In this document: one piece after another, positions 1 through 64,000 of the stretch | Layout of the letters: the number at the start of each line of letters is the position of its first letter | Position numbering within the stretch: position 1 is the stretch's first letter | Assembly: GCF_002104995.1 (NCBI RefSeq) | Contig: NW_024468250.1 | Location: 1,550,001 to 1,614,000 of the forward strand | Direction of reading: 5' to 3' | Length of the DNA stretch: 64,000 nucleotides | DNA from: Linderina pennispora | Lineage: Eukaryota; Kickxellomycota; Kickxellomycetes; Kickxellales; Kickxellaceae | Notes under the pieces: generated by a model | Databases searched by the model: none | Told to the model about the DNA's origin: nothing | Seen by the model: only the letters and a program-made list of their open reading frames with translations | Translations under genes and position numbers: made by a program

Positions 1-1604
1 CACGCTCAACGACAACTCAAAGTGGCTGGTGGTATCCAAGCCCGCCATTACGTGGCAGCAAAGCGGCAATGTACTCAAGGGCCCGGACAACTTCAAAGGC
101 ACCGTGCAGCTGGCGCACCTAGGCGACAATCCCGACGACAACATCAATATTCTGCAGAAGTACGCCGGCACATATGCCACGGAGGGCACAGTCACCTATA
201 CGAAGATCCAGGATAAGATGACCGTGGGCCGCTCATCGGATCTTGTGTTCTTCTACAAGACAAATAGCGACGAGGGCGGCTCAACCGACCGCATCCGTGC
301 AGCTAATGAGGCGTCGACGCAGCTGGAGCTACTCAGCTTCATGCTGCCGCACCACATGGACTCGCTGAACAGCACGGCGGTCACCAAGGAGGACCTGTCG
401 GGGTACCGGTGCGCCAAGGGGCCGTTGACGGCCGTTGTTGGCAATATGATAATCATCAACCAGCCATTGGAGCCCGTCGACTACGAGGGCCAGAACAAGC
501 TGACGACGGCCGACCAGGACTCGATCAAGCAGCAGCTGCTTATCGACGCATCCACCGGCAATCAACGTCACAGCCCCCGATCCTTACTTCTTCGGCAAGG
601 GCCTGGCGCGCGTGGCGCGGCTCTACCAGATCGCGCAGGAAGTCAAGGACACTGCGACCGCCGACCAGCTACGCGACCGACTGGTGCAGCTGATGACGCC
701 GTGGCTGATATCGTTCAATAACGAGGACCCGCTTGTCTATGACCAGACGTGGGGCGGCATTGTGTCGACCAAGGGCCTGACTGACCCGGGAGCAGACTTT
801 GGCCAGGGCCGCTACAACGACCACCACTTCCACTACGGCTACTTCCTGTACGCCGGGGCCATCCTGGCCAAGCACGACGTGAGCGCCTTCTCGCCCTTCA
901 AGGAGCCGCTAAACCAGCTGCTGCGCGACTACGCCAACCCGACCTACAAGGACGACTATTTCCCGTACATGCGGCATTTCGACCCCTACGACGGCCACTC
1001 GTGGGCTGCTGGTCTGTTCCCGTTCGCCGACGGCCGCAACCAAGAGTCAACGGGCGAGGCCATCAATGCCTACTATGGCGCATTCCTGTACGCCAAATCC
1101 CTGGGACTCTCCGATGTCGCTGACTTCTATGAAATCATTCTGAACCTTGAGGCCACGTCGGGCCGGCGCTACTGGCATCCAACATTGGCACAGGCGCGCG
1201 CCCAGTACATTGCCCCGTTCACCCACAACGCTGTGGGAATTCTGTGGTCGGGCAAGGCCGATTTCGCCACGTTCTTTGGCGCTGACTCGGAGTTCATTTT
1301 TGGCATCCAAATGATTCCCTTCACGCCTGCCACACGCATGCTGCTCAAGCCCGACTGGGTCAAGGAGGCGTGGTGTCCCGACGGCTCCACGTGCGCTGGC
1401 GGCATGAAGCCCGCCGCCGAGCACGCCAACAAGAACGGCTGGGCACAGTTCCTCTACACGGCCCTGTCGGTGGTTGACCGCAGCACTGCGCTGGCCAATG
1501 TCAAGAAATGCACGCCGGATGATGGCAACACGCTGACAAACGTCCTGCACTGGATCGCTACCAGCGGCCAGGAGGCTGCTCCAGGCACCGCTGCTCGCCG
1601 GTAG
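1..1604 (+). CDS. GH81 endo-1,3-beta-glucanase, C-terminal part, one frameshift
   Basis: Secreted or cell-wall endo-beta-1,3-glucanase that cuts beta-glucan, with roles in septum and wall remodelling or in attacking other fungi. The start lies outside the window. Frame 2 runs to about 560 (ending ...LLIDASTGN) and the protein continues in frame 3 from about 567 (VTAPDPYFFGKGLARVARLY), so a single-base indel lies between. The GH81 core is clear: YNDHHFHYGYF (about 819-851) carries the family's catalytic Asp region, and RHFDPYDGHSW followed by GRNQESTGEAINAYY (about 970-1077) carries the conserved Glu pair. The protein ends TSGQEAAPGTAARR and stops at 1602-1604. No C-terminal anchor is visible. 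The family is certain; whether the frameshift is real is not. Confidence 0.9.
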
Positions 1605-1976
1605 CCACCCTGTCGCGCGTCTATATGGTTAATCTTCAATTCCCCTGTCACTATTAAATCAACTTGCTCTCGAAACGAAGGATCCGAGCACACAATACCT
1701 GTCCAGAGTTAATCGCAGGGAGCCTATCGCAGCCCCTGACGGGGCGATCTCCTGTCCTTCCTCCTGAAGCGCAGGCTCACAGGCTGCTTGCTGGGGTTCT
1801 AATTTCGCTCACACTCATTTTGAGACGCCGCTATCACCAACAACAAAAACGGCCAAATGCAGCGATCGCCAGGACCATTCGCGGCATGAAAAGCACAGTG
1901 GAAGAATAAATTTAATGCTGTACAAAGAAAGTTGCCAAAAAACGATTGCGTGTCCAGCCGGGAGGGGAGCAGCAGC
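1605..1976. other. Intergenic, convergent 3' ends
   Basis: About 370 bases between the GH81 stop and the zinc-finger stop. Short open frames here have no recognisable protein character. The zinc-finger gene on the minus strand ends just inside its right border. Nothing else seen. Confidence 0.5.
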
Positions 1977-2417
1977 TTAGGCGGCCGTACATCCATACAG
2001 GTAGTGGTTCCTGGCGTGCTGCTCGGTGCGGAACGACTTGTGACACAGCTCGCACTGCGTGGGCACGGCCTCCTTGCCCAGCCCGCACATGCGCTCGTGC
2101 CAGACCAGCGACGATTCCGGGGCAACCGAGATATTGCAGAACTTGCACCGGCCACTGCACGCACTCTCCGGCGCATGCTCGGCTTCCACGTCCTGCCACG
2201 AGATCCCGCCCGACGATGACTGCGACCACGGCCGCGGTTTGCGTCGCAGGGAGCTGGACTTTGCCTGCGCATTGTCCGCTGGCCGGCACGACGCAGCCAT
2301 GCACATAGCCGTTGCGTTGTCGTCGGAATCGTACATGTCGATGTAGTTTGCTGGCGGCTCGGTCTTTGGCTGGCTACGCGAGTAGCCGAACGACAGGAAC
2401 CTCTTCAACGAATGCAT
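1977..2417 (-). CDS. Small protein with two C2HC/C2H2-like zinc fingers
   Basis: A 146-residue protein without introns. The likely start is the ATG at 2415-2417 (MHSLKRFLSFGYS); the frame extends only two codons upstream from a TTG. The N-terminal half is polar and low-complexity, with a short acidic patch (YDSDDN). The C-terminal half has two zinc-binding modules: CKFCNISVAP...HERMC and CELCHKSF...RNHYLYGC, each CxxC-x(n)-H-x3-5-C. That spacing fits C2HC fingers, and the protein ends two residues after the last ligand. A TATATAAAA-type sequence lies at about 2441-2449, just upstream. Likely a nuclear DNA-, RNA- or protein-binding factor, but no named family is recognised. The frame is intact, unlike most neighbours. 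Confidence 0.65.
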   Translation of the reverse strand: MHSLKRFLSFGYSRSQPKTEPPANYIDMYDSDDNATAMCMAASCRPADNAQAKSSSLRRKPRPWSQSSSGGISWQDVEAEHAPESACSGRCKFCNISVAPESSLVWHERMCGLGKEAVPTQCELCHKSFRTEQHARNHYLYGCTAA

Positions 2418-3393
2418 TTGCAAATGAAGGCAGTGACGGGTATATAAAATTTGGTGTACCTCGATAAGGTGAAAAAAATATCAGGTGAGCAAGCGGGGTG
2501 GGGGAGAAAGAGGGTTTTTATGAGCTGCTTGCTTTCTCTCCCCTCACGTCTCCATCACACGCCCCCTGGTGTGCTGGTGATACCGAATCACGGAAAGAGG
2601 AAAATGCGCAATGCTGGCTGACACCTTTACTCGCTAAGGCCATTTGGCCACTGCAAGGCCAGACATCCGCCTCCCCTCCTCCAAAAAGAGCCATCACTAT
2701 GCCAGCTTCATAGTCGGAAAAGCCAAAGAACCGCGCCGAATGCCTATTGACCTTTTTTTATTCGCGCCAGCCTAGCCATCTGTGTTCTGTGCATGTAGCT
2801 GCGGTCTCGCTCAGTCGCCCATTGCCTCAACTGGGGGATGCTGGTGGAAAGCAGAGCTTGCCTGTCCTACAGGATGGAATTGATTACCAATATACAGAGA
2901 CTGTGCACTCCTCCCCCTTTATTGCCTGACAACGGCTGCTGACTGAGCGATACACAGCGCATGGAGCTTGAAATAGGACCTGTGCTACCTTCCCAAATCT
3001 AGTGCCGGGATCTTCCGCTATCAGGGTGTTTCGCGATTACCAGCACGCTTCGGGGTGGATCGGCTCCTGCCCAACTCTGGGTTTCTGGCAAGTAGCGTAT
3101 CGATACTGTCCCTCTCCTTTCCTTGCTCACCCGTGCTTTCCAGTCTACCGGAACACCATAGGCACCATTGTGTTCACCGTGTCCAGCCTGTTCTCCGACC
3201 GGTCAGATCTGCCGTTCATGGAAGAGCTCTCGATCCACGCAATACGCTCGGCCTTTGCTTTGTAGCTACTCCAGCCAATGCTCACAGTCTGGTCCTTAAA
3301 ATACCACCCGGCTGTATTAGGCGATACATAAGGAAAGCAAACTTGCAAAAATGCGCTCATAATGCCCGCACTCGGTGGAATTTCCCCCAGCTG
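2418..3393. other. Intergenic, no supported gene
   Basis: About 980 bases upstream of the zinc-finger gene and downstream of P1. A 71-codon minus frame (3145-3360) is in the same frame as P1's last segment, separated from it by one TAG at 3394-3396. It could be read-through tail sequence, but it shows no match to the tails of the other family members. Confidence 0.35.
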
Positions 3394-4765
3394 CTACACA
3401 GCTACTGCAACTCCTTGTGTCACTATTGATTCACTGGGGGCTGGCCTGTTGGAAGTGTGTTGCGATATGCTGATTTGTGATAGACCGACGCTGGCCTGCG
3501 CAATGGTGCTGTACGAGTCCTCCCAAGTTCCTCTACTCAAACACCTGTGTTCCTCTTCAGCCAGCCTGCGCTTCCTAATTTTAAAGTACGCCGTAACAGA
3601 AATGCCAACAGCGACCATGATCGCTATTGGCACACACAGCGCCACGGCCAGCATGTCCAGTACACTAAAAGTCGACTTTTCGATCGTGCTGATAATATCA
3701 GAATGATCAGTGTCGATATCTGTCTGACTAGGCAAACACCCCGGCGCTCTTGTTGCCACAGGATACCCGGTATTACGCAAGTCCCCAGTCTGCCCCATGA
3801 CATACGGGTTGCGCGAGTCCGGACCACACCAGGTTCTGCATGTTGCCGCCAAAAGTCCGTGTACCTGGCGTCGCTGTCCGTCCACGGCTTTGTCATCCCA
3901 GGCATGCCGACCAGCACCACGGGAGACACGATCGAGTAGTCTGGTGGCGAATGGTATGAACTGCGGAAGATTGATGTAGTAGTGGTAGCATTGGGTGGCA
4001 CCGCACATGCTATTGCCGTATACCGAACTGTGGCAGTACAGTGCTGTTGCTGCCGCTGCACTAATACCGTTAATTTCGTATACCAGTCCTATACGGCAGT
4101 GTGCATGCCCGACTGCCGATTGGCGACGGTGGTGGCTGACAGTGAGGTGCACGAGAGGTACAACGCGTTGGCATTATACAAGGCTTGATGCACTGGCTGC
4201 AATTCTCTGTGGCTGCCTGCAATGTCTTGGCTAATGTATTGCCCCACTGCACCTTGTCTACATTATCGAGCTGGTGGTACATATACAGAAGTGATCCGTA
4301 TGAACCGCTGGTTGCATTTCTAACCAGTCCGCCTTGCTGATCTATGGTTATTTTGGTCCCCAAACTGCACTACCACAATGTTGTTGGCCTATGTTGGAGG
4401 ATGTCGAAGTTTGGAATGAATCGTGATTTTTGTGACCGGCCGCAGACTCGGTTTTCCCACTAGTGTCAACCAGCGAGGCCCTGTAGCTGCGGGTGTCGGT
4501 GGCCTGCACAGTAGAGTTCAATCTTAAACAGGCTGCAACAATCAAACCCTGAGGCGCTATCGATCAGCGCAATATCGCATGTGGTTGGTGCACAGTTCCC
4601 TCACTAACATGGCGCCGACTGTGATTCGTGACAAGTCATAATCATTAGTGGTGTCCTGATCACTGGACCTTGCGGATACTTGACTGTAGAATAGCATGTT
4701 TTACTGGACATGAAGAGTGTGAATAAGAAGGGTGATGCGAGAATGGAAATGAGTACGAATCTCAT
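3394..4765 (-). pseudogene. P1: trypsin-fold pseudoprotease membrane protein, heavily frameshifted
   Basis: Most decayed member of the seven-gene surface-protein family. The start at 4763-4765 gives a convincing signal peptide (MRFVLISILASPFLFTLF). Homologous blocks then appear in changing frames: GAMLVR, TTCDIALIDSASGF (about 4545-4590), IVAACLRLNST (frame of 4348-4545), CTLPYR then IGLVYEINGI, SSVYGNSMCG with CYHYYINLPQF, and a TM helix (LDMLAVALCVPIAIMVAVGI) followed by KIRKRR. At least three frame changes separate them. The tail (to 3394) lacks the PPxY motif and the WDP box is reduced to TWED. The triad positions match the rest of the family: no His before the second Cys, and C-x-L-P-Y in place of the GDSGGP loop. 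Either a pseudogene or a gene damaged by assembly indels; P1 has more damage than its relatives. Confidence 0.65.
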
Positions 4766-5420
4766 TATAAAGACATTAAAAGGAAGGTGTGTGTGCTGAA
4801 GTGGGGTGGAAGCGACAAATGGCCATATTGCAGAAGTTCAAGTTCCCGAACAGAGCTGCGATATACACGCTGGGATACTCGGTGTACATGCCACTCTTCC
4901 TTGGGATGTATCAGAGTGGCAGGCAAAAAGAACGTGTTGCCACGGGCTTCTCATGTGAGCCGACTCCTCTTTCTCTAAATTCGGGTTATAGAAATAGAAC
5001 AAAGAGCCCTTTCTAAGGGAAGCGAGCTGTATTATTCCTTTCCCGAGGAGCACCAGGGTCGCTGAGTGCCAACCTGTCAAAAGCGAGTCTCCTGGTACTG
5101 AAATCACGGGCGGTTGTGCGGTGGGGCAAAATATATGAATCTCCATTTCATTCCACCACAGGATATGTATATCCAGAGTCGCCCACTGGGGACAGTGTAT
5201 TTCCATAGCCAGTTTGACTATCCGGAAATAGATATCTATTGTGTGAGGATGCCCTCCAGACAGACGATTACCTAGGGAGCGCGAATTGGCTAAAGATAAT
5301 TGACTGGGCTATTTTTGCGACCTGTTTTGGCCAGTAGTTAACAAAACACCATTGGTTTCTAATACCTTTTAGGGACAGCACAGATCACCACAGCGGTTGG
5401 TCAGCTTGGTATAAACCACA
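4766..5420. other. Intergenic between P1 and P2
   Basis: AT-rich spacer holding the P1 promoter. An open minus frame (4838-5206) has no family motif, signal peptide or membrane segment and is probably chance. Confidence 0.4.
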
Positions 5421-6571
5421 TCAATCTCCCTTCTTTCCATCTGTCCAAGCTAGACAAGTGGCACGGTAAATACTACAATATGTTTGCAATGTATAGTAAA
5501 TACCAAAGCAGAAATGGCCTATTCGAGACTCTTTGTAATTTCGGCCAGCAGAGTTGAAAAAGTCGAATGGAGCGTACCGGTCATTGATGCTATCATAGGT
5601 TGGTGGCTCCTCAGTCCCCGTGGATCTCTGCCTGGAAAGCTCCATCGATGTCGGCCCAGCAAGGTCCAAAGCGACTGTGCGCGTATTTTCTGCCTGTAAC
5701 TGGGAGTCATAGACTTGATTAGCTTGTCTGCGTCTACACCATTTGAGCCTAGAAAGACAACCAAAAAGATGAAAATCAGGCTGGCAGGTACGCAGACAGC
5801 AATGGCAATAGCTTCGCTCCGAGAGATGCCGCTGTTCTCATTGGAGGTTTGCTGCAGGGGTTCCAGGTTCAGTTGCGGCATCTGTAACCCGTATGCCACC
5901 AGCACCAGCACCAGCCTCTATTGCAGCATTGGCGCTAAGCACGCCCTCATCAACAGCAGTCGTATTCACCGTACCATCTTCGTGTAGGACAGGTGCTGTG
6001 GCTTTTTGGACACCCTGTAGCGTGTAAAGGTCGCCACAAACAGCGCCTGTAGCCATCGATGGTGGCTGAGTCAGGAATTGTCATCGAGTAGCTTGCTGGA
6101 GGTGTGGAGTTTCCTGATTTATTTCCCGTACCGCGTCTGATTACGTTACCAAGCACGCCTTTGGCCCAGTTGAAGTGATATGCTATACTGCGTAATGGCA
6201 ATATTGCTGGCGAATGAAATAGGGGCGTAGCGTGGGTGTACGCTGATCCTCTCCGTTGTGAACCTTAATGGCTTGTTTGCTGCGTTGGCGCTAACATACA
6301 CCCCGTACTTTGTAGCATTGTTGACGCTGTTTCCAATGTAGTCCAGGCAGCTGGCCGCAAGAAACCCAGGTTGGCTGTTCAGAAGTGCTAGCTGGCACGA
6401 GGTTTGCGTGCTGTTCTTGACAAACACGCCTCCTAGAACACTATCCATATCCGCATGGTTGGCTCGCTTGAGGATGGTATTGACGCGGGTTTGACCTTGG
6501 CTATCTGCCATCGCTAGCTGGACCGAATGTATCAATACAGTGATGGCAGAAAAGAGTGGCAGCAACACCAT
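5421..6571 (-). pseudogene. P2: trypsin-fold pseudoprotease with internal deletion and frameshifts
   Basis: Starts at the ATG 6569-6571 with a signal peptide (MVLLPLFSAITVLIHSVQLA), a KR dibasic site (ILKRANHADMDS), and the first half of the ectodomain: GGVFVKNSTQTSCQLALLN, FLAASCLDYI, SVHPRYAPISFASNIAI. At about 6190-6200 the sequence jumps to the C-terminal helix block AYHFNWAKGVLGNVIRRG. Against P3 and P6 this removes roughly 120 residues, including four of the six conserved cysteines. Downstream segments lie in different frames: GDLYTLQGVQ (about 6000-6035), the TM helix (AIAIAVCVPASLIFIFLVVF), then EEPPTYDSINDRY, a PPxY tail. The stop used by relatives seems lost and the frame runs to 5421. 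The deletion should destroy the fold, so I call it a pseudogene. Confidence 0.75.
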
Positions 6572-7124
6572 TTCCTGGGCCTGAATATTGGGTTTAAATA
6601 TAACCCATTACTGAGAAATGGGAGGATAGCCTGATACCCGGTAAAATGGTATGCACAAATTCAACAGCGAAAGCAGCGGGTGTTTCAGGGAGAGGGATTA
6701 AATCGAGGGCAATTTTCTGTTAGCCGAGCGAAATGGCCACTTTTAAGACTCTCGAAAGATTCTAGCCAAGAAAATATTAGCAACCTTGGGCCTATCAATA
6801 GCATCCTGCATCAACTACAACTGTATATGGGCAGGTATCTAAACAGAAGCTACAACACGATGCGGATCTTGGCCTCATCATGCACAGCACGTGTCTGGTT
6901 GTAGTGAGGGAAATTATCCAGTGCAGGCGCGCTAAACAAGCAGGGTTTACTAATCTACAAGGGCGCTGTATCCAGAGATGATGGGCTTTAATAGAAAAGG
7001 AAAAGCATGTCGGTATAATATGTAAATGACACAGGATCAAACATAATTTTGTCTAAGATACTCCGAGTATATGCAAATCTATTCAATGAATTAGCGGAAT
7101 ATAGGTAAAAGGGCCATAGAGTAG
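6572..7124. other. Intergenic, P2 promoter and P3 3' flank
   Basis: About 550 AT-rich bases. A TTTAAATATAA element at about 6592-6602 lies some 25 bases upstream of the P2 ATG. No gene seen. Confidence 0.4.
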
Positions 7125-8519
7125 TTAAGAACCCTTCATGACTTCGGAAATAGCACTAGGAAATGCTAACGCAGAGTTGTGCTCGTACATACTCTCATAC
7201 CTGGGCGGGGCCTCGGCGTACACAGATGTCGCCCCAGGAATATCCAATGCAGCCGTGCGTAGGTTTTCCGTCTCTAGCTGTGGGTCCCAGCTGCGTGATG
7301 CCTGCCTGCGCTTGCGCCATTTGAGCCCGAAGAACACCGCCAAGAAGATGATGATCAGACCAGCAGGCACACAGACGGCAATGGCAATGATTTCGCCCCG
7401 GGAAATACTCTTGCTTTCACTGGGAGCAACAGGTTCAGAGACGCCTGCAAAAATACCCTCTTCCAATCAGGTCGAGTGCAGATTCCAAATCTATCGCAAA
7501 GTCCGCACTCAGGAAGTCCAGGCTATCTGATTCTGTCGTTGAGGGGTTGTCATCTGGCATAACAGGGACCGGAATCGTTCTTAACGCCCTGTAGGAAATA
7601 GAGGTCTCCTCCAATAGCCGAGTAACCAGAGATGGTGGTCGAGTCCGGATGTCTCATTGCATAGTCAGCAGGAACGGTGACCTTGATGTCTCGGTTTTTT
7701 GTGCCGCGCCGAATAACGTTACCAAGAACCTTCTTGCCCCAGTTGAAGTAACTCGCAAGCATCGTATAGTAGTGTAGCTGTTTGCTGTTGCCGCAAATAT
7801 CAGTACCATGTACAACAGAATGGCTATATATACCGGCAATTGTGAGTTTTGAATCAATGGCACCATATACTGTGCCATACGGCACCGTGCAGCCTTCGGT
7901 GTAAATAGATCGCACTGCTCTGTTGTTGCACATCCAGTCCCTTTTGTTATTGGAAAAGACGTTGGACCAGGAACTGCACTGGCCATCAGATGCCTTGACA
8001 GAAGTAACCTCAGGCTCGTACCACTCCATAGTGGTGAGGTTCTTTAACGCACGGCGAATGAAATAGACATCAGCATACTCTGTCACATTGACACCTAGCG
8101 TCAGATTCCAGGTCATTCCAGACGATATGTTGTACTGGATAATGGCCACATTGTTGGTGAATGTGTCGGGGTCGTAGCTGGGGTGAACATCAATCTTCTC
8201 TGACATGAACCTTAGCGGTTTAGAAGTAGAGTTATTGCTCACATAAACCTCGTACGTTGTGCCATTATTGATCCGATTTCCGGATGTAGTCCAGACAGCT
8301 TGCTGCGACGAAGCCAGTCCGGCTATTCAGGAGCGCTAGCTGGCATGATGTTTGTGTGCCGTTTTTGACCAGTACGCCACCCAGATAACTATCCATATAT
8401 ACACGACTGCTACGTATCTGGACACCCGCCTGTATCGCTGGAGTTTCGTGATCAGCCGATACCCGTTGGAGCATTAAGGTCAAGAAGGCAGCAAAGCAAT
8501 AGAGGAAAAGCAGCATCAT
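7125..8519 (-). CDS. P3: membrane-anchored trypsin-fold pseudoprotease with PPxY tail (two frameshifts)
   Basis: Order: signal peptide (MMLLFLYCFAAFLTLMLQRV), trypsin-like ectodomain, acidic linker, TM helix (IIAIAVCVPAGLIIIFLAVF), KWRKRRQ, a SWDP box, and APPRYESMYEHN near the end. Six ectodomain cysteines match the trypsin pairs C42-C58, C168-C182 and C191-C220: TSCQL, AASCLD, QCSSW, WMCNN, GCTVPYG, DICGNSK. Triad positions are lost: FVAASC instead of TAAHC, TNNVAI instead of NNDIAL, and GCTVPYG where GDSGGP should be. The final helix block (QLHYYTMLASYFNWG) matches trypsin's VYTKVxNYxxWI. Segments 8519-8265, 8242-7550 and 7466-7125 are in different frames, so at least two indels. Probably a cell-surface binding protein with cytosolic WW-domain docking. 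Family fold is confident by motif; function is inference. Confidence 0.75.
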
Positions 8520-9569
8520 GCACTAGGCTGAATGAGGCAAGGGGTTGTTAGAGAAGGCTAGATACACAAAACTTAGGTGTAAGGGAGCTGAATAACCAAC
8601 ATAAATCGACAGGGCAGTAAAAGGACAAAGTAAATAGAGAGGGATCGCGGGCGTGGGGAATGCATGAGATACGCTCAATGCCAAAACTCCAAAGGCTGCG
8701 CTGTTTGTTTGTTTCTCACAACTACAGACTGGCCGGTACAGGAATGATTGCCCCCATTTACATTCCAGAAATTTTCTAGCCAACAACACGGCCATTTTAG
8801 ACCTCCCTTTTCTTGGCACAGGGTTTACGAGGAAAGGGACATGGCTATCGCCACGGTACTCACCATGTCCTTTTGCGATCAGTGGGCGCATTACCTCTGG
8901 AATGGGTAGGTTGCTTCGTCTGAAGGGAGAGGCGCCTGCCTATATTTGTGCAGTGGCAGGAGTAGGGAATTTGGGGTGCAAACTGTTGGCACAGAGATAT
9001 ATCATACCGAATACATGTCTATCGTGTCAGGGATGAAACACAAACACCTTACTACCACCCCAATATTTGATGTTGGCTGGCTCTATGTGTGCTGGCTATC
9101 CGTGCATGTGTGATGCTCATGCTCTGCAGCTAAATTGCTTCTAGTGGTCACAATACGTCTTTCTATATGCACACAAGTGCACAAGAGTACCAGCAAGCAG
9201 CGCTGCTCACTTCTTGATGTCGGTCATGCCGAGGGGAAATCAAAGCAGCATTCCTTTAGCACCACCCATGCTACTACGCATGGCCGCAATGCTAATGAAC
9301 ACAACGCGGAAAACGAGTGTGCAGCACTGATGTGTAGCAGCAATCGCGACCAGCATATGATTGCCGTCCCTTTTATGTTTGCTACTTTCTAGCCATGGGG
9401 ATCCGAAGAATATCCCTGAAACCGTGGTCTAGTACACAAAGCACAGATAAATATAATTGGACTGGTCAGGATCTATGGCTGTCACTACTACTTGGTTTTA
9501 TCGTGCTAGTCCTTACCTCTCTTCCGCACCCCCGTCGTACACAACCATCATCCTTATCCGCATCACGCT
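8520..9569. other. Divergent intergenic region between P3 and P4
   Basis: About 1.05 kb shared upstream region for minus-strand P3 and plus-strand P4. Open frames here (e.g. 8523-8891 minus) show no domain or family motif. Could hold regulatory sites for both genes; none recognised. Confidence 0.4.
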
Positions 9570-11031
9570 ATGAACCCTCAGCTATCATTCATTTATTTTT
9601 CCCTACTTTTTCTCACATCTAATGCCCTTAATTACCCACTTGTGAGGCGCGAGACATCGGTTGCCAGAGTTCGTGAATTTCATGGTGCTGTGCTGCTGAA
9701 GAACGGAAAGCAAACTTCATGCGAGCTTGCCTTGATGCACAACAAAGCCGCGTTCGTTCCAGCCAGCTGCTTTGATATCGACTCTTCGAACAACGTCAAC
9801 GATGTATCCCCGTACGAAGTGGCTCTCGATGCTGGCGGGACTCCTATCACTCGGGAGACAGTCACTGTTGACAAGGTTATTATCAACCCACGTTACAATC
9901 CTACGACCTACGCGAATAATGTCGCAGTTATTTTCTTTAACTCGCAAGCCAAGGAGGAATGGAGCAACTATATTGACAGATACCCGCAAGAGCTGACTGA
10001 CCGCGCCTACGTCCGCCGCTCGATGAACGATGAGGAAAAGAAGTCATGGAATGCACCCGCTGTTGTAAACGATGTGAAAAACGACGAGGGGTGCAAACAA
10101 GCGTCGGCTCAATTTGCCTCCAACCCTGCAGACCTCTGGTGCAGCCCAATGTCAGTGACTTCTCCAGTAGGAGGATCCTGCCATGTACCATATGGAATCG
10201 TGTACGGAATTGTCGGCTCGGACATGGTGGTTACGGCCATGTACAGCCACTCAGCCGTCTATGGAAACGACATGTGCGGCGACTCGAAGGCGTACCACTA
10301 CTACACAGTACTGTCGAACTACCTCAACTGGGCTGTCTCGGTTGTCCCTGGCGGATTTGCTATCTTCTCCAGTGATGGCCAGTACTCTGCCAGCGATGAT
10401 CCAAACTACGGGATACAGGATTCAAATGGTTCAAGCCCCAATGGCGTCAACGTTGTTGGTGGGGATTTGTATGCTCGCATCCCAAAGGCGGACTCTAAAG
10501 CTACCTCTAGCCTCCCCAGTACCAGCACAAGCACAAGCACTGAGCCGTCGTCAGCTAGCAGTACCTCTTCCCACGATTCGTCGCATTCATTGTCAGTCGC
10601 CTCTAGTGACAGTGATGAGAGCTCAGAAGAAGACTCGCTTTCTCACAAGACGTCCACATCCAACAGTTCCACTGGCAGTGCCTCCTCGACATACTTTAGC
10701 ACCCAGCCCACGGAGTCGTCAAATAGTACTCCAACTAGTGGAATGCTGGAATCAAAGTCACCATCCAATCTCAGCAAGGAGTGAGGTCATTGCTCTGGCA
10801 GTAAGCGTCCCGCTTGCCATGATCATTGTTGCTATCGTGCTGTTCCTCCTGTACAAGCGCTGGCGGAGGCACAGGAATTCTGCTTCCTGGGACCCGAACA
10901 GCGAAAATCATACAATTCGCGCGATCGCCCTCGACCTTGATCAGCCAAATGCAACCAACGGCCGTCCCCCAACGTATGCAAGCGCAGATGGTGAGGACTT
11001 TGCAGTTTTCAATTTCAACAGAAAGGCATGA
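9570..11031 (+). CDS. P4: membrane-anchored trypsin-fold pseudoprotease with PPTY tail (one frameshift)
   Basis: Best-preserved member. The ATG at 9570 opens a signal peptide (NPQLSFIYFSLLFLTSNA) followed by a dibasic site (PLVRRETS). Ectodomain motifs: GAVLLKNGKQTSCELAL, FVPASCFDID (His57 position Ser), VIINPRYNPTTYANNVAVIF (Asp102 position Val), GCKQ and LWCSP, GSCHVPYGIVYG (GDSGGP loop gone), YSHSAVYGNDMCGDSK, YHYYTVLSNYLNWA. A Ser/Thr-rich stalk follows (about 10500-10760), encoded partly by an AGCACA/AGCACC microsatellite. After a one-base shift near 10765 come SEVIALAVSVPLAMIIVAIV (TM), KRWRRHR, SWDPNSE, RPPTYASADGEDF and the stop at 11029-11031. An AATAAA-type signal sits at about 11046. 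Closest relative is P7, in mirror orientation. Confidence 0.8.
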
Positions 11032-11068
11032 GGAATGTCCAAAACAATAAACCAACTATTACACTTGT

Positions 11069-11574
11069 CAGAAGGCTGAATGCGCTTTCCTCTACAGGCG
11101 TTTGAAGACCGGGCAGTTTCAATGGGGAGGACTGCATATGCTTGATGGGGAGTTCCAGCTCCGCTCTTGCTCTGGGGCGACTGGAATACGGATTCCCTGA
11201 AACGATGCAGGCAAGGAGACGCTTAAAGGGGATCTATAAATAGTGCGTCTTTGCGCGATGCGCGGATCCATGTTCATTTCAATATATCGCGCATGCCGTG
11301 AATAGCCGATCCAAAAATCGGCCTTTGCTTGCTGCCTTTCCAGGACCCGGAAACCTGCAACGGCTGAAAGCGCGCTCACTTCCCCATTGGGGATCTCGAT
11401 TTGCCGCTGGCGCAGACCCGGACAAGCTGCTGTGTTCAAAAGTCGCATTGAGCTCCATGCTTCCACTCAAGCATGGTCCGAGCCAGTGGTAGGCTGAGCT
11501 GGTGTAGAATCTGGCAGCCTTTCTGTGCTGGAAGCACCCAAGACACCGCCCATATGTGAAGTGTTCTCCATGCC
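11069..11574. repeat. Left arm of ~505-bp inverted repeat
   Basis: The sequence from CAGAAGGCTGAATGCGC (11069) to GTTCTCCATGCC (11574) recurs as its reverse complement at 16379-16882, with only a handful of substitutions and 1-base indels. It begins 38 bases after the P4 stop. It contains CTATAAATAG (about 11234-11243), a palindromic TATA-like element. An open frame crosses both copies but indels shift it between copies, so it is not conserved as protein. Confidence 0.9.
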
Positions 11575-12617
11575 ATCGATATGGAGCGTGTATGTAGTAG
11601 GTCTTGCTATGGACAACACAAACAGCATATCTGATACACATAGCCAACACGCATGTGTGAAATCGATGAGATCTTCCTTTTGTGGTGTGTCAAAGTAGAC
11701 GAGCAGGTTTTATACGAATGATCATTTCTATGGATTCATCAGCATATACGCCCAAATACACTGAGAGTGAAAGGAATGTGGAAAGCTGATAATCCAATGC
11801 AACACAATCAATAATGGCTTAGATGGCAAGGAAGGACATATTTGTGTGTGAAGCGCAATGTAATCAGCTGATAGCATAACATGGAACTAGAGGGCACAGT
11901 GTATGGATCAGTATATAAACAGACAGCCGCTATCAAAACAGGCATCTTTGGTAGTGCCGCTGCTCTGGCAATGGTATCGTTCACCCTAGTCCAATACTGC
12001 AGAAAGCGGGCGTATCTTCTGGAGGTGAACAGATTGCATCTGAAACTATACCGGAAATAGACTGGGCATCCTATACATATGACGCAATCTTACTGACGCA
12101 CGAGGATATTCTGGGAGCAGGGTAGCCTGTAAGGATACCAATCTAGAACCTAGAAATGTAGTGGAATCTTAGCCGTGGACCTCTTGGAATCGACGAAAAG
12201 ATATAAATAAATAGGAGCACTGCTCGCTTGGAAATAGCTTGGAGCACGGTAAGCGTGCTTTCTGACATTTGTATTCTTTCTGGAAGTGCAAAGAAAGATT
12301 GTCGACTCGAATCTTGGTATGCATGATCTAGTATACCCCCTCATTTCCGGCCACGAATGCAATTTGTTTTGGTTTTTTCTGCCTACTGATATTATTAAAG
12401 GAGCTAGCAAAATCTCGACAGGTATTTCGCACATTTTGCAAAATTTCTCTCCAACTTCCCTTTTTCATTTGTATCTTTTTTCTTCTGTAGCATTGGCTGC
12501 AATTGCATTCACTAGTCAAAACACCACATATTCATTGTTTCTGCATTGTTTCTGTTTATGCCTACTAGCTTAGGCTCAACGTCGTTATGAAACACGCCGG
12601 TATCACATCCTATTACC
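11575..12617. other. Spacer inside the inverted repeat, upstream of P5
   Basis: AT-rich spacer. Apart from the small ORF at 11881-12060 (listed separately) I see no gene; the 12150-12573 frames on both strands look like chance frames in AT-rich DNA. Confidence 0.4.
11881..12060 (+). CDS. Possible 59-residue single-pass membrane micro-protein or gene fragment
   Basis: An ATG-started ORF of 59 codons, with stop codons just upstream in frame. It reads as a short polar N-terminus (MELEGTVYGSVYKQTAAIKT), one hydrophobic helix (GIFGSAAALAMVSFTLVQYC), then a basic stop-transfer RKR and an amphipathic tail ending LKLYRK. If a one-base indel lies near 12015, the tail would instead continue GVSSGGEQIASETIPEIDWA... 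to a stop near 12125. The layout resembles the TM/tail part of the surrounding P genes, but no PPxY or WDP motif is present. Could be a remnant of another paralogue, a genuine micro-protein, or chance. Confidence 0.3.
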   Translation: MELEGTVYGSVYKQTAAIKTGIFGSAAALAMVSFTLVQYCRKRAYLLEVNRLHLKLYRK

Positions 12618-13853
12618 ATGCTCTTGCTTACTCTGCTCCTTTTCGTGACGGTGTTTGCCCATGCTCAGGAAAAGGACCAGAATAGTGGCGCTGCGGTAAA
12701 CATCAAACAGCTCCGCGGTGCAGTCCTATTCAAACAAGGGCTCCAGACAACATGCGAGGTTGCTCTAATCGACAGCGGCGCGGGGTTTGTCGCTGCTAAT
12801 TGCTTTGAGCTGGACGACAGTAGTTCGGTAAAGGGACATTGGCGCATACTCTGTGGCGGTGGATAGTGGAGAGAATTCAAAGTTGGGGGTATACGATGTC
12901 ACTTCTATCAATGTGCACCCTGGCTACCAGCCGCAGTCAGTGGCAAACAATATTGCGATCATCCAGTTCGCCGGTAAGCAGCAAAAAATCATGGACCAAC
13001 GCCGTTGGAATAAACCCTCGCGAGTATACAAACCATGTTTTTGTCCGCCGAGTATCCAAAGACGTGGCCGGAGAGACGTGGGTCACCCCATCAAAGAAGT
13101 CGTCGGTCTATCCAGCCCGATGGATGTGCTGATGCCTCGCCGATGTTCGCCACAAACACTGGCGATTACTGGTGCAATTCCTTGAAAATGGACGCAGTTG
13201 GAGGGACAAACTGCTCCATGCCATTTGGTACCGCATACGGGTCTGTCAACAACACTCTAGCCATGGTGGCCTTATATAGCCACTCTGCCGTCTATGGTGA
13301 CGATTTTTGTGGGGGCAGTGACCAGTTCCACTACTACACCCTACTTGCAAACTATACTGCATTTGCCTCGGGAGTGCTTGAGCGCCCGATTAGCGTCTTC
13401 TCAGGCAAAGCAAACCCGTTGGTGACCCGCAGTCCAGTCTATTCAGTGTACGTTCCGCGTTATCATAGTGTCGAGGGCGTGAACGTTATCGGGGGGAACC
13501 AGTTCGTCCGACAAGGTAGCACCAGCACCAGCACCAGCACTAGCCCTAGCACCTTCACTGACTCGACGCCGACGATCCAGGCGTCTCAAGAAAATCAAAA
13601 AGTGAATGGCAAGCTGACAAAATCCGAGATAATCGGGCTGGCAGTGGGTGTCCCTGTCGCTTCAGTTGTGCTGGTTGTCGCGTTTATATTCCTCTATAGG
13701 TGGTGGAAAAAACGGCATACTTTTGAAGCGCAGTGGGAGCCGGATGATACGAGCATGCTTCAGCGCCGATCTGTTCCAATGAACCAGGTTGGATATACCG
13801 GAAGAGCTGAGGATTCCAGTCCAACCTACAATGCGCTGCAATTCAGGTCCTAG
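12618..13853 (+). CDS. P5: membrane-anchored trypsin-fold pseudoprotease, SPTY tail (about three frameshifts)
   Basis: The ATG at 12618 opens a signal peptide (MLLLTLLLFVTVFAHAQ). Motifs in order: GAVLFKQGLQTTCEVALID, FVAANCFELD (Asn at the His57 position), INVHPGYQPQSVANNIAIIQ (Ile at Asp102), HVFVRRVSKDVAGETW, YWCNS, GTNCSMPFGTAYG (no GDSGGP), YSHSAVYGDDFCGG, FHYYTLLANYTAFA. A TSTSTSTS stalk follows, encoded by an AGCACC repeat at about 13517-13553. Then the TM helix (IIGLAVGVPVASVVLVVAFI), WWKKRH, the box QWEPDD and EDSSPTYNALQFRS to the stop at 13853. The tail has S-P-T-Y, so the first Pro of PPxY is replaced. Frames change near 12830, 13000 and 13130. Closest in its first half to P1 (shared TTC-[ED]-[VI]-ALIDS). 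Confidence 0.72.
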
Positions 13854-14552
13854 AGCCCCTCAAAAATATAATGTATTACCATTACAAGTACAGATACATG
13901 TCGACAGTGGGCTAAGGGTAGCACCTAGACCACGCTATTTTCCTCACTCGCTATTTTCAGCAGTCAATCGCAGAAATTTCTTGGGCCTGCACAGATGAGC
14001 CTCCATTAGCTGCAACCAGGCTGTTTACGCCAACAAACAAGAGCTTTCTCATGGACCCCGTTTTCAGCTCATTTGCGCTACCACTTTCAAATGCATCGGA
14101 TGATATGACGTGCATGTGGGGATCGTTTTTTTGAGACTGTCAGCAAGATTCACCCATGTTTTTGTAGCAAATGCCAAGAGGCGAGGTGGTGATGGGGATG
14201 GCAGGCAATCCCCTCAGATGCATAATCTAGCAATGTCCGTTGAGTCCAGGGGATTCACACCGCTATGCAGTCATCGCATAAGGCGATTTCTGCGCTTTCT
14301 TGTGAAGGAAATGAGCAAGGTTTGGGTGGGCTCGGAGTTGCCAGTGGGCCTTTCCAAGTGCTCGTTAGCCGTGCTGCCTGGGCGTTTACCGTGTTCCTAA
14401 AAGCAGGATGTCCACTCCACCCAGGCTCCAACAAGGTTGGTGTTTGCAGCTCTTCACCATAGCAACATCCATCTATCTCTCGCTCTGTATTCTTCCACTC
14501 TGTTTCCCCCGATACCTTCCTACTAATATCTTTTCCAGTCTGACTCTAGAGG
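13854..14552. other. Intergenic between P5 and P6
   Basis: About 700 bases with P5 3' flank and P6 promoter. Pyrimidine-rich tract (about 14470-14550) immediately before the P6 ATG. No gene seen. Confidence 0.4.
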
Positions 14553-15946
14553 ATGAATCTGCAACTCCTCTGCTCTGCTATCGCTTTAATGGGGCAGGCC
14601 ATCCAACCGGTAGCGGCAAATGGCCAAAGCTCCCTTGGTACCACTAATATCGAGAAGCGCTACAACTTTGCGGACATGGACCAGTTCTTTGGTGGCGTGC
14701 TTGTCAAGAATGGCACACAGACATCGTGCCAGTTGGCGCTTCTGAACAACCAGGCTGGTCTGGTTGCCGCTAACTGCCTGGACTACATTGGAAACAGCGT
14801 GAACAATGCTACAAAGTATGAGGTGTATGTGAGCGGCACCCCAAAGGGTCAAGCCGTCAAAGTTCACATCAGAGAAAATTAACGTTCATGCCTGGCTACG
14901 ATCCGATCTCGCTGGCCAACAATGTCGCCATTATACAGTACAACATCTCGACAAGCTTCAGCTGGGACTTTACACTTGGCGTCAATGTTACAGAGTACAC
15001 CGATGTGTACTTTGTGCGCCGCTCGCTGAAAAACCTTACAGCTATGGAGTGGTATCCAAATGACGTTGTCTCGGTCAAGGCATCCGACAGCCAGTGCAGC
15101 TCCTGGTCAAACGTCTTTTCGGAAAACAAAGGGGACTGGATGTGTAATAACAAAACCACCGAGTCGATATTTACCAGCAAGTGCAATGTGCCGTATGGTA
15201 CGGTCTACGGCATCATGGGAAAGACATACACGCTTGCTGGCGTTTACAGCCACACAGTGGTCCGCGGTGATAATGTGTGCAGCGACAGCAAGCAGCTCCA
15301 GTACTACACGATGTTTGCAAACTACTTCAACTGGGCAAAGAGTGTCCTTGGATATTCCATACGGCGCGGAACAAAGAACAAGGACAAGAGCACCACCGTT
15401 CCTGCCGACTTCTCGATGCGGCGTCCGGACTCGATCACCATATCTGGCTACTCGGCTATTGGAGGAGACCTCTACTTCCTACAGGGTGTTAAGAACCATT
15501 CGGTTCCCGTTATGGCGGATGAGAGCTCCACTAAGGCAGATCCTGGTGATGAAAGCTTCTTGAGTGCTGACACTGGGATTGAGTATGGATCTGCACTAGA
15601 GCCGGTGGAAGGGGATACCTTTGTGAGCGGTTCGGAGCCTGTTGCTCCCAGCGAAAGCAAGAGTATTTCCCGGGGCGAGATCATTGCCATTGCCGTCTGT
15701 GTGCCTGCCGGTCTGATCATCATCTTCTTGGCGGTGTTCTTCGGGCTCAAATGGCGCAAGCGCAGACAAGCATCACGCAGCTGGGACCCACAGCTAGAGA
15801 CGGAAAACCTACGCACGGTTGCATTGGATATCCCTGGTGCAACATCAGTGGACGCCGAGGCCCCGCCCAGGTATGAGAGTATGCACGAGCGCAACTCGGC
15901 GCTAGCGTTTGCTAGTGCTATTTCCGAAGTCACAAAGAGCCCCTAA
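14553..15946 (+). CDS. P6: membrane-anchored trypsin-fold pseudoprotease with PPRY tail (two frameshifts)
   Basis: Signal peptide (NLQLLCSAIALMGQAIQPVAA), dibasic IEKRYNFADMD, then GGVLVKNGTQTSCQLALLN, LVAANCLDYIGNSVNNAT. Two indels within about 30 bases (14865-14895) shift FTSEKINVH and then PGYDPISLANNVAIIQ. From 14888 the frame is clean: VTEYTDVYFVRRSLKNL, QCSSW, WMCNN, SKCNVPYGTVYG, YSHTVVRGDNVCSDSK, LQYYTMFANYFNWA, SAIGGDLYFLQGVKN, an acidic linker, the TM helix IIAIAVCVPAGLIIIFLAVF, KWRKRRQ, SWDPQLE, APPRYESMHERN, stop 15944-15946. The region from about 15620 to the stop is almost the same protein as P3's, while the ectodomains differ much more. Triad residues are absent as in all members. 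Confidence 0.78.
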
Positions 15947-16378
15947 TTGACTATTTACCATTCTAATTTGTTTTGCATTTTCTCTTTTCGTATAATATCC
16001 CAGCATTACCAAACAGCTATGGCGATATGCTCTACGCACCTTCATTTTGATATCCGCTCTGTCATGTAGCTGAGCACAGACTCAGTATGCGAGACATGCT
16101 AAGGTGCTTACATGACTTCAACATAGTTGCATATTCCTGTGTGTTAATGAGCACAAATGATGCCAGGTAAGCAGTTGAGTGATAACTTCACACAAAATTC
16201 ATTTTTGCGGCTATATGCTTGCCACGCAGATCTGGCATATCGTTGGTGTTGACCAGAGCAAGTCCCACCACATGCATACTCGTCAGCGATAGCATCTAGA
16301 TTGGGGCCAATCGATATCTCACAAACAATCCACAACAAGCCAGCCACTAGCAGAAACGGAGACTTCTTGCATGGCATT
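15947..16378. other. Intergenic, P6 3' flank
   Basis: About 430 AT-rich bases between P6 and the right repeat arm. No gene or RNA recognised. Confidence 0.4.
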
Positions 16379-16882
16379 GGCATGGAGAACACCGCACACA
16401 TGGGCGGTGTCTTGGGTGCTCCAGCACAGAAAGGCTGCCAGATTCTACACCAGCTCAGCCTACCACTGGCTCGGCCATGCTTGAGTGGGAAGCATGGAGC
16501 TCAATGCGACTTTTGAATACAGCAGCTTGTCCGGGTCTGCGCCAGCGGCAAATCGAGATCCCCAATGGGGAAGTGAGCGCGCTTTCAGCCGTTGCAGGTT
16601 TCCGGGTTCCGGAAAGGCAGCGAGCAAAGCCGATTTTTGGATCGGCTATTCACGGCATGCGCGATATATTGAAATGAACATGGATCCGCGCATCGCGCAA
16701 AGACGCACTATTTATAGATCCCCTTTAAGCGTCTCCTTGCCTGCATCGTTTCAGGGAATCCGTATTCCAGTCGCCCCAGAGCAAGAGCGGAGCTGGAACT
16801 CCCCATCAAGCATATGCAGTCCTCCCCATTGAAACTGCCCGGTCTTCAAACGCCTGTAGAGGAAAGCGCATTCAGCCTTCTG
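16379..16882. repeat. Right arm of ~505-bp inverted repeat
   Basis: Reverse-complement partner of 11069-11574 (see there). It ends at CAGCCTTCTG (16882), 37 bases from the P7 stop, mirroring the distance between P4's stop and the left arm. The two arms enclose about 4.8 kb containing P5 and P6. Confidence 0.9.
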
Positions 16883-16918
16883 GCAGGTGCATGGGTTTGT
16901 TTATTGGTGTAAATCGCC

Positions 16919-18271
16919 CTATCCTTTTCTGGCGAACGAGAAGAAAGTAAATTCCTCGCCGTCAGTACTGACATATGTCGGTGGCCGAGCTCCAGCGGGG
17001 ATAGACGAAGTAGGAATTTCAGGCTGACCGAGATCAAGTGCCATGGCGCGCATTGTGGCGGATTCTCTGTTCGGGTCCCAAGAAACTGTTTTCTTGTGCC
17101 TCTGCCAGCGCTTGTACAGGAAGAACAGCGCGACTATGAGAATAACCATTGCCAGAGGAATGCTTACAGCCATAGCAATGAATCTGGCCCTTCTTCAGCG
17201 TATCTGACGAATGGGAAGCCTGCGCATCGCCGGTCTGCTGGCTGCCATTGGTGGCTGAAGAGGACTCAACGCTGAGAAGCCCGTCATCGTCGGAATCATC
17301 ATTGCCGGTGGACGTGGTGGATACTGTGGAGGTAGGAGTTTGCATCGACCCTGCCGTTACGAGCGTAAAGGTCACCGCTGATGAGGCTCACACCACGAGG
17401 GTTTGCGGCTGTCGCATTCTCAAATCCATACCAGTCGTCTTTGACAGCAGCAGTCTCTCCAGTGCTTGAGAATGTTGGGATCCGATTCGGTCACGACAGT
17501 GTTGGCCCATTCGAGGAAATTGGCCAGTACAATGTAGTAGTGGAATGACGTTGCGCTGCCGCACGAGTTGTTGCCGTAGACTGCCGAGTGGCTATACAGC
17601 GCCGTAAATGCAATGTCAGACTTGACAAGGCCGTAAACGACTCCATATGGCACAGCGCAGGTGCCGTTCACTGGAGAAGGTATTGTCGCTGTGCTGCACC
17701 AAAGATCGTCCCGGTTGGATGCATACTGGACCGATGCCTCCTCGCAGCCCTCATCGATCTTTGCTGCCGTTTGTGATTGCTGGGCTGTTCCATTCCTGCT
17801 TGCTAACATCGTCTCAGTGAGCGGCGAACGTAGGCGCGGTCAGTCAGCTCCTCTGGAAGCACGTCTACATGGTGTGGTCCACTTCTCCTTGGACTGCGAA
17901 TTGAAAAAGACAATGGCCAGGTTGCTAACATAGTTGTCCTTTTGGTACTGAGGGTTGACAACAATCTTATCGATGTTGACTATCTCCTTGTTAGGAGGAG
18001 AGCCGCCAGCGTCTAGAGCAGCCTGATACCGGGTGATATCATCAACTTCGGAGCGCTTGTCGAGATTAATGCAACTAGCAGATACAAATGCCTGTCTGTT
18101 TGAAAGTAGAGCAAGTTCGCATGAGGTCTGCTTGCCGTCTATCAGAAGCACACCGCCGTGGAACTTGTTGATTTGAGCAACAGTTGTCTCGCGCTTCACC
18201 AGCGGAGAATTAAGGGCATTAGTCGTTAGAAATAACAGGGATAGGGCACTGGCTGCTCCTTTAATATTCAT
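16919..18271 (-). CDS. P7: membrane-anchored trypsin-fold pseudoprotease with PPTY tail (several frameshifts)
   Basis: Starts at the ATG 18269-18271: signal peptide (ASALSLLFLTTNALN), dibasic PLVKRETT, FHGGVLLIDGKQTSCELAL, FVSASCINLD (Ser at His57), IVVNPQYQKDNYVSNLAIVF (Leu at Asp102). Continuing in other frames: GCEEASVQYASN with LWCST, GTCAVPYGVVYG, YSHSAVYGNNSCGS, FHYYIVLANFLEWA, a Ser/Thr/Asp-rich stalk (about 17200-17370), TM helix (MAVSIPLAMVILIVALFFLY), KRWQRHK, SWDPNRE, RPPTYVSTDGEEF and stop at 16919. Frame changes near 17835, 17440, 17290 and 17180. It is the mirror partner of P4: same order, same 3' flank, but clearly diverged ectodomain. Confidence 0.75.
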
Positions 18272-19567
18272 GTTGTTGGGTTAATAAAAAACGATACAGT
18301 GTAAAGGGAGACAGAAGGAAAAGGTAGCTACGAGAAGAAAGATGGATGTGAAAGTGATATCTCCCACAGTGGATGGCATTTGAATGTTTTGACAGGTCGA
18401 GAATCCAGGTGCAGATATGCGTCGTACAGGTCCACCCAGAGTCCTATTGATGATTGACATGGCTGGCTGGAAGTCGCTTGGCGAGGGGATGGCAATCGCT
18501 AGGTTGTCGCTTCGGCCACCATGCAGCTGAGGTCCAAAATCCCTATCCCCAACTGTTTGTGTCTGCATTTCTGCCAGGTGCATAGCTGCGAGTAAACCAG
18601 GCAGGAGGCCACTTGTAGCCTCTTTGCGGCAGGATATAAATCGGGATAGTGCCAAGAGCTCCTGTCCACAACTGGTCGCCAACACTATGACGGCCTGCCT
18701 GTACAAGTATTGTATCTTTCCACGCCAGCCAAGCCTTATAGAGCGTGATTACGCCTTGCATCCATTTTGCGTATGTATTCCAATGAACGCAGTCGTTTTT
18801 TTTCCCTTGAGAGCCAATTGTGTATGTAATAGCCTTACAGGCAGAGGACAGCATCACAAGTGCTGCAATATCTTTCTGTGCCAGAGGGCATGGAGGTATA
18901 GGGGATGGGGGTGACCCGTTGGAAACAAAATGCACCCAGATCAACTGTGGGGGTGTCCCTTATGTCACCTAAAATAGCATGCTGCCAAGCAGAGTATCGG
19001 AGATAGTGATGCAATCCCATCCCAGCATTTTTTGCACATGCCTATGCCGCTATAAAAAGATTATGTCAACCTGATGGCTGCATGCCTGGTTTTCTATTTT
19101 TAGAGGTATCCTGACCCCGATATCCACAGTGCTTCTATCACAATAAAGTCTTACCTCTGGCTTGGCAACATCAGAAGTGGCCATGCTACCATCGCTCTCC
19201 TCACCAGCGGTGCCTAGCCCTGAGTGGATGGACTTGGGTCGTTGTGGTTCGCAGCATAGGCGGTATACTTGACGAAGATCACCCCTGCGAATGCCAATCG
19301 TCTGCCTTTTCCGTCCATCTGCGAGCGCGACGGTCACTATCAAATGCCCTGGTTTGTCCATGCTATAGACCCACTCAAAGCTATAACAAACAGGGCTTCC
19401 AAACCAAGCGTGCAGTTTTGGCCACCTAGCTGCACATGGCCAGTGGAGTCCACGGCCCAGGGCATGCATCAAGTAGTGATGTAATTATCTGAGTCTAACA
19501 AAAATGAAAAATACACAAGAGCGAGTTCGTGCGGTCATGTGAACAAGCGTTGCTCGGGAGGTCTATA
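18272..19567. other. Intergenic, no supported gene
   Basis: About 1.3 kb. A minus frame at 19050-19472 (140 codons) is the longest candidate but lacks signal peptide, domain or ATG-supported start that I can defend. Nothing else recognised. Confidence 0.35.
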
Positions 19568-20144
19568 TTACGCTTGTCGTGACAGCAGCGTGGACAGCGC
19601 GATGATGGTGGTGGTTATAGCGACGATAAACGCCAGAGCAATCAGGAGAGCACCTGACCACCGCAGCGGCCGGCGTTTCACCGCCAGCTGCGCATGTACA
19701 TGAGCAAATGAAGCCATTGATGCCACAATAGTGACAGCCGCCAGGAAAGAACAGTAGCAGACCAAGGCCCGTGGTATGCTGGTCGACAAAGTCAGACAGC
19801 CAGTAGTAGAAGCGGGAAAACTCGATGTTATCTGGGAACGAGTTTCTTGAGCCATTAAAGTCGGCAAGCGCAGCCATGCCTGTGGCCATGATTGCAAGCC
19901 CAAGCCGGAACCAGCTCAGGAAGTTGCGCTCGGCCGCATAGAAATCGCGCGCAGTGCTGCCCTTGTTGTCTATCTCGCTCGGGATGCCAGTAATCCCTAG
20001 AACGCGGTCTTCTGCAGCGGGGTCAAATGCTGTGCTGCCGGTAGAGCCACTGCTCGCGCTGACGCTTCTGCCCGCAGGTGACCATGGTCGTGATGCTGAC
20101 TGCAGCAGCGAGTCAGACTCTGTGTATAGGACCCTCCATGACAT
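19568..20144 (-). CDS. DUF202-type three-helix membrane protein (one frameshift)
   Basis: Start at the ATG 20142-20144. A Ser-rich cytosolic N-terminus leads into the DUF202 signature ARDFYAAERNFLSWFRLGLA, in which the first helix begins (residues about 70-105). The second helix (about 19735-19800) and third helix (LRWSGALLIALAFIVAITTT) follow; the protein ends TLLSRQA at 19568-19570. A single-base indel near 19755 splits the ORF between helix 1-2 and helix 2-3. DUF202 is shared with bacterial YidH-like proteins and resembles the membrane domain of vacuolar transporter chaperone (VTC) subunits; here no SPX or polymerase domain accompanies it. Likely an endomembrane or vacuolar protein; exact role unknown. 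Confidence 0.8.
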
Positions 20145-20701
20145 TTCGAAATGAAATAAAATAAATTACAAATTTGCGTTCCGAATACCTGGGAAAAAGA
20201 GGTGTGCCAAGACGGCCTGTATATAGGTGGGGCAGAGGGACCCATCGGCGAGAGCCAGGAAAGTGCCGGGTATTTTATACTTTTGCACTCTACGTCGTGA
20301 CCAGCTCACGTTGCGGTCGGACACAGCCAAGCCATCAGCAGCGCAAGATTTCGTTATACAAAGTAAGCAAAACTATCCTCAATCAGGAAGAGTCAGTTGG
20401 ATCGGCGCCCGCCGCAGTGGATTTGCACCGTTTATTGCACCTTCAATGTATGTATCTGCTATGCTTCTGCTGTCGGGTCAAGGTCTAGCACGGAGATTGC
20501 TTGATGCCAGCCGTGCAGACTGGTACCTTGCTGCAATTAGAATCCGCTGCTGAGGCAGTGGACGACGCGGCTGGTGGCCTTATTCGGCTTATCAATTCGT
20601 AGTTTATTGGGAGCATTGCTGCGTCGCGCCTTTTTTTGGGGGAAGCTGTTCTGCAAAAGGCGCTGGCTGATCCGTGGGGGCCAATCGAATAGCGTCATTG
20701 T
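20145..20701. other. Intergenic between DUF202 gene and MFS transporter
   Basis: About 560 bases; promoter of the DUF202 gene and 3' flank of the transporter. No gene seen. Confidence 0.4.
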
Positions 20702-22520
20702 TTATACACATGACGAAGGCCTGGGCGGCTCCTCCGCTCGCTGGTTGACCTCGTCGGGCGCTGTTCGTTTCGGCAGCCGTCGGGCCAGGGTCCGGTGCTG
20801 TAGCGGCAGGGTCCACAGAAACATTGCCACAGCAAAGACGAGCATAATCAGAAACACGCGATTGAGCGAGTGCATGTATGCATCTATGATTTCGTCGCGT
20901 AGCTCCAGAGGAACATGGGACCCATATATGACATGGGGGTTGTCAATCGCACGGAGGATGGTACGCTGAAAGCCGCTGTACGAGTTGATAAGCCCATATA
21001 GGCGGTTCCGCAGCTCGGTTTGCAGGACTGTCTGCATTGCAGCCATCCCACATACGCTCCCAATAGACCGGAAGAAGGTTAATACTGCAGTTGCCGATGC
21101 CATGTCCTCAACCCTGGCCGCTGCCTGTCCCGCAATCAGACTGAGCTGGATGAATGCACCCATTCCCAGACCAGCAATAAGCAGATAGCAAATACGCTCA
21201 GCCAGTATCGAGCTGCGATCCAGCAGCATCAGAAGCCCGATACCTACCGCGCACACTGCCGTGCCCGTCCACATGAAAGGGCGGTAGATACCGAGCCTGG
21301 CAACAAGCCAGCCGGTCAGAATGCTGGTGATCAGGATGCCGATTACGAATGGAAGCAGGTACAGGCCAGCCTGGGTCGATGACAGATTCTCGACAACGTT
21401 GTAGTACAGGGGGATGAAGAATATGATGGTGAACATGCAGGCGCCCATGAAGAACGACCCACCCATCATCAGGGTAACGTTGCGGATCTGAAACAAGCGC
21501 AGCGGCACAATAGGATCAAGTGCAAATTTCCACTCAACAATGAAAAACAGCGCTACCGCAACGGCACCGCCCGACATGCAAAGCACAACCTCTGTTGACC
21601 CCCAGCTGTGGCCGTTGCTGGGAAGAGTCAGCCCGATCATGAACATGGTAAGCCCACCAACAAGCAGCAATATCCCTAGGTAATCAATGCGCTTGAGCTT
21701 GGCCCACATGCCAGTCGACGAATGAGGGAAGCGAATCAGAATAATGACCGCCACGATAACGAACCCAGCGATGGGCTCGCTAAGCCAAAACACCCAGCGC
21801 CAGGAGATGTGATCGGTAAAAACCCCGCCGAGCAAGGGTCCGACTACTGATGATATGGAGAATACAAGAGAGAAGATCGCCATGTACGGCCCTCGCTTGC
21901 GCATGGGCACAATGTCAGACACGATCACGAGGGTGAGCCCAATAATGCCTGCGGACCCGGCACCTGCTATTCCACGTCCAGCTAGCAGCACATTCATGGA
22001 CTTTGCAATTGCGACACACAAGCGAGCCTGCCGCAAATATCACCAGACTGGCCAGCAGAACCTGGGTGCGCCCGAAAATGTCGCTCAGCTTTCCCGTTAC
22101 TGGCTGGAGCGCAGTTGAACTCAGCTGATAGGCGTTTGCTAGCCAGACTATCTGTGTCATAGCGTCGAACTCCTCGCTTATGCGGACGGTGGCTGTGGCG
22201 ACGATGGTTTGGTCAATGGCTCCGACAAATAGTGCTAGCGATAGGACAGCCATAGTCAAAAGAAGCCGGGCAAAAGGCATACTATTCTCCTCTTCCTCGT
22301 CGAGGGGCATTTCGCCGGCCCATGGCGATGCTGGGACCCTTTTCCCCACCATCGCTGCCCCTGGACTGTAGCAGCAGCAAGCCCTACCGATATTTCATGC
22401 CTGTGTCTGGTCGTCAGATGATGGCACCTTGGATAAGATGCCTGAACCGTGCTGTATTGCATCGTCAACCGTAATCTCTGACGCCCGTTTGCTACCATGC
22501 TCTGGTGCAGCTGTGTCCAT
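20702..22520 (-). CDS. MFS multidrug-type transporter, DHA2 (14-helix) family, frameshifted N-terminus
   Basis: Proton-driven export permease of the plasma membrane or vacuole. The clean 20702-22036 frame gives about ten hydrophobic helices, with DHA2 motifs such as GRGIAGAGSAGIIGL and SVVGPLLGGVFTDHISWRW. The N-terminal segment (21915-22352) gives helix 1 with GAIDQTIVATATV, the DHA2 D1-type signature, and GKLSDIFGRTQVLL. The frames join by a one-base shift near 22020. The start is probably the ATG at 22518-22520 (MDTAAPEHGSKRASE), giving a hydrophilic N-tail that needs two more shifts to reach MPLDEEEEN. Starting at the ATG 22350-22352 is the simpler alternative. The protein ends EEPPRPSSCV. 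Substrate cannot be inferred. Confidence 0.85.
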
Positions 22521-23034
22521 GCCTTGAGCGTATCGTGCGTAGATTACTGATCTACAAAAGAAAGAGTATGTGACGGAAGGAGGAGAGTTGCTGTACCAGA
22601 ATGCAAAGAGTGTAGAGTGACAGAGTGACAAACGTATAAAACAAAACTCATAGAGTGATTGTTTAATGTGGTGGCCAGCCCGGTCCCCTTTAGGGCAAGT
22701 GGCATGGGTCAACAGGTACTTTGCACAAATTAGTGACAATTCAGATTTTAAACAACTGCCCATGCGAACATCAAGAGGTATACAATATGAGTATCTTGGC
22801 TCTTGGCCCGAGGCACACAAAGGGGGGCACCACTGTCATATTTGGTCCCTGCCATGGCTTCCTTACATGCAAGTCTGCTGATGCACCTAATTTCTTTAGA
22901 ACACGCTAGCTATTGATGGAAACCATGCGCATGGCAGTAAGCAGCCCCATCTCTCCACCCAGTGTACCAGAGCTATCTATATTTGCTATACCTAGTTTGG
23001 ATCTCATTAATATCCAGAACACAGTTACTGAAAC

Positions 23035-23100
23035 AAGGCCAGCATAGAACCAGTATAGAGCTACCATAGGACCAGCATAGGACCAGCACAGGGCCAGCAT
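23035..23100 (+). repeat. 11-bp tandem repeat, six units
   Basis: Six consecutive 11-base units with consensus AGGACCAGCAT: AAGGCCAGCAT, AGAACCAGTAT, AGAGCTACCAT, AGGACCAGCAT, AGGACCAGCAC, AGGGCCAGCAT. The unit length is exact throughout. Not coding. Confidence 0.9.
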
Positions 23101-23658
23101 GGCGGCGGAGCATGCTTTGTGGGGAACTGGATTGGAATGGGCATTGCCTCTACAAGTCCGCCCAAATTACAGTATCACCTATGCATCTTTTTTGTCCATT
23201 TTATTATTTCTCTTGCTCCACGCAGCAGCCATTCGGGGTCCAAAGCAGATGCGCCAGGACTATGAACAATGTCGACATCATATGTGGCGTACATGAGCTA
23301 TAAATGCCATCATTGTATGGGTGCTCTCTGCGCACCATTTGTTTACTTTTTGGTTGGCGGCTTTTACTGTCCTTTCCATACTCCATGTACATTGTTGCAT
23401 ACTCAGGTCTACCAGCGCTGGCAAGAAATGCCAGAACACCATCCACAATTCAAATATCCTTGCAGCGATATATCAGCCTGCATAGTTGGCTATAGCTAGA
23501 CATACCCGTCTGGTCGATTGAGCAGCTGGCTCAGAAGCACTGGCCATGCTGTATCAAGGAGCACAGTATTGTGTCTGTGAGTGAAAACAGTAATTGCTAA
23601 GCCATATTGGAATACTCTAAATAGGCGGTATTGCGGTACTACTGATGAACATTTTAAC

Positions 23659-23699
23659 AGTGGTGGAGTGGTGGGGTGGAGTGGTGGAGTGATGGATGG
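23659..23699 (+). repeat. G-rich GGTGGAGT minisatellite
   Basis: Imperfect repeats of GTGGAGTGGTGG-type units on the plus strand. At least seven GG or GGGG runs with 1-3 base loops would permit a two-tetrad G-quadruplex. Not coding. Confidence 0.7.
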
Positions 23700-24239
23700 C
23701 ATTGCATTCCTTTCACTACACCGTATATCTTTGTGCAGCTAATGGTTCATAGAGCAGACATGGTCACTCTCACCAACATGTAAGTGCTGCCTGCTTTTCG
23801 TGAACTAGCACCCTGTCGATCCAGCAACTCGATAGCTGAGCTGAATTAGTGGTAGCTTTTGGTCATGGGTGAATTTATACGATTAGTGCTGAGACATTGA
23901 GTGTATCGACTACAGCTTGCCTATAGGCTGATCCAATGGTGAGCTTTGTTGGCTCATAATTCGTTTTTCAAGACCAGCAACCATATCTACAGACGCGACA
24001 TGCAGTCCGTCTAGCGTGGTGTAAGGGGCTCCCCTTTGGATACTTTTAGAGTTAGGGTTAGTTCATAGTCGTACATGCAATTGGCCCATTATTCTTGCCT
24101 GTAATAAAATAGGAGTGGTGCCCAAAATCAGGCTGGCCACGTCATCTGCAACATATGCAAGCATGGCCACGCCGATTATTTTTGTTTTTTGTACTACCAC
24201 ATACACCTTCGAACACCATACATACTTATCTCATTAGCA

Positions 24240-25319
24240 ATGTCACGCGCTCCAGACTCTGGACCGCTTCGCAAGGTATGGGCCTCAATGATCCCAGTGG
24301 AGATACAGCTTGCTCCTAGCGACGCAATTGAGCTGCTGGCCTCGGCAACGCTGCCCGAGCCCTTTCAGATATTTTACATGTTGGTGCCGCGGGTCAGCTA
24401 CCTGCCATTTGTCAGTACCAAGGTTAAGGAGCAGTGGATAGACCCGATGCTGGCAATGTCTGGCTCGCCCATCAACGGCAACGACATCACCACCATTGCG
24501 CCGGAAACAGACTTTTGGTTCGAGTACAAAGGTGTCCCGTTAAAATGGCACTACCCGATCGGGCTACTCTACGACCTGTACGTGAACAGCGCGCTTAATG
24601 GCGAGCCCGAGCTGCCGTGGTCGCTGACAGTGCATGTGCGCAGGTTCCCGGACAAGATGCTCATCCCGTCCCCATCGGCAGAAATTATGCGCAATATGGC
24701 TATGGCGGTTGTCAAGGAGGCAGACTATGTTCGCTACGGCTCAACCAAGCGCACCATGGACCTGGGGAAGGCAGAGCAGTTTCAATTGCTCGACGGGCTG
24801 GAGACGCACTCCTTTGAAAAGTACATCGCCATACACTCTATACTTGTGCCAACGCCGGACCCACGTGCCCCAGTGTCGTCATCGGGCCCAAAGTTCCAGC
24901 CGCCCAAGGCTGTTCCGCTGCGGTTCTACGTGCCGGCCGCATTCAGTAGCGAGGAATACACGATCCGTCCGATATCTGCAGGCGGGCGGCCTGCGTCGTC
25001 GTCGTCAAACCCGAACGCTGGCATGTCGCAGCCACGGCACCTGAACTACAATGTATACCAGTGCCCAATCGCGCCGACCAAGGACGCAGGCGACTCGGAC
25101 AAACCCACGACGCTGGCTGATGCCTACAGGACATGCGTCGAGTCGGCCGAGCAGCTCGAGAGCAAGGTCTGTCTGTGCCAGGGCATCCGGGTGCCGTGGG
25201 AGACGCCGGTCAGCTGGCTCGCAGACAACCTGGTCTACGCTGACTGCTTCCTGCACCTGGTGGTCGTCGGCACCAACGGCACGCCGCTGGCCGAGGCGCT
25301 GCCCACAATTGGCGAGTGA
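24240..25319 (+). CDS. ATG5: Autophagy protein Atg5
   Basis: Atg5 is joined covalently to Atg12; with Atg16 the conjugate acts as E3-like factor for Atg8 lipidation on the growing autophagosome. The frame is intact with no intron. I choose the ATG at 24240 (MSRAPDSGPLRKVW) over an upstream in-frame ATG at 24189, because Atg5 proteins begin a few residues before the VWxxxIPxxIxL strand (VWASMIPVEIQLAPSD). Family motifs: PRVSYLPF, WFEYKGVPLKWHYPIG and LYDLY. The Atg12-acceptor Lys is in AVVKEADYVRYGS, matching the MKEAD context of human Lys130. The C-terminal ubiquitin-like part has VPLRFYVP and ends near LVYADCFLHLVVVG. At 359 residues it is longer than human ATG5 (275), mainly through a Ser/Pro-rich insert (about 24850-25010). 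Confidence 0.93.
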   Translation: MSRAPDSGPLRKVWASMIPVEIQLAPSDAIELLASATLPEPFQIFYMLVPRVSYLPFVSTKVKEQWIDPMLAMSGSPINGNDITTIAPETDFWFEYKGVPLKWHYPIGLLYDLYVNSALNGEPELPWSLTVHVRRFPDKMLIPSPSAEIMRNMAMAVVKEADYVRYGSTKRTMDLGKAEQFQLLDGLETHSFEKYIAIHSILVPTPDPRAPVSSSGPKFQPPKAVPLRFYVPAAFSSEEYTIRPISAGGRPASSSSNPNAGMSQPRHLNYNVYQCPIAPTKDAGDSDKPTTLADAYRTCVESAEQLESKVCLCQGIRVPWETPVSWLADNLVYADCFLHLVVVGTNGTPLAEALPTIGE

Positions 25320-25593
25320 ATACATTGATCTCGCTGCGCTAATTTTGTGAGAAATTACCAAATGCTAATCTGATTCAGAGATAACGGTCTGGGCGGACTG
25401 CTTTTGCAAACACCCCTCCGCACAGACGATCCTCCAGCAGCAGCCAAGCAGCACGAAGGCAGCTCCGGCGGTAGTAGTTACTTTTGGCCCAGCAGTCTGG
25501 GATATTGGCGACTTTGTTTGGAGAAAAGACTCGTTTGATAAAGAAAGGGAGGAAAACAGAAAAGACAACTCAGTTTAAACACGACAGGAAAAC

Positions 25594-27431
<1,838 letters not shown>

Positions 27432-27981
27432 ACTTTTTTCCTCTAGAAACAAAGAAAATAGTGGAAGAGAAGTTGGCAACTATTTAGAGAGGAGAGGAAG
27501 GCAAATACAAAGTGGACAGGGAGCGGGGCAGGCATAGCCGCCCGAACTGGCGAGGGCGCTCTTATCGGGGACTCGCGCACACCGCCCACGCTCCAACAGC
27601 CGCGGGCCAGCGCCCAAAAATGCACGCACCTGGCGGCTATATCAGCTCGGGCGGAAATTTGGCCCAAAAACCAGTCACTTTGGCGAGCCCCGACTCGGAT
27701 TGATCGGCTGATTGCATGCTGATCCCGCATCAGCGCCGAGCTGAAACGGGCAACGTTATCTTGCAGAGCGAGGCACCACCCAAAATCGCGCCGAGCCGCA
27801 CCAGCGCAGAGCGGTGCTGCCCGCGCCAGTCCAGGCGGTGCGCAAGGGCGAGAGGGTTATCGAAATTTGGGGTCAAATTCGCACCAGCAACTATCGTTTT
27901 TGCTTCTCCTTCTTGTCATTGACAGCCCGCTTTTATTTCTGTTCTCTATTGCACGAAGAAATCCGCACAGCACCACCAACA
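27432..27981. promoter_or_regulatory. Shared bidirectional promoter of ATP2 and ATP16
   Basis: 550 bases separate the start codons of two divergently transcribed F1-ATPase subunits, with no gene between them. The region has GC-rich elements and repeated GCCCAAAA-type motifs (about 27612, 27661 and a variant near 27777). Palindromic-looking TGATCGGCTGATTGCATGCTGATC lies at about 27701-27724. No TATA box is obvious. Co-regulation of the two subunits is inferred from the layout. Confidence 0.7.
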
Positions 27982-28753
27982 ATGAGCTTCATTACTCGCG
28001 CTATCAAGCCCGCCACCCGTCTGGGTAAGCACAACTGAACCGTGAATTCATGCTGAATCGGCCAGCCGCACGCATGAGACACACTCTGTATACTAAACCA
28101 CCACGCACCTTCTACCATGTATGGCTCGGGCAATTGTGACGGTCGTTCTGCTTTGGCGTCCTGCGAAATGGCATAATTCGGGGGGATTTGGCGGTACCGC
28201 TTGCGCTTGGCACGTATAGCTGCCCGCCGCTTCTACGCTTCGGAGGCTGCATCGTCCGGCAAGCTTATTGTCAACTTTGCTCTGCCCCACGAGTCGGTTC
28301 TGAAGAACCACGAGGTCTCGCAGGTCGATCTGTCCGCTGTCTCGGGTGACCTCGGTATCCTTGCCGACCACGTCCCCACCATTGAGCAGCTCAAGCCGGG
28401 TGTCATTGACCTGATCAGCGAGTCTGGATCGCAGAAGTACTTTGTCAGCGGTGGTTTCGCCATCATGAACCCGAACTCGGTCCTCAACATCAACGCCATT
28501 GAGGCCTTCAAGCTCGAGGACATCGATGTCCAGGTAAGAACACAACAGACATATGGTGTAATAAGGTGATGCGGTATTGCACGCTTGTGGTACTAACTCT
28601 GCTGTGTCTCGCACATAGGCTGTTGCGGCCAACCTCGCCGAGTCCCAGCGCCTGGCCTCGTCCGCCAAGGACGAGATCACCAAGGAGGCTGCCGCCATCG
28701 AGATCGAGCTCTACGAGGCCCTCCAGGCTGCCGTCTCTGGCAAGGCCAAGTAA
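27982..28753 (+). CDS. ATP16: Mitochondrial F1-ATPase delta subunit, three exons
   Basis: Central-stalk subunit (bacterial epsilon equivalent) of ATP synthase. Exon 1 is 27982-28024 (MSFITRAIKPATRL), exon 2 28220-28533, exon 3 28619-28753. All junctions are GT-AG and in phase: intron 1 after RL|A, intron 2 between DVQ and AVAANL. The 162-residue product has an Arg-rich transit peptide (RLAARRFYASEA). The beta-sandwich domain has KLIVNFALPHESVL, VDLSAVSGDLGIL, HVPTIEQLKPGVI and YFVSGGFAIMNPNSVLNI. It ends in a helical hairpin (ANLAESQRLASSAKDEI...). Length and motifs match the family. No frameshift. Confidence 0.94.
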
Positions 28754-28831
28754 ACATTTCAGTCGCTAAATCTCTACTTCTTCGTTCTTTTTCAACACTG
28801 TTTGTTTGAGCAAAAACGCTGAGAGTATCTG

Positions 28832-29467
28832 TTACTTGGACGCTGGCACTCTGTTTTCAGGCAGGTTGCTGTAGCTCGGTGGTTGTTCTTCCACCTCCTC
28901 TTCCACAATGGCATCACCAGCTCCTCCAAGCTGATGCACAACCTGTGCATTCTCGCCTTCATATGCCAAATCACGGTCATACCGGTGCTTCTTGAGCTTG
29001 ATATAAAGAAACACGACAACCCCGATCAATATGGCACCGAGAGGGATAGCAACGCCTAGAGCAATCTTGGTTCCACTCGACATACCGCTGTCGCTGCTGT
29101 TACCAACAGAAGCAAAAGGACCTGCTGTGTTTGTTCCTATTCCTCCAAAAAGACTGTTTGCTATTTCTCCAGCTTGAGACAGAAGTTGTCCAAAGTCAAT
29201 TGAGTCAGGGGCTCCTGTTGGCACAGAGCTGGTGATATCTCGAGTAGTTGGTGTTTGGGTAGTGGAGCCTGTAGCAACAGCAGATGAAGTTGGTGCGTCG
29301 AGTAGCGTATTAAGCGCGACCAGTGCTGAGGAAAGCATCGCGTTTATATTCTGGCGAGCTTCAAGCTTGCCACTTCCATTGGGTGCAGGGCTCGCGTATC
29401 CGCCAGCGGCGCTAGCGCCTACCAGCGAGTACATGATACAACAGGCGAGGAACGAGGACCGCACCAT
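28832..29467 (-). CDS. Single-pass surface protein with Ser/Thr stalk and PPSY tail
   Basis: An intact 211-residue ORF. I use the ATG at 29465-29467 (MVRSSFLACCIMYSLVGASA, a signal peptide) rather than the longer upstream frame. The ectodomain is small, with a short helical patch (NINAMLSSALVALNTLL) and a Ser/Thr/Gly-rich stalk. The membrane segment GTKIALGVAIPLGAILIGVV is of the SKG6-like type and is followed by KLKKHRYDRD. The cytosolic tail is acidic (VEEEVEEQPPSYSNLPENR) and holds a PPxY motif, a ligand for WW domains such as those of Rsp5/Nedd4 ubiquitin ligases. Its TM and tail resemble the P1-P7 family, but the trypsin-like ectodomain is absent. Could be a cell-wall sensor or an adaptor; no named family recognised. 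It is convergent with ATP16 (78 bases apart). Confidence 0.75.
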   Translation of the reverse strand: MVRSSFLACCIMYSLVGASAAGGYASPAPNGSGKLEARQNINAMLSSALVALNTLLDAPTSSAVATGSTTQTPTTRDITSSVPTGAPDSIDFGQLLSQAGEIANSLFGGIGTNTAGPFASVGNSSDSGMSSGTKIALGVAIPLGAILIGVVVFLYIKLKKHRYDRDLAYEGENAQVVHQLGGAGDAIVEEEVEEQPPSYSNLPENRVPASK

Positions 29468-30424
29468 GATTAACGGTAATAGAAACAAATAACAGTTATG
29501 TAAGCGAGGAAATATTGGATAGGTAACGGCTTTTTGGAGGAAAAGAAACATTGGTTGGATGTGCCTTTACCTCACCCAAGTCTTCTTCTTGCACACTTTA
29601 TCGCAACAATCTGCACATCACTGCATCTTGGTCCAAAAATACCCGACCCGAGACCTCTGCAGAACAATGCCAACAGCAAACAATTTTTTAATGGCCTCTG
29701 GAAATTGCCGACATCACAAGAGACAGTATGCAACCATATCTTATATATAGTTTTGATATCCTGATTGATCAGACGTTTCTACTGAGGCACATGTGCTATA
29801 TAACACCAATACTGGCCATGTTCGGTACATATGTAGAAGTGGGATTTGTGGACTTGCTAGTGTCCCCAACATGATTGCTGAGAGCACATATTGATAGCGT
29901 AGTCATAGTACTGTTGTCTGTACCACATGGTTGACACATGAAGTACTAGACGGGACAGCGATATCTCGCTCACAATTACGTAGTGTGGCGGTATGGCATA
30001 TTAACTCTTGGCACTGGCATTCGTAACAGGCCTTGGCACGACGTACCTAGCCTTGGACATGCCAGAATGGCGCTAAGCTAAGCGTTTCGATTCACTGCTA
30101 TACAACATGATAGGATGGGAGGTGAATGGCGGAGTGAGATATTGATGTATCTGATGCAAGCGGCGTATTTGCAAATTACCCATCCAAAGATGTGCAAGCT
30201 GCCGCTGTGTATAGGGCAGCTTCCCTTCAGCAGATTGCCTTGCAGCAAAACCAGCGCGAGTTGCTTGATCGTGTTTTTCTGAAATTTCACGAAACTGTTC
30301 GCCCAACTGCCTCCTGCTTGAGTATTCCTGTAGCATAAAACCTGTCCAACAAAGGCACTTTCGAATCCCTATGCTTACTCCTACCACAATTGCTACTTAT
30401 TCGCTTTTAACTGCCTAGCCGATA
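29468..30424. other. Intergenic, no supported gene
   Basis: About 960 bases of AT-rich DNA between the PPSY surface protein and the first chitosanase gene. The minus frames at 30073-30387 have no recognisable features. Holds the promoters of both flanking genes. Confidence 0.4.
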
Positions 30425-31262
30425 ATGAAGTTTACCGCCACTACTCTCGCGGTTGTTGCTATTGCCGCTGCCTTTGGTTCTGCCAATGCCGGCCTCTCCA
30501 CCTGCTCCAAAAAGATTGCACTGCAGCTGACAAATATCTACGAGAACGGCGACACAGTGTTCCTACTACGACTACTGCGAGAACATTCATGACGGCCGCG
30601 GCTACACAGCCGGTATTGCTGGGTTCTGCACAGGCACTGCTGATGCCTGGGAAGTCATCAAGAAATACCACAAAGCCACAGGTGGCAAGGACGTGTTCAG
30701 CAAGTACGACGGCGTGCTGAAAAAGTACGCTGATACAGAGAGCGGGTCAACTGCAGGCCTGAGTGGCTACTGTAGCACATGGGAGAAGCTCGGCAAGTCT
30801 GATGCCAAGTTCCGTTCTGCGCAGGATAGTATCCGCGACAGCATGTACTTCAACCCGTCGCAGAATCTGGCCGACAAGCTGGGTGCTAAGCTCGACGTGA
30901 CCCGTGCTCAGCTCTATGACACGACAATCCAGCACGGCGAAGGTTCAGACCCAGACTCGGTCGGCGCACTTATCAAGAAGACGAGCAGCTCGTTCAAGGC
31001 TGACGCTAAGGGCTCGTCGGGCAGCACCCTAAGGATCAAGCGGACACAATGTCGACGAGATTGTCTGGCTAAACAAGTTCCTCAAAGTCCGCATCGCTGA
31101 TCTCACAAACCCTCACAACAAGGAGACACAGAAGGAGTGGGCCAAGAGCATCACTCGTGTCAAGTCGTACCAGTATGTGGTCGCTCAGAAGCAGTACAAG
31201 TGGGGTAGTACGATCAAGGCTCTCAACAACGATGGAAAGCAGGTTGCACGGTGAAGTGCTAG
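30425..31262 (+). CDS. GH46-type chitosanase, secreted (frameshifted)
   Basis: Endo-acting hydrolase of chitosan, secreted. The ATG at 30425 opens a signal peptide (KFTATTLAVVAIAAAFGSANA). Then come CSKKIALQLTNIYENGD, with the likely catalytic Glu in YEN, and YDYCENIHDGRGYTAGIAGF with the catalytic Asp in HDGRG. This is the GH46 E...DxGRGYTxG arrangement. Downstream: DVFSKYDGVLKKY, FNPSQNLADKLG, LDVTRAQLYDTTIQHG, VDEIVWLNKFLKVRI, YQYVVAQKQYKWGSTI. Frame changes occur near 30565, 31035 and at the very end. The stop at 31252-31254 may be replaced after a one-base shift by VKC-TAG (31260-31262), which would match the Cys ending of its two paralogues. First of three tandem copies and the only one with the catalytic segment. 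Confidence 0.85.
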
Positions 31263-31703
31263 GTGGTAGTGGTCTTAAGTGCGGGCTCGGTAATTCGGCC
31301 TCTGTTTTCTGAAACCGAATCATATGCTGGATTTGCTAGCTATTTCTTCCATGTGAGCAAGTTGCACGCTTTGGGATGTGTTGTCCGGAATCGGAGATTA
31401 CGACATGGCATGCGAATGCCAAGAATTAGGGTGGGAACATACAGGATCCCAATGTTCTTTTCACACGGATTTGAAGACAGCTATTTGCCCGATCTGCCAT
31501 CTTGCAGCAATGCGGGCGGGGGACCCTTCTCTCCTCAAGTTGCATACAGCCAATGGGGACGATTCCGATCCGAACTGGACATGCAAACTGGGATGGCATC
31601 GACAACAACATACCTCTCCCTGCCCATTAGTTGTCCAAAAGCGAATCCTATGCCGTTCGACAGCCCAAGGACCTTGTACACTGCAACAGACATCGGACTG
31701 CAG

Positions 31704-31709
31704 TATAAA
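31704..31709 (+). promoter_or_regulatory. TATA box of second chitosanase-like gene
   Basis: TATAAA within CAGTATAAAAGGCC, 78 bases upstream of the ATG at 31787, a plausible core promoter spacing with a short 5' leader. Confidence 0.6.
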
Positions 31710-31786
31710 AGGCCAAGTGGAGACGAGGGTGAAAGGGTGTATTCAAACTAAACAGACTTCACGCCACTAATAACTCGTCGCACAAT

Positions 31787-32354
31787 ATGAAGTTCTCTGC
31801 TGGTACCCTTGCCCTCGCTGCTGTTCTCGCGGCCTCGTCGAGCCTCCTGGGCGTCGTTGCTAACTACTGCCCCAAGAACATCGCTGTTCAGCTGAACTCC
31901 CTCAACCAAGGCAGCACTCCTTCTTCGTCTGCTACTGCATTCAATGCTGCCTCCGAATCTGTCCGCAACGCCCAGTTCTTCGCTCCGTCCCAGGACCTTG
32001 CAACCAGCATTGGTGCCAGCCTTGACATCACCCATGCCCAGCTCTACGACGCTGCTATCCAGTTCGGTGCTGATGGTGCAAAAGGCCCTTGTTCAGACCA
32101 CCAATGACTGCATTCACTACGGAATGTGGCAGGAACCTCGGGCAGCACGCTGAATGTCAACGGCCACAGCGTTGACGAAATCGCAGTGGCTCAACCGGTT
32201 CCTTCAGGAGCGCCTGGACAGCTCCAAGACCTCAGCTAGCAACACCGCTGGCGTCAAGACGTACCAGTCTCTGATTAACCAGAAGCAGTACAACTGGGGC
32301 AACTCGGTCGAGGGCCCGACTATTGGAAAGAGGAACATTATTATCTGGTGCTAA
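31787..32354 (+). CDS. Truncated GH46-like secreted protein lacking the catalytic segment
   Basis: The ATG at 31787 opens a signal peptide (KFSAGTLALAAVLAASSSLL). NYCPKNIAVQLNSLNQG aligns with the first conserved block of the upstream chitosanase, but the sequence then goes almost directly to AASESVRNAQFFAPSQDLA. About 85 residues carrying both catalytic acids are missing, cleanly and in frame. The rest is retained: LDITHAQLYDAAIQFGADG, AGTSGSTLNVNGHSVDEI, WLNRFLQERLDSSKT, YQSLINQKQYNWGNSV, ending IIIWC. Two or more one-base shifts (near 32080, 32130 and 32180) interrupt the frame. It cannot be an active GH46 enzyme. It may be a binding protein derived from one, or a decaying copy. Confidence 0.7.
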
Positions 32355-33001
32355 TTTCCCTCATCCCTCCATATACCGACCGAAGCTACAAGCTGTTAGC
32401 TCTTTCTTAACCAGCTTTTCAGTCTTAGTATTTTTCACTAAACGCTGCTATTTTGCGTCCAAAGTGAAACAAGTTGCACACACAAATGATGTTTCCCAGC
32501 ATACACCTGCCACGAACCAACCTTGGGCAAAACATGCTATCGACCTCTCATTCTGGCTAGCCGAACTATTTCGGGATTCAGCCTGTCTGAACCCCGGAGA
32601 GCAATGTCTCCCCCGTTGTGCCAGCTCTTTGTGGGAAAGAGGGACATATTGCAAGATTCTCACGAGTACAGCTGCTCTGGAGCAAATCGATCTGCAATCT
32701 CACTGCAGTGGATTTTAGGATATTCTCTTTTCCCGTATGACATACATTCCCAGGAACGGAATCAGCCACCGCTGAGCAGATGGGCGCATATGAACAGCAC
32801 TATTGGACAATCCACCTTTTGGTCAAGCGCGCATTCAGTACAAGTCCCTTGGTTTAAAGTGGGGCGTCCTGTCATCCTCGCTCTAGCCCAAGGTACACGA
32901 CTTTTAGTATGAAAGCAGTCGGTCCGGTTGTACAGAGCAGACCGCACTCCAAACACAGACGTATTCCTTCTAATCAACCAACCCGATACCCCGCTTGAAC
33001 C
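32355..33001. other. Intergenic between chitosanase-like copies 2 and 3
   Basis: About 650 bases with no recognisable gene. Confidence 0.4.
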
Positions 33002-33575
33002 ATGAGATTCTCTACTGCTTACTGTTCGGACTTGCCGCTGTTCTCGCCGCTTCGTCAAGCCTTCTTACTGCCCTTACCAACTATTGTCCTAGCAGCATCG
33101 CTGTTCAGATTAACTCCATCAACCAGGGCAACTCTGCACCTGAGCCTCGACACTAGAGTCCAACGCTGGATAGCGTAGCCATCCTGTGACTCCAAGGCTC
33201 TTACCCAGTCCCAGGATCTCGCCACTAAGCTCGGTTTGACTCTCGAAATTACGCGTGCCCAGCTCTATGACTGTTCTCCAGTTTGGTGTGGGTACCACCA
33301 GGGCTCTTGTCAAGACCACCAATGCGATGTCATTCACTACGGATGTGGCAGGAACCTCGGGCAGCACACTGAATGTCAACGGCCACAGCGTTGATCAAAA
33401 TCGCATGGACTCAACCGGTTCCTTCAGGAGCGCCTGCACAACTCCAAGGCTTCGGCTATCAACGTCGCTGGCGTCAAGACATAACAGTCCCTTGCTAACC
33501 AAGAAACAGTACAACTGGGGCAACTCAGTCACTGCCTTGACTATTGGTGGCAGAAGCATTAACATTCAGTGCTGA
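33002..33575 (+). pseudogene. Third GH46-like copy, degenerate
   Basis: The ATG at 33002 (MRFSTAY) begins a signal-like leader that changes frame within 20 codons. Recognisable blocks follow in different frames: NYCPSSIAVQINSINQGNSA, TQSQDLATKLGLTLEITRAQ, ALVKTTNAMSF, AGTSGSTLNVNGHSVD, QYNWGNSV and a final C before the stop at 33573-33575. It shares with copy 2 the loss of the E/D catalytic segment, so that loss predates their duplication. In-frame stops and at least five frame changes make it the most decayed of the three. Confidence 0.7.
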
Positions 33576-33956
33576 ACTGGTTTTCTTTACAAAAGCAACT
33601 GTGGCAGCCGCAATCTAACAGCAGATTTGGACTCTCAAACCACAACCAGCAGTAGCCGGCATGCGTATCAATTAAAAATATTAAAAATGAAAGCATCGTT
33701 TTTGAGCGCCAAGCCCTACTGTTCTTGACTGGTCCAAAAACGGTTCTCCGCCCATGCCACCCAAGAATGACCAGCCTGAAAATGCCCGGAAGGTGATAGG
33801 CAGTCAACTATAATTTCCAATCAGTAGTGGGCTACTTGCTGTCATTCTTCAGACGTCCTGGTCTAGATATCGGCTGAAACTTTTCTGGGTCGCCAAAGGT
33901 GCATTTTTGCTGCTCATAATACCATTATTCTATCCCACTCTTCACTATTGTACACA
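33576..33956. other. Intergenic, promoter of first GH5 gene
   Basis: About 380 AT-rich bases. No gene seen. Confidence 0.4.
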
Positions 33957-35532
33957 ATGCGGATCTGCACTGTGAGAAGCTTCCTGACCTGCACATTAGC
34001 AGCACTGGCTGTAGTTGGCATATCTAGCTCGCTAGATATAGCTACCGAAGACAACGAGCTAGTGACTGATACTGATATGCCAGAAACACCTATGCCAGCG
34101 AGCATACAGCCAACTGATTTTACAGATCCTGCAGAATCCTATAGCACTAGCGACTCCCAGGGGTTGTCAGTACGACCTCAGCCCACCCCGAGACCATGGG
34201 CTGATCCGTGGTGTTAATATCGGTGGCGTGTTCCTGATCGAGCCCTTCATCAAGCCCAGTCTCTTTCGACCAGTTCCGCAATATGAGTGTCGAAGACATG
34301 CCTGTCGATGAGTGGACATTCACGAAGACACTTGGCAAGGAAGAAGCCAAGCGGCAGCTTGAGGACCACTGGAACACGTTTGTGACCAGGAGCCACCTGG
34401 AGGGGCTAGGCCGATGCCGGAATCAACTGGATCCGGATCCCCATACGGCTATTGGGCATTCAACCTTACTAGCGAGGAGCCGTACGTGGACGGCCAGATA
34501 CCCTATATCGAGCGCATTCTGGGGTGGGCACGTGAAATTGGACTCAAGGTCGAACTAGACTTGCATGGTGCACCAGGATCCCAGAACGGCTATGACAACT
34601 CGGGTCGTCGCGGCACGCCAGAGTGGCTACTGTCGCGCACGAATATCGACCGGACACTGGACGCATTGACCAAGATGACTAGCATGGTGCTGGACTGGGA
34701 CGATGTGGTGTACGGGATCCAGATATTGAATGAGCCATCACGCTGGAAATGGTCAGTGGAGAGCATTTTTGGGTTTTACAAGGAAGCGTATGATCTGGTG
34801 CGCAGTCATTGCTCCCAATGTCTATTTTATGATCCACGACACGTTCCTGGGACCCAATGATTGGGGCACGCTCGTCAGCTCGAACTGGACCAACACCTTG
34901 ATGGACACACATATCTACCAGATGTTCGACAACTACATGGTCACAATTAACGAGACCGCGCATATCAACATGGTCGCAGAGATGGCGCAGAATGTGACAA
35001 AGTTCGACCGCGGCAACACACGCGTCGTTGTCGGCGAGTTCTCGGCAGCAACGCACGACTGCACAAAGTACATCAATGGGCTTGGCCGCGGCAGTCGCTG
35101 GGAGGGAACTCTGGAGGGCGTCGACCACCCGCTGTGCCCATTCAAGCAATGCTCATGCACTGGCGACTACGGGTCAGACTACAAGGAGTTTTCAGAGAGC
35201 TACAAGGCATTCCTGAAGGGATACGTCGACGCACAGCTGGCTATCTATGACGGCGAATTGATGGGCTGGTTCTACTGGAACTTCCGCACTGAGGAAGCGC
35301 CCGAGTGGGACTACCTGCTGGGAGTCGATCAAGGCTGGATTCCAAAGTTCCCTCGCACAGCCTACCCAATGGTGCCAGCATATGTTCCTGAAGAGGACTC
35401 CGAGCAGAACACCCGCGAGGAGAACGGTTCTGCAAATTCAGCTGCGTCAGTGCTCGGCAGCCTATCCCGGCTACACCTTGAAGTGTGAGGCACTTCGTTG
35501 CCTTGCTTGTATTGGCGATTGCTTTCCATTAA
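33957..35532 (+). CDS. GH5 exo-1,3-beta-glucanase, GPI-type, copy 1 (frameshifted)
   Basis: EXG-type glucanase of the cell surface that trims beta-1,3-glucan. The ATG at 33957 opens a signal peptide (RICTVRSFLTCTLAALAVVG), then a Thr/Pro-rich segment. Domain motifs: IRGVNIGGVFLIEPFIKPSL, GYWAFNLTSEEPYVDGQIPY, LKVELDLHGAPGSQNGYDNS, GIQILNEPS with the acid/base Glu, and VVVGEFSAATHDCTKYINGL with the nucleophile Glu. Then GELMGWFYWNFRTEEAPEWD and LGVDQGWIPKFPRTAY. At least five one-base shifts lie between about 34200 and 34800. The unshifted frame ends HLEV at 35488. A one-base shift there gives VRHFVALLVLAIAFH and a stop at 35530-35532, a hydrophobic GPI-like end comparable to copy 2. I prefer that reading. 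Confidence 0.86.
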
Positions 35533-36344
35533 CTCTTTTCATTTGCGTGCGCTTTCCTCAATTTCTACTTGGCCAGTTTGCAACAAGTTCAATATCATTT
35601 TGTTTTCAGTTTTTTGCTGGACCGCATAGGCAATTCTGAAGCTGGGGGCGTCCCTCCGTCAATGTGTGCAAAAGAAAAAGACGTCATTCAACAGTAGCAA
35701 ACAGTCAGACCACATGGTCCATGTCGGTCTGATTCTTAGTAGCAGGTAAGGCCATGTAAACAAGATCTGCATAGCAATGCATGGATCGCCTCTCGCCTAC
35801 TGGTCTTTCCCAATGGACCATCAGCCATACTCCACTCGGGTTCGATTACAGCCGACCTGCTTTACAGAGTGAACAGGGAGCCGTAGCTGTCTTAATATAA
35901 ACGACGAGGGCAAACTCATACCATACAGCCTGCCATACAACGCATTTGGCGTAACTTCAAGGACAGCGCATTCATTGAATCCTGCGTTTGGAAATACCTC
36001 CTGGCTACAATTCACCCAAACACAGCCAACTGCCTTTTGGTTTTGGCGACAATCCCTTTCCTGATTTCATTGCTCTTGGCAATGACCTGGTTTATAGTAA
36101 TGCACGTACATCCTGCGCTGTATGGTTGTGCCCCTCCTGTCAGGCTTAGTGTAAGGGTTCAATTCTCTCTCCACTCTCATCCTCCTTTCCTCCTTAGTCT
36201 GCCTACACCGCCTTACTTTCCTCCTCTATTTCCTCCACGCTATCCCGATCAACATCCTCGGCTACTTTGCCATTTCCTTCCCTTACCGCCACATACCTTA
36301 TTAATACCGCTATTTTTAGACACTAATGAAGCTACTTCCCCTAA
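35533..36344. other. Intergenic between the two GH5 genes
   Basis: About 810 bases. A long pyrimidine-rich tract (about 36160-36330) precedes the second GH5 gene. No gene seen. Confidence 0.45.
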
Positions 36345-37830
36345 ATGGCAGCCTCGTCCAAGCCTATGTTGGCCCTAGCAGTGGCTGGGTACCTCGTTTA
36401 TGCAGTGTGTAGCAGCGCGCAGCCATTGGAGCAGCCCTGGTGAGCTTGGTCTGATTGAGCGCGACAGCACGGCCTGAGGACCCTCCCAGCACAGTTAAGC
36501 CAGCTGGCCACGGAGCAATCCGCGGCGTCAACATTGGCGGCGTATTCCTGATTGAGGCATTCATCAAGCCCAGTCTCTTCGATCAGTTCTCGCACATGAG
36601 CGACGCAGAAATGCCGGTTCGACGAGTACACGTTCTCCAAGGAGCTTGGCAAGGAAGAAGCCAAGCGGCAGCTCGAGGAGCACTGGGACACATTTGTCAC
36701 CCGGGATCATCTCGAGAAGTTGGTTGAGGTTGGAATCAACTGGATCCGGATTCCGGTCGGATACTGGGCATTCAACCTTACCCGCGAGGAGCCGTACGTG
36801 GACGGCCAGCTGCCGTACATTGAGCGCATGCTGGGGTGGTCGCGCGATCTCGGCCTCAAGGTGCAGCTTGATTTGCATGGCGTGCCGGGCTCGCAGAATG
36901 GATTCGATAACTCGGGTCGCCGCGGCAACACCACATGGCTCGACCAGCGTGTCAACATCGACCGTGCCATGGATGTGCTGACCAAGCTGGCCGACATGGC
37001 AAACAAGTGGCCGGATGTTGTGTATGCGATTGAGGCGATCAACGAGCCGTCCAAATACAGCACGCCGCTGGAAAAGGTCCGCTCATTCTACGAGGAGGCG
37101 TATACGACAGTGCGCAATATCGCGCCTGACCTGATGTTCATGACCCATGATACATTCGCTGATACATACGAGTGGAATGTGCTGGTCAACACGACCTGGG
37201 AGAACCACGTCATGGACTCGCACCTCTACCAGATGTTCAACGAGTGGGTGGTGACGTTCAACGAATCCACCCACATCAATTTGGTGTACGATACCGCAAA
37301 AAACATCACCATCTTCGACAACACCACTAGGCGCGTCGTTGTCGGCGAGTTCTCGGTGGCCACACACGACTGCACAAAGTACATCAACGGGCTGGGCCGC
37401 GGCACTCGCTGGGAAGGCACTCCTGCCAGGCATGACCAAAGCCGAACTGCCCAACCACAAACTGCACGTGCACCGGCAACTACGGATCAGACTACACGCA
37501 GTTCACGGACGAGTACAAGGCGTTCCTGAAGAATTACATGGACGCACAGCTTGATGTATATGATGGCCAGCTGTTGGGCTGGTTCTACTGGAACTTCCGC
37601 ACCGAAGGTGCCCCCGAGTGGGACTATCTTCTCGGAGTCGAGCAGGGGTGGATCCCAAAGTTCCCGCGCACGGCCTTCCCCAAGGGCTCGTCATCCTCAG
37701 TCCGACAAGAGCGACAACTCTGCCGGCAGCAGCAGCTCTGCCGGTCTCGCTGACCGGCAGCCGCACAGAGCACGGGTTTGTGCTGCAATCGATCGGAATA
37801 CTTGCCTTGGCAATACTAGTCCTCTTTTAG
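36345..37830 (+). CDS. GH5 exo-1,3-beta-glucanase, GPI-anchored, copy 2 (frameshifted)
   Basis: Tandem paralogue of the preceding gene. The ATG at 36345 opens a signal peptide (SSKPMLALAVAGYLVYAVCS). Motifs: IRGVNIGGVFLIEAFIKPSL, GINWIRIPVGYWAFNLTREE, LKVQLDLHGVPGSQNGFDNS, AIEAINEPSKY (acid/base Glu), VVVGEFSVATHDCTKYINGL (nucleophile Glu), GQLLGWFYWNFRTEGAPEWD. A Ser-rich segment (SSSS...DKSDNSAGSSSS) leads to GFVLQSIGILALAILVLF and the stop at 37828-37830: omega-site-like small residues followed by a hydrophobic tail, a standard GPI signal. Frame changes occur near 36450, 36610, 37425 and 37700. The segment 36720-37420 is uninterrupted. Confidence 0.88.
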
Positions 37831-38111
37831 ATCTCCTTAATCATTCACCCACTGAAACGCTTCAGAGAATCTTCGGGCCTCGGCTCGAGGCCTGGCGATG
37901 GAATGCCTGCTGTAAGGAGCAATTTTTGCGCACTCTTCCAGACTGAGCCTGCGTGTACTTTTCGGCCAGCCTGTGCCACTGCGATCTTGGCCAGGCGAGT
38001 ATTGTGGAGTAGGGTAAGCCGGAACTCTTGGTGGGTGGTTTTTGCACTTTTGCTGCATACATTTTTCGGGTGACTGCACGCTAGATGGATTTCTTGGCAA
38101 AATTTCTACCA

Positions 38112-38119
38112 TATATAAA
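38112..38119 (+). promoter_or_regulatory. TATA box upstream of the cytochrome b5 reductase
   Basis: TATATAAA directly precedes an in-frame ATG at 38120. A TATA box this close argues that translation starts further down, at 38228 or 38231. Confidence 0.5.
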
Positions 38120-38227
38120 ATGCGCAGGCAAATCCTCTCCTCAGACACTGCATCAGCCATCAACCGACACTTCATCTACCAGCTCTCCAAGTCCGCCCTA
38201 AAACCCACAACCAGCCCTACGCAAAGA

Positions 38228-39099
38228 ATGATGCCTCGCACAGCTCGCGGAAACGGACTTGCCGTCGTCGGCGGCCTCGCCCTGACGGGTCTTGGCGCTG
38301 CCGCCTACAACTTCCTCAACAACAAGCAGTCCCGACACGACGCTGACGCGACTGGGCTTCACGCCCGTGCAGCTGCAGCAGTCACAGCAGCTCACACACG
38401 ACGTCAAAAGGCTGACGTTCCAGCTGGACAGCGACAAGAAGCTCGGCAACTACACCTCCAGCGCGGTCCTGTTCCGCGTCACATTGCCCAGCGGCAAAAC
38501 CAGAGCTCCGCCCCTACACACCCGTGTCAGCACGAGCTCCAGCGCGGCTCCTGCGACTTCGTCATTAAGCGCTACGACGACGGGCAGGTGTCGCCGGCAC
38601 TGCATGATCTGGGGCCCGGCGACAAGGTCGAAATGTGGGGCCCAATTCCCAACTTCTCGTACAAGCCTAGCGAATACACAGACATTGGCATGATTGCCGG
38701 CGGCAGCGGCCTGACGCCCATGTTCCAGCTGATTAACAGGGTTGTCAATGACCCGAACGACAAGACGCGCATTACGCTGGTGTTTGCAAACAAGAGCAAA
38801 GACGATGTATTCCTGAAGGACCAGCTCGATCCGCTTTGCCGCTCAGCATCCAGACAAGTTCAAGGTCCACTATGTTCTGACAAAGGCGTCCGAGGACTGG
38901 ACTGGCGAGCTTGGCTATGTCGATAGAGAGAAAATCCAAAAGTACATGCCGCCTGCATCGACAAACTCGCTTATCGCGGTCTGCGGTCCCCCGGCCATGA
39001 TGAAGACTGTCTGCGGCAGCAAGCCCAACGTCATGAAGCAGGGAAAGCTTGGTCGGTATCCTGAAGGAGCTCGGGTACAAGAACGTGTACAAATTCTAG
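38228..39099 (+). CDS. MCR1: NADH-cytochrome b5 reductase, mitochondrial type (frameshifted)
   Basis: FAD flavoprotein that passes electrons from NADH to cytochrome b5 or ascorbate radical. I place the start at the MM pair (38228), because a TATA box abuts the upstream in-frame ATG at 38120. The N-terminus is basic (RTARGNG) followed by a membrane anchor (LAVVGGLALTGLGAAAYNFL), as in Mcr1. FAD motif RPYTPVS (about 38490-38510), then GPIPNFSYKPSEYTDIGMIA, the NAD-site GGSGLTP, and the block LIAVCGPPAMM. The end ELGYKNVYKF has the family's terminal Phe at 39094-39096. One-base shifts lie near 38335, 38530, 38830 and 39045. Symbol by similarity of architecture. Confidence 0.88.
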
Positions 39100-39865
39100 A
39101 CATACTACGTGCAAGATACATATTCCTGACCTGCACCCTCATAGACTCCTTCATGCCGATTCCACGATACCTTTATTTTGCAACAACAATTCTGACGCTT
39201 CCTTATTTAGGTCTGTGTATTGGTCATGAGCGCCAATGCGTCTAGTGAGTCCAAAAAGTGCGAGCCAGGATCCTGGTCAGAAAGAACCTGCAAAAGAGGC
39301 GACAAGGCCCATCCATGCACAGGCAATCTTGGCGACGAGGGCTGGCCCTTTCAGCAAATAGAACACTACTATCTTGTGCTTGCCAATGTGCTACAATACG
39401 CCTTAGACCGTTCTTTTTGTGTGGCCAGTGTGTGGCGAGCACAGATGGTCTGCGGTATTGCATTTCCAGGTCCTTGCCGATCGCCTGCATGTTTCCGGCT
39501 CTCTACAAAGGGTGCCGGGCGATCAATGGCCCTTAGCACCAGCCTAGATAACTGCGTTCCTTCGCAGTTTTCTCACTTTCTGGCAAGCCAGCATGGGGGA
39601 TTGCTTTTTGGTGTCAGAATGTGCATCCAAGAAAGCGAATGGTGGAGGGTGAGAAAAGCTTGACGTTCACAATACTGATAATATCCCTTTGGCTCCTCGC
39701 TACATTCAAGGTCTCTGCCGGTTTGGAGGGATACTGGTGTGCCAAATGCTTGCTGCAAGATGAAGGGCAATAGAGGACTATAAATGTTCAATAGCTCCCT
39801 TTTTCTTTGCCCGCCCATTCTCTTGTTCCTGAGCATATTTGCATTTTTTTCTAGTTATCCACTTA
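39100..39865. other. Intergenic, no supported gene
   Basis: About 770 bases. Overlapping open frames on both strands (39220-39663 plus, 39242-39490 minus) start from non-ATG codons and show no domain. Probably the promoter region of the F-box-like gene. Confidence 0.4.
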
Positions 39866-41487
39866 ATGTTTACGCCTAGGCCGCTTCAAAGCACTTGTGC
39901 GCAAGCTGTGCTTCAGCCGCAAGTCTCTCGAGCCACTCAGCACTTTGTCCCAGTCATCTCGCCAATACAGCCTTGTACGCAAACCACGCGCCCAGCCCCA
40001 TGGCCTCGCGCAGCAGCTGCCGTGCGTAATCCTCCGCGGCATCTTCAGCTACCTCAGCTGCGCTCAGTGCACGCAACCCGCCCCATGCCTTTGCAAGCCA
40101 CGCCAGCTTAGTTTCCGCACACTAACATTAGTCTGCAAGGCCTGGCGGCATGCAGCTTTGGACGCGTTCTTTGCAACAATACAGCTATCGGCCAAAGCCC
40201 CGATCCATGCGCCAGAGCATGCATGGCGGCATGCGCGCCATCTGCATGTCAGCCTGGGCGGATCCGCCACTGAGAAGAATGCCGAAAGGACTGATCAGCC
40301 AGCTCAGGGCGGCAGGCAAGGGTCCACGGGGCTCCAGGATCGCTGCAATCACCATCACCGGCTGCAATGGCGCTGTTAGCAAGGACCTTGCCAATGCAAT
40401 CGCCGCTGCCATGCCCCGAGTCCGATCAATCATCTATGACTCCAGGCGCGTGTCAGTGCACAGCTGACAGCCATTCAGCAATCATCGGCGATATCGTCGC
40501 TTGTCTGTCCGATCCAAGTAGGCTGGGCAGCATCGGCGGAGTGGTTCCAGGCGCATGGGCATGTCCATTGGTTCGCTTGGATTTGTCTCGTGTCAAGCTG
40601 GCCAAGCGCAGCGATGTGCTGCGCGTCTCGTCGTACCACAGCACACTGCAGTCGCTGGCCATCGGCAGCATCACCTCGGCAGCATTTACTTCTCTGACTC
40701 GCACCAGCAGCGGCCACACAAAGGAATACCCAAGGCTGCGCTCACTGACCGTCCTCGAGTTTACGCCTTCCAAAACGGCTATTGTTTGTAGCCACCACCC
40801 AACAGACTCCAGTGCTGGCGTTCCCTGCAGTCGAGCATCTGGTGCTGGGCAAAGGAGAGTACTCGATTGCCAATACCACCTACATCCCCACGCGCCTACC
40901 AGCTTTCACTAGTGCCGGTGTCAGGTCCATACTAGCGCAATGCGGCGGGTCCCTCCAGACGCTGTGTATTGAGTACGCCGATAGAAAATCGGCAACCTCC
41001 ACCATCACCCAGTTCCTCACGACGCAGCACTGCAGCCTGTCGCGGGTCAAAATCATGCACGTCTCTCCGACGGCAGGCTATAGTGACACGGACATGCGCA
41101 GCTCCCGCCGGCTTGCAACTAGCCTGTTCACGCTGCCATTTTTGCAGAGCCTCGAGTGTCTCCAGCCACTCGACTGCACTGGTATCGTACCGTCGCTCGT
41201 GTCTCACCATCTAGTCCGTCTGGTGCTGCCTGGATCGTTCATCTCTCTCCAGCAGTTGTCGGACTTGCTCAAGGCGCAGCAGTTTCTGCATACTATGTGT
41301 GCCCAGGTCGCCAGCACCCCGCTCGAGTATGTGCTCCCAGACGGTCCCATCCACCAGCGCTTAAAGTCGCTGAGTCTCTCTTGGAAAAACGACAATAGTG
41401 GACATCGAGGTCAAGGGAATCCACCGAAGGCTGCCAACACTCGAGCACGCCGACTTTCCTATCAGCTACTACCTGCAATTCATGTGA
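39866..41487 (+). CDS. F-box-like protein with leucine-rich C-terminal region (frameshifted)
   Basis: Probable substrate adaptor of an SCF ubiquitin ligase. The likely start is the ATG at 39866 (MFTPRPLQ), followed by a shift. An F-box-like block is visible: LPCVILRGIFSYLSC ... LTLVCKAWRHAALDAFFATI (about 40017-40180), with the typical L-P-x-x-[IV]-L start and V-C-K-x-W. Downstream, segments in three frames are rich in Leu/Ile at repeat-like spacing (RIAAITITGCNGAVSKDLAN, LVRLDLSRVKL, LRSLTVLEF, FPAVEHLVLG, LQTLCIEYAD, FLQSLECLQPLD, LVRLVLPGSF), suggesting leucine-rich repeats. After a last shift near 41395 the protein ends LEHADFPISYYLQFM at 41485-41487. Assignment rests on motif shape only. 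Confidence 0.6.
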
Positions 41488-41539
41488 AACAGTTTATTGA
41501 TATGTAATGAAGAATCCCGTATGACTAAGGCACCGTCGT

Positions 41540-44500
41540 CTACCACAGCGGGACCCATCCTGGATACAGCACAGCCAGGTTCTCCGATGACGTTGCCTGC
41601 TGGATCAGTTTGTCGATCTGCGCGGCCACGGTCAGCTGTACGTTCGGGTCGAAATCGGTGCCAAGCAGCTTGCTCGAGATCCGGTTGACGATGGCCTTGG
41701 CCTTTGGGTTTCCGACCTGCCACCCCTTGTCATCGAGACCAGCAAAGTCGGCCATCTTGGTCTTGCCGGCCCTCGTCACCTTCTCATCGGGCCGGCTGCC
41801 GCCCTCGATCGCATTGCTGCTGCCGCCCTGGCCCATGTTCCATCTCTTCAGCTGCGCCTGGTTTTGCTGCTTCTGCTGCGCTGAAACATTGCCAGTGCCG
41901 TTGGCCGCTTCCTGGTTTGTGTTCGACTCCGGGTCTTGGATGTACGACCACGACACCAGTGGGTCAAACACAAAGGCCTCGAGTACAGCCATCAGCGAGT
42001 CGCGGTTCGCACGCAGCACGCGCATCGTGTGGTTGGCCGTGAACTTGAACGAGCCCTCGATCGAGCTGACCTCCATCGGCATGACAACCATGCGGGTCAG
42101 TCTGAACGGAACCGGTCTCGGGGTACTTTTCGCGCTGTGAAGCAATCTCGAAGCAGTCGCCAAAGTCAATATGCACAGCCTTGCCCGAGCGCTGGTGCAG
42201 CATGATGTTTGAAGGGTGCCTGTCACCGAGTCCCAGGATGTAGCCGGCAATCGACATGACCGCCATCGAGCGTGTGTACGTCGTGCGCCGCTCGAGCCAC
42301 GTCTCGGCATTGGGCGACTTGTACCACATCGCGCGCTGCAGGTCGTTGCCTGGTGTGTTCGACAGTGCATATTCGAAAGGACTCGACCTTCTGCATGACC
42401 GTCAGCGTCTCCCAGTTCGGCGAGAACTGCATCGCCATGCGCTGCTCCAGATTCAGCGGCTGGTTGTGCGAATCGCGGTAGTCGCGAATGACCTCGTGCA
42501 TGGTCTCGCAGTTCGGGTAGAAGCCGAATCAGACCAGAGTTCGATGACAGCGGAATGACCGGGTAGCGCTCGATTGTCAGCGCACGCCTCGCGGTCTCTG
42601 GGTCCCTGGCCAGCAGCGACGTAATCAGACCGAACAGCTGCATAACGCGCTCGTCCTGGCGCAGATCCTCGTGACCCTTGAGCACAAACGTGTACTCCTT
42701 GCCGTCAGAGCCGAAAATCCCGACGCGACGAGGATGCTGCTTTGTGTTGTATACATGTACAACAGGGTCGAACGACGTGATCCGGACAAGTGGCCGGTCT
42801 GGATCGTACGTACCTGGAACGGCCAGGTGCATATCGCGGCACTCGAGAAGCGTCGGTGCCGTGTCCTTGAGCGCCAGCGACGTCGGCTCCGGGAACAGCT
42901 TCTCAATGCGACGGAAGATCACATAGTACGCCTCCCACGCCTGCTGAATCAGCGCCTCGTTGCGTCGTCCGGGTTCACCAGCCATGTACTGCGTCGTGTA
43001 CTCGTCGGCAGCTGCAAGCTCGTTGGCAAACATCTGCACGAAGTGGTACTCGCGCAGCGTCTCCGGGTTGCGTGCACGCTGGTGGAACGGCTTCAGCACC
43101 TTGATCATGCTGACCGGGTCGTTTTGGCCGTAGTAGTGCTTGGACGCGATGTCCAGCGCGTCGCGGCACATCTCGGGGAACAGCAGCGTGACGCGGATCA
43201 GCTCGCGGCTGACGACCTCGGTTTCCTCGACCAGCTCCGGCGTCAGATCGTGCAGTTTGTGCAGCACATCCTTGGCCGCGTGGCTACGGTCCGTGTGGTT
43301 CGAGCGCGCCGCTACGTACAACGAGAACAGGATTGCGTGTGGGTGGAACTTGCCCACCTCGACCAGCAGCTGCTGGATCAGCCGGCTCGTGCTCTCGGAC
43401 TTGATATGGATGCGCGCCAGGATCTGCGGAATCACCTGCAGCCAGGTGCGGATCGAGACGGTGTTGAATCCGTCCAGCACCGCCTGCGCAACCGACGAGT
43501 GCTGGGAGTAGTTGAACCACACCGTCAGCAGTCGCAGCGTGTCCTGAAGCGTCGTATCGCTCTTCGAGAGCTGGATGGCGCGGAAGAACCCATGGACCGC
43601 CGGCACCACATGCTTCTCGATGACGTTCTCTGGCACGATGCTGAGCTCGCTGTCAATCTTCTGCGTCTCGTAGTAATGGCGCAGCGCCAGCGAGTGCCAC
43701 GCCTTGTACCATTTGCGGTCAAGCACTGTCGCCGCCTGGTATGACTTCAGGATCACCTCGTTAATCGGGCCAACCTTCATCCGCGACAGGAACTCTGCGT
43801 CGCGGTCGGCCTCCGGTGACCTTCTGCGGCGCCGTTGGTCGCACCAGTCGCAAATCCGGCAACAGAAATCGACATGCTCCGGCCCGACCGTCTGCTCACC
43901 GATCCGCGCCGGTCGAACCGCTGCGGCAAGTAATGGCTGTCATCGGCGCCTAGGGCTGCCTTGCTCTTCGCCTCCTGCACCAGATTCGCATTCTGCTGAA
44001 TGCTGGTGAGCCACTCGGCCTTCTTGAAGAAGAAGCGTGCCAGCAGACGTACCCGCTCGATATCACCGCTGTGCGTTCCGATCGTTGACTAGCGACGTCG
44101 CAGCGTCCAGCTGGTCGATGAACGTGTGTGGGTTCTGCACATCGAACCGGAGCTGCGCCGCGTACTCGGTGGTGAACGTATCCAAGCCCTGGAATGCGTC
44201 CCGGCGACGGTTGTCAGCCCACTGGTACTTCAGATACGCGTAGACCAAGGCTGGCTGCTGCGACTGGCGGATCGATATGTCGAGCGCCTGATCCAGACTC
44301 CTCGCCGTACTTGCTGAAATCGCCGACCAACCCTTTCTGCCGGTTCATCTCCTTCAGCCGGGCATACTCGTGCGCCTGCTGCACCAGCATCGGCGGTAGC
44401 GTCTCCGGGTCACCGCGCAGCGTCTCGTCCATGTACTTGGCCTCGTCACTGACCAGTGTGCGGATCGCCTGCTTAGGCGATGTTCATCTGGTCGGCCTTG

Positions 44501-47500
44501 CGACACAGGTTGATGAACTTGATCCACGTCTCCAGATCAAGCACCGGCCGCAGCACCATGCTGTGCAGCCGCAGCAGCCGCTGCCACATGCCGACGTCGC
44601 GCTGAACGCCCTGCATCCGCTGCCGCCAGGTGTTGGTAATCGCCATCTGCCGCTCGCGGTTATCGTGCGCGGCCTTGAACTCGATGACCTCCTCGAGCTC
44701 AGTCAGCATCTGGCAGCGGAACATCTGCGTGTACCCGCGGCTGTACGACTCGGTCAAGTGCGACGCGAACTCATTCTCCATCTCGCCCCGAGCCCTCTTA
44801 ATCGCCTCGGCCGCATCGCCGATCTTGTTGCGGTAGACCGCAATCAGCGCTTCGCTGAACGTGCGATCGCGACTCTTCTTGGGCAAGATCGGCGTATACT
44901 TTTCGAGACCCTCAACGTCGCCCAGCGCCCACGACATGTTGACGCCGATGTTCGCGGCCGCCATGTGCATCTGGTTATTGCCCTCGTGGAAAACGCGGTT
45001 AAAGAGAGGCACGAGCCGGTCCCAGTCGGACATCTCGTACAGGCAGCGCAGCTTCATGTTGATGACTGAGTACGAGTGGCCCTCCACGTGCTCCTGGCGG
45101 TTGACGATCGCCAGTGCCTCATCCCAGCGGTGCAGACGGAAGTACCATTCGACGCTCTCTTCAAACTCGGGGTGCTCCTTGCGCACATAGTTGAGCATGC
45201 CAACCGCCGCGTCGTGCTGGTCGAGGCTCTGATTGAGCTCGATCAGCTTCTCGACCGTCTCGTAGTTGTTTTCCAGCGTCCACTCGGCCTCCTTGTAGTG
45301 CAGCTCCTTCGCGAGCGCATGGCACCGGTCGGCATACTCGCCCAGCAGCTTCAGATCGATCGGGATCTGCTTCTCGTCGCGTTCCATGTACTCGGCAAGG
45401 CTCAGGATCGTCTGCAGGATGTCCGCCGGCACCTTCTCGTTCGATGCGACGTCTTGTAGCGCCGTGATGATCTCCTGCTGGTACTGACCAGTCAGCTCGG
45501 TCCAGCACGAGACGAACGCGGCGTTGAACAGGTCGCTGTTGAGCCGCGGGTGCTTGAAGGCCAGGTTTGAGCATGCGCGCAGCGCCGGCGACGGTGACTG
45601 CTGGAGCAGCTCGACGCCGAACTGGTTGAGCCAGCCGAGCCAGTCCTCCTTGGTGACGCGCTGCTGCGTTGTGCTCCACGCCCGGCGCAGCGAGATGACG
45701 TTGATCCGGAGGCGGCGGCTGCTGTCTGCTGCCTGACCGAGCGGCGCCTCGGGCTGCGATCCCTCGACCTGCAGCATCGGCTGTACACGCTGCGGGTCCT
45801 TGGGGATCAGCCGGCCAGAAAACAGCAGTCGCGAGTACTGCCCGTAGTCCTCGTGATGGACGATCCCACACGTCTGCATCGTCGCGTTGATCGTCGGCAT
45901 GTAGAGCGTAAAATCGTCCTGCAGCTGCTGCATCATGGCGCAGAACGTGTCCATAACCGCTGTCTGCAGGGTCTGCGACGGCGTGCGCTGCAGCAGCCGC
46001 ACCAGCGTCAGCACGATGCGCGACGCGAAGCTGCGGCAGTTGACCGACGACACAACCGACGATATGGTCTCCAGAGTTCCCTCGACGACGGTCAAGGGCT
46101 GACAAGACGGGTCAAGCAGCGCAATGAGCCGCGGCATGACCAGAAACAGGTAGCCATCCAGGCTGGGGCTCAGAATGCGCAGAGCGTGCAGCGCTCGCTG
46201 AGTGGTGTGCCGCGAGTCGTTCTTGTCGTTGTCGATGACAGTGATTAAGAACGGCAGCACCGTCGAGATATGCCGGCCAAAGTCTCCAGACAGCGCCTCG
46301 GCAAGCACTTCGATCAGGCCAATGGTGGCGGTCTGCTGGTGGGCGCTGATTGGGACCCCGGGCTCAAACAGCTCGAAGACAGGCTCAATGTACGGTCTGA
46401 CTAGCTCCTTTGCGATTGCCACGATCAAACCCAGGTTCTCGATGTAGAACTGGGCCTGGTCTGCTGGCGCTGCGTCCATCGCCTTCAGAATCGCTGGGAC
46501 GACGCTAGCCAGGTACGGCTGGCAGCTGTTCTGCAGTGGACCGAACATCGAGATCAGCGCCTGTGCCGCCTGTCTATGGAATGTCGCATCTGCTGGGTCA
46601 TCGAGAATCCGCAGCAGCGCGCCAACCGACACTGTCGCGTAGTACGAGTCGTTGCTGAACGTGGTTCCGTACGAGCTAAGCGGCAGATCGCCGTCCAGCA
46701 TCTCGTTTGACTTGTCGTCGACGAACGTCTCCATAACGTTGGGTGCTGGGCCGCCACCGCCATGTCTCTTGCCGTGTTTGCCCGACTTCTTCCTGCTCGA
46801 CTTCTTCGTCACTGTGCCCGCCGTCAAGTTGCTGCTGCTAGACGATGCCGACTGTCCGTTGGTGTATTTGTGCGGGTCAATGGCTCCAAGGGCGCCGATG
46901 ACACGCAGCACCTCAAGCTGGACGGTCTCGTTCGGGTCTGATTTCAGCATGCCGATCAGCGTGCTGAATAGTGTCGGCTGGTCCACGAATGGCGTGATCA
47001 CCAAGCCGCAGAACGTTGCGCAGTTGCTAAGGGCCTTGAGTGCCGACAGCCGCTTCTGCGAGCTCGACTGGTCGCCCAGCGCCTGGATTATGCTGGCCAA
47101 CAGCCGGTCCAGATGCGGCACCAGGTCGCTGCCCCCGACGCGCGCCAATGCGGCTACCGTATCCAAAAACTTGCTCGACAGCTGCGGAGACGCATCGTCC
47201 ATGCGCGGCAAGATGGTCTTGAAGATGTCGCCGACATAAGGCCGCACCCAGTTCTCCGCCGAGCTGACCAGCATCATCAGCAGCTCGATGCACTCCTCGC
47301 GCTCGGCGTTGCTGTGTGCGTACTCAAGCTCGGTGAGCAGCTGGACGACCATGCGGCGCAGCGACGGCATAACGTGGGCAGGGTTCATGTTTGCCAGGCG
47401 CCCGATCACAGCCAGAACCTTAAGCCGAACCTCGAAGACCTCGTCGTTGAGCAGCAGAAACAAGCTCTGGATGTTCTGTGCCTTGCCCATGTGGAAGTCA

Positions 47501-49533
47501 AAGCAGCTTCCTTGCTCAAGCATCCGGACCGCCATGAGCCGCACATCGGCCTCAATATCGGTGAACCGCTGCCGTGATCAGTCGCTGGACCACCTCGCTG
47601 GCGACCTCGACGCCAGCACCGGCCAGCATCTGGTAGAGCGGGTCAGACAGGACAATGTGCGACACCGCGTTGATCGCCGCCATGCGCACCTCTGGATACG
47701 AGTTGGTCAGGTACTGCAGCACATCGTTGCGCACAAACTCTGACAGGTTCTCCTGGCTGAAATCAAAGCTGCTGAGCGTGTTGAGTGCCAGGACGAGCAC
47801 ATCAGGCGTGACATTGGTGTTGGTGGCAGCAGATACAACCAGCGACGTCGGGTCGCCGCGGCTAGACACCGCCGCTGCTGCTACTGGACACCTGGTGCTG
47901 GCTCATTCGCCGGGTTCGCCGATGCCGAATAGTGCAGCGACATCGACCCCATGCGCGCCTCGAACGTATCTATGCCTGGCTGCGTCGGTCTGAACGGAAC
48001 ACCAACCAGGATAATCGAGACCATATCCAGCAGCCGGTCCTGGATGGCTCTCGCCAGCTGGCTGACTTCGGTCGCGATGATCGCCAGCGAGTCGCACAGC
48101 GCTGTGCTCAAGCCAGTTGTGAACATGAGATCCAAGAGCTCGCGCAGGTACCGTGTCATCGCCGGTCCCATGGCCTGGGCGAGCCTTGCGATTGTCTCAA
48201 GCACTGCAACCGATGTCTCGTCGGTAGTCGACGGCGGCACTCCCGACTTGTACCGCTGGATGAGCACGTCTCTGATTGCCCTCGTCGTGTGCTCGATGTA
48301 CGGCCTGAACTCGGCCTTGCAGTTCAACGCGACGTTTCCGAGGGCAGCAAATGCAACACTCCGGTCCCGGATCATTGCTGCGCGCCAGGGTAATAAGGAA
48401 GTTGCATGCTCTCGCCATCAGCGACTCTCCGTTGACCGTGTACTTTACAAAGTCGCCTGGGCTGTACCGCGCCAACACCGGAAGCATGGCGATTGCACTG
48501 CGGCGCACCACCTGGTCGCGCTGGTCCTTGAGGCGCATTACCAGCTCGCTGATATCGCCAAAGTGTGCTCTCATAAACATACTGCCGTGCTCAATCAGCT
48601 CCTGGCAGATCAGCAGTGCCGCATGGTTCACCTCAACGTTGTTTGACTGGCTGGCCCTGACCCATCTCCTCGTATAGGTAGTTGTACCACTGGTTCTTGA
48701 CAGCGGTATCGCGACTGGAGATCAGCACCAGGCAGGAGCCAAGGGCACGCGCAGCGGCCACACGCATCTCGGACCTGTGGTCACGCAGCTGTGGGGTCAG
48801 CGCTGTCAGAACCTTGTACGCGTACGAATACATGGCCGAGGGCGCGCTCTTGCAGGATGCTTCGAGAATCAGCACTGCAGTCATGCGGCGCACGTCGTTG
48901 CGCTCGTTGCCCAGCCACTCGAGGCTGCGCTTGACCTCGGCTTCCATTGAGGAGCTGACCATGGCCCACCGCTTGTTGATTAGCCTGCTGTAGATTTTCA
49001 CCGCCTCCTGGCTCACCGCCAGGTCAGTGCCGTTTAGAAGCGACTTGAGCTGCATCGCCATGCGTGTCTTCTGGGCTTCCTCGAGCGTCTCCATGTCCAC
49101 AAGCGCAGAGAGAATGGCCGTGCATGCTAGGCGGTCCGACGAGTCCGACGATCGAAGGAGAGCCACCATTGTAGTATTCAGCTCTGTGTAGATGGTGCCC
49201 TGGTTGCCATGTTTCGTGGTTGCCTCTGTGTCTTGGAGCTAAATGCCAAATTGCGATTTTTCATGTTTAGTCGAGTGAACCCATTTGAAACACCAAAGCA
49301 CCTAATCCCCGGTTGCACCTGTTTGTGTGCGTGACACGTACCTGTCTCTGTAGAATTTTGGTAGCTGCTGCCCGCTCCTTTGCATTGCTACACTGAGAAA
49401 AGGGTGTGTTGGGAATGAAATAAGTGCACTGCTGTCGCTTAAGAACAGCCTTCGCCCGACTGGGAGGCGAACATGACGCTTACTGGGACTTTAGGCGCGC
49501 TAGCAAATCGGTCCGGAGATGCTGTTCTCCCAT
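41540..49533 (-). CDS. TOR: TOR serine/threonine kinase, three exons, many frameshifts
   Basis: Nutrient-sensing PI3K-like protein kinase of TORC1/TORC2. Exon 1 is 49484-49533 ([16 protein letters not shown]), exon 2 49342-49387 ([15 protein letters not shown]), exon 3 from 49238; both introns are GT-AG and in phase. HEAT repeats fill 49200-45600 and FAT about 45600-43300. The FRB (about 43230-42890) reads [20 protein letters not shown] ... [10 protein letters not shown] ... [14 protein letters not shown]. Kinase: [49 protein letters not shown] ends [14 protein letters not shown]. Length near 2,600 residues fits TOR. Frame changes occur near 48632, 48370, 47875, 47548, 44470, 44300, 44090, 43790, 42530, 42370 and 42120, but a 3-kb stretch (44473-47544) is clean. 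Oddities: both FATC redox cysteines are missing and two FRB tryptophans are replaced. Confidence 0.95.
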
Positions 49534-49782
49534 CGCTGACAGAATCGAGTTTCGTAGAGGGGAGGTAATATATAGAGCAATGCAACAGAGGCTTTACTTG
49601 CAAGAAATGGAAAGGGGAATTGAAGAAGGCTGTCAGGAGTTGAATAAAATGTCTAGGAGGGGAGAGTGGAGAAAAAGGAAAGTCGGGAGCGGCCTTAACA
49701 CGCTGGCGGTTGGGTTTTTTTTAGAGCCAGCAGGAATTTCAACGAGGTTGAGTATTGGGAAAAATGATGGAGCTAGAAAGGT

Positions 49783-52688
49783 TTACTCTTGCAGCGAGAC
49801 CTTGGCAGCCGAAATCTTGTCGCCCAGGCTCAGGGCAATGCCCTGGGTCTTTGCGCGAATGCGGATGTGGCCGGTAATCGGAGCGTCCTCCGACGGCTTC
49901 TCGATCGAGATGTTGGCCAGTGCGTCCTCGCCAAAGATCGACCTAGCGTACAGGTTGGCCGACAGGAACCCGCAGTCGCCCTCCAGCGCATTCTCGGGCG
50001 TCAGGCATGCCATGTTGGTTGCCTTCATGATGTGCTTCAAGTACGCCCTCAGGTCCATGCTGGCAGCCGCGGCAGCAGTGGTCGACATGTTGACCTTGTT
50101 CTCCCACTCAAACTCAGTCCACATGGAATGGAACTGAGCCTCGTCGCAGCGTGACGGGCGGATGTACTCCATGATGTCGACGTGGATGTCGTTGAGCACA
50201 ATGCAGTGATTGTCGCCGAACACCCGGCCCGTCGTAGACGATGGTGCCAAAGATCACACCAGTCTCGGTCGACGACACCTTGATGTTGGCCTTGACGCTC
50301 GAGAACGAGAAGGGCGCAACGTTGTATGACATCGGCTTCTCGACCAGCTTCAGATCGCCCAGGGTCGAGAACTCAATCGACAGGTTGCGCAGCGTGGTGT
50401 TGGTCTGGTTGACCACCATGATGTCCAGCAGGATGTCGTACTGGTTGACGCTGACGTAGGCCTCGGCATACACCGCGTCGGAGAAGCCCGTGAGCTTGCA
50501 CCACATTGTCGAGCTTGGAAACCGACGCACGGCTCTCAGCCTCGCCGGTGGCCAGCTCAATGTCGCGCTTCAGCGAGTCGGAATCGTCATCGACCGTTTT
50601 CTTTCGCCAGCAGACGGAACGAGATCGAGTCGTCGACCTGCACGGCCGTGTCCTTGCTGTCCTTCTTCTTCTCCTCAGCCGCACGCTTGGCTTCGCCGCT
50701 GACGAGGCGCGAGAACGCACTCTGGGTGTCGCTGATAAACGCATCAGTCAGCACCTCCGAGTCTGTGTCCATGTACTCCAGGGCACGGATGCACGAAAGG
50801 ACCCGGTCGTACGAGTCCTCGGTCGATCGGCGTTGCAACGAAGGTCGACTGGCCAATGCGGATAATGCCGGCCATGATCAGCACGGCCTCGGCCCGCAGC
50901 GAGTTGACCTGGTCGTCGGGCTGGCTCAGCTTGCCTGAACCGCAGAACAAGCTTGGCCAGGGTGCTGGCCAGGACGGTTCCGGTGAAGAAGTCGCTGTGC
51001 AGCAGAACTGCACGCAGAGGGAGGCTTGGAGTCGAACTTCAGCGACGAGCTGCTGGGGGCTGCTGCTGCCGTCAGCGACGACTCGGTCGCGTATGTGCCG
51101 TCGGGCAGGATGCGACGCGACGCAGACGGCGCGGCAGCAGGCCGTGACTCTGTCGACTCGGCGCCATCGGGGTTCGACAGCCCATCGAGCTCACGCTGCT
51201 CAGCAGCCAGCAGCGGAAGCTCTCCGATGGCCTCACGCAGCTTAGGTCCACACATCGCGGATCTCGTCGGCCGACTCGGCATATTCACCCAGGATCCACA
51301 GGGCGCCGCGGATAACCTTGCCTGTCTTGAAGTCCAGGAAGGCATGCACCAGGTTCTGCACGATGCTCTGGCGCAGGTCCGGGAACTTCTCGGCCACCTC
51401 GCGAACAAACACAATGGCATCTGTCGCCGACGTGGCGCCAAACTCGGCAATCGAGTCGAGGAACAGATCAACCACGTCAGCAGCGACTTCGGGGAACTGC
51501 CCAGCGCACTGGTGGATGGTCTGAATCAGCAGCAGGCGGTACTCCGACGACTTATCGTCGTCGCTGTTGTCTGCAGTCTTGCCGAGCTCCTTCTTGAGCA
51601 CCGCCACGACCTCGTTGATGTTGCGCCGTGACGTCAGGTTCATCACGATGTTCAGGGCCTTGCGTCGCACATCCAGGTCGGGGCTGGTCAGCACGCGGAG
51701 CAGGTCCATGACCAGATCGTCCAGGATGCCCTCGTGGCGCATGCGCAGCTGGTCCAGGCGCTCAAGCACGATCAGCTTGACGTTGTTATCCGACTCCTTG
51801 GCCACCAGTGTGATGTAGCACGCAGCAGCACCCTTGATGGCCGCCGGGTTGGCAGTCAGGCTCACCAGCGTCGTCGCGGCATCGTACTTGACAGAGTTGG
51901 ATGTGGCGCCTAGGAGCTCAAAGATACAGCGAATGAACAGCGCCTTGTCGCTGGGGAACTCGCGCGATGCGCGGCGGATCAGGTCGACCACCGCCAACTG
52001 TAGCAGCTCGTCAAAGCTGGCTACCAGCTGCACGTTCTCCTTGAGCCACTGCACAGCCACCTCGGGTGCGCATGCCGTCAGCATTGTCAGCGCGTTTCTG
52101 CGGCATGTCATATCGGCCTCGGCCACCAGGAACGAGTAGATGAGCTCAGGTGCATCCGGTACCAGGTGCGGCAGGCAGCGGTAGATGGACGAGATCGCCA
52201 TCACTGCGTTCTTGCGCACGTACGCGTGCCGGTGCTCGAGGTTCTCGCGGGTCGGGCCAACGAGGGGCTCCAGCAGCTCTGCTTCGCGCAGCTTGCACAG
52301 GAACCGCAGTGTGGCTCCCCGGATGAACTCGTTCGGGTGCTGCAGATCGTTGAGGAGCGCGTTACAGATCAGAATCGTCTCATGCTTCAGGGTCCCGTCG
52401 GCTGAGTACTTTGGGCACACCTCCCAGTAGAACAGGAGCAGCTTCTTTAGCGACTTGTTGCGTGTCGGCATCACAAACCGGAATAATGTGCATGAGCAGC
52501 TGCTCGTAGTTTTCGCCCTGGATTGTCCCGGCAATGACCTGCTGCAGGGCCTCGCGCTTGATTTCGTCAGTGCCGCGCTCGAGGTTGCGCCGGAGCGTCT
52601 GCAGGTTCGGAATTTCAACATCCAGGCTCGGGTGAATGAGCGTGTAGCACGCATCCGCCGATGATTTCGCAGCTGTGGTTGCCATCAT
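49783..52688 (-). CDS. SEC26: Coatomer subunit beta (beta-COP), frameshifted
   Basis: Subunit of the COPI coat for Golgi-to-ER vesicles. Starts [20 protein letters not shown] at 52688. The adaptin-like HEAT region follows: [58 protein letters not shown]-type block, [37 protein letters not shown]. The C-terminal appendage part has [40 protein letters not shown] and [19 protein letters not shown]; the end is [10 protein letters not shown] with stop 49783-49785. Near 52483 one extra base converts the conserved IIRFV into IIP-shift. Further changes lie near 51240, 51020, 50935, 50850, 50600, 50510 and 50230. Length, about 960 residues after allowing for shifts, fits the family. It lies 250 bases upstream of TOR on the same strand. 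Confidence 0.94.
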
Positions 52689-54098
52689 TTAGCTTGCAGG
52701 AATAGGAAACAATAGACTTTACGAGTGGTGGAATGCAGAGTGACGACTGCCCTGGCTGTCGCTGTGTCAACACGGCGCCCTCGCAGAGCTGAGCTCATTC
52801 TCTGCAAGGCAGAGGTCTGGCTCGCTCCGATTGGCTGTACAGTGTAATCAGGGAATCTGATCGTGTGATTGGTATATGCATCATCGGCCTGGGATATATG
52901 CGCTGTTTTTCGGCGGGAGAGTTCTGGCTGTGGCTGGGCTGCACCCTGCTCCCACACACAAATAGCCCGCGCACATTTAGTCCGATAAATATGCCCTTTT
53001 CAATCCGCATGTGTGGCGTCGGCGGTTGCAGCCTGCCGCAATATGAAGACACTGCGAACACTGGCTGCTACCGAATTATCCGACTGCCCATGGCAAGCTG
53101 CTCAAGAGAAACCGAACAGCAGCGCTGACTCGTGGCCAGCGGAGAATGCAGAAACTCACGAGGTCACACTTGTTTGGGAACGCGTTAAAAATGCCAGGCA
53201 CATGCATGCTGATCCGTTTGCGCCATAGACTCAGTGCACTTGCCTCTACGTCCGCCCATTGGCAAAGGACAGACTGGCGAGGAATGTGCCAGAGATTCTC
53301 TGCCAGACGCGAATAGAGTTTTTGAGCTGGACTGGGGGTGCCAATGCACCGCCCAGACAAAAAAAGTCTGCGATTACCAAGGGCGGGAAAGGAGGGGAGG
53401 AGCCCGAAAGGCAAGCGACAATCGATGTCTGAAATGGACGCCTATTCCTTCTTCTCCCTTGCTTTTCTTAATCTGCGAACAGGCTCATTTTTTCCTTTTT
53501 TCCTACACTTAATTTTTCACGTCTCTTTTATTTTCTGTATCGTATATCTCTAACCTACACCAGATTATGATGACACGTAAGTGGTACCCGCAGACCGGAA
53601 GCGCCGATAAGCACCGGAACGCAGAGGCAAAGCACTATTTCCTTGTACTGCGAATCCAGCAGTACTATATCCCTCCTCCCCTTTTCTCTTTTGACAGGCA
53701 ACTGCACTCTATGAACAAGGGCTAGACATGTTGAAAATCGACGAGGAAAAAAGGGTGAAAGATCGCTCACTTGTTCGCAAACTGTGAGCCTTTTTACCAC
53801 CAGCACCTTCAAGGACGAGTGAAAGAGCGCAAAAGGGACACTATTTTTGGGGAGGGTTGGCACTCTCGAACAATGTCTTGGGATGTGAAGCAGCAGGTTT
53901 TTTTTTCTTCGTTGCCGCTCCTGCTCATGCCTTTCAATACGGGTGTCTAGAGTTTTAGACGTCCAGCGTGGACAGCGGAGAGGGAGTACGCCTGGCCGAG
54001 TTCTCATTGCGTCTCTTCTTTTTTTCCAAAGCGAACGCTGCCAGAACCATTTCCTCTTACTACATTATTCACTTATATTCACTTATACATCTCTTATT
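52689..54098. other. Divergent intergenic region between SEC26 and the RNA-binding gene
   Basis: About 1.4 kb. Overlapping open frames on both strands (52865-53414, 53555-54007) show no domain or plausible start context. Pyrimidine tracts near 53440-53560 and 53880-53920. Likely promoters and a long 5' leader of the RRM gene. Confidence 0.45.
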
Positions 54099-55781
54099 AT
54101 GCCCTCGGTAGGGAACGACCAACAGCAGCAACAGCAACAGCCGCCGCCGCCGCCGCAGCAGCAGCAGCAACAGCAGGCCACGTCGGCAGCCTCGAGTGCC
54201 CAGGACTCGGCCCATAGATACCAGCACCCTAACCACCAGCAGCGGCGGTTCTCGGTCGCCCAGCAACCACCGCAGCAGCAGCTCTATTACGGATACCAGC
54301 CTACCTCACCCATAGGCTCACCAACGGCTTCGCCGCTTGGGTATGTCAGTAGCCTGCAGGCGTCGCCTACGGTCAGCCCCCTGGGCAACATGGCACTAGT
54401 CAATGCCCAGATAATCCACAGTACGCCCGGCTACTACTACACGGGCCACGGTGGGTCTCCAGTTGGATCGCCGCCGCCCATGGCAACATTGGCTGCAACC
54501 GCAAGCCCGACTCTGGCCCCGGGCCATTTCATCACCCCGATTCCCATGAACACACGTGACTCGGGGGCACAGCAGTTCGGGTCGCCGCAGTTTGTGGCCA
54601 GTCCACCGACCCTGAGCATGTCACCGACGATGCTATACCAGCACGTCACCAGCCAGGGGGATGATCTGCACAACCCGCGCAACGTATATGTGCGCAGCCT
54701 GCCCGAGGACTGTAGCGACGAGGCACTAGAAGAGATGTCAGCCAGGTATGGCGAAATCGAGACACACAAGTCCATCATCGACGCCTCCACAGGCAAATGC
54801 AAGGGCTACGGGTTCATCCTCTACAAGACGGTAGAAATGGCGAACCGGGCCATCGAGGGGCTCAATGCGCGCGGGTACCAGGCATCGCCGGCCAGGGACT
54901 CGCTGAAGACCAAGCTGAAAAGGCTGCAGGATAAAAAGTCCGGCAATGTGTATATCTCCAACCTGCCGGTAACCATGGATGAGGAAGGGCTGAAGGAGCT
55001 GATCAAGCCAGACACTGTCATATCGGCCAAAATCCTGCGCGACTCGAACTCGAACATTCCACGCGGGGCCGGGTTTGCGCGCATGGCGGACCGCGAGACT
55101 GCGCTGCGTGTCATCGAGCGGCTCAAGGGCCAGCGGCTCCCAAACACCCCTGGTCCGCTGATGCCGCGAATTGCCGACTCTGACGGCCAAAAGCAGCTGA
55201 AGAAGCAGATAAACAGCGAAACCACCAGCCTGCTGCTGCGGTCTGGCGCAACGTCGCCGGTGATGTGGACCCCAGGCATGGTTATGTACCAGTCTGCTGG
55301 CCAGTCGGCCAATGTGTCTGCCAGCGCCTCAGCACTCGATGTGCAGCGCCAGCTGTCGCCGTCGCCAACGCCATTTGTTAATTCCCCACAGCAGTCGTTC
55401 TCGGGCATCTACCAGCCAGCATTCCAAGGATACGCATCTCCGGGATACGTCTCGCCGCTCAACTTTGGATCACCCACGGGATATGCATCGCCTACGGGCT
55501 ATGGATCTCCCGGCTACGTGTCGCCGGTTCAGATGCCGTCGTCGCCGCAGCCCGTGTATCCGCATTTGCCCGAGCAGCCGTCAATTCCAACGCGCAACGG
55601 CAAGGAAGCCGAAGCTACTAGCGGCATGCAGAACGGGATTACGCCGCAGCACACGGGCGGTGAGCAGAGGCACGGGAGGCAGCACTCGCAGAACCACCAC
55701 GGGTACAACCCGCGGCAGCCGCCGTCGCACCAACAGCACCAGCAGCTGGTCGACTCGGTGCAGTCAAATCTCCATATCTAG
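54099..55781 (+). CDS. RBMS-like RNA-binding protein with two RRMs and low-complexity flanks
   Basis: Probable cytoplasmic or nuclear mRNA-binding regulator. The ATG at 54099 (MPSVGNDQQQQQQ) is preferred over the upstream frame, which reads as leader. Residues about 8-27 are polyQ/polyP, encoded by CAG/CAA and CCG runs (54120-54180). A long linker has SPxGSP-type repeats. RRM1 (about 54676-54870) has NVYVRSLPED and KGYGFILYKT; RRM2 (about 54942-55130) has NVYISNLPVTMDEEGLKELI and GAGFARMADRE. The YISNLP and GFARM signatures and the tight RRM spacing resemble vertebrate RBMS/MSSP proteins and their fungal relatives. The C-terminus repeats GYASPTGYGSPGYVSP units and is Q/H-rich. The frame is intact, 560 residues. 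Ends 30 bases from the PMI stop. Confidence 0.85.
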   Translation: MPSVGNDQQQQQQQPPPPPQQQQQQQATSAASSAQDSAHRYQHPNHQQRRFSVAQQPPQQQLYYGYQPTSPIGSPTASPLGYVSSLQASPTVSPLGNMALVNAQIIHSTPGYYYTGHGGSPVGSPPPMATLAATASPTLAPGHFITPIPMNTRDSGAQQFGSPQFVASPPTLSMSPTMLYQHVTSQGDDLHNPRNVYVRSLPEDCSDEALEEMSARYGEIETHKSIIDASTGKCKGYGFILYKTVEMANRAIEGLNARGYQASPARDSLKTKLKRLQDKKSGNVYISNLPVTMDEEGLKELIKPDTVISAKILRDSNSNIPRGAGFARMADRETALRVIERLKGQRLPNTPGPLMPRIADSDGQKQLKKQINSETTSLLLRSGATSPVMWTPGMVMYQSAGQSANVSASASALDVQRQLSPSPTPFVNSPQQSFSGIYQPAFQGYASPGYVSPLNFGSPTGYASPTGYGSPGYVSPVQMPSSPQPVYPHLPEQPSIPTRNGKEAEATSGMQNGITPQHTGGEQRHGRQHSQNHHGYNPRQPPSHQQHQQLVDSVQSNLHI

Positions 55782-55811
55782 GAAAAAGGTCGATTACTTA
55801 ATTAAAAAAAG

Positions 55812-57029
55812 CTATGCCTGGCAGACAGCCGTATATGTGACCAGTGAGCCATCGGCGGAGATGGCGAACTGCGTGTTCGGGAAAATGTAGTACACGAAGC
55901 CGGGCTTCAGCTCGTACTCCTTGTCGGCCACCAGCTTGCCGCTGCCCTCGGTGGCGATGAGGACCTGCGGGCCGCTCAGCTTGACGCTCTCCGACTCGCC
56001 CCTGCTGAGCTGGGTGCGGAGCACCGAGAACTCATCGATAGGCGGGTCGTAGATGGTCGAGTGCTGCATAATCCTGGGCGCCTTCAGCAGCTTGCCCTCG
56101 GGGGTGCCAAAGTCGTATGTCAGCATATCCACCAGAACCGGCACGTCCCTGAGCTTGGGTGTGAGGCCAGCGCGCACGACATTGTCCGATGTCGCCATGC
56201 ACTCGATACAGTCGCCGTAAATATACGCGTGTGGGTCGTTCGGGCCCATATAAAAGGCATCGCCGGCATGCAGATGAAGAACGTTTAGCATAAATACACA
56301 GAACACACCCACGTCGCCCGGATACTCTGCGTTCAGACGGTGGACAAGGGCCGGCAATGACAGATCCATAGGATCGGCAGACTTGGACACACGCTTCAGC
56401 AGCGCATCCAGGTGCTCCTTGACGGCCTCAGGATTGGAGTTCATTAACTCGGCAAACAGGACCTTGAGCTGCTGCTTCTTGTCCTGGGTAGAGCCGTCCT
56501 TTGCTGACTGCTGGAACGCAGCGGCGGAGGTGGCAACCAGGGCCTTGAACTCGGGGTACTCGTCGATGTTCTGCGAGATCTCCTCGAGCGGGCGGAATCC
56601 GCTCATGGCGATGAACTCGGTCAGCGCTATCGACATTTCTGGCTTGTGGTTCGGGTCCTTGTAGACGTGCGGGCGCTCGGTGTGCAGCTTCTCCGCCAGC
56701 TTCTTGTCGGGGTGGGCCTGAATCGACAGCGCCTTTTCGATCGACAGCACCTTGAACAGGTACGGCAGCTGGGGGCCAAACTTGGAGACCACTGCCGCGC
56801 TCAGAGCCCTGGCGGGGTCAGCGTCCACGACCGACGAGAGCAGGGTGGTGGTGCCAAAGACTGTCGAGGGGCCGTTCGGATGCGTGCCCATCCAGAGCTC
56901 AGAGTAGGTCTGGTTCTCGTCGATGGCGACGTTCGGGTTGGTCGCGGCGAACTGGGCTGCCTTGCTAGAGCTGCCGTGCTTGCCCCAGGCGTAGTTGTTG
57001 GCGTTGCAAGTAAGACGAATGACCGACAT
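55812..57029 (-). CDS. PMI40: Mannose-6-phosphate isomerase, type I
   Basis: Zinc enzyme interconverting fructose-6-phosphate and mannose-6-phosphate, feeding GDP-mannose for glycosylation, GPI anchors and wall mannan. The ATG at 57027-57029 gives MSVIRLTCNANNYAWGKHGS, the usual family start; the open frame extends upstream to 57713 but without family sequence. Motifs: PYLFKVLSIEKALSIQAHPD (zinc-ligand Gln/His), HKPEMSIALTEF (Glu ligand), HLHAGDAFYMGPNDPHAY and CMATSDNVVRAGLTPKLRDV (family signature with His ligand and catalytic Arg). The 405-residue product ends SLVTYTAVCQA. Intact, no intron. Convergent with the RBMS-like gene and divergent from the aminotransferase. Confidence 0.95.
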   Translation of the reverse strand: MSVIRLTCNANNYAWGKHGSSSKAAQFAATNPNVAIDENQTYSELWMGTHPNGPSTVFGTTTLLSSVVDADPARALSAAVVSKFGPQLPYLFKVLSIEKALSIQAHPDKKLAEKLHTERPHVYKDPNHKPEMSIALTEFIAMSGFRPLEEISQNIDEYPEFKALVATSAAAFQQSAKDGSTQDKKQQLKVLFAELMNSNPEAVKEHLDALLKRVSKSADPMDLSLPALVHRLNAEYPGDVGVFCVFMLNVLHLHAGDAFYMGPNDPHAYIYGDCIECMATSDNVVRAGLTPKLRDVPVLVDMLTYDFGTPEGKLLKAPRIMQHSTIYDPPIDEFSVLRTQLSRGESESVKLSGPQVLIATEGSGKLVADKEYELKPGFVYYIFPNTQFAISADGSLVTYTAVCQA

Positions 57030-57841
57030 CTTAGTAAACAGATGCAATTTCGGAGAAAAAAAAGAAAGCTGAAGAGAACGGAAAAGCTCCATTCTCAGTT
57101 CTTCAACATCCAATTCATCATCGACCTCCCCCTGGTCCCACAGTACAGGCCAAATATGTTGCTTGTCCGCGGGCGCTAGGGGTTGAGCGCCTGTGCGGTC
57201 ACGCCAGGGACCGAAACAACACAACATCCCTCTGGCCAGAGCATCAGACTCGCGTGCAACAGCAGAAAAGGAAATTTGGCAAGGAAATTCGTTTTTCCCA
57301 AAGAGCCGATGAGATCTCTGGCATAGCCGGACGGTGGCCATTGGGTGTAAAAGCAGCGGGGCGATGTGAGCTCGGACCACGGGCTGCGCTTGGCCGAGAC
57401 CATCGAAACCAGGGCTTCTTGGACTGATCGAAAAGCCTCGGCGGTGATTACGAACGGAGATCGGGCAGAGTTTCACATGGCAGCCGCCGATATCACACTC
57501 GCCACACGCTCGAACTGCTGAGAAAAAATTTCCGGCGGCGGCTAGAAAACAGGTCTTGTGAAAGAGGTTGACCCGGGGGAGAAAAACCGGGATGGCAGCT
57601 GAAATGCATGGCCGAGCTATAAATGTGACACGGCGTCGCAGCCCCTGCTGTACTCGGACTGCAGCACCGCAAATTATCCACTTCCCCCGTCGCTTTACAC
57701 CACCTGTTGTCACGCTAGCGTGCTTTATTGCTACTGCCCCTATCCCGGCGGCAATTTTTTATCTCCAAGCCTCACCCCCCATTAACGGCCCGTCAGCACA
57801 CTCAGCAGCAGCATTGGCAGCAGCCTGATTCCAACCCAACC
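57030..57841. promoter_or_regulatory. Divergent intergenic region PMI / aspartate aminotransferase
   Basis: About 810 bases between start codons. An open minus frame continuous with PMI crosses it, but no homologous sequence is visible and GC is lower. Assumed to hold both promoters; no TATA box recognised. Confidence 0.45.
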
Positions 57842-59464
57842 ATGAGTGCCACCCAGCGGTTAAACAACGTCCTGAGCCATCTCTCTTCCACAACCAACTC
57901 GCCAAACGCCAATTCTACTATGTGTAAGTGCACGGAAAACTCGGCACCTTCTGAATTCGTAGGCTTTCTCTGCTAATTGCCCAAGCGCCCTATTCTTGTG
58001 AATTCGTAGCCTTCTTTTCTCAAGTTCCCCAGGCACCGCCCGACGGCATTCTCAAGCTCTCGGTCCTGTCCAAGGCCGACTCGAACCCGCAAAAGGTCGA
58101 CCTGGGCGTGGGTGCCTATCGCGACGACAACGGCAAGCCGTGGGTTCTGCCGGTTGTGCACAAGGCCGAGCAGCGTCTGCTCAACAACCCCGAGTCCAAC
58201 CACGAGTACCTGCCCGTCGGAGGCTGGCCCGCACTGACCAGCGGCGCCCAGACCCTTATCTTTGGCAAGGACAGCCCAGCCATCAACGAGAAGCGCGTAA
58301 GTACCCGGATCGGACCGTGAGCCACCCCCTGAGAAAGGCTCCTCGCTGTCCATCACATGCAGATGTGCTGCTAACTCGGGTCCATCCTCGTTTTGAAAAA
58401 CAAAACATCCCCCCTTCTCGGCGGGCTCCGAATGCCGGACTATTATTGTTGTAGGTCTACACGATTCAGACAATCTCGGGCACCGGAGCCAACATGGTTG
58501 GCGCGGTGTTTTTGAGCAACTTCAAGCAGCCCAAGGACGCCGCAGTTTACATCTCCAAGCCCACCTGGGGTAGGTATCGTTTAATTTGCAACGTATGCAT
58601 GGATGTGCAGCGGATGTCAAGACTGATCACCGTCTGTTGTGATTGGTAGGAAATCACCGTAGCATCTTCCAGACAGCCGGCCACGAGGTGCGCGAGTACC
58701 GGTACTGCAACTACAAGACGCTGAGCCTGGACATCGACGGCATGCTCGAGGACCTGCGCAACGCACCGCCCAATCAGATTATTGTGCTGCATGCCTGCGC
58801 CCACAACCCGACTGGCATCGACCCGACTGAGGAGCAGTGGCAGAAGATCGCCGACATCATGGCCGAGCGCGGCCACTTCCCCTTCTTCGACTGCGCGTAC
58901 CAGGGCTTCGCCACGGGTGACCTCGACCGCGACGCCTACGCCATCCGCCTGTTTGTGAGCCGCGGGTTCGAGCTGCTTGTCGCCGAGTCGTTCGCCAAGA
59001 ACATGGGCCTGTATGGCGAGCGCACTGGCGCCCTGCACATCGTCACCAAGGCGGCCGACCAGATCCCGGCTGTCAGCTCGCAGCTCAACCGGCTGTCACG
59101 GGCCACGATTTCGACTGCGGCGGGCTTTGGCGCCAAGGTCGCCGGCACTGTGCTGCAGGACCCCGAGCTGTACAACGAGTGGCTGCAGTCGATGGCTGAC
59201 ATGTCGTCGCGCATCAAGACCATGCGCGATGCCCTGCGCGACAAGCTCGTTGCCCTTGGCACCCCGGGCAGCTGGAACCACGTCTCGGAGCAGATTGGCA
59301 TGTTCTCGTTCACCGGTCTGTCCAAGACCCAGGTCCAGGCGCTGCGCGAGCAGTACCACCTGTACATGACCGACGATGGCCGCATCTCGGTTGCTGGCCT
59401 CAACACAAAGAACATCGACTACGTCGCCAAGGCCATCGACACGGTTGTCCGCACAATCCAGTAA
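57842..59464 (+). CDS. Aspartate aminotransferase, four exons
   Basis: PLP enzyme exchanging amino groups between aspartate and 2-oxoglutarate, part of the malate-aspartate shuttle. Exons: 57842-57923, 58010-58296, 58455-58569, 58650-59464; all introns GT-AG, phases consistent (82+287+115+815 bases), giving 432 residues. After a Ser/Asn-rich N-terminus, SFFSQVPQAPPDGILKL matches the family's start. Then KVDLGVGAYRDDNGKPWVLP, TISGTGANMVGA, KPTWGNHRSIFQTAG, HACAHNPTGIDPT, DCAYQGFATGD, and SFAKNMGLYGERTG with the PLP lysine. It ends GLNTKNIDYVAKAIDTVVRT. The extra N-terminal ~25 residues could be a weak mitochondrial presequence, so cytosolic (AAT2) versus mitochondrial (AAT1) is undecided. Intact. 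Confidence 0.94.
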
Positions 59465-59767
59465 ATTGCACCAGCTGCTCAGAGCCAAGGCGCCCCCGCT
59501 GACATCATCCATCATGCAACAGGCAGGTCCGTGCTTTGGATCAAGTAATTAAATATATCAATTCTGTGGCGATTCTAATACTTGGCCACGCATGAGGCGC
59601 AAAAAGGCGCTCGGAAGAGTGTGTGCTTGGCAGCAGTCCCAGCTGAAATTCCATCTTTGGAGGAAAAGAAACGGATTAAGCTGCGATGAAAAAACCCCCT
59701 CTCCTCCTTGATATTCTTTCTTCTCCATCTGTCATTTCTTATTGCCGTACTCTCCCGCCTAGCAAAA

Positions 59768-60475
59768 ATGATGACCAACACCGAATCCGCCAAGCAGGGG
59801 CTGGACCTTTCGAACTACGATGAGGAGCAAGTGCGCCTCATGGGCGAAATGTGCATCATGCTCGACAACGACGACAATGCAATTGGCGCCGAGTCCAAGA
59901 AAACGTCGCATCTGATGGGCAACATCAACAAGGGCATGCTGCACCGTGCCTTCTCTGTGTTCCTGTTTGACTCGCAGAACCGCCTGCTCCTGCAGCAGCG
60001 CGCGTCGGAGAAGATCACGTTCCCAGACCACTTCACCAACACGTGCTGCTCGCACCCGCTGGCCATTCCCTCCGAGGTCGTCGAGGAGGGCCAGCTGGGC
60101 GTGCGGCGCGCGGCGCAGCGCAAGCTGGAGCACGAGCTGGGCATCAAGCCCGAGCAGGTGCCCCTGGACAAGTTCAAGTACCTCACCCGCATCCACTACA
60201 TGGCGCCGTCGGACGGCATGTGGGGCGAGCACGAGATTGACTATATTCTGTTTATCAAGGCCGATGTCGACCTGGATATCAACCCGAATGAGGTCAAGAG
60301 CTACAAATACGTGAGCATGGACGAGATGAAGGAGATTATTGCGACCGCCGAGGAGAAGGGTGTGCTGCTGACGCCGTGGTTCAAGCTCATCGACGAAACG
60401 TTCCTGTACAAGTGGTGGGCCAGCATCGACAACCTCGATGCCCTGGTCGACGAGGAGACCATCCACCGCTTGTAA
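59768..60475 (+). CDS. IDI1: Isopentenyl-diphosphate delta-isomerase, type I
   Basis: Nudix-fold enzyme interconverting IPP and DMAPP for sterol and isoprenoid synthesis. The ATG at 59768 (MMTNTESAKQGLDLSNYDEE) opens an intact 235-residue frame. Motifs: LMGNINKGMLHRAFSVFLF (metal and substrate region), LLLQQRASEKITFPDHFTNT, then CCSHPL with the catalytic Cys. Next AAQRKLEHELGI (Nudix-like helix), and GEHEIDYILF with the catalytic Glu. The C-terminal LTPWFKLIDETFLYKWW fits fungal Idi1. No intron or shift. The yeast symbol would be IDI1. Confidence 0.95.
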   Translation: MMTNTESAKQGLDLSNYDEEQVRLMGEMCIMLDNDDNAIGAESKKTSHLMGNINKGMLHRAFSVFLFDSQNRLLLQQRASEKITFPDHFTNTCCSHPLAIPSEVVEEGQLGVRRAAQRKLEHELGIKPEQVPLDKFKYLTRIHYMAPSDGMWGEHEIDYILFIKADVDLDINPNEVKSYKYVSMDEMKEIIATAEEKGVLLTPWFKLIDETFLYKWWASIDNLDALVDEETIHRL

Positions 60476-60685
60476 GACCATTTACACTAGCTCCTATATC
60501 ACCCTAATATACGGCAGATCATCTATGCCAGGTAATCACCATCCACTCCCAGGATTAGCCTGCCTTCCCCTACTCCGTGACTCACACCATGTGAATGACT
60601 TTTGGTCCTTGGCCCATCTGGGACCGCAGCAGACCAGTCCCCCACGCTCTTCTCTTCACCCTCAACACCTTATTTCTTCTTGCAA

Positions 60686-61096
60686 ATGGATCTGTCTGAA
60701 CGCACAAAGGTCGGCTCTGGCGGACCCTACGAAGACCCCATCGGCTACTCGCGCGTGCTCGCCACCGGCCCCTTCGTCTATGTTGCTGGCACTACTGCTG
60801 GCTCCGACGGCTCCCCCATCCCCGCCGGCGTCGAGGCACAGACCGCACAAACTATGGAAATCATCAAGTCCAAGCTCCTCAAGGTCGGCTGCACCATGGA
60901 CGAGGTCGTCCGCGTGCGCATGTATGTCGTCGACATCAAGCAAGACTGGGAGGCAGTCAGCGAGGTCATGAACAGATACTTCAAAGACGTCAAGCCCGTG
61001 ATGACCATGGTGGAGGTGAAGGGGCTGATTGATGACGACATGCGCATCGAGATTGAGGTCGACGCTGTCCGCAAAGCCTTCTCCGCAGCATCCTAG
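60686..61096 (+). CDS. Rid (YjgF/YER057c/UK114) family protein without the RidA Arg
   Basis: Small trimer-forming protein of the Rid superfamily, 136 residues. I use the ATG at 60686 (MDLSERTKVGSGGPYEDPIG); the frame is open further upstream without family sequence. Visible: GYSRVLATGPFVYVAGTTAG, VEAQTAQTMEIIKSKLLKVG, VVRVRMYVVDIKQDWEAVSE, VKPVMTMVEVKGLIDDDMRI and EIEVDAV. In RidA deaminases the segment PARSxVEV carries the catalytic Arg105; here the matching PVMTMVEV has Met. So it is a Rid relative rather than a standard enamine/imine deaminase. Intact, no intron. Confidence 0.88.
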   Translation: MDLSERTKVGSGGPYEDPIGYSRVLATGPFVYVAGTTAGSDGSPIPAGVEAQTAQTMEIIKSKLLKVGCTMDEVVRVRMYVVDIKQDWEAVSEVMNRYFKDVKPVMTMVEVKGLIDDDMRIEIEVDAVRKAFSAAS

Positions 61097-61304
61097 CCGT
61101 CTATTTACATCTTGCTAGGCACCCAGTCATGTGACTGATCCGTGGAAAAGTCGGGTGGGAATTGTCGCTGAGGTGCATATTTCTCCGAACAGTCGTTGCG
61201 TTCTGGCCCATTTTCGCTGCTGCTCTTCTCTGCTCTGCAATTTTTTTTCACACACTCTTTGTCTGATTTTTCCGCACCGTCTTTACAAACACAACAGAAT
61301 ACCC

Positions 61305-62636
61305 ATGAGTGTACTTGCCACCAGCGCCCGCCTCAGGGTGCACAGCATGGTACGCCGTGCCTTTAGCACCAGCTCCTGCGCCCAATCGATCACAACACTA
61401 GGCACAGGCATGCCGGCGTTTCCACGCGACACAGTTGCTGCAGCCGCAGCCATAGCACGGCAGTCGGCCGCAATCCTGCACCACCATGGCGACGCATCCG
61501 CCGACAGCACATCCGAGCCCTCGTTCTACTCGGAGGAGGTCGACCAGTACGCCTCGGTGGGCTTGCAGCCGATTACTCTGAGCCGCTTGCTGCAGATCTG
61601 CCAGCCGCCGTTGACCCGCGAGTCCCTGATCGAAAACGCACAGTACCTGTGTCGCGAGCGGCCGGTGCGGTACGCAAAACGCCTAAAGCTGTTCCAGCGC
61701 CTGCCATACATTGTTGGCGTGAACCCGCATCTGAACTCGATTTACCAGATATACTACAAGAACTTTAACGACTCGAAGCACTTCCCCATGGTCGAGTCGC
61801 TGTCGGACCAGCGCGAGTTTATCCAGATGCTAGCGCGCCAGTCCGAGTCCCTCCGCGATATCATGCCCGCAGTTGCCAGGGGGTTCTATGAAAGCAGGCG
61901 GTACATTAGCACACCCGACCGGTGTGCGTTCCTTGACGAGCTGATCAAAATGCGCATCGGCTTGAGACTGCTGACTAGCCAGCACCTGGCGCTATATCAC
62001 CAGTTCCGGGCCACTGCCAAGGGCACCTACGATGAGGAGACCGACCATGGCCGGTTCCAGGGCATCGTCGATAACCGAATGAAGCTCGCACATATGGTGC
62101 GTCTGTGCGCCCAGGGAGTTCAAGCCATGTGCGACATGGCGTACGGCGAGGCACCCACATTCACCATCGACGGACAGACGAATTTGACGTTCCGCTACAT
62201 CCCCTCGCATCTCGAGTATATGTTAGTGGAGCTGCTCAAGAACGCATTCCGCTCGACTGTGCAGAACTCCAAGGGCGGCGAGATTCCGCCGGTGCAGATT
62301 ACAATATCCAAGGGCAGCAGCCGCGTGGCCATCCGGATCCGTGACTTTGGTGGCGGCATCCCGCATGAAATCCAGAGCAAAGTGTTCGAGTACTCGTTCA
62401 CCACTGTCAAGCACTCAAGCGTCGATGGCAGCCAGGACGACGTCACCATGCGCAATGTGGCCGCGGGCCAGAGCTCGATCGCTGGACTTGGATTTGGACT
62501 GCCGATGACTAAAATATACGCAGAATTCTTTGGCGGATCGCTCAACGTCATTTCGCTGGACGGATACGGGTGCGATGCGTTCTTGGAGCTTCCATCGATA
62601 AAGGTCGACCGGTCTCCAACAATGATTGAGATTTGA
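61305..62636 (+). CDS. Mitochondrial PDK/BCKDK-type protein kinase
   Basis: GHKL-fold mitochondrial kinase that phosphorylates and switches off pyruvate dehydrogenase (or the branched-chain 2-oxoacid dehydrogenase). The ATG at 61305 gives an Arg-rich presequence (SVLATSARLRVHSMVRRAFS). The N-terminal helical domain follows (QPITLSRLLQICQPPL, RYAKRLKLFQRLPYIVGVNP, FLDELIKMRIGLRLLTSQH). Then the ATP site: N-box HLEYMLVELLKNAFRSTV, G1 box IRDFGGGIP, and G2 box IAGLGFGLPMTKIYAEFFGG. 443 residues, intact. The VFEYSFTT segment and overall length fit the fungal Pkp proteins; PDK versus BCKDK cannot be settled by eye. Confidence 0.92.
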   Translation: MSVLATSARLRVHSMVRRAFSTSSCAQSITTLGTGMPAFPRDTVAAAAAIARQSAAILHHHGDASADSTSEPSFYSEEVDQYASVGLQPITLSRLLQICQPPLTRESLIENAQYLCRERPVRYAKRLKLFQRLPYIVGVNPHLNSIYQIYYKNFNDSKHFPMVESLSDQREFIQMLARQSESLRDIMPAVARGFYESRRYISTPDRCAFLDELIKMRIGLRLLTSQHLALYHQFRATAKGTYDEETDHGRFQGIVDNRMKLAHMVRLCAQGVQAMCDMAYGEAPTFTIDGQTNLTFRYIPSHLEYMLVELLKNAFRSTVQNSKGGEIPPVQITISKGSSRVAIRIRDFGGGIPHEIQSKVFEYSFTTVKHSSVDGSQDDVTMRNVAAGQSSIAGLGFGLPMTKIYAEFFGGSLNVISLDGYGCDAFLELPSIKVDRSPTMIEI

Positions 62637-63484
62637 GGTGATACACTGCTTTCTCACTAAACCATCCCTTGTTCATTTACTCCTAGCATTCAAATAAACT
62701 ATACTATCTGCATGCCAGGTGGAGATCAGACAGCTGGTTCAAATTGCTACCTGGGATTGTGATGGATAGAAGGATCATGGAAATATTGCTTGTGCATACT
62801 CGTGTTAGCTATCAAGCAGCTGCCTCCTGTGGGACTTGTCGTCAGCAGTACTAACAGGAATCTGTAAGAACAGATGACAGTGTTTATTGGCATATCACAA
62901 GCGATGTAAAGTGGGAGGTACTGCCACCAGAACAGCTCATTCAACTTCATCAAACCGATTGACTTGGAACCGATACATGTTTACGAACATCATAAAAGAG
63001 TGCTATAAAATTTAGTTGAGGGGAAAAGGAGACCGGCTGGCGTCCTTGACCCGAGATATCCGTTTGTTTGGTTTGGGCTATTGTGGTGTAGGAGTGTATC
63101 CGCACTCCGGAGCCAACAAGCCTCACCTAATAAAACCATAGGGCCTTCAGTGAGGGTGAGGCCCTCTGGAGTTTGATATCGTTGTAGGTATGTATCCACA
63201 CCACGTTGCCTTGCGTACCTGGCACTAAATATGGAACCTGGACCCAGGGCTTGTCGACCTATCCCACAGTTGCCTCCCTCAAAATCTCAGCCACGTACAC
63301 CCTTTTGGTCTGTCAGCAGTTGTTCCCTAAGATTAGGAAATTGCATCGTTTGGAAGCTCATACGCCACTGTAATCATGTTAGAGGCAGATGTCTAATATG
63401 CACCTGTTTCCAGCCTGTTAGAGACCTATTTTCTGTTTTTCCTCCTTCATCCTCATCCCCATCCCCACCCTACATTGCGCTATA
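62637..63484. other. Intergenic upstream of the acyltransferase
   Basis: About 850 AT-rich bases with no supported gene. A pyrimidine-rich tract (63430-63480) precedes the next ATG. Confidence 0.45.
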
Positions 63485-64000
63485 ATGGCACATTTCATGA
63501 GTTCTATCGCTTCACAGGTTATTCGCCTGGCCTACACTGATGCGAGCATCTCTACCATCAATACTGATCTTATCCTGTTCTATGAAAACACTACCAGTGA
63601 CGCCGACTTCCTGAATAGCAGCGTGCTCAGAGAGGCTTTCTACAAGGCATTGGAAAAGTTCCCGATATATCTCGGATACTTCAGACAGCGCGCGGACGGA
63701 GGGCTCGCAATTGCCATTGACAAGGACGACCTGAACATGCCAAACTACCTCGAGTCAACCTCGGATATCCTCTTTTCGGACATCAAATCCTCGAGCTACA
63801 GCCCACGCACCTGGCCAGCTGGACTGATGACTACCAGCATGACCGCACTTCCTGACCAAGAAACTGGCCAGATAAAGATGCTGCATGTCCACATCGTCAG
63901 ATTTCTGGAGTCATCTGGCGTGGCCATATTCATCAGTGGCAGTCATGGTGTCACCGACGCCACCGGGTTCTACAGTTTCATAAATCATTGGGCCAGCGAA
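63485..64000 (+). CDS. HxxxD acyltransferase (BAHD/transferase family), 5' part
   Basis: Partial gene running off the window; 172 codons from the ATG at 63485 (MAHFMSSIASQVIRLAYTD), open throughout. FYENTTSDADFLNSSVLREA and ALEKFPIYLGYFRQRADGGL match the N-terminal half of the transferase family, where the protein docks one substrate. ISGSHGVTDATGFYSFINHW carries the HxxxD catalytic motif (H-G-V-T-D). Such enzymes transfer acyl groups from acyl-CoA to alcohols or amines, often in secondary metabolism (plant BAHD and fungal trichothecene 3-O-acetyltransferase-like). Substrate unknown. The second conserved motif (DFGWG) should lie beyond the window. Confidence 0.85.
   Translation, partial: MAHFMSSIASQVIRLAYTDASISTINTDLILFYENTTSDADFLNSSVLREAFYKALEKFPIYLGYFRQRADGGLAIAIDKDDLNMPNYLESTSDILFSDIKSSSYSPRTWPAGLMTTSMTALPDQETGQIKMLHVHIVRFLESSGVAIFISGSHGVTDATGFYSFINHWASE

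Follow-up and report, generated by a model that had tools for sequence, protein, structure and literature searches.

What could a cluster of membrane-anchored, trypsin-like proteins without a catalytic triad do for a fungus? The question is raised by seven genes, P1-P7, in tandem and inverted arrangement at positions 3394-18271 of a 64,000-nucleotide stretch of DNA from the soil fungus Linderina pennispora (the window); we refer to their products and the homologues of these as F1. The initial annotation had ascribed one layout to all seven copies. Read by eye, ectodomain motifs, a transmembrane (TM) helix and a tail are present in P3-P7, while the middle of P2 is unreadable and what can be read of P1 is mainly its second half (Table 1). 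The two inverted-repeat arms share 97% identity, and a genome search found these two matches only. The window was also scanned for RNA families (gathering threshold) and for tRNA (bacterial-code scan), and none was found.

Table 1. Features of the F1 array (positions in the window)
Feature	Position	Strand	Evidence and motifs
P1	3397..4765	-	Most degraded copy; translations, motif positions, homology match C112:1553937-1554110; Asn at 102-equivalent 4362-4388; Y-C-H (213-215) 4015-4044; TM helix 3577-3657; tail without PY
P2	5519..6571	-	Signal peptide and N-terminal half; match C112:1556179-1556457; TM helix 5747-5809; tail PPTY 5586-5612 in different frame; mid-ectodomain unreadable
P3	7125..8450	-	5' end approximate; homology match and translations; Ser57 8286-8312; Asn102 8132-8158; C-T-V-P-Y-G 7862-7894; TM 7323-7391; PPRY 7188-7211
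P4	9570..11031	+	Signal peptide; RR site 9639-9659; single open frame for ectodomain; Ser57; Asn102 9909-9935; C-H-V-P-Y-G 10176-10208; Y-S-H 10236-10265; TM 10786-10854 and PPTY 10963-10986 in a frame differing from the ectodomain's
P5	12618..13853	+	Asn57 12786-12809; Asn102 12940-12969; C-S-M-P-F-G 13209-13241; TM 13638-13706; SPTY (13815-13838) replaces PPxY in tail
P6	14553..15946	+	KR site 14649-14666; single frame change near 14.85 kb; Asn57 14760-14786; Asn102 14912-14941; C-N-V-P-Y-G 15179-15211; TM 15680-15748; PPRY 15860-15883
P7	16919..18271	-	KR site 18182-18202; Ser57; Asn102 17906-17929; C-A-V-P-Y-G 17630-17662; Y-S-H 17573-17602; TM 17114-17179; PPTY 16964-16987
Inverted-repeat arm 1	11045..11575	+	Downstream of P4; no recognised gene
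Inverted-repeat arm 2	16378..16906	-	Downstream of P7

The S1 relationship of F1 was detected only by the trimmed ectodomain, profiles and models. A Pfam scan of nine open-reading-frame pieces gave no Trypsin match at E ≤ 10, and a PDB search with a single sequence returned nothing significant (best E 0.74). PF00089 was found in 11 of 16 F1 members at E ≤ 1 (P4 at 0.011, below the cut-off), and the F1 profile searched against the PDB gave an E value of 9.4e-6. Structure prediction with the P4 ectodomain (9654-10478) as input, followed by fold comparison, was the check for which the initial annotation had called, and the predicted models bear out the chymotrypsin-like fold that it had proposed. 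Protein Z, a known dead S1 domain, is one of several tied best fold matches to these models; in a viral fold library, the named matches were mostly trypsin-like and polyprotein peptidases, and the best match (E 1.1e-8) was an unnamed entry. The six conserved cysteines reported earlier (P4 positions 51, 67, 175, 191, 204, and 236) are found in every one of the 20 aligned rows and align with those of active trypsins, and the alignment predicts the pairing 42-58, 168-182, and 191-220 in trypsin numbering. Along with the fold and the three cysteine pairs, F1 shares Ser214 and the C-terminal helix motif Y-Y-T-x-L-x-N-Y with S1A peptidases (PF00089). Sequence homology, and a fold seen in predicted models, firmly place F1 among the S1A homologues.

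Unlike S1A peptidases, F1 lacks His57, Asp102, Ser195, and Asp194 in the aligned rows and has no IVGG N-terminus. The loss of the triad is complete (His57 in 0 of 23, Asp102 in 0 of 23, and Ser195 in 0 of 22 rows) in an alignment that omitted 5 of the 27 returned proteins (P0005, a mis-spliced model, and P0020, P0024, P0026, and P0027, which are partial or rearranged) and from which P0004, P0018, and P0025 were removed ahead of the tree and the conservation count. No homologue with an intact triad is among the 27; the 22 aligned are without any triad residue, and the other five have none where the positions are present (by eye). The Val/Ile/Leu that had been assigned to position 102 proved to be position 103; of 23 rows, 21 have Asn at position 102 itself and 2 have Pro, and HMMER against bovine trypsin puts 102/103 in the same register. 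Nor is the GDSGGP loop shortened, as had been thought: C-x-x-P-[YF]-G aligns gap-free with C-x-G-D-S-G, also against a second family, F2 (see below), and the 195 loop is substituted in register by Pro194 and Tyr/Phe195. Position 57 is mostly Ser or Asn, as described, with Ala, Asp, Pro, and Tyr occurring too. The zymogen switch is missing, with Pro194 in 22 of 22 readable rows and no IVGG at the scanned N-termini. Asn102, Pro194, and Ser214 are invariant across 20 conservation rows, and His215 is found in 19 of 20; Ser214 is kept in active trypsins too (10 of 10). Placed by alignment to trypsin numbering, Asn102, Pro194, Tyr/Phe195, and Ser214-His215 may line one pocket. The alignment argues firmly that catalysis has been lost, and the picture of a trypsin-fold membrane family uniformly without catalytic residues across diverged copies is supported by models and alignment, and by purifying selection where this is measurable.

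F1 further differs from S1A peptidases in having a C-terminal TM helix with a cytosolic tail and a ∼40-residue C-terminal extension ending G-G-D-L-Y. Signal peptides, the basic stop, and a stalk rich in Ser and Thr were recognised by eye, and the dibasic site, said to be frequent, is present as Lys-Arg or Arg-Arg shortly ahead of the ectodomain in 10 of 19 scanned N-termini. Tails were scanned in 29 sequences, 22 of them database proteins and the other seven typed stretches, a list outside which P0001, P0005, P0024, P0026, P0027, and window copy P2 lie. By hydropathy, a TM helix with a tail of at least 20 residues was found in 24 of these 29 sequences, and the other five were excluded for having no TM helix or a tail of <20 residues. 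The likeness of the helix to SKG6 is weak (E 0.0028 to 0.08, every match below the Pfam cut-off), and fungal TM families in the nine window pieces scored below their curated cut-offs (Psg1, 22.6 versus 30.1 bits; SKG6, 17.1 versus 30; Mid2, 13.5 versus 23.2). The WDP box stands, as Trp-Asp-Pro in 9 of 24 tails, with WEP in P5 and WGP in L014.

Absent from the initial annotation was a PY motif: cytosolic [PL]PxY is present in 16 of 24 tails compared with 0.9 expected, a count over tails whose kinship makes them non-independent. Two of the 16 are LPxY (P0007 and P0012, chance expectation 0.12 and 0.20, respectively). The motif is missing from 8 of 24 tails, including the clade P0006, P0010, P0011, and P0013. 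Not every member fits a PY model, as the short tails of P0015 and P0017 (8 and 19 residues, below the counting limit) lack the motif and P0021 terminates inside its hydrophobic stretch. The genome encodes a WW-WW-WW-HECT locus (an Rsp5/Nedd4-type ligase), and a short PY motif would be weak proof of WW binding. In yeast, Rsp5 has membrane clients with PY motifs, Sna3 among them, that are not known to have a trypsin-fold ectodomain. Like F1, Sna3 is a membrane protein with a PY motif, and its PPxY is described as binding Rsp5 WW domains (PMC2171029); for F1, WW binding is predicted.

We give roughly even credence to the reading that the F1 genes, in their tandem and inverted arrangement, encode S1 pseudoproteases that cross the membrane once in type I orientation and serve as surface receptors or cargo binders, many of them with tails for putative Rsp5-type recruitment; we infer both the ligand binding and the Rsp5 link from sequence. 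In such a protein, the former active-site cleft would have been rebuilt from the new conserved residues Asn102, Pro194, Tyr/Phe195, and Ser214-His215, and at the cell surface the ectodomain would bind a ligand or cargo. Recruitment by the PY motif would follow, of the WW domains of the genome's own Rsp5/Nedd4-type ligase, and receptor and ligand would be ubiquitinated and sorted to the endosome and vacuole. Duplication, tail homogenisation, and ectodomain divergence would yield a set of receptors with a shared output and differing ligands. It is a much more speculative and rather unlikely proposal that a trypsin became a diversified receptor family in one fungal order, its cleft a new ligand pocket and most tails plugged into Rsp5, and that new ligand specificities arose at constant output through tandem duplication and gene conversion of the tails, like immune or self-recognition arrays.

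The earlier suggestion of receptors or adhesins remains a matter of interpretation, in which the PY tails speak more for a role in reception or trafficking than for a plain adhesin. A surface adhesin or wall sensor, with a tail that serves merely as anchor or for turnover and a dead domain that attaches to wall polymers, to prey, or to other cells, is the most probable alternative, although we consider it somewhat unlikely. Fungal wall sensors likewise have a single TM helix and stalks rich in Ser and Thr, the stalk could equally belong to a wall-anchored adhesin, and tails of 8 to 23 residues (P0015, P0017, and P0008) leave scant room for output. Weak matches to Mid2, SKG6, and Psg1, all below cut-off, point the same way. 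Against this reading, those in the window cover the TM region and its flanks only, and the PY motif is enriched, although an anchor would need none.

F2, whose members are labelled "Transmembrane protease serine 5" or trypsin-like serine protease, is another family of membrane-bound pseudo-trypsins from the same fungi, the Kickxellaceae, and its profile matches that of F1 with 96% probability. Like F1, it has one TM helix after its S1 domain and has lost catalysis; among the 13 proteins aligned of 25 returned, His57 is Tyr or Ala in 13 of 13 and Ser195 is lost in 12 of 13. Unlike F1, it retains a KR-[IV]-x-G-G start, Asp194, and mostly Asp102, carries a near-invariant juxtamembrane IYELGLQQLA-x-ELGGSYEPK, and has a PY motif in 0 of 24. 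F1 and F2 as sisters are unsupported (21/17), yet not rejected either. A single origin of all dead S1 domains was rejected (p-AU 0.0049, 36 rows), and catalysis was therefore lost more than once within the sample. F1 has so far been found in one fungal family, Kickxellaceae, a limit that may reflect sensitivity alone because scoring in the protein search was confined to the 8000 candidates that shared the most words.

Animal serine protease homologues (SPHs), such as insect SPHs and azurocidin, are likewise dead S1 domains retained for non-proteolytic work, and protein Z is one of them; unlike these, F1 is fungal and has a PY motif in most tails. By the same analogy, F1 might work as a decoy or as a cofactor, with active trypsins of the same fungus or the inhibitors of these as partners, which we regard as distinctly unlikely. 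Protein Z is among the tied best folds, and PF00089 is matched 52 times in the genome (a count that includes exon pieces and haplotype copies); ten active-type ones among these show H-D-S, a feature that is no independent result since they were selected for these motifs. Two insect SPHs are described as a cofactor of phenoloxidase activation (PMC10540698). Some insect SPHs are also membrane-linked, with the TM segment before the SPH domain in the architectures shown (PMC1761132), whereas that of F1 comes after (type I).

None of the seven window copies is free of frame breaks, and P1 and P2 are incomplete and may be decayed copies; even so, a mostly decaying pseudogene cluster, functionless in the present strain, is very unlikely. 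The TOR, MFS, and GH81 genes of the window are frame-broken too (by eye, three-frame translations), and so are the CCT and HSP70 genes in other parts of the genome (matches overlapping or abutting in different frames), so that frame breaks alone are no sign of a pseudogene; they look like assembly indels. Decay inferred from frame breaks was set aside, since the essential genes TOR, CCT, and HSP70 are also broken. Unbroken F1 open frames are found at C112:1156683 and C101:161910, and intact proteins from another isolate match window or genome copies by eye (P0003 closely matches P7, and P0016 the C46 copy). An intact haplotype pair has a dN/dS well under 1, indicating purifying selection; its tail gives 0.44 from 8 changes, which does not demonstrate selection on the tail. 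A haplotig check by genome search found the P4 and P6 regions only once each. Least probable of all is a catalytic site re-evolved in the same cleft from the (nearly) invariant Ser214, His215, Asn102, and Tyr residues: despite loss of the old triad, no row departs from Asn102, Ser214, or Pro194, and His215 is nearly invariant, but Ser214 is as conserved in active trypsins and so may be structural, and we are aware of no mechanism built on these residues.

Dead S1 proteases are known mostly from animals. F1 is a fungal, membrane-bound family of this kind with a plausible cytosolic output, alongside F2, and, as the initial annotation had held, no described family with its combination of features was found in the literature, among the matches listed. 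The PY motif in the tails, the purifying selection on the intact haplotype pair, and F2 as a second membrane pseudo-trypsin family are new here. The public labels "Peptidase S1 domain-containing" and "Transmembrane protease serine 5" are misleading as to activity. A survey of early-diverging fungi is described as excluding proteins with invalid substitutions in catalytic residues (PMC8778642), and families like F1 would therefore drop out of such surveys by design. The S1 proteins considered here form a natural series from secreted protease to possible receptor, with active trypsins, members that retain parts of the triad and of the zymogen switch (F2, L037, L040, and L026), and the fully remodelled F1, a family that suggests an old enzyme turned into a membrane-bound binding protein.

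The window corresponds to C112:1550001-1614000 of a 26 Mb genome, and 3394-18271 of it contains seven related gene copies (P1-P7) of F1, a family of fungal membrane-bound dead trypsins. When the 424-residue P4 ORF was used as the query in a six-frame genome search, pieces of all seven were recovered, as were relatives at C112:1156683, C151, C46, C101:161910, C119, and C13; three S1 domains, dead or active (C101:8848, C201, and C181), also matched, at E values of 3e-5 to 3e-4. At C112:1156683 and C101:161910, the frame is open from the start through the tail. Part of the cluster is an inverted duplication whose flanking arms are 97% identical. These arms (11045-11575 and 16378-16906) form an inverted repeat without a recognised gene on either side of P5 and P6, and a genome search with the repeat gave two matches only. 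The G+C content is 48-51% across the cluster region (4001-20000), 57-61% at 1-4, 24-28, and 40-60 kb, and 51% at 20-24 and 28-36 kb.

To read the catalytic positions (trypsin numbering), 23 F1 rows were aligned by MAFFT with 13 rows of F2 (a second membrane pseudo-trypsin family from the same fungi), 3 other dead sequences, and 10 active-type trypsins from the same genome. All 10 active-type trypsins have His57, Asp102, and Ser195, a result that is not independent because these rows were chosen by motif. Position 57 of F1 is Asn in 12 rows, Ser in 6, Asp in 2, and Ala, Pro, or Tyr in 1 each; position 102 is Asn (21/23) or Pro (2/23); and position 195 is Tyr (19/22 readable rows) or Phe (3/22), with Tyr also found in 10/13 F2 rows. 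The loss of the triad proposed in the initial annotation is borne out, as none of the aligned F1 rows has His57, Asp102, or, where readable, Ser195. The Val it placed at 102 belongs one position away, and the loop at 195 that it called shortened is instead substituted, because a HMMER alignment to bovine trypsin gives an unchanged register at 102 and an HHalign alignment of F1 with F2 has no gaps at 191-196. We are nearly certain that F1 is a non-proteolytic membrane protein.

Window copies of F1, the WW-HECT locus, and other dead trypsins of L. pennispora
Feature	Location	Strand	57	102	195	Remark
P1		minus		Asn		only Asn102 of the three visible
P2		minus	Ser	Asn	unreadable	
P3		minus	Ser or Asn	Asn	Tyr	
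P4		plus	Ser or Asn	Asn	Tyr	
P5		plus	Asn	Asn	Phe	
P6		plus	Ser or Asn	Asn	Tyr	
P7		minus	Ser or Asn	Asn	Tyr	
Three WW domains	C157:607809-608351	same as HECT				
HECT domain	C157:606332-607234	same as WW				after the WW domains
F2 member	L034:357-1808 (G000 C181:9431)					relatives P0028-P0052
L037			Phe	Asn	Val	dead form, neighbour of F2
L040			Ser	Asn	Trp	dead form, no TM by eye
L026			Ser	Asn	Ser lost	dead form

Every window copy (7/7) has a frame break. Frame breaks were also seen by eye in the window's TOR, an MFS transporter, and a GH81 gene, and the matches to CCT and HSP70 genes elsewhere (C68, C35, C152, and C166) come in pieces that lie in differing frames and overlap or abut. The TOR kinase gene (41543-48700, minus strand) is spread across several frames, which points to uncorrected assembly indels. 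By eye, P7 is matched by P0003 and the C46 copy by P0016, both of them intact proteins from another L. pennispora isolate. The measured F1 ectodomains are under selection against amino-acid change. In a haplotype pair of the intact gene at C112:1156683, dN/dS was 0.26 for the whole gene (Fisher p 1.8e-4), 0.17 for the ectodomain (p 1.1e-4), and 0.44 for the tail (8 changes), and comparison haplotype pairs of active trypsins gave 0.11, 0.18, and 0.52. Between the P3 and P6 ectodomains, dN/dS was 0.14. The dS of this pair was 0.24 in the TM-and-tail part versus 1.43 in the ectodomain, and DNA identity per 100 columns rose abruptly from 59-78% in the ectodomain to 92-98% at about 15.66-15.86 kb (15660-15859), as gene conversion would leave. 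The more-alike TM-and-tail stretches are at 7125-7465 and 15606-15946.

F1 proteins have a type I membrane-anchored layout with a predicted trypsin fold. Lys-Arg or Arg-Arg occurs shortly N-terminal of the domain in 10/19 N-termini scanned; C-terminal of it, by eye, ∼40 extra residues close with a G-G-D-L-Y-like strand and lead into a stalk rich in Ser and Thr, which is followed by a TM helix and then a basic stop. Most tails carry a PY motif: [PL]PxY is present in 16/24 (0.9 expected when each tail is shuffled), two of these being LPxY, which is obtainable by chance, and strict PPxY in 13/24 (0.57 expected). The motif is absent from 8/24; the tails of the F1 proteins P0015 and P0017 have 8 and 19 residues. 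No PY motif was found in 24 F2 tails (three of them partial).

F2 is a conserved single-pass membrane protein of Kickxellaceae (25 proteins), which several species' records label "Transmembrane protease serine 5", with a cytosolic tail that contains a nearly invariant juxtamembrane stretch. In the 13 proteins aligned, His57 is lost in 13 and Ser195 in 12, yet the family has retained the zymogen switch, with Asp194 and with KR ahead of an IVGG-like start. F1 and F2 each form one clade (support 100/100 and 98/81, respectively), and tree support for grouping the two is absent either way. Because a single clade of all dead rows was rejected (p-AU 0.0049), catalysis was lost more than once in the sampled rows. 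In several trypsins of this genome (L031, L033, L041, and L050), a Lys-Arg pair immediately precedes the IIGG start, which would suit activation by a kexin-type protease rather than by a trypsin; L031 and L033 have His-Asp-Ser intact.

Two database searches returned 27 F1 proteins (2 from the window itself), with Linderina, Coemansia, Kickxella, Martensiomyces, and Dipsacomyces as the only named sources; the second search scored the 8000 best word matches, so F1 may also occur elsewhere. Taxonomy places Dipsacomyces and Linderina (order Kickxellales) in Kickxellaceae, to which we take the other three genera to belong. The Coemansia relatives P0018, P0020, and P0026 show a tandem repeat of the dead domain's N-terminal half (by eye). 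Among matches listed from the open literature, with PMC8778642, PMC5954228, and PMC1761132 among them, F1 is undescribed, and PMC1761132 describes insect membrane-linked dead S1 domains in which the TM precedes the domain, whereas F1 is type I, fungal, and PY-tailed. Dead membrane S1 domains are already known from insects, which makes F1 a new version of such a domain.

Across 20 F1 rows, 13 columns are invariant: six cysteines, Thr49, Asn117, Ala119, Asn185, Pro207, Ser226, and Tyr245 (P4 numbering), and His227 is found in 19/20. We take Asn117, Pro207, Ser226, His227, and Tyr245 to be trypsin positions 102, 194, 214, 215, and 228, respectively. Ser214 is also present in 10/10 active trypsins. 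A rebuilt pocket is a candidate reading because Asn102, Pro194, Ser214, and Tyr228 presumably form part of, or border, the trypsin active site. The three WW domains and HECT domain at C157 have the layout of Rsp5/Nedd4. According to PMC2171029, the yeast membrane protein Sna3 needs its PPxY for endosomal sorting, and this motif binds the WW domains of Rsp5. We give even odds to a receptor mechanism in which the remodelled F1 cleft would bind a ligand and the PY tail would recruit Rsp5, leading to endosomal sorting, with ligands diversifying above one common tail.
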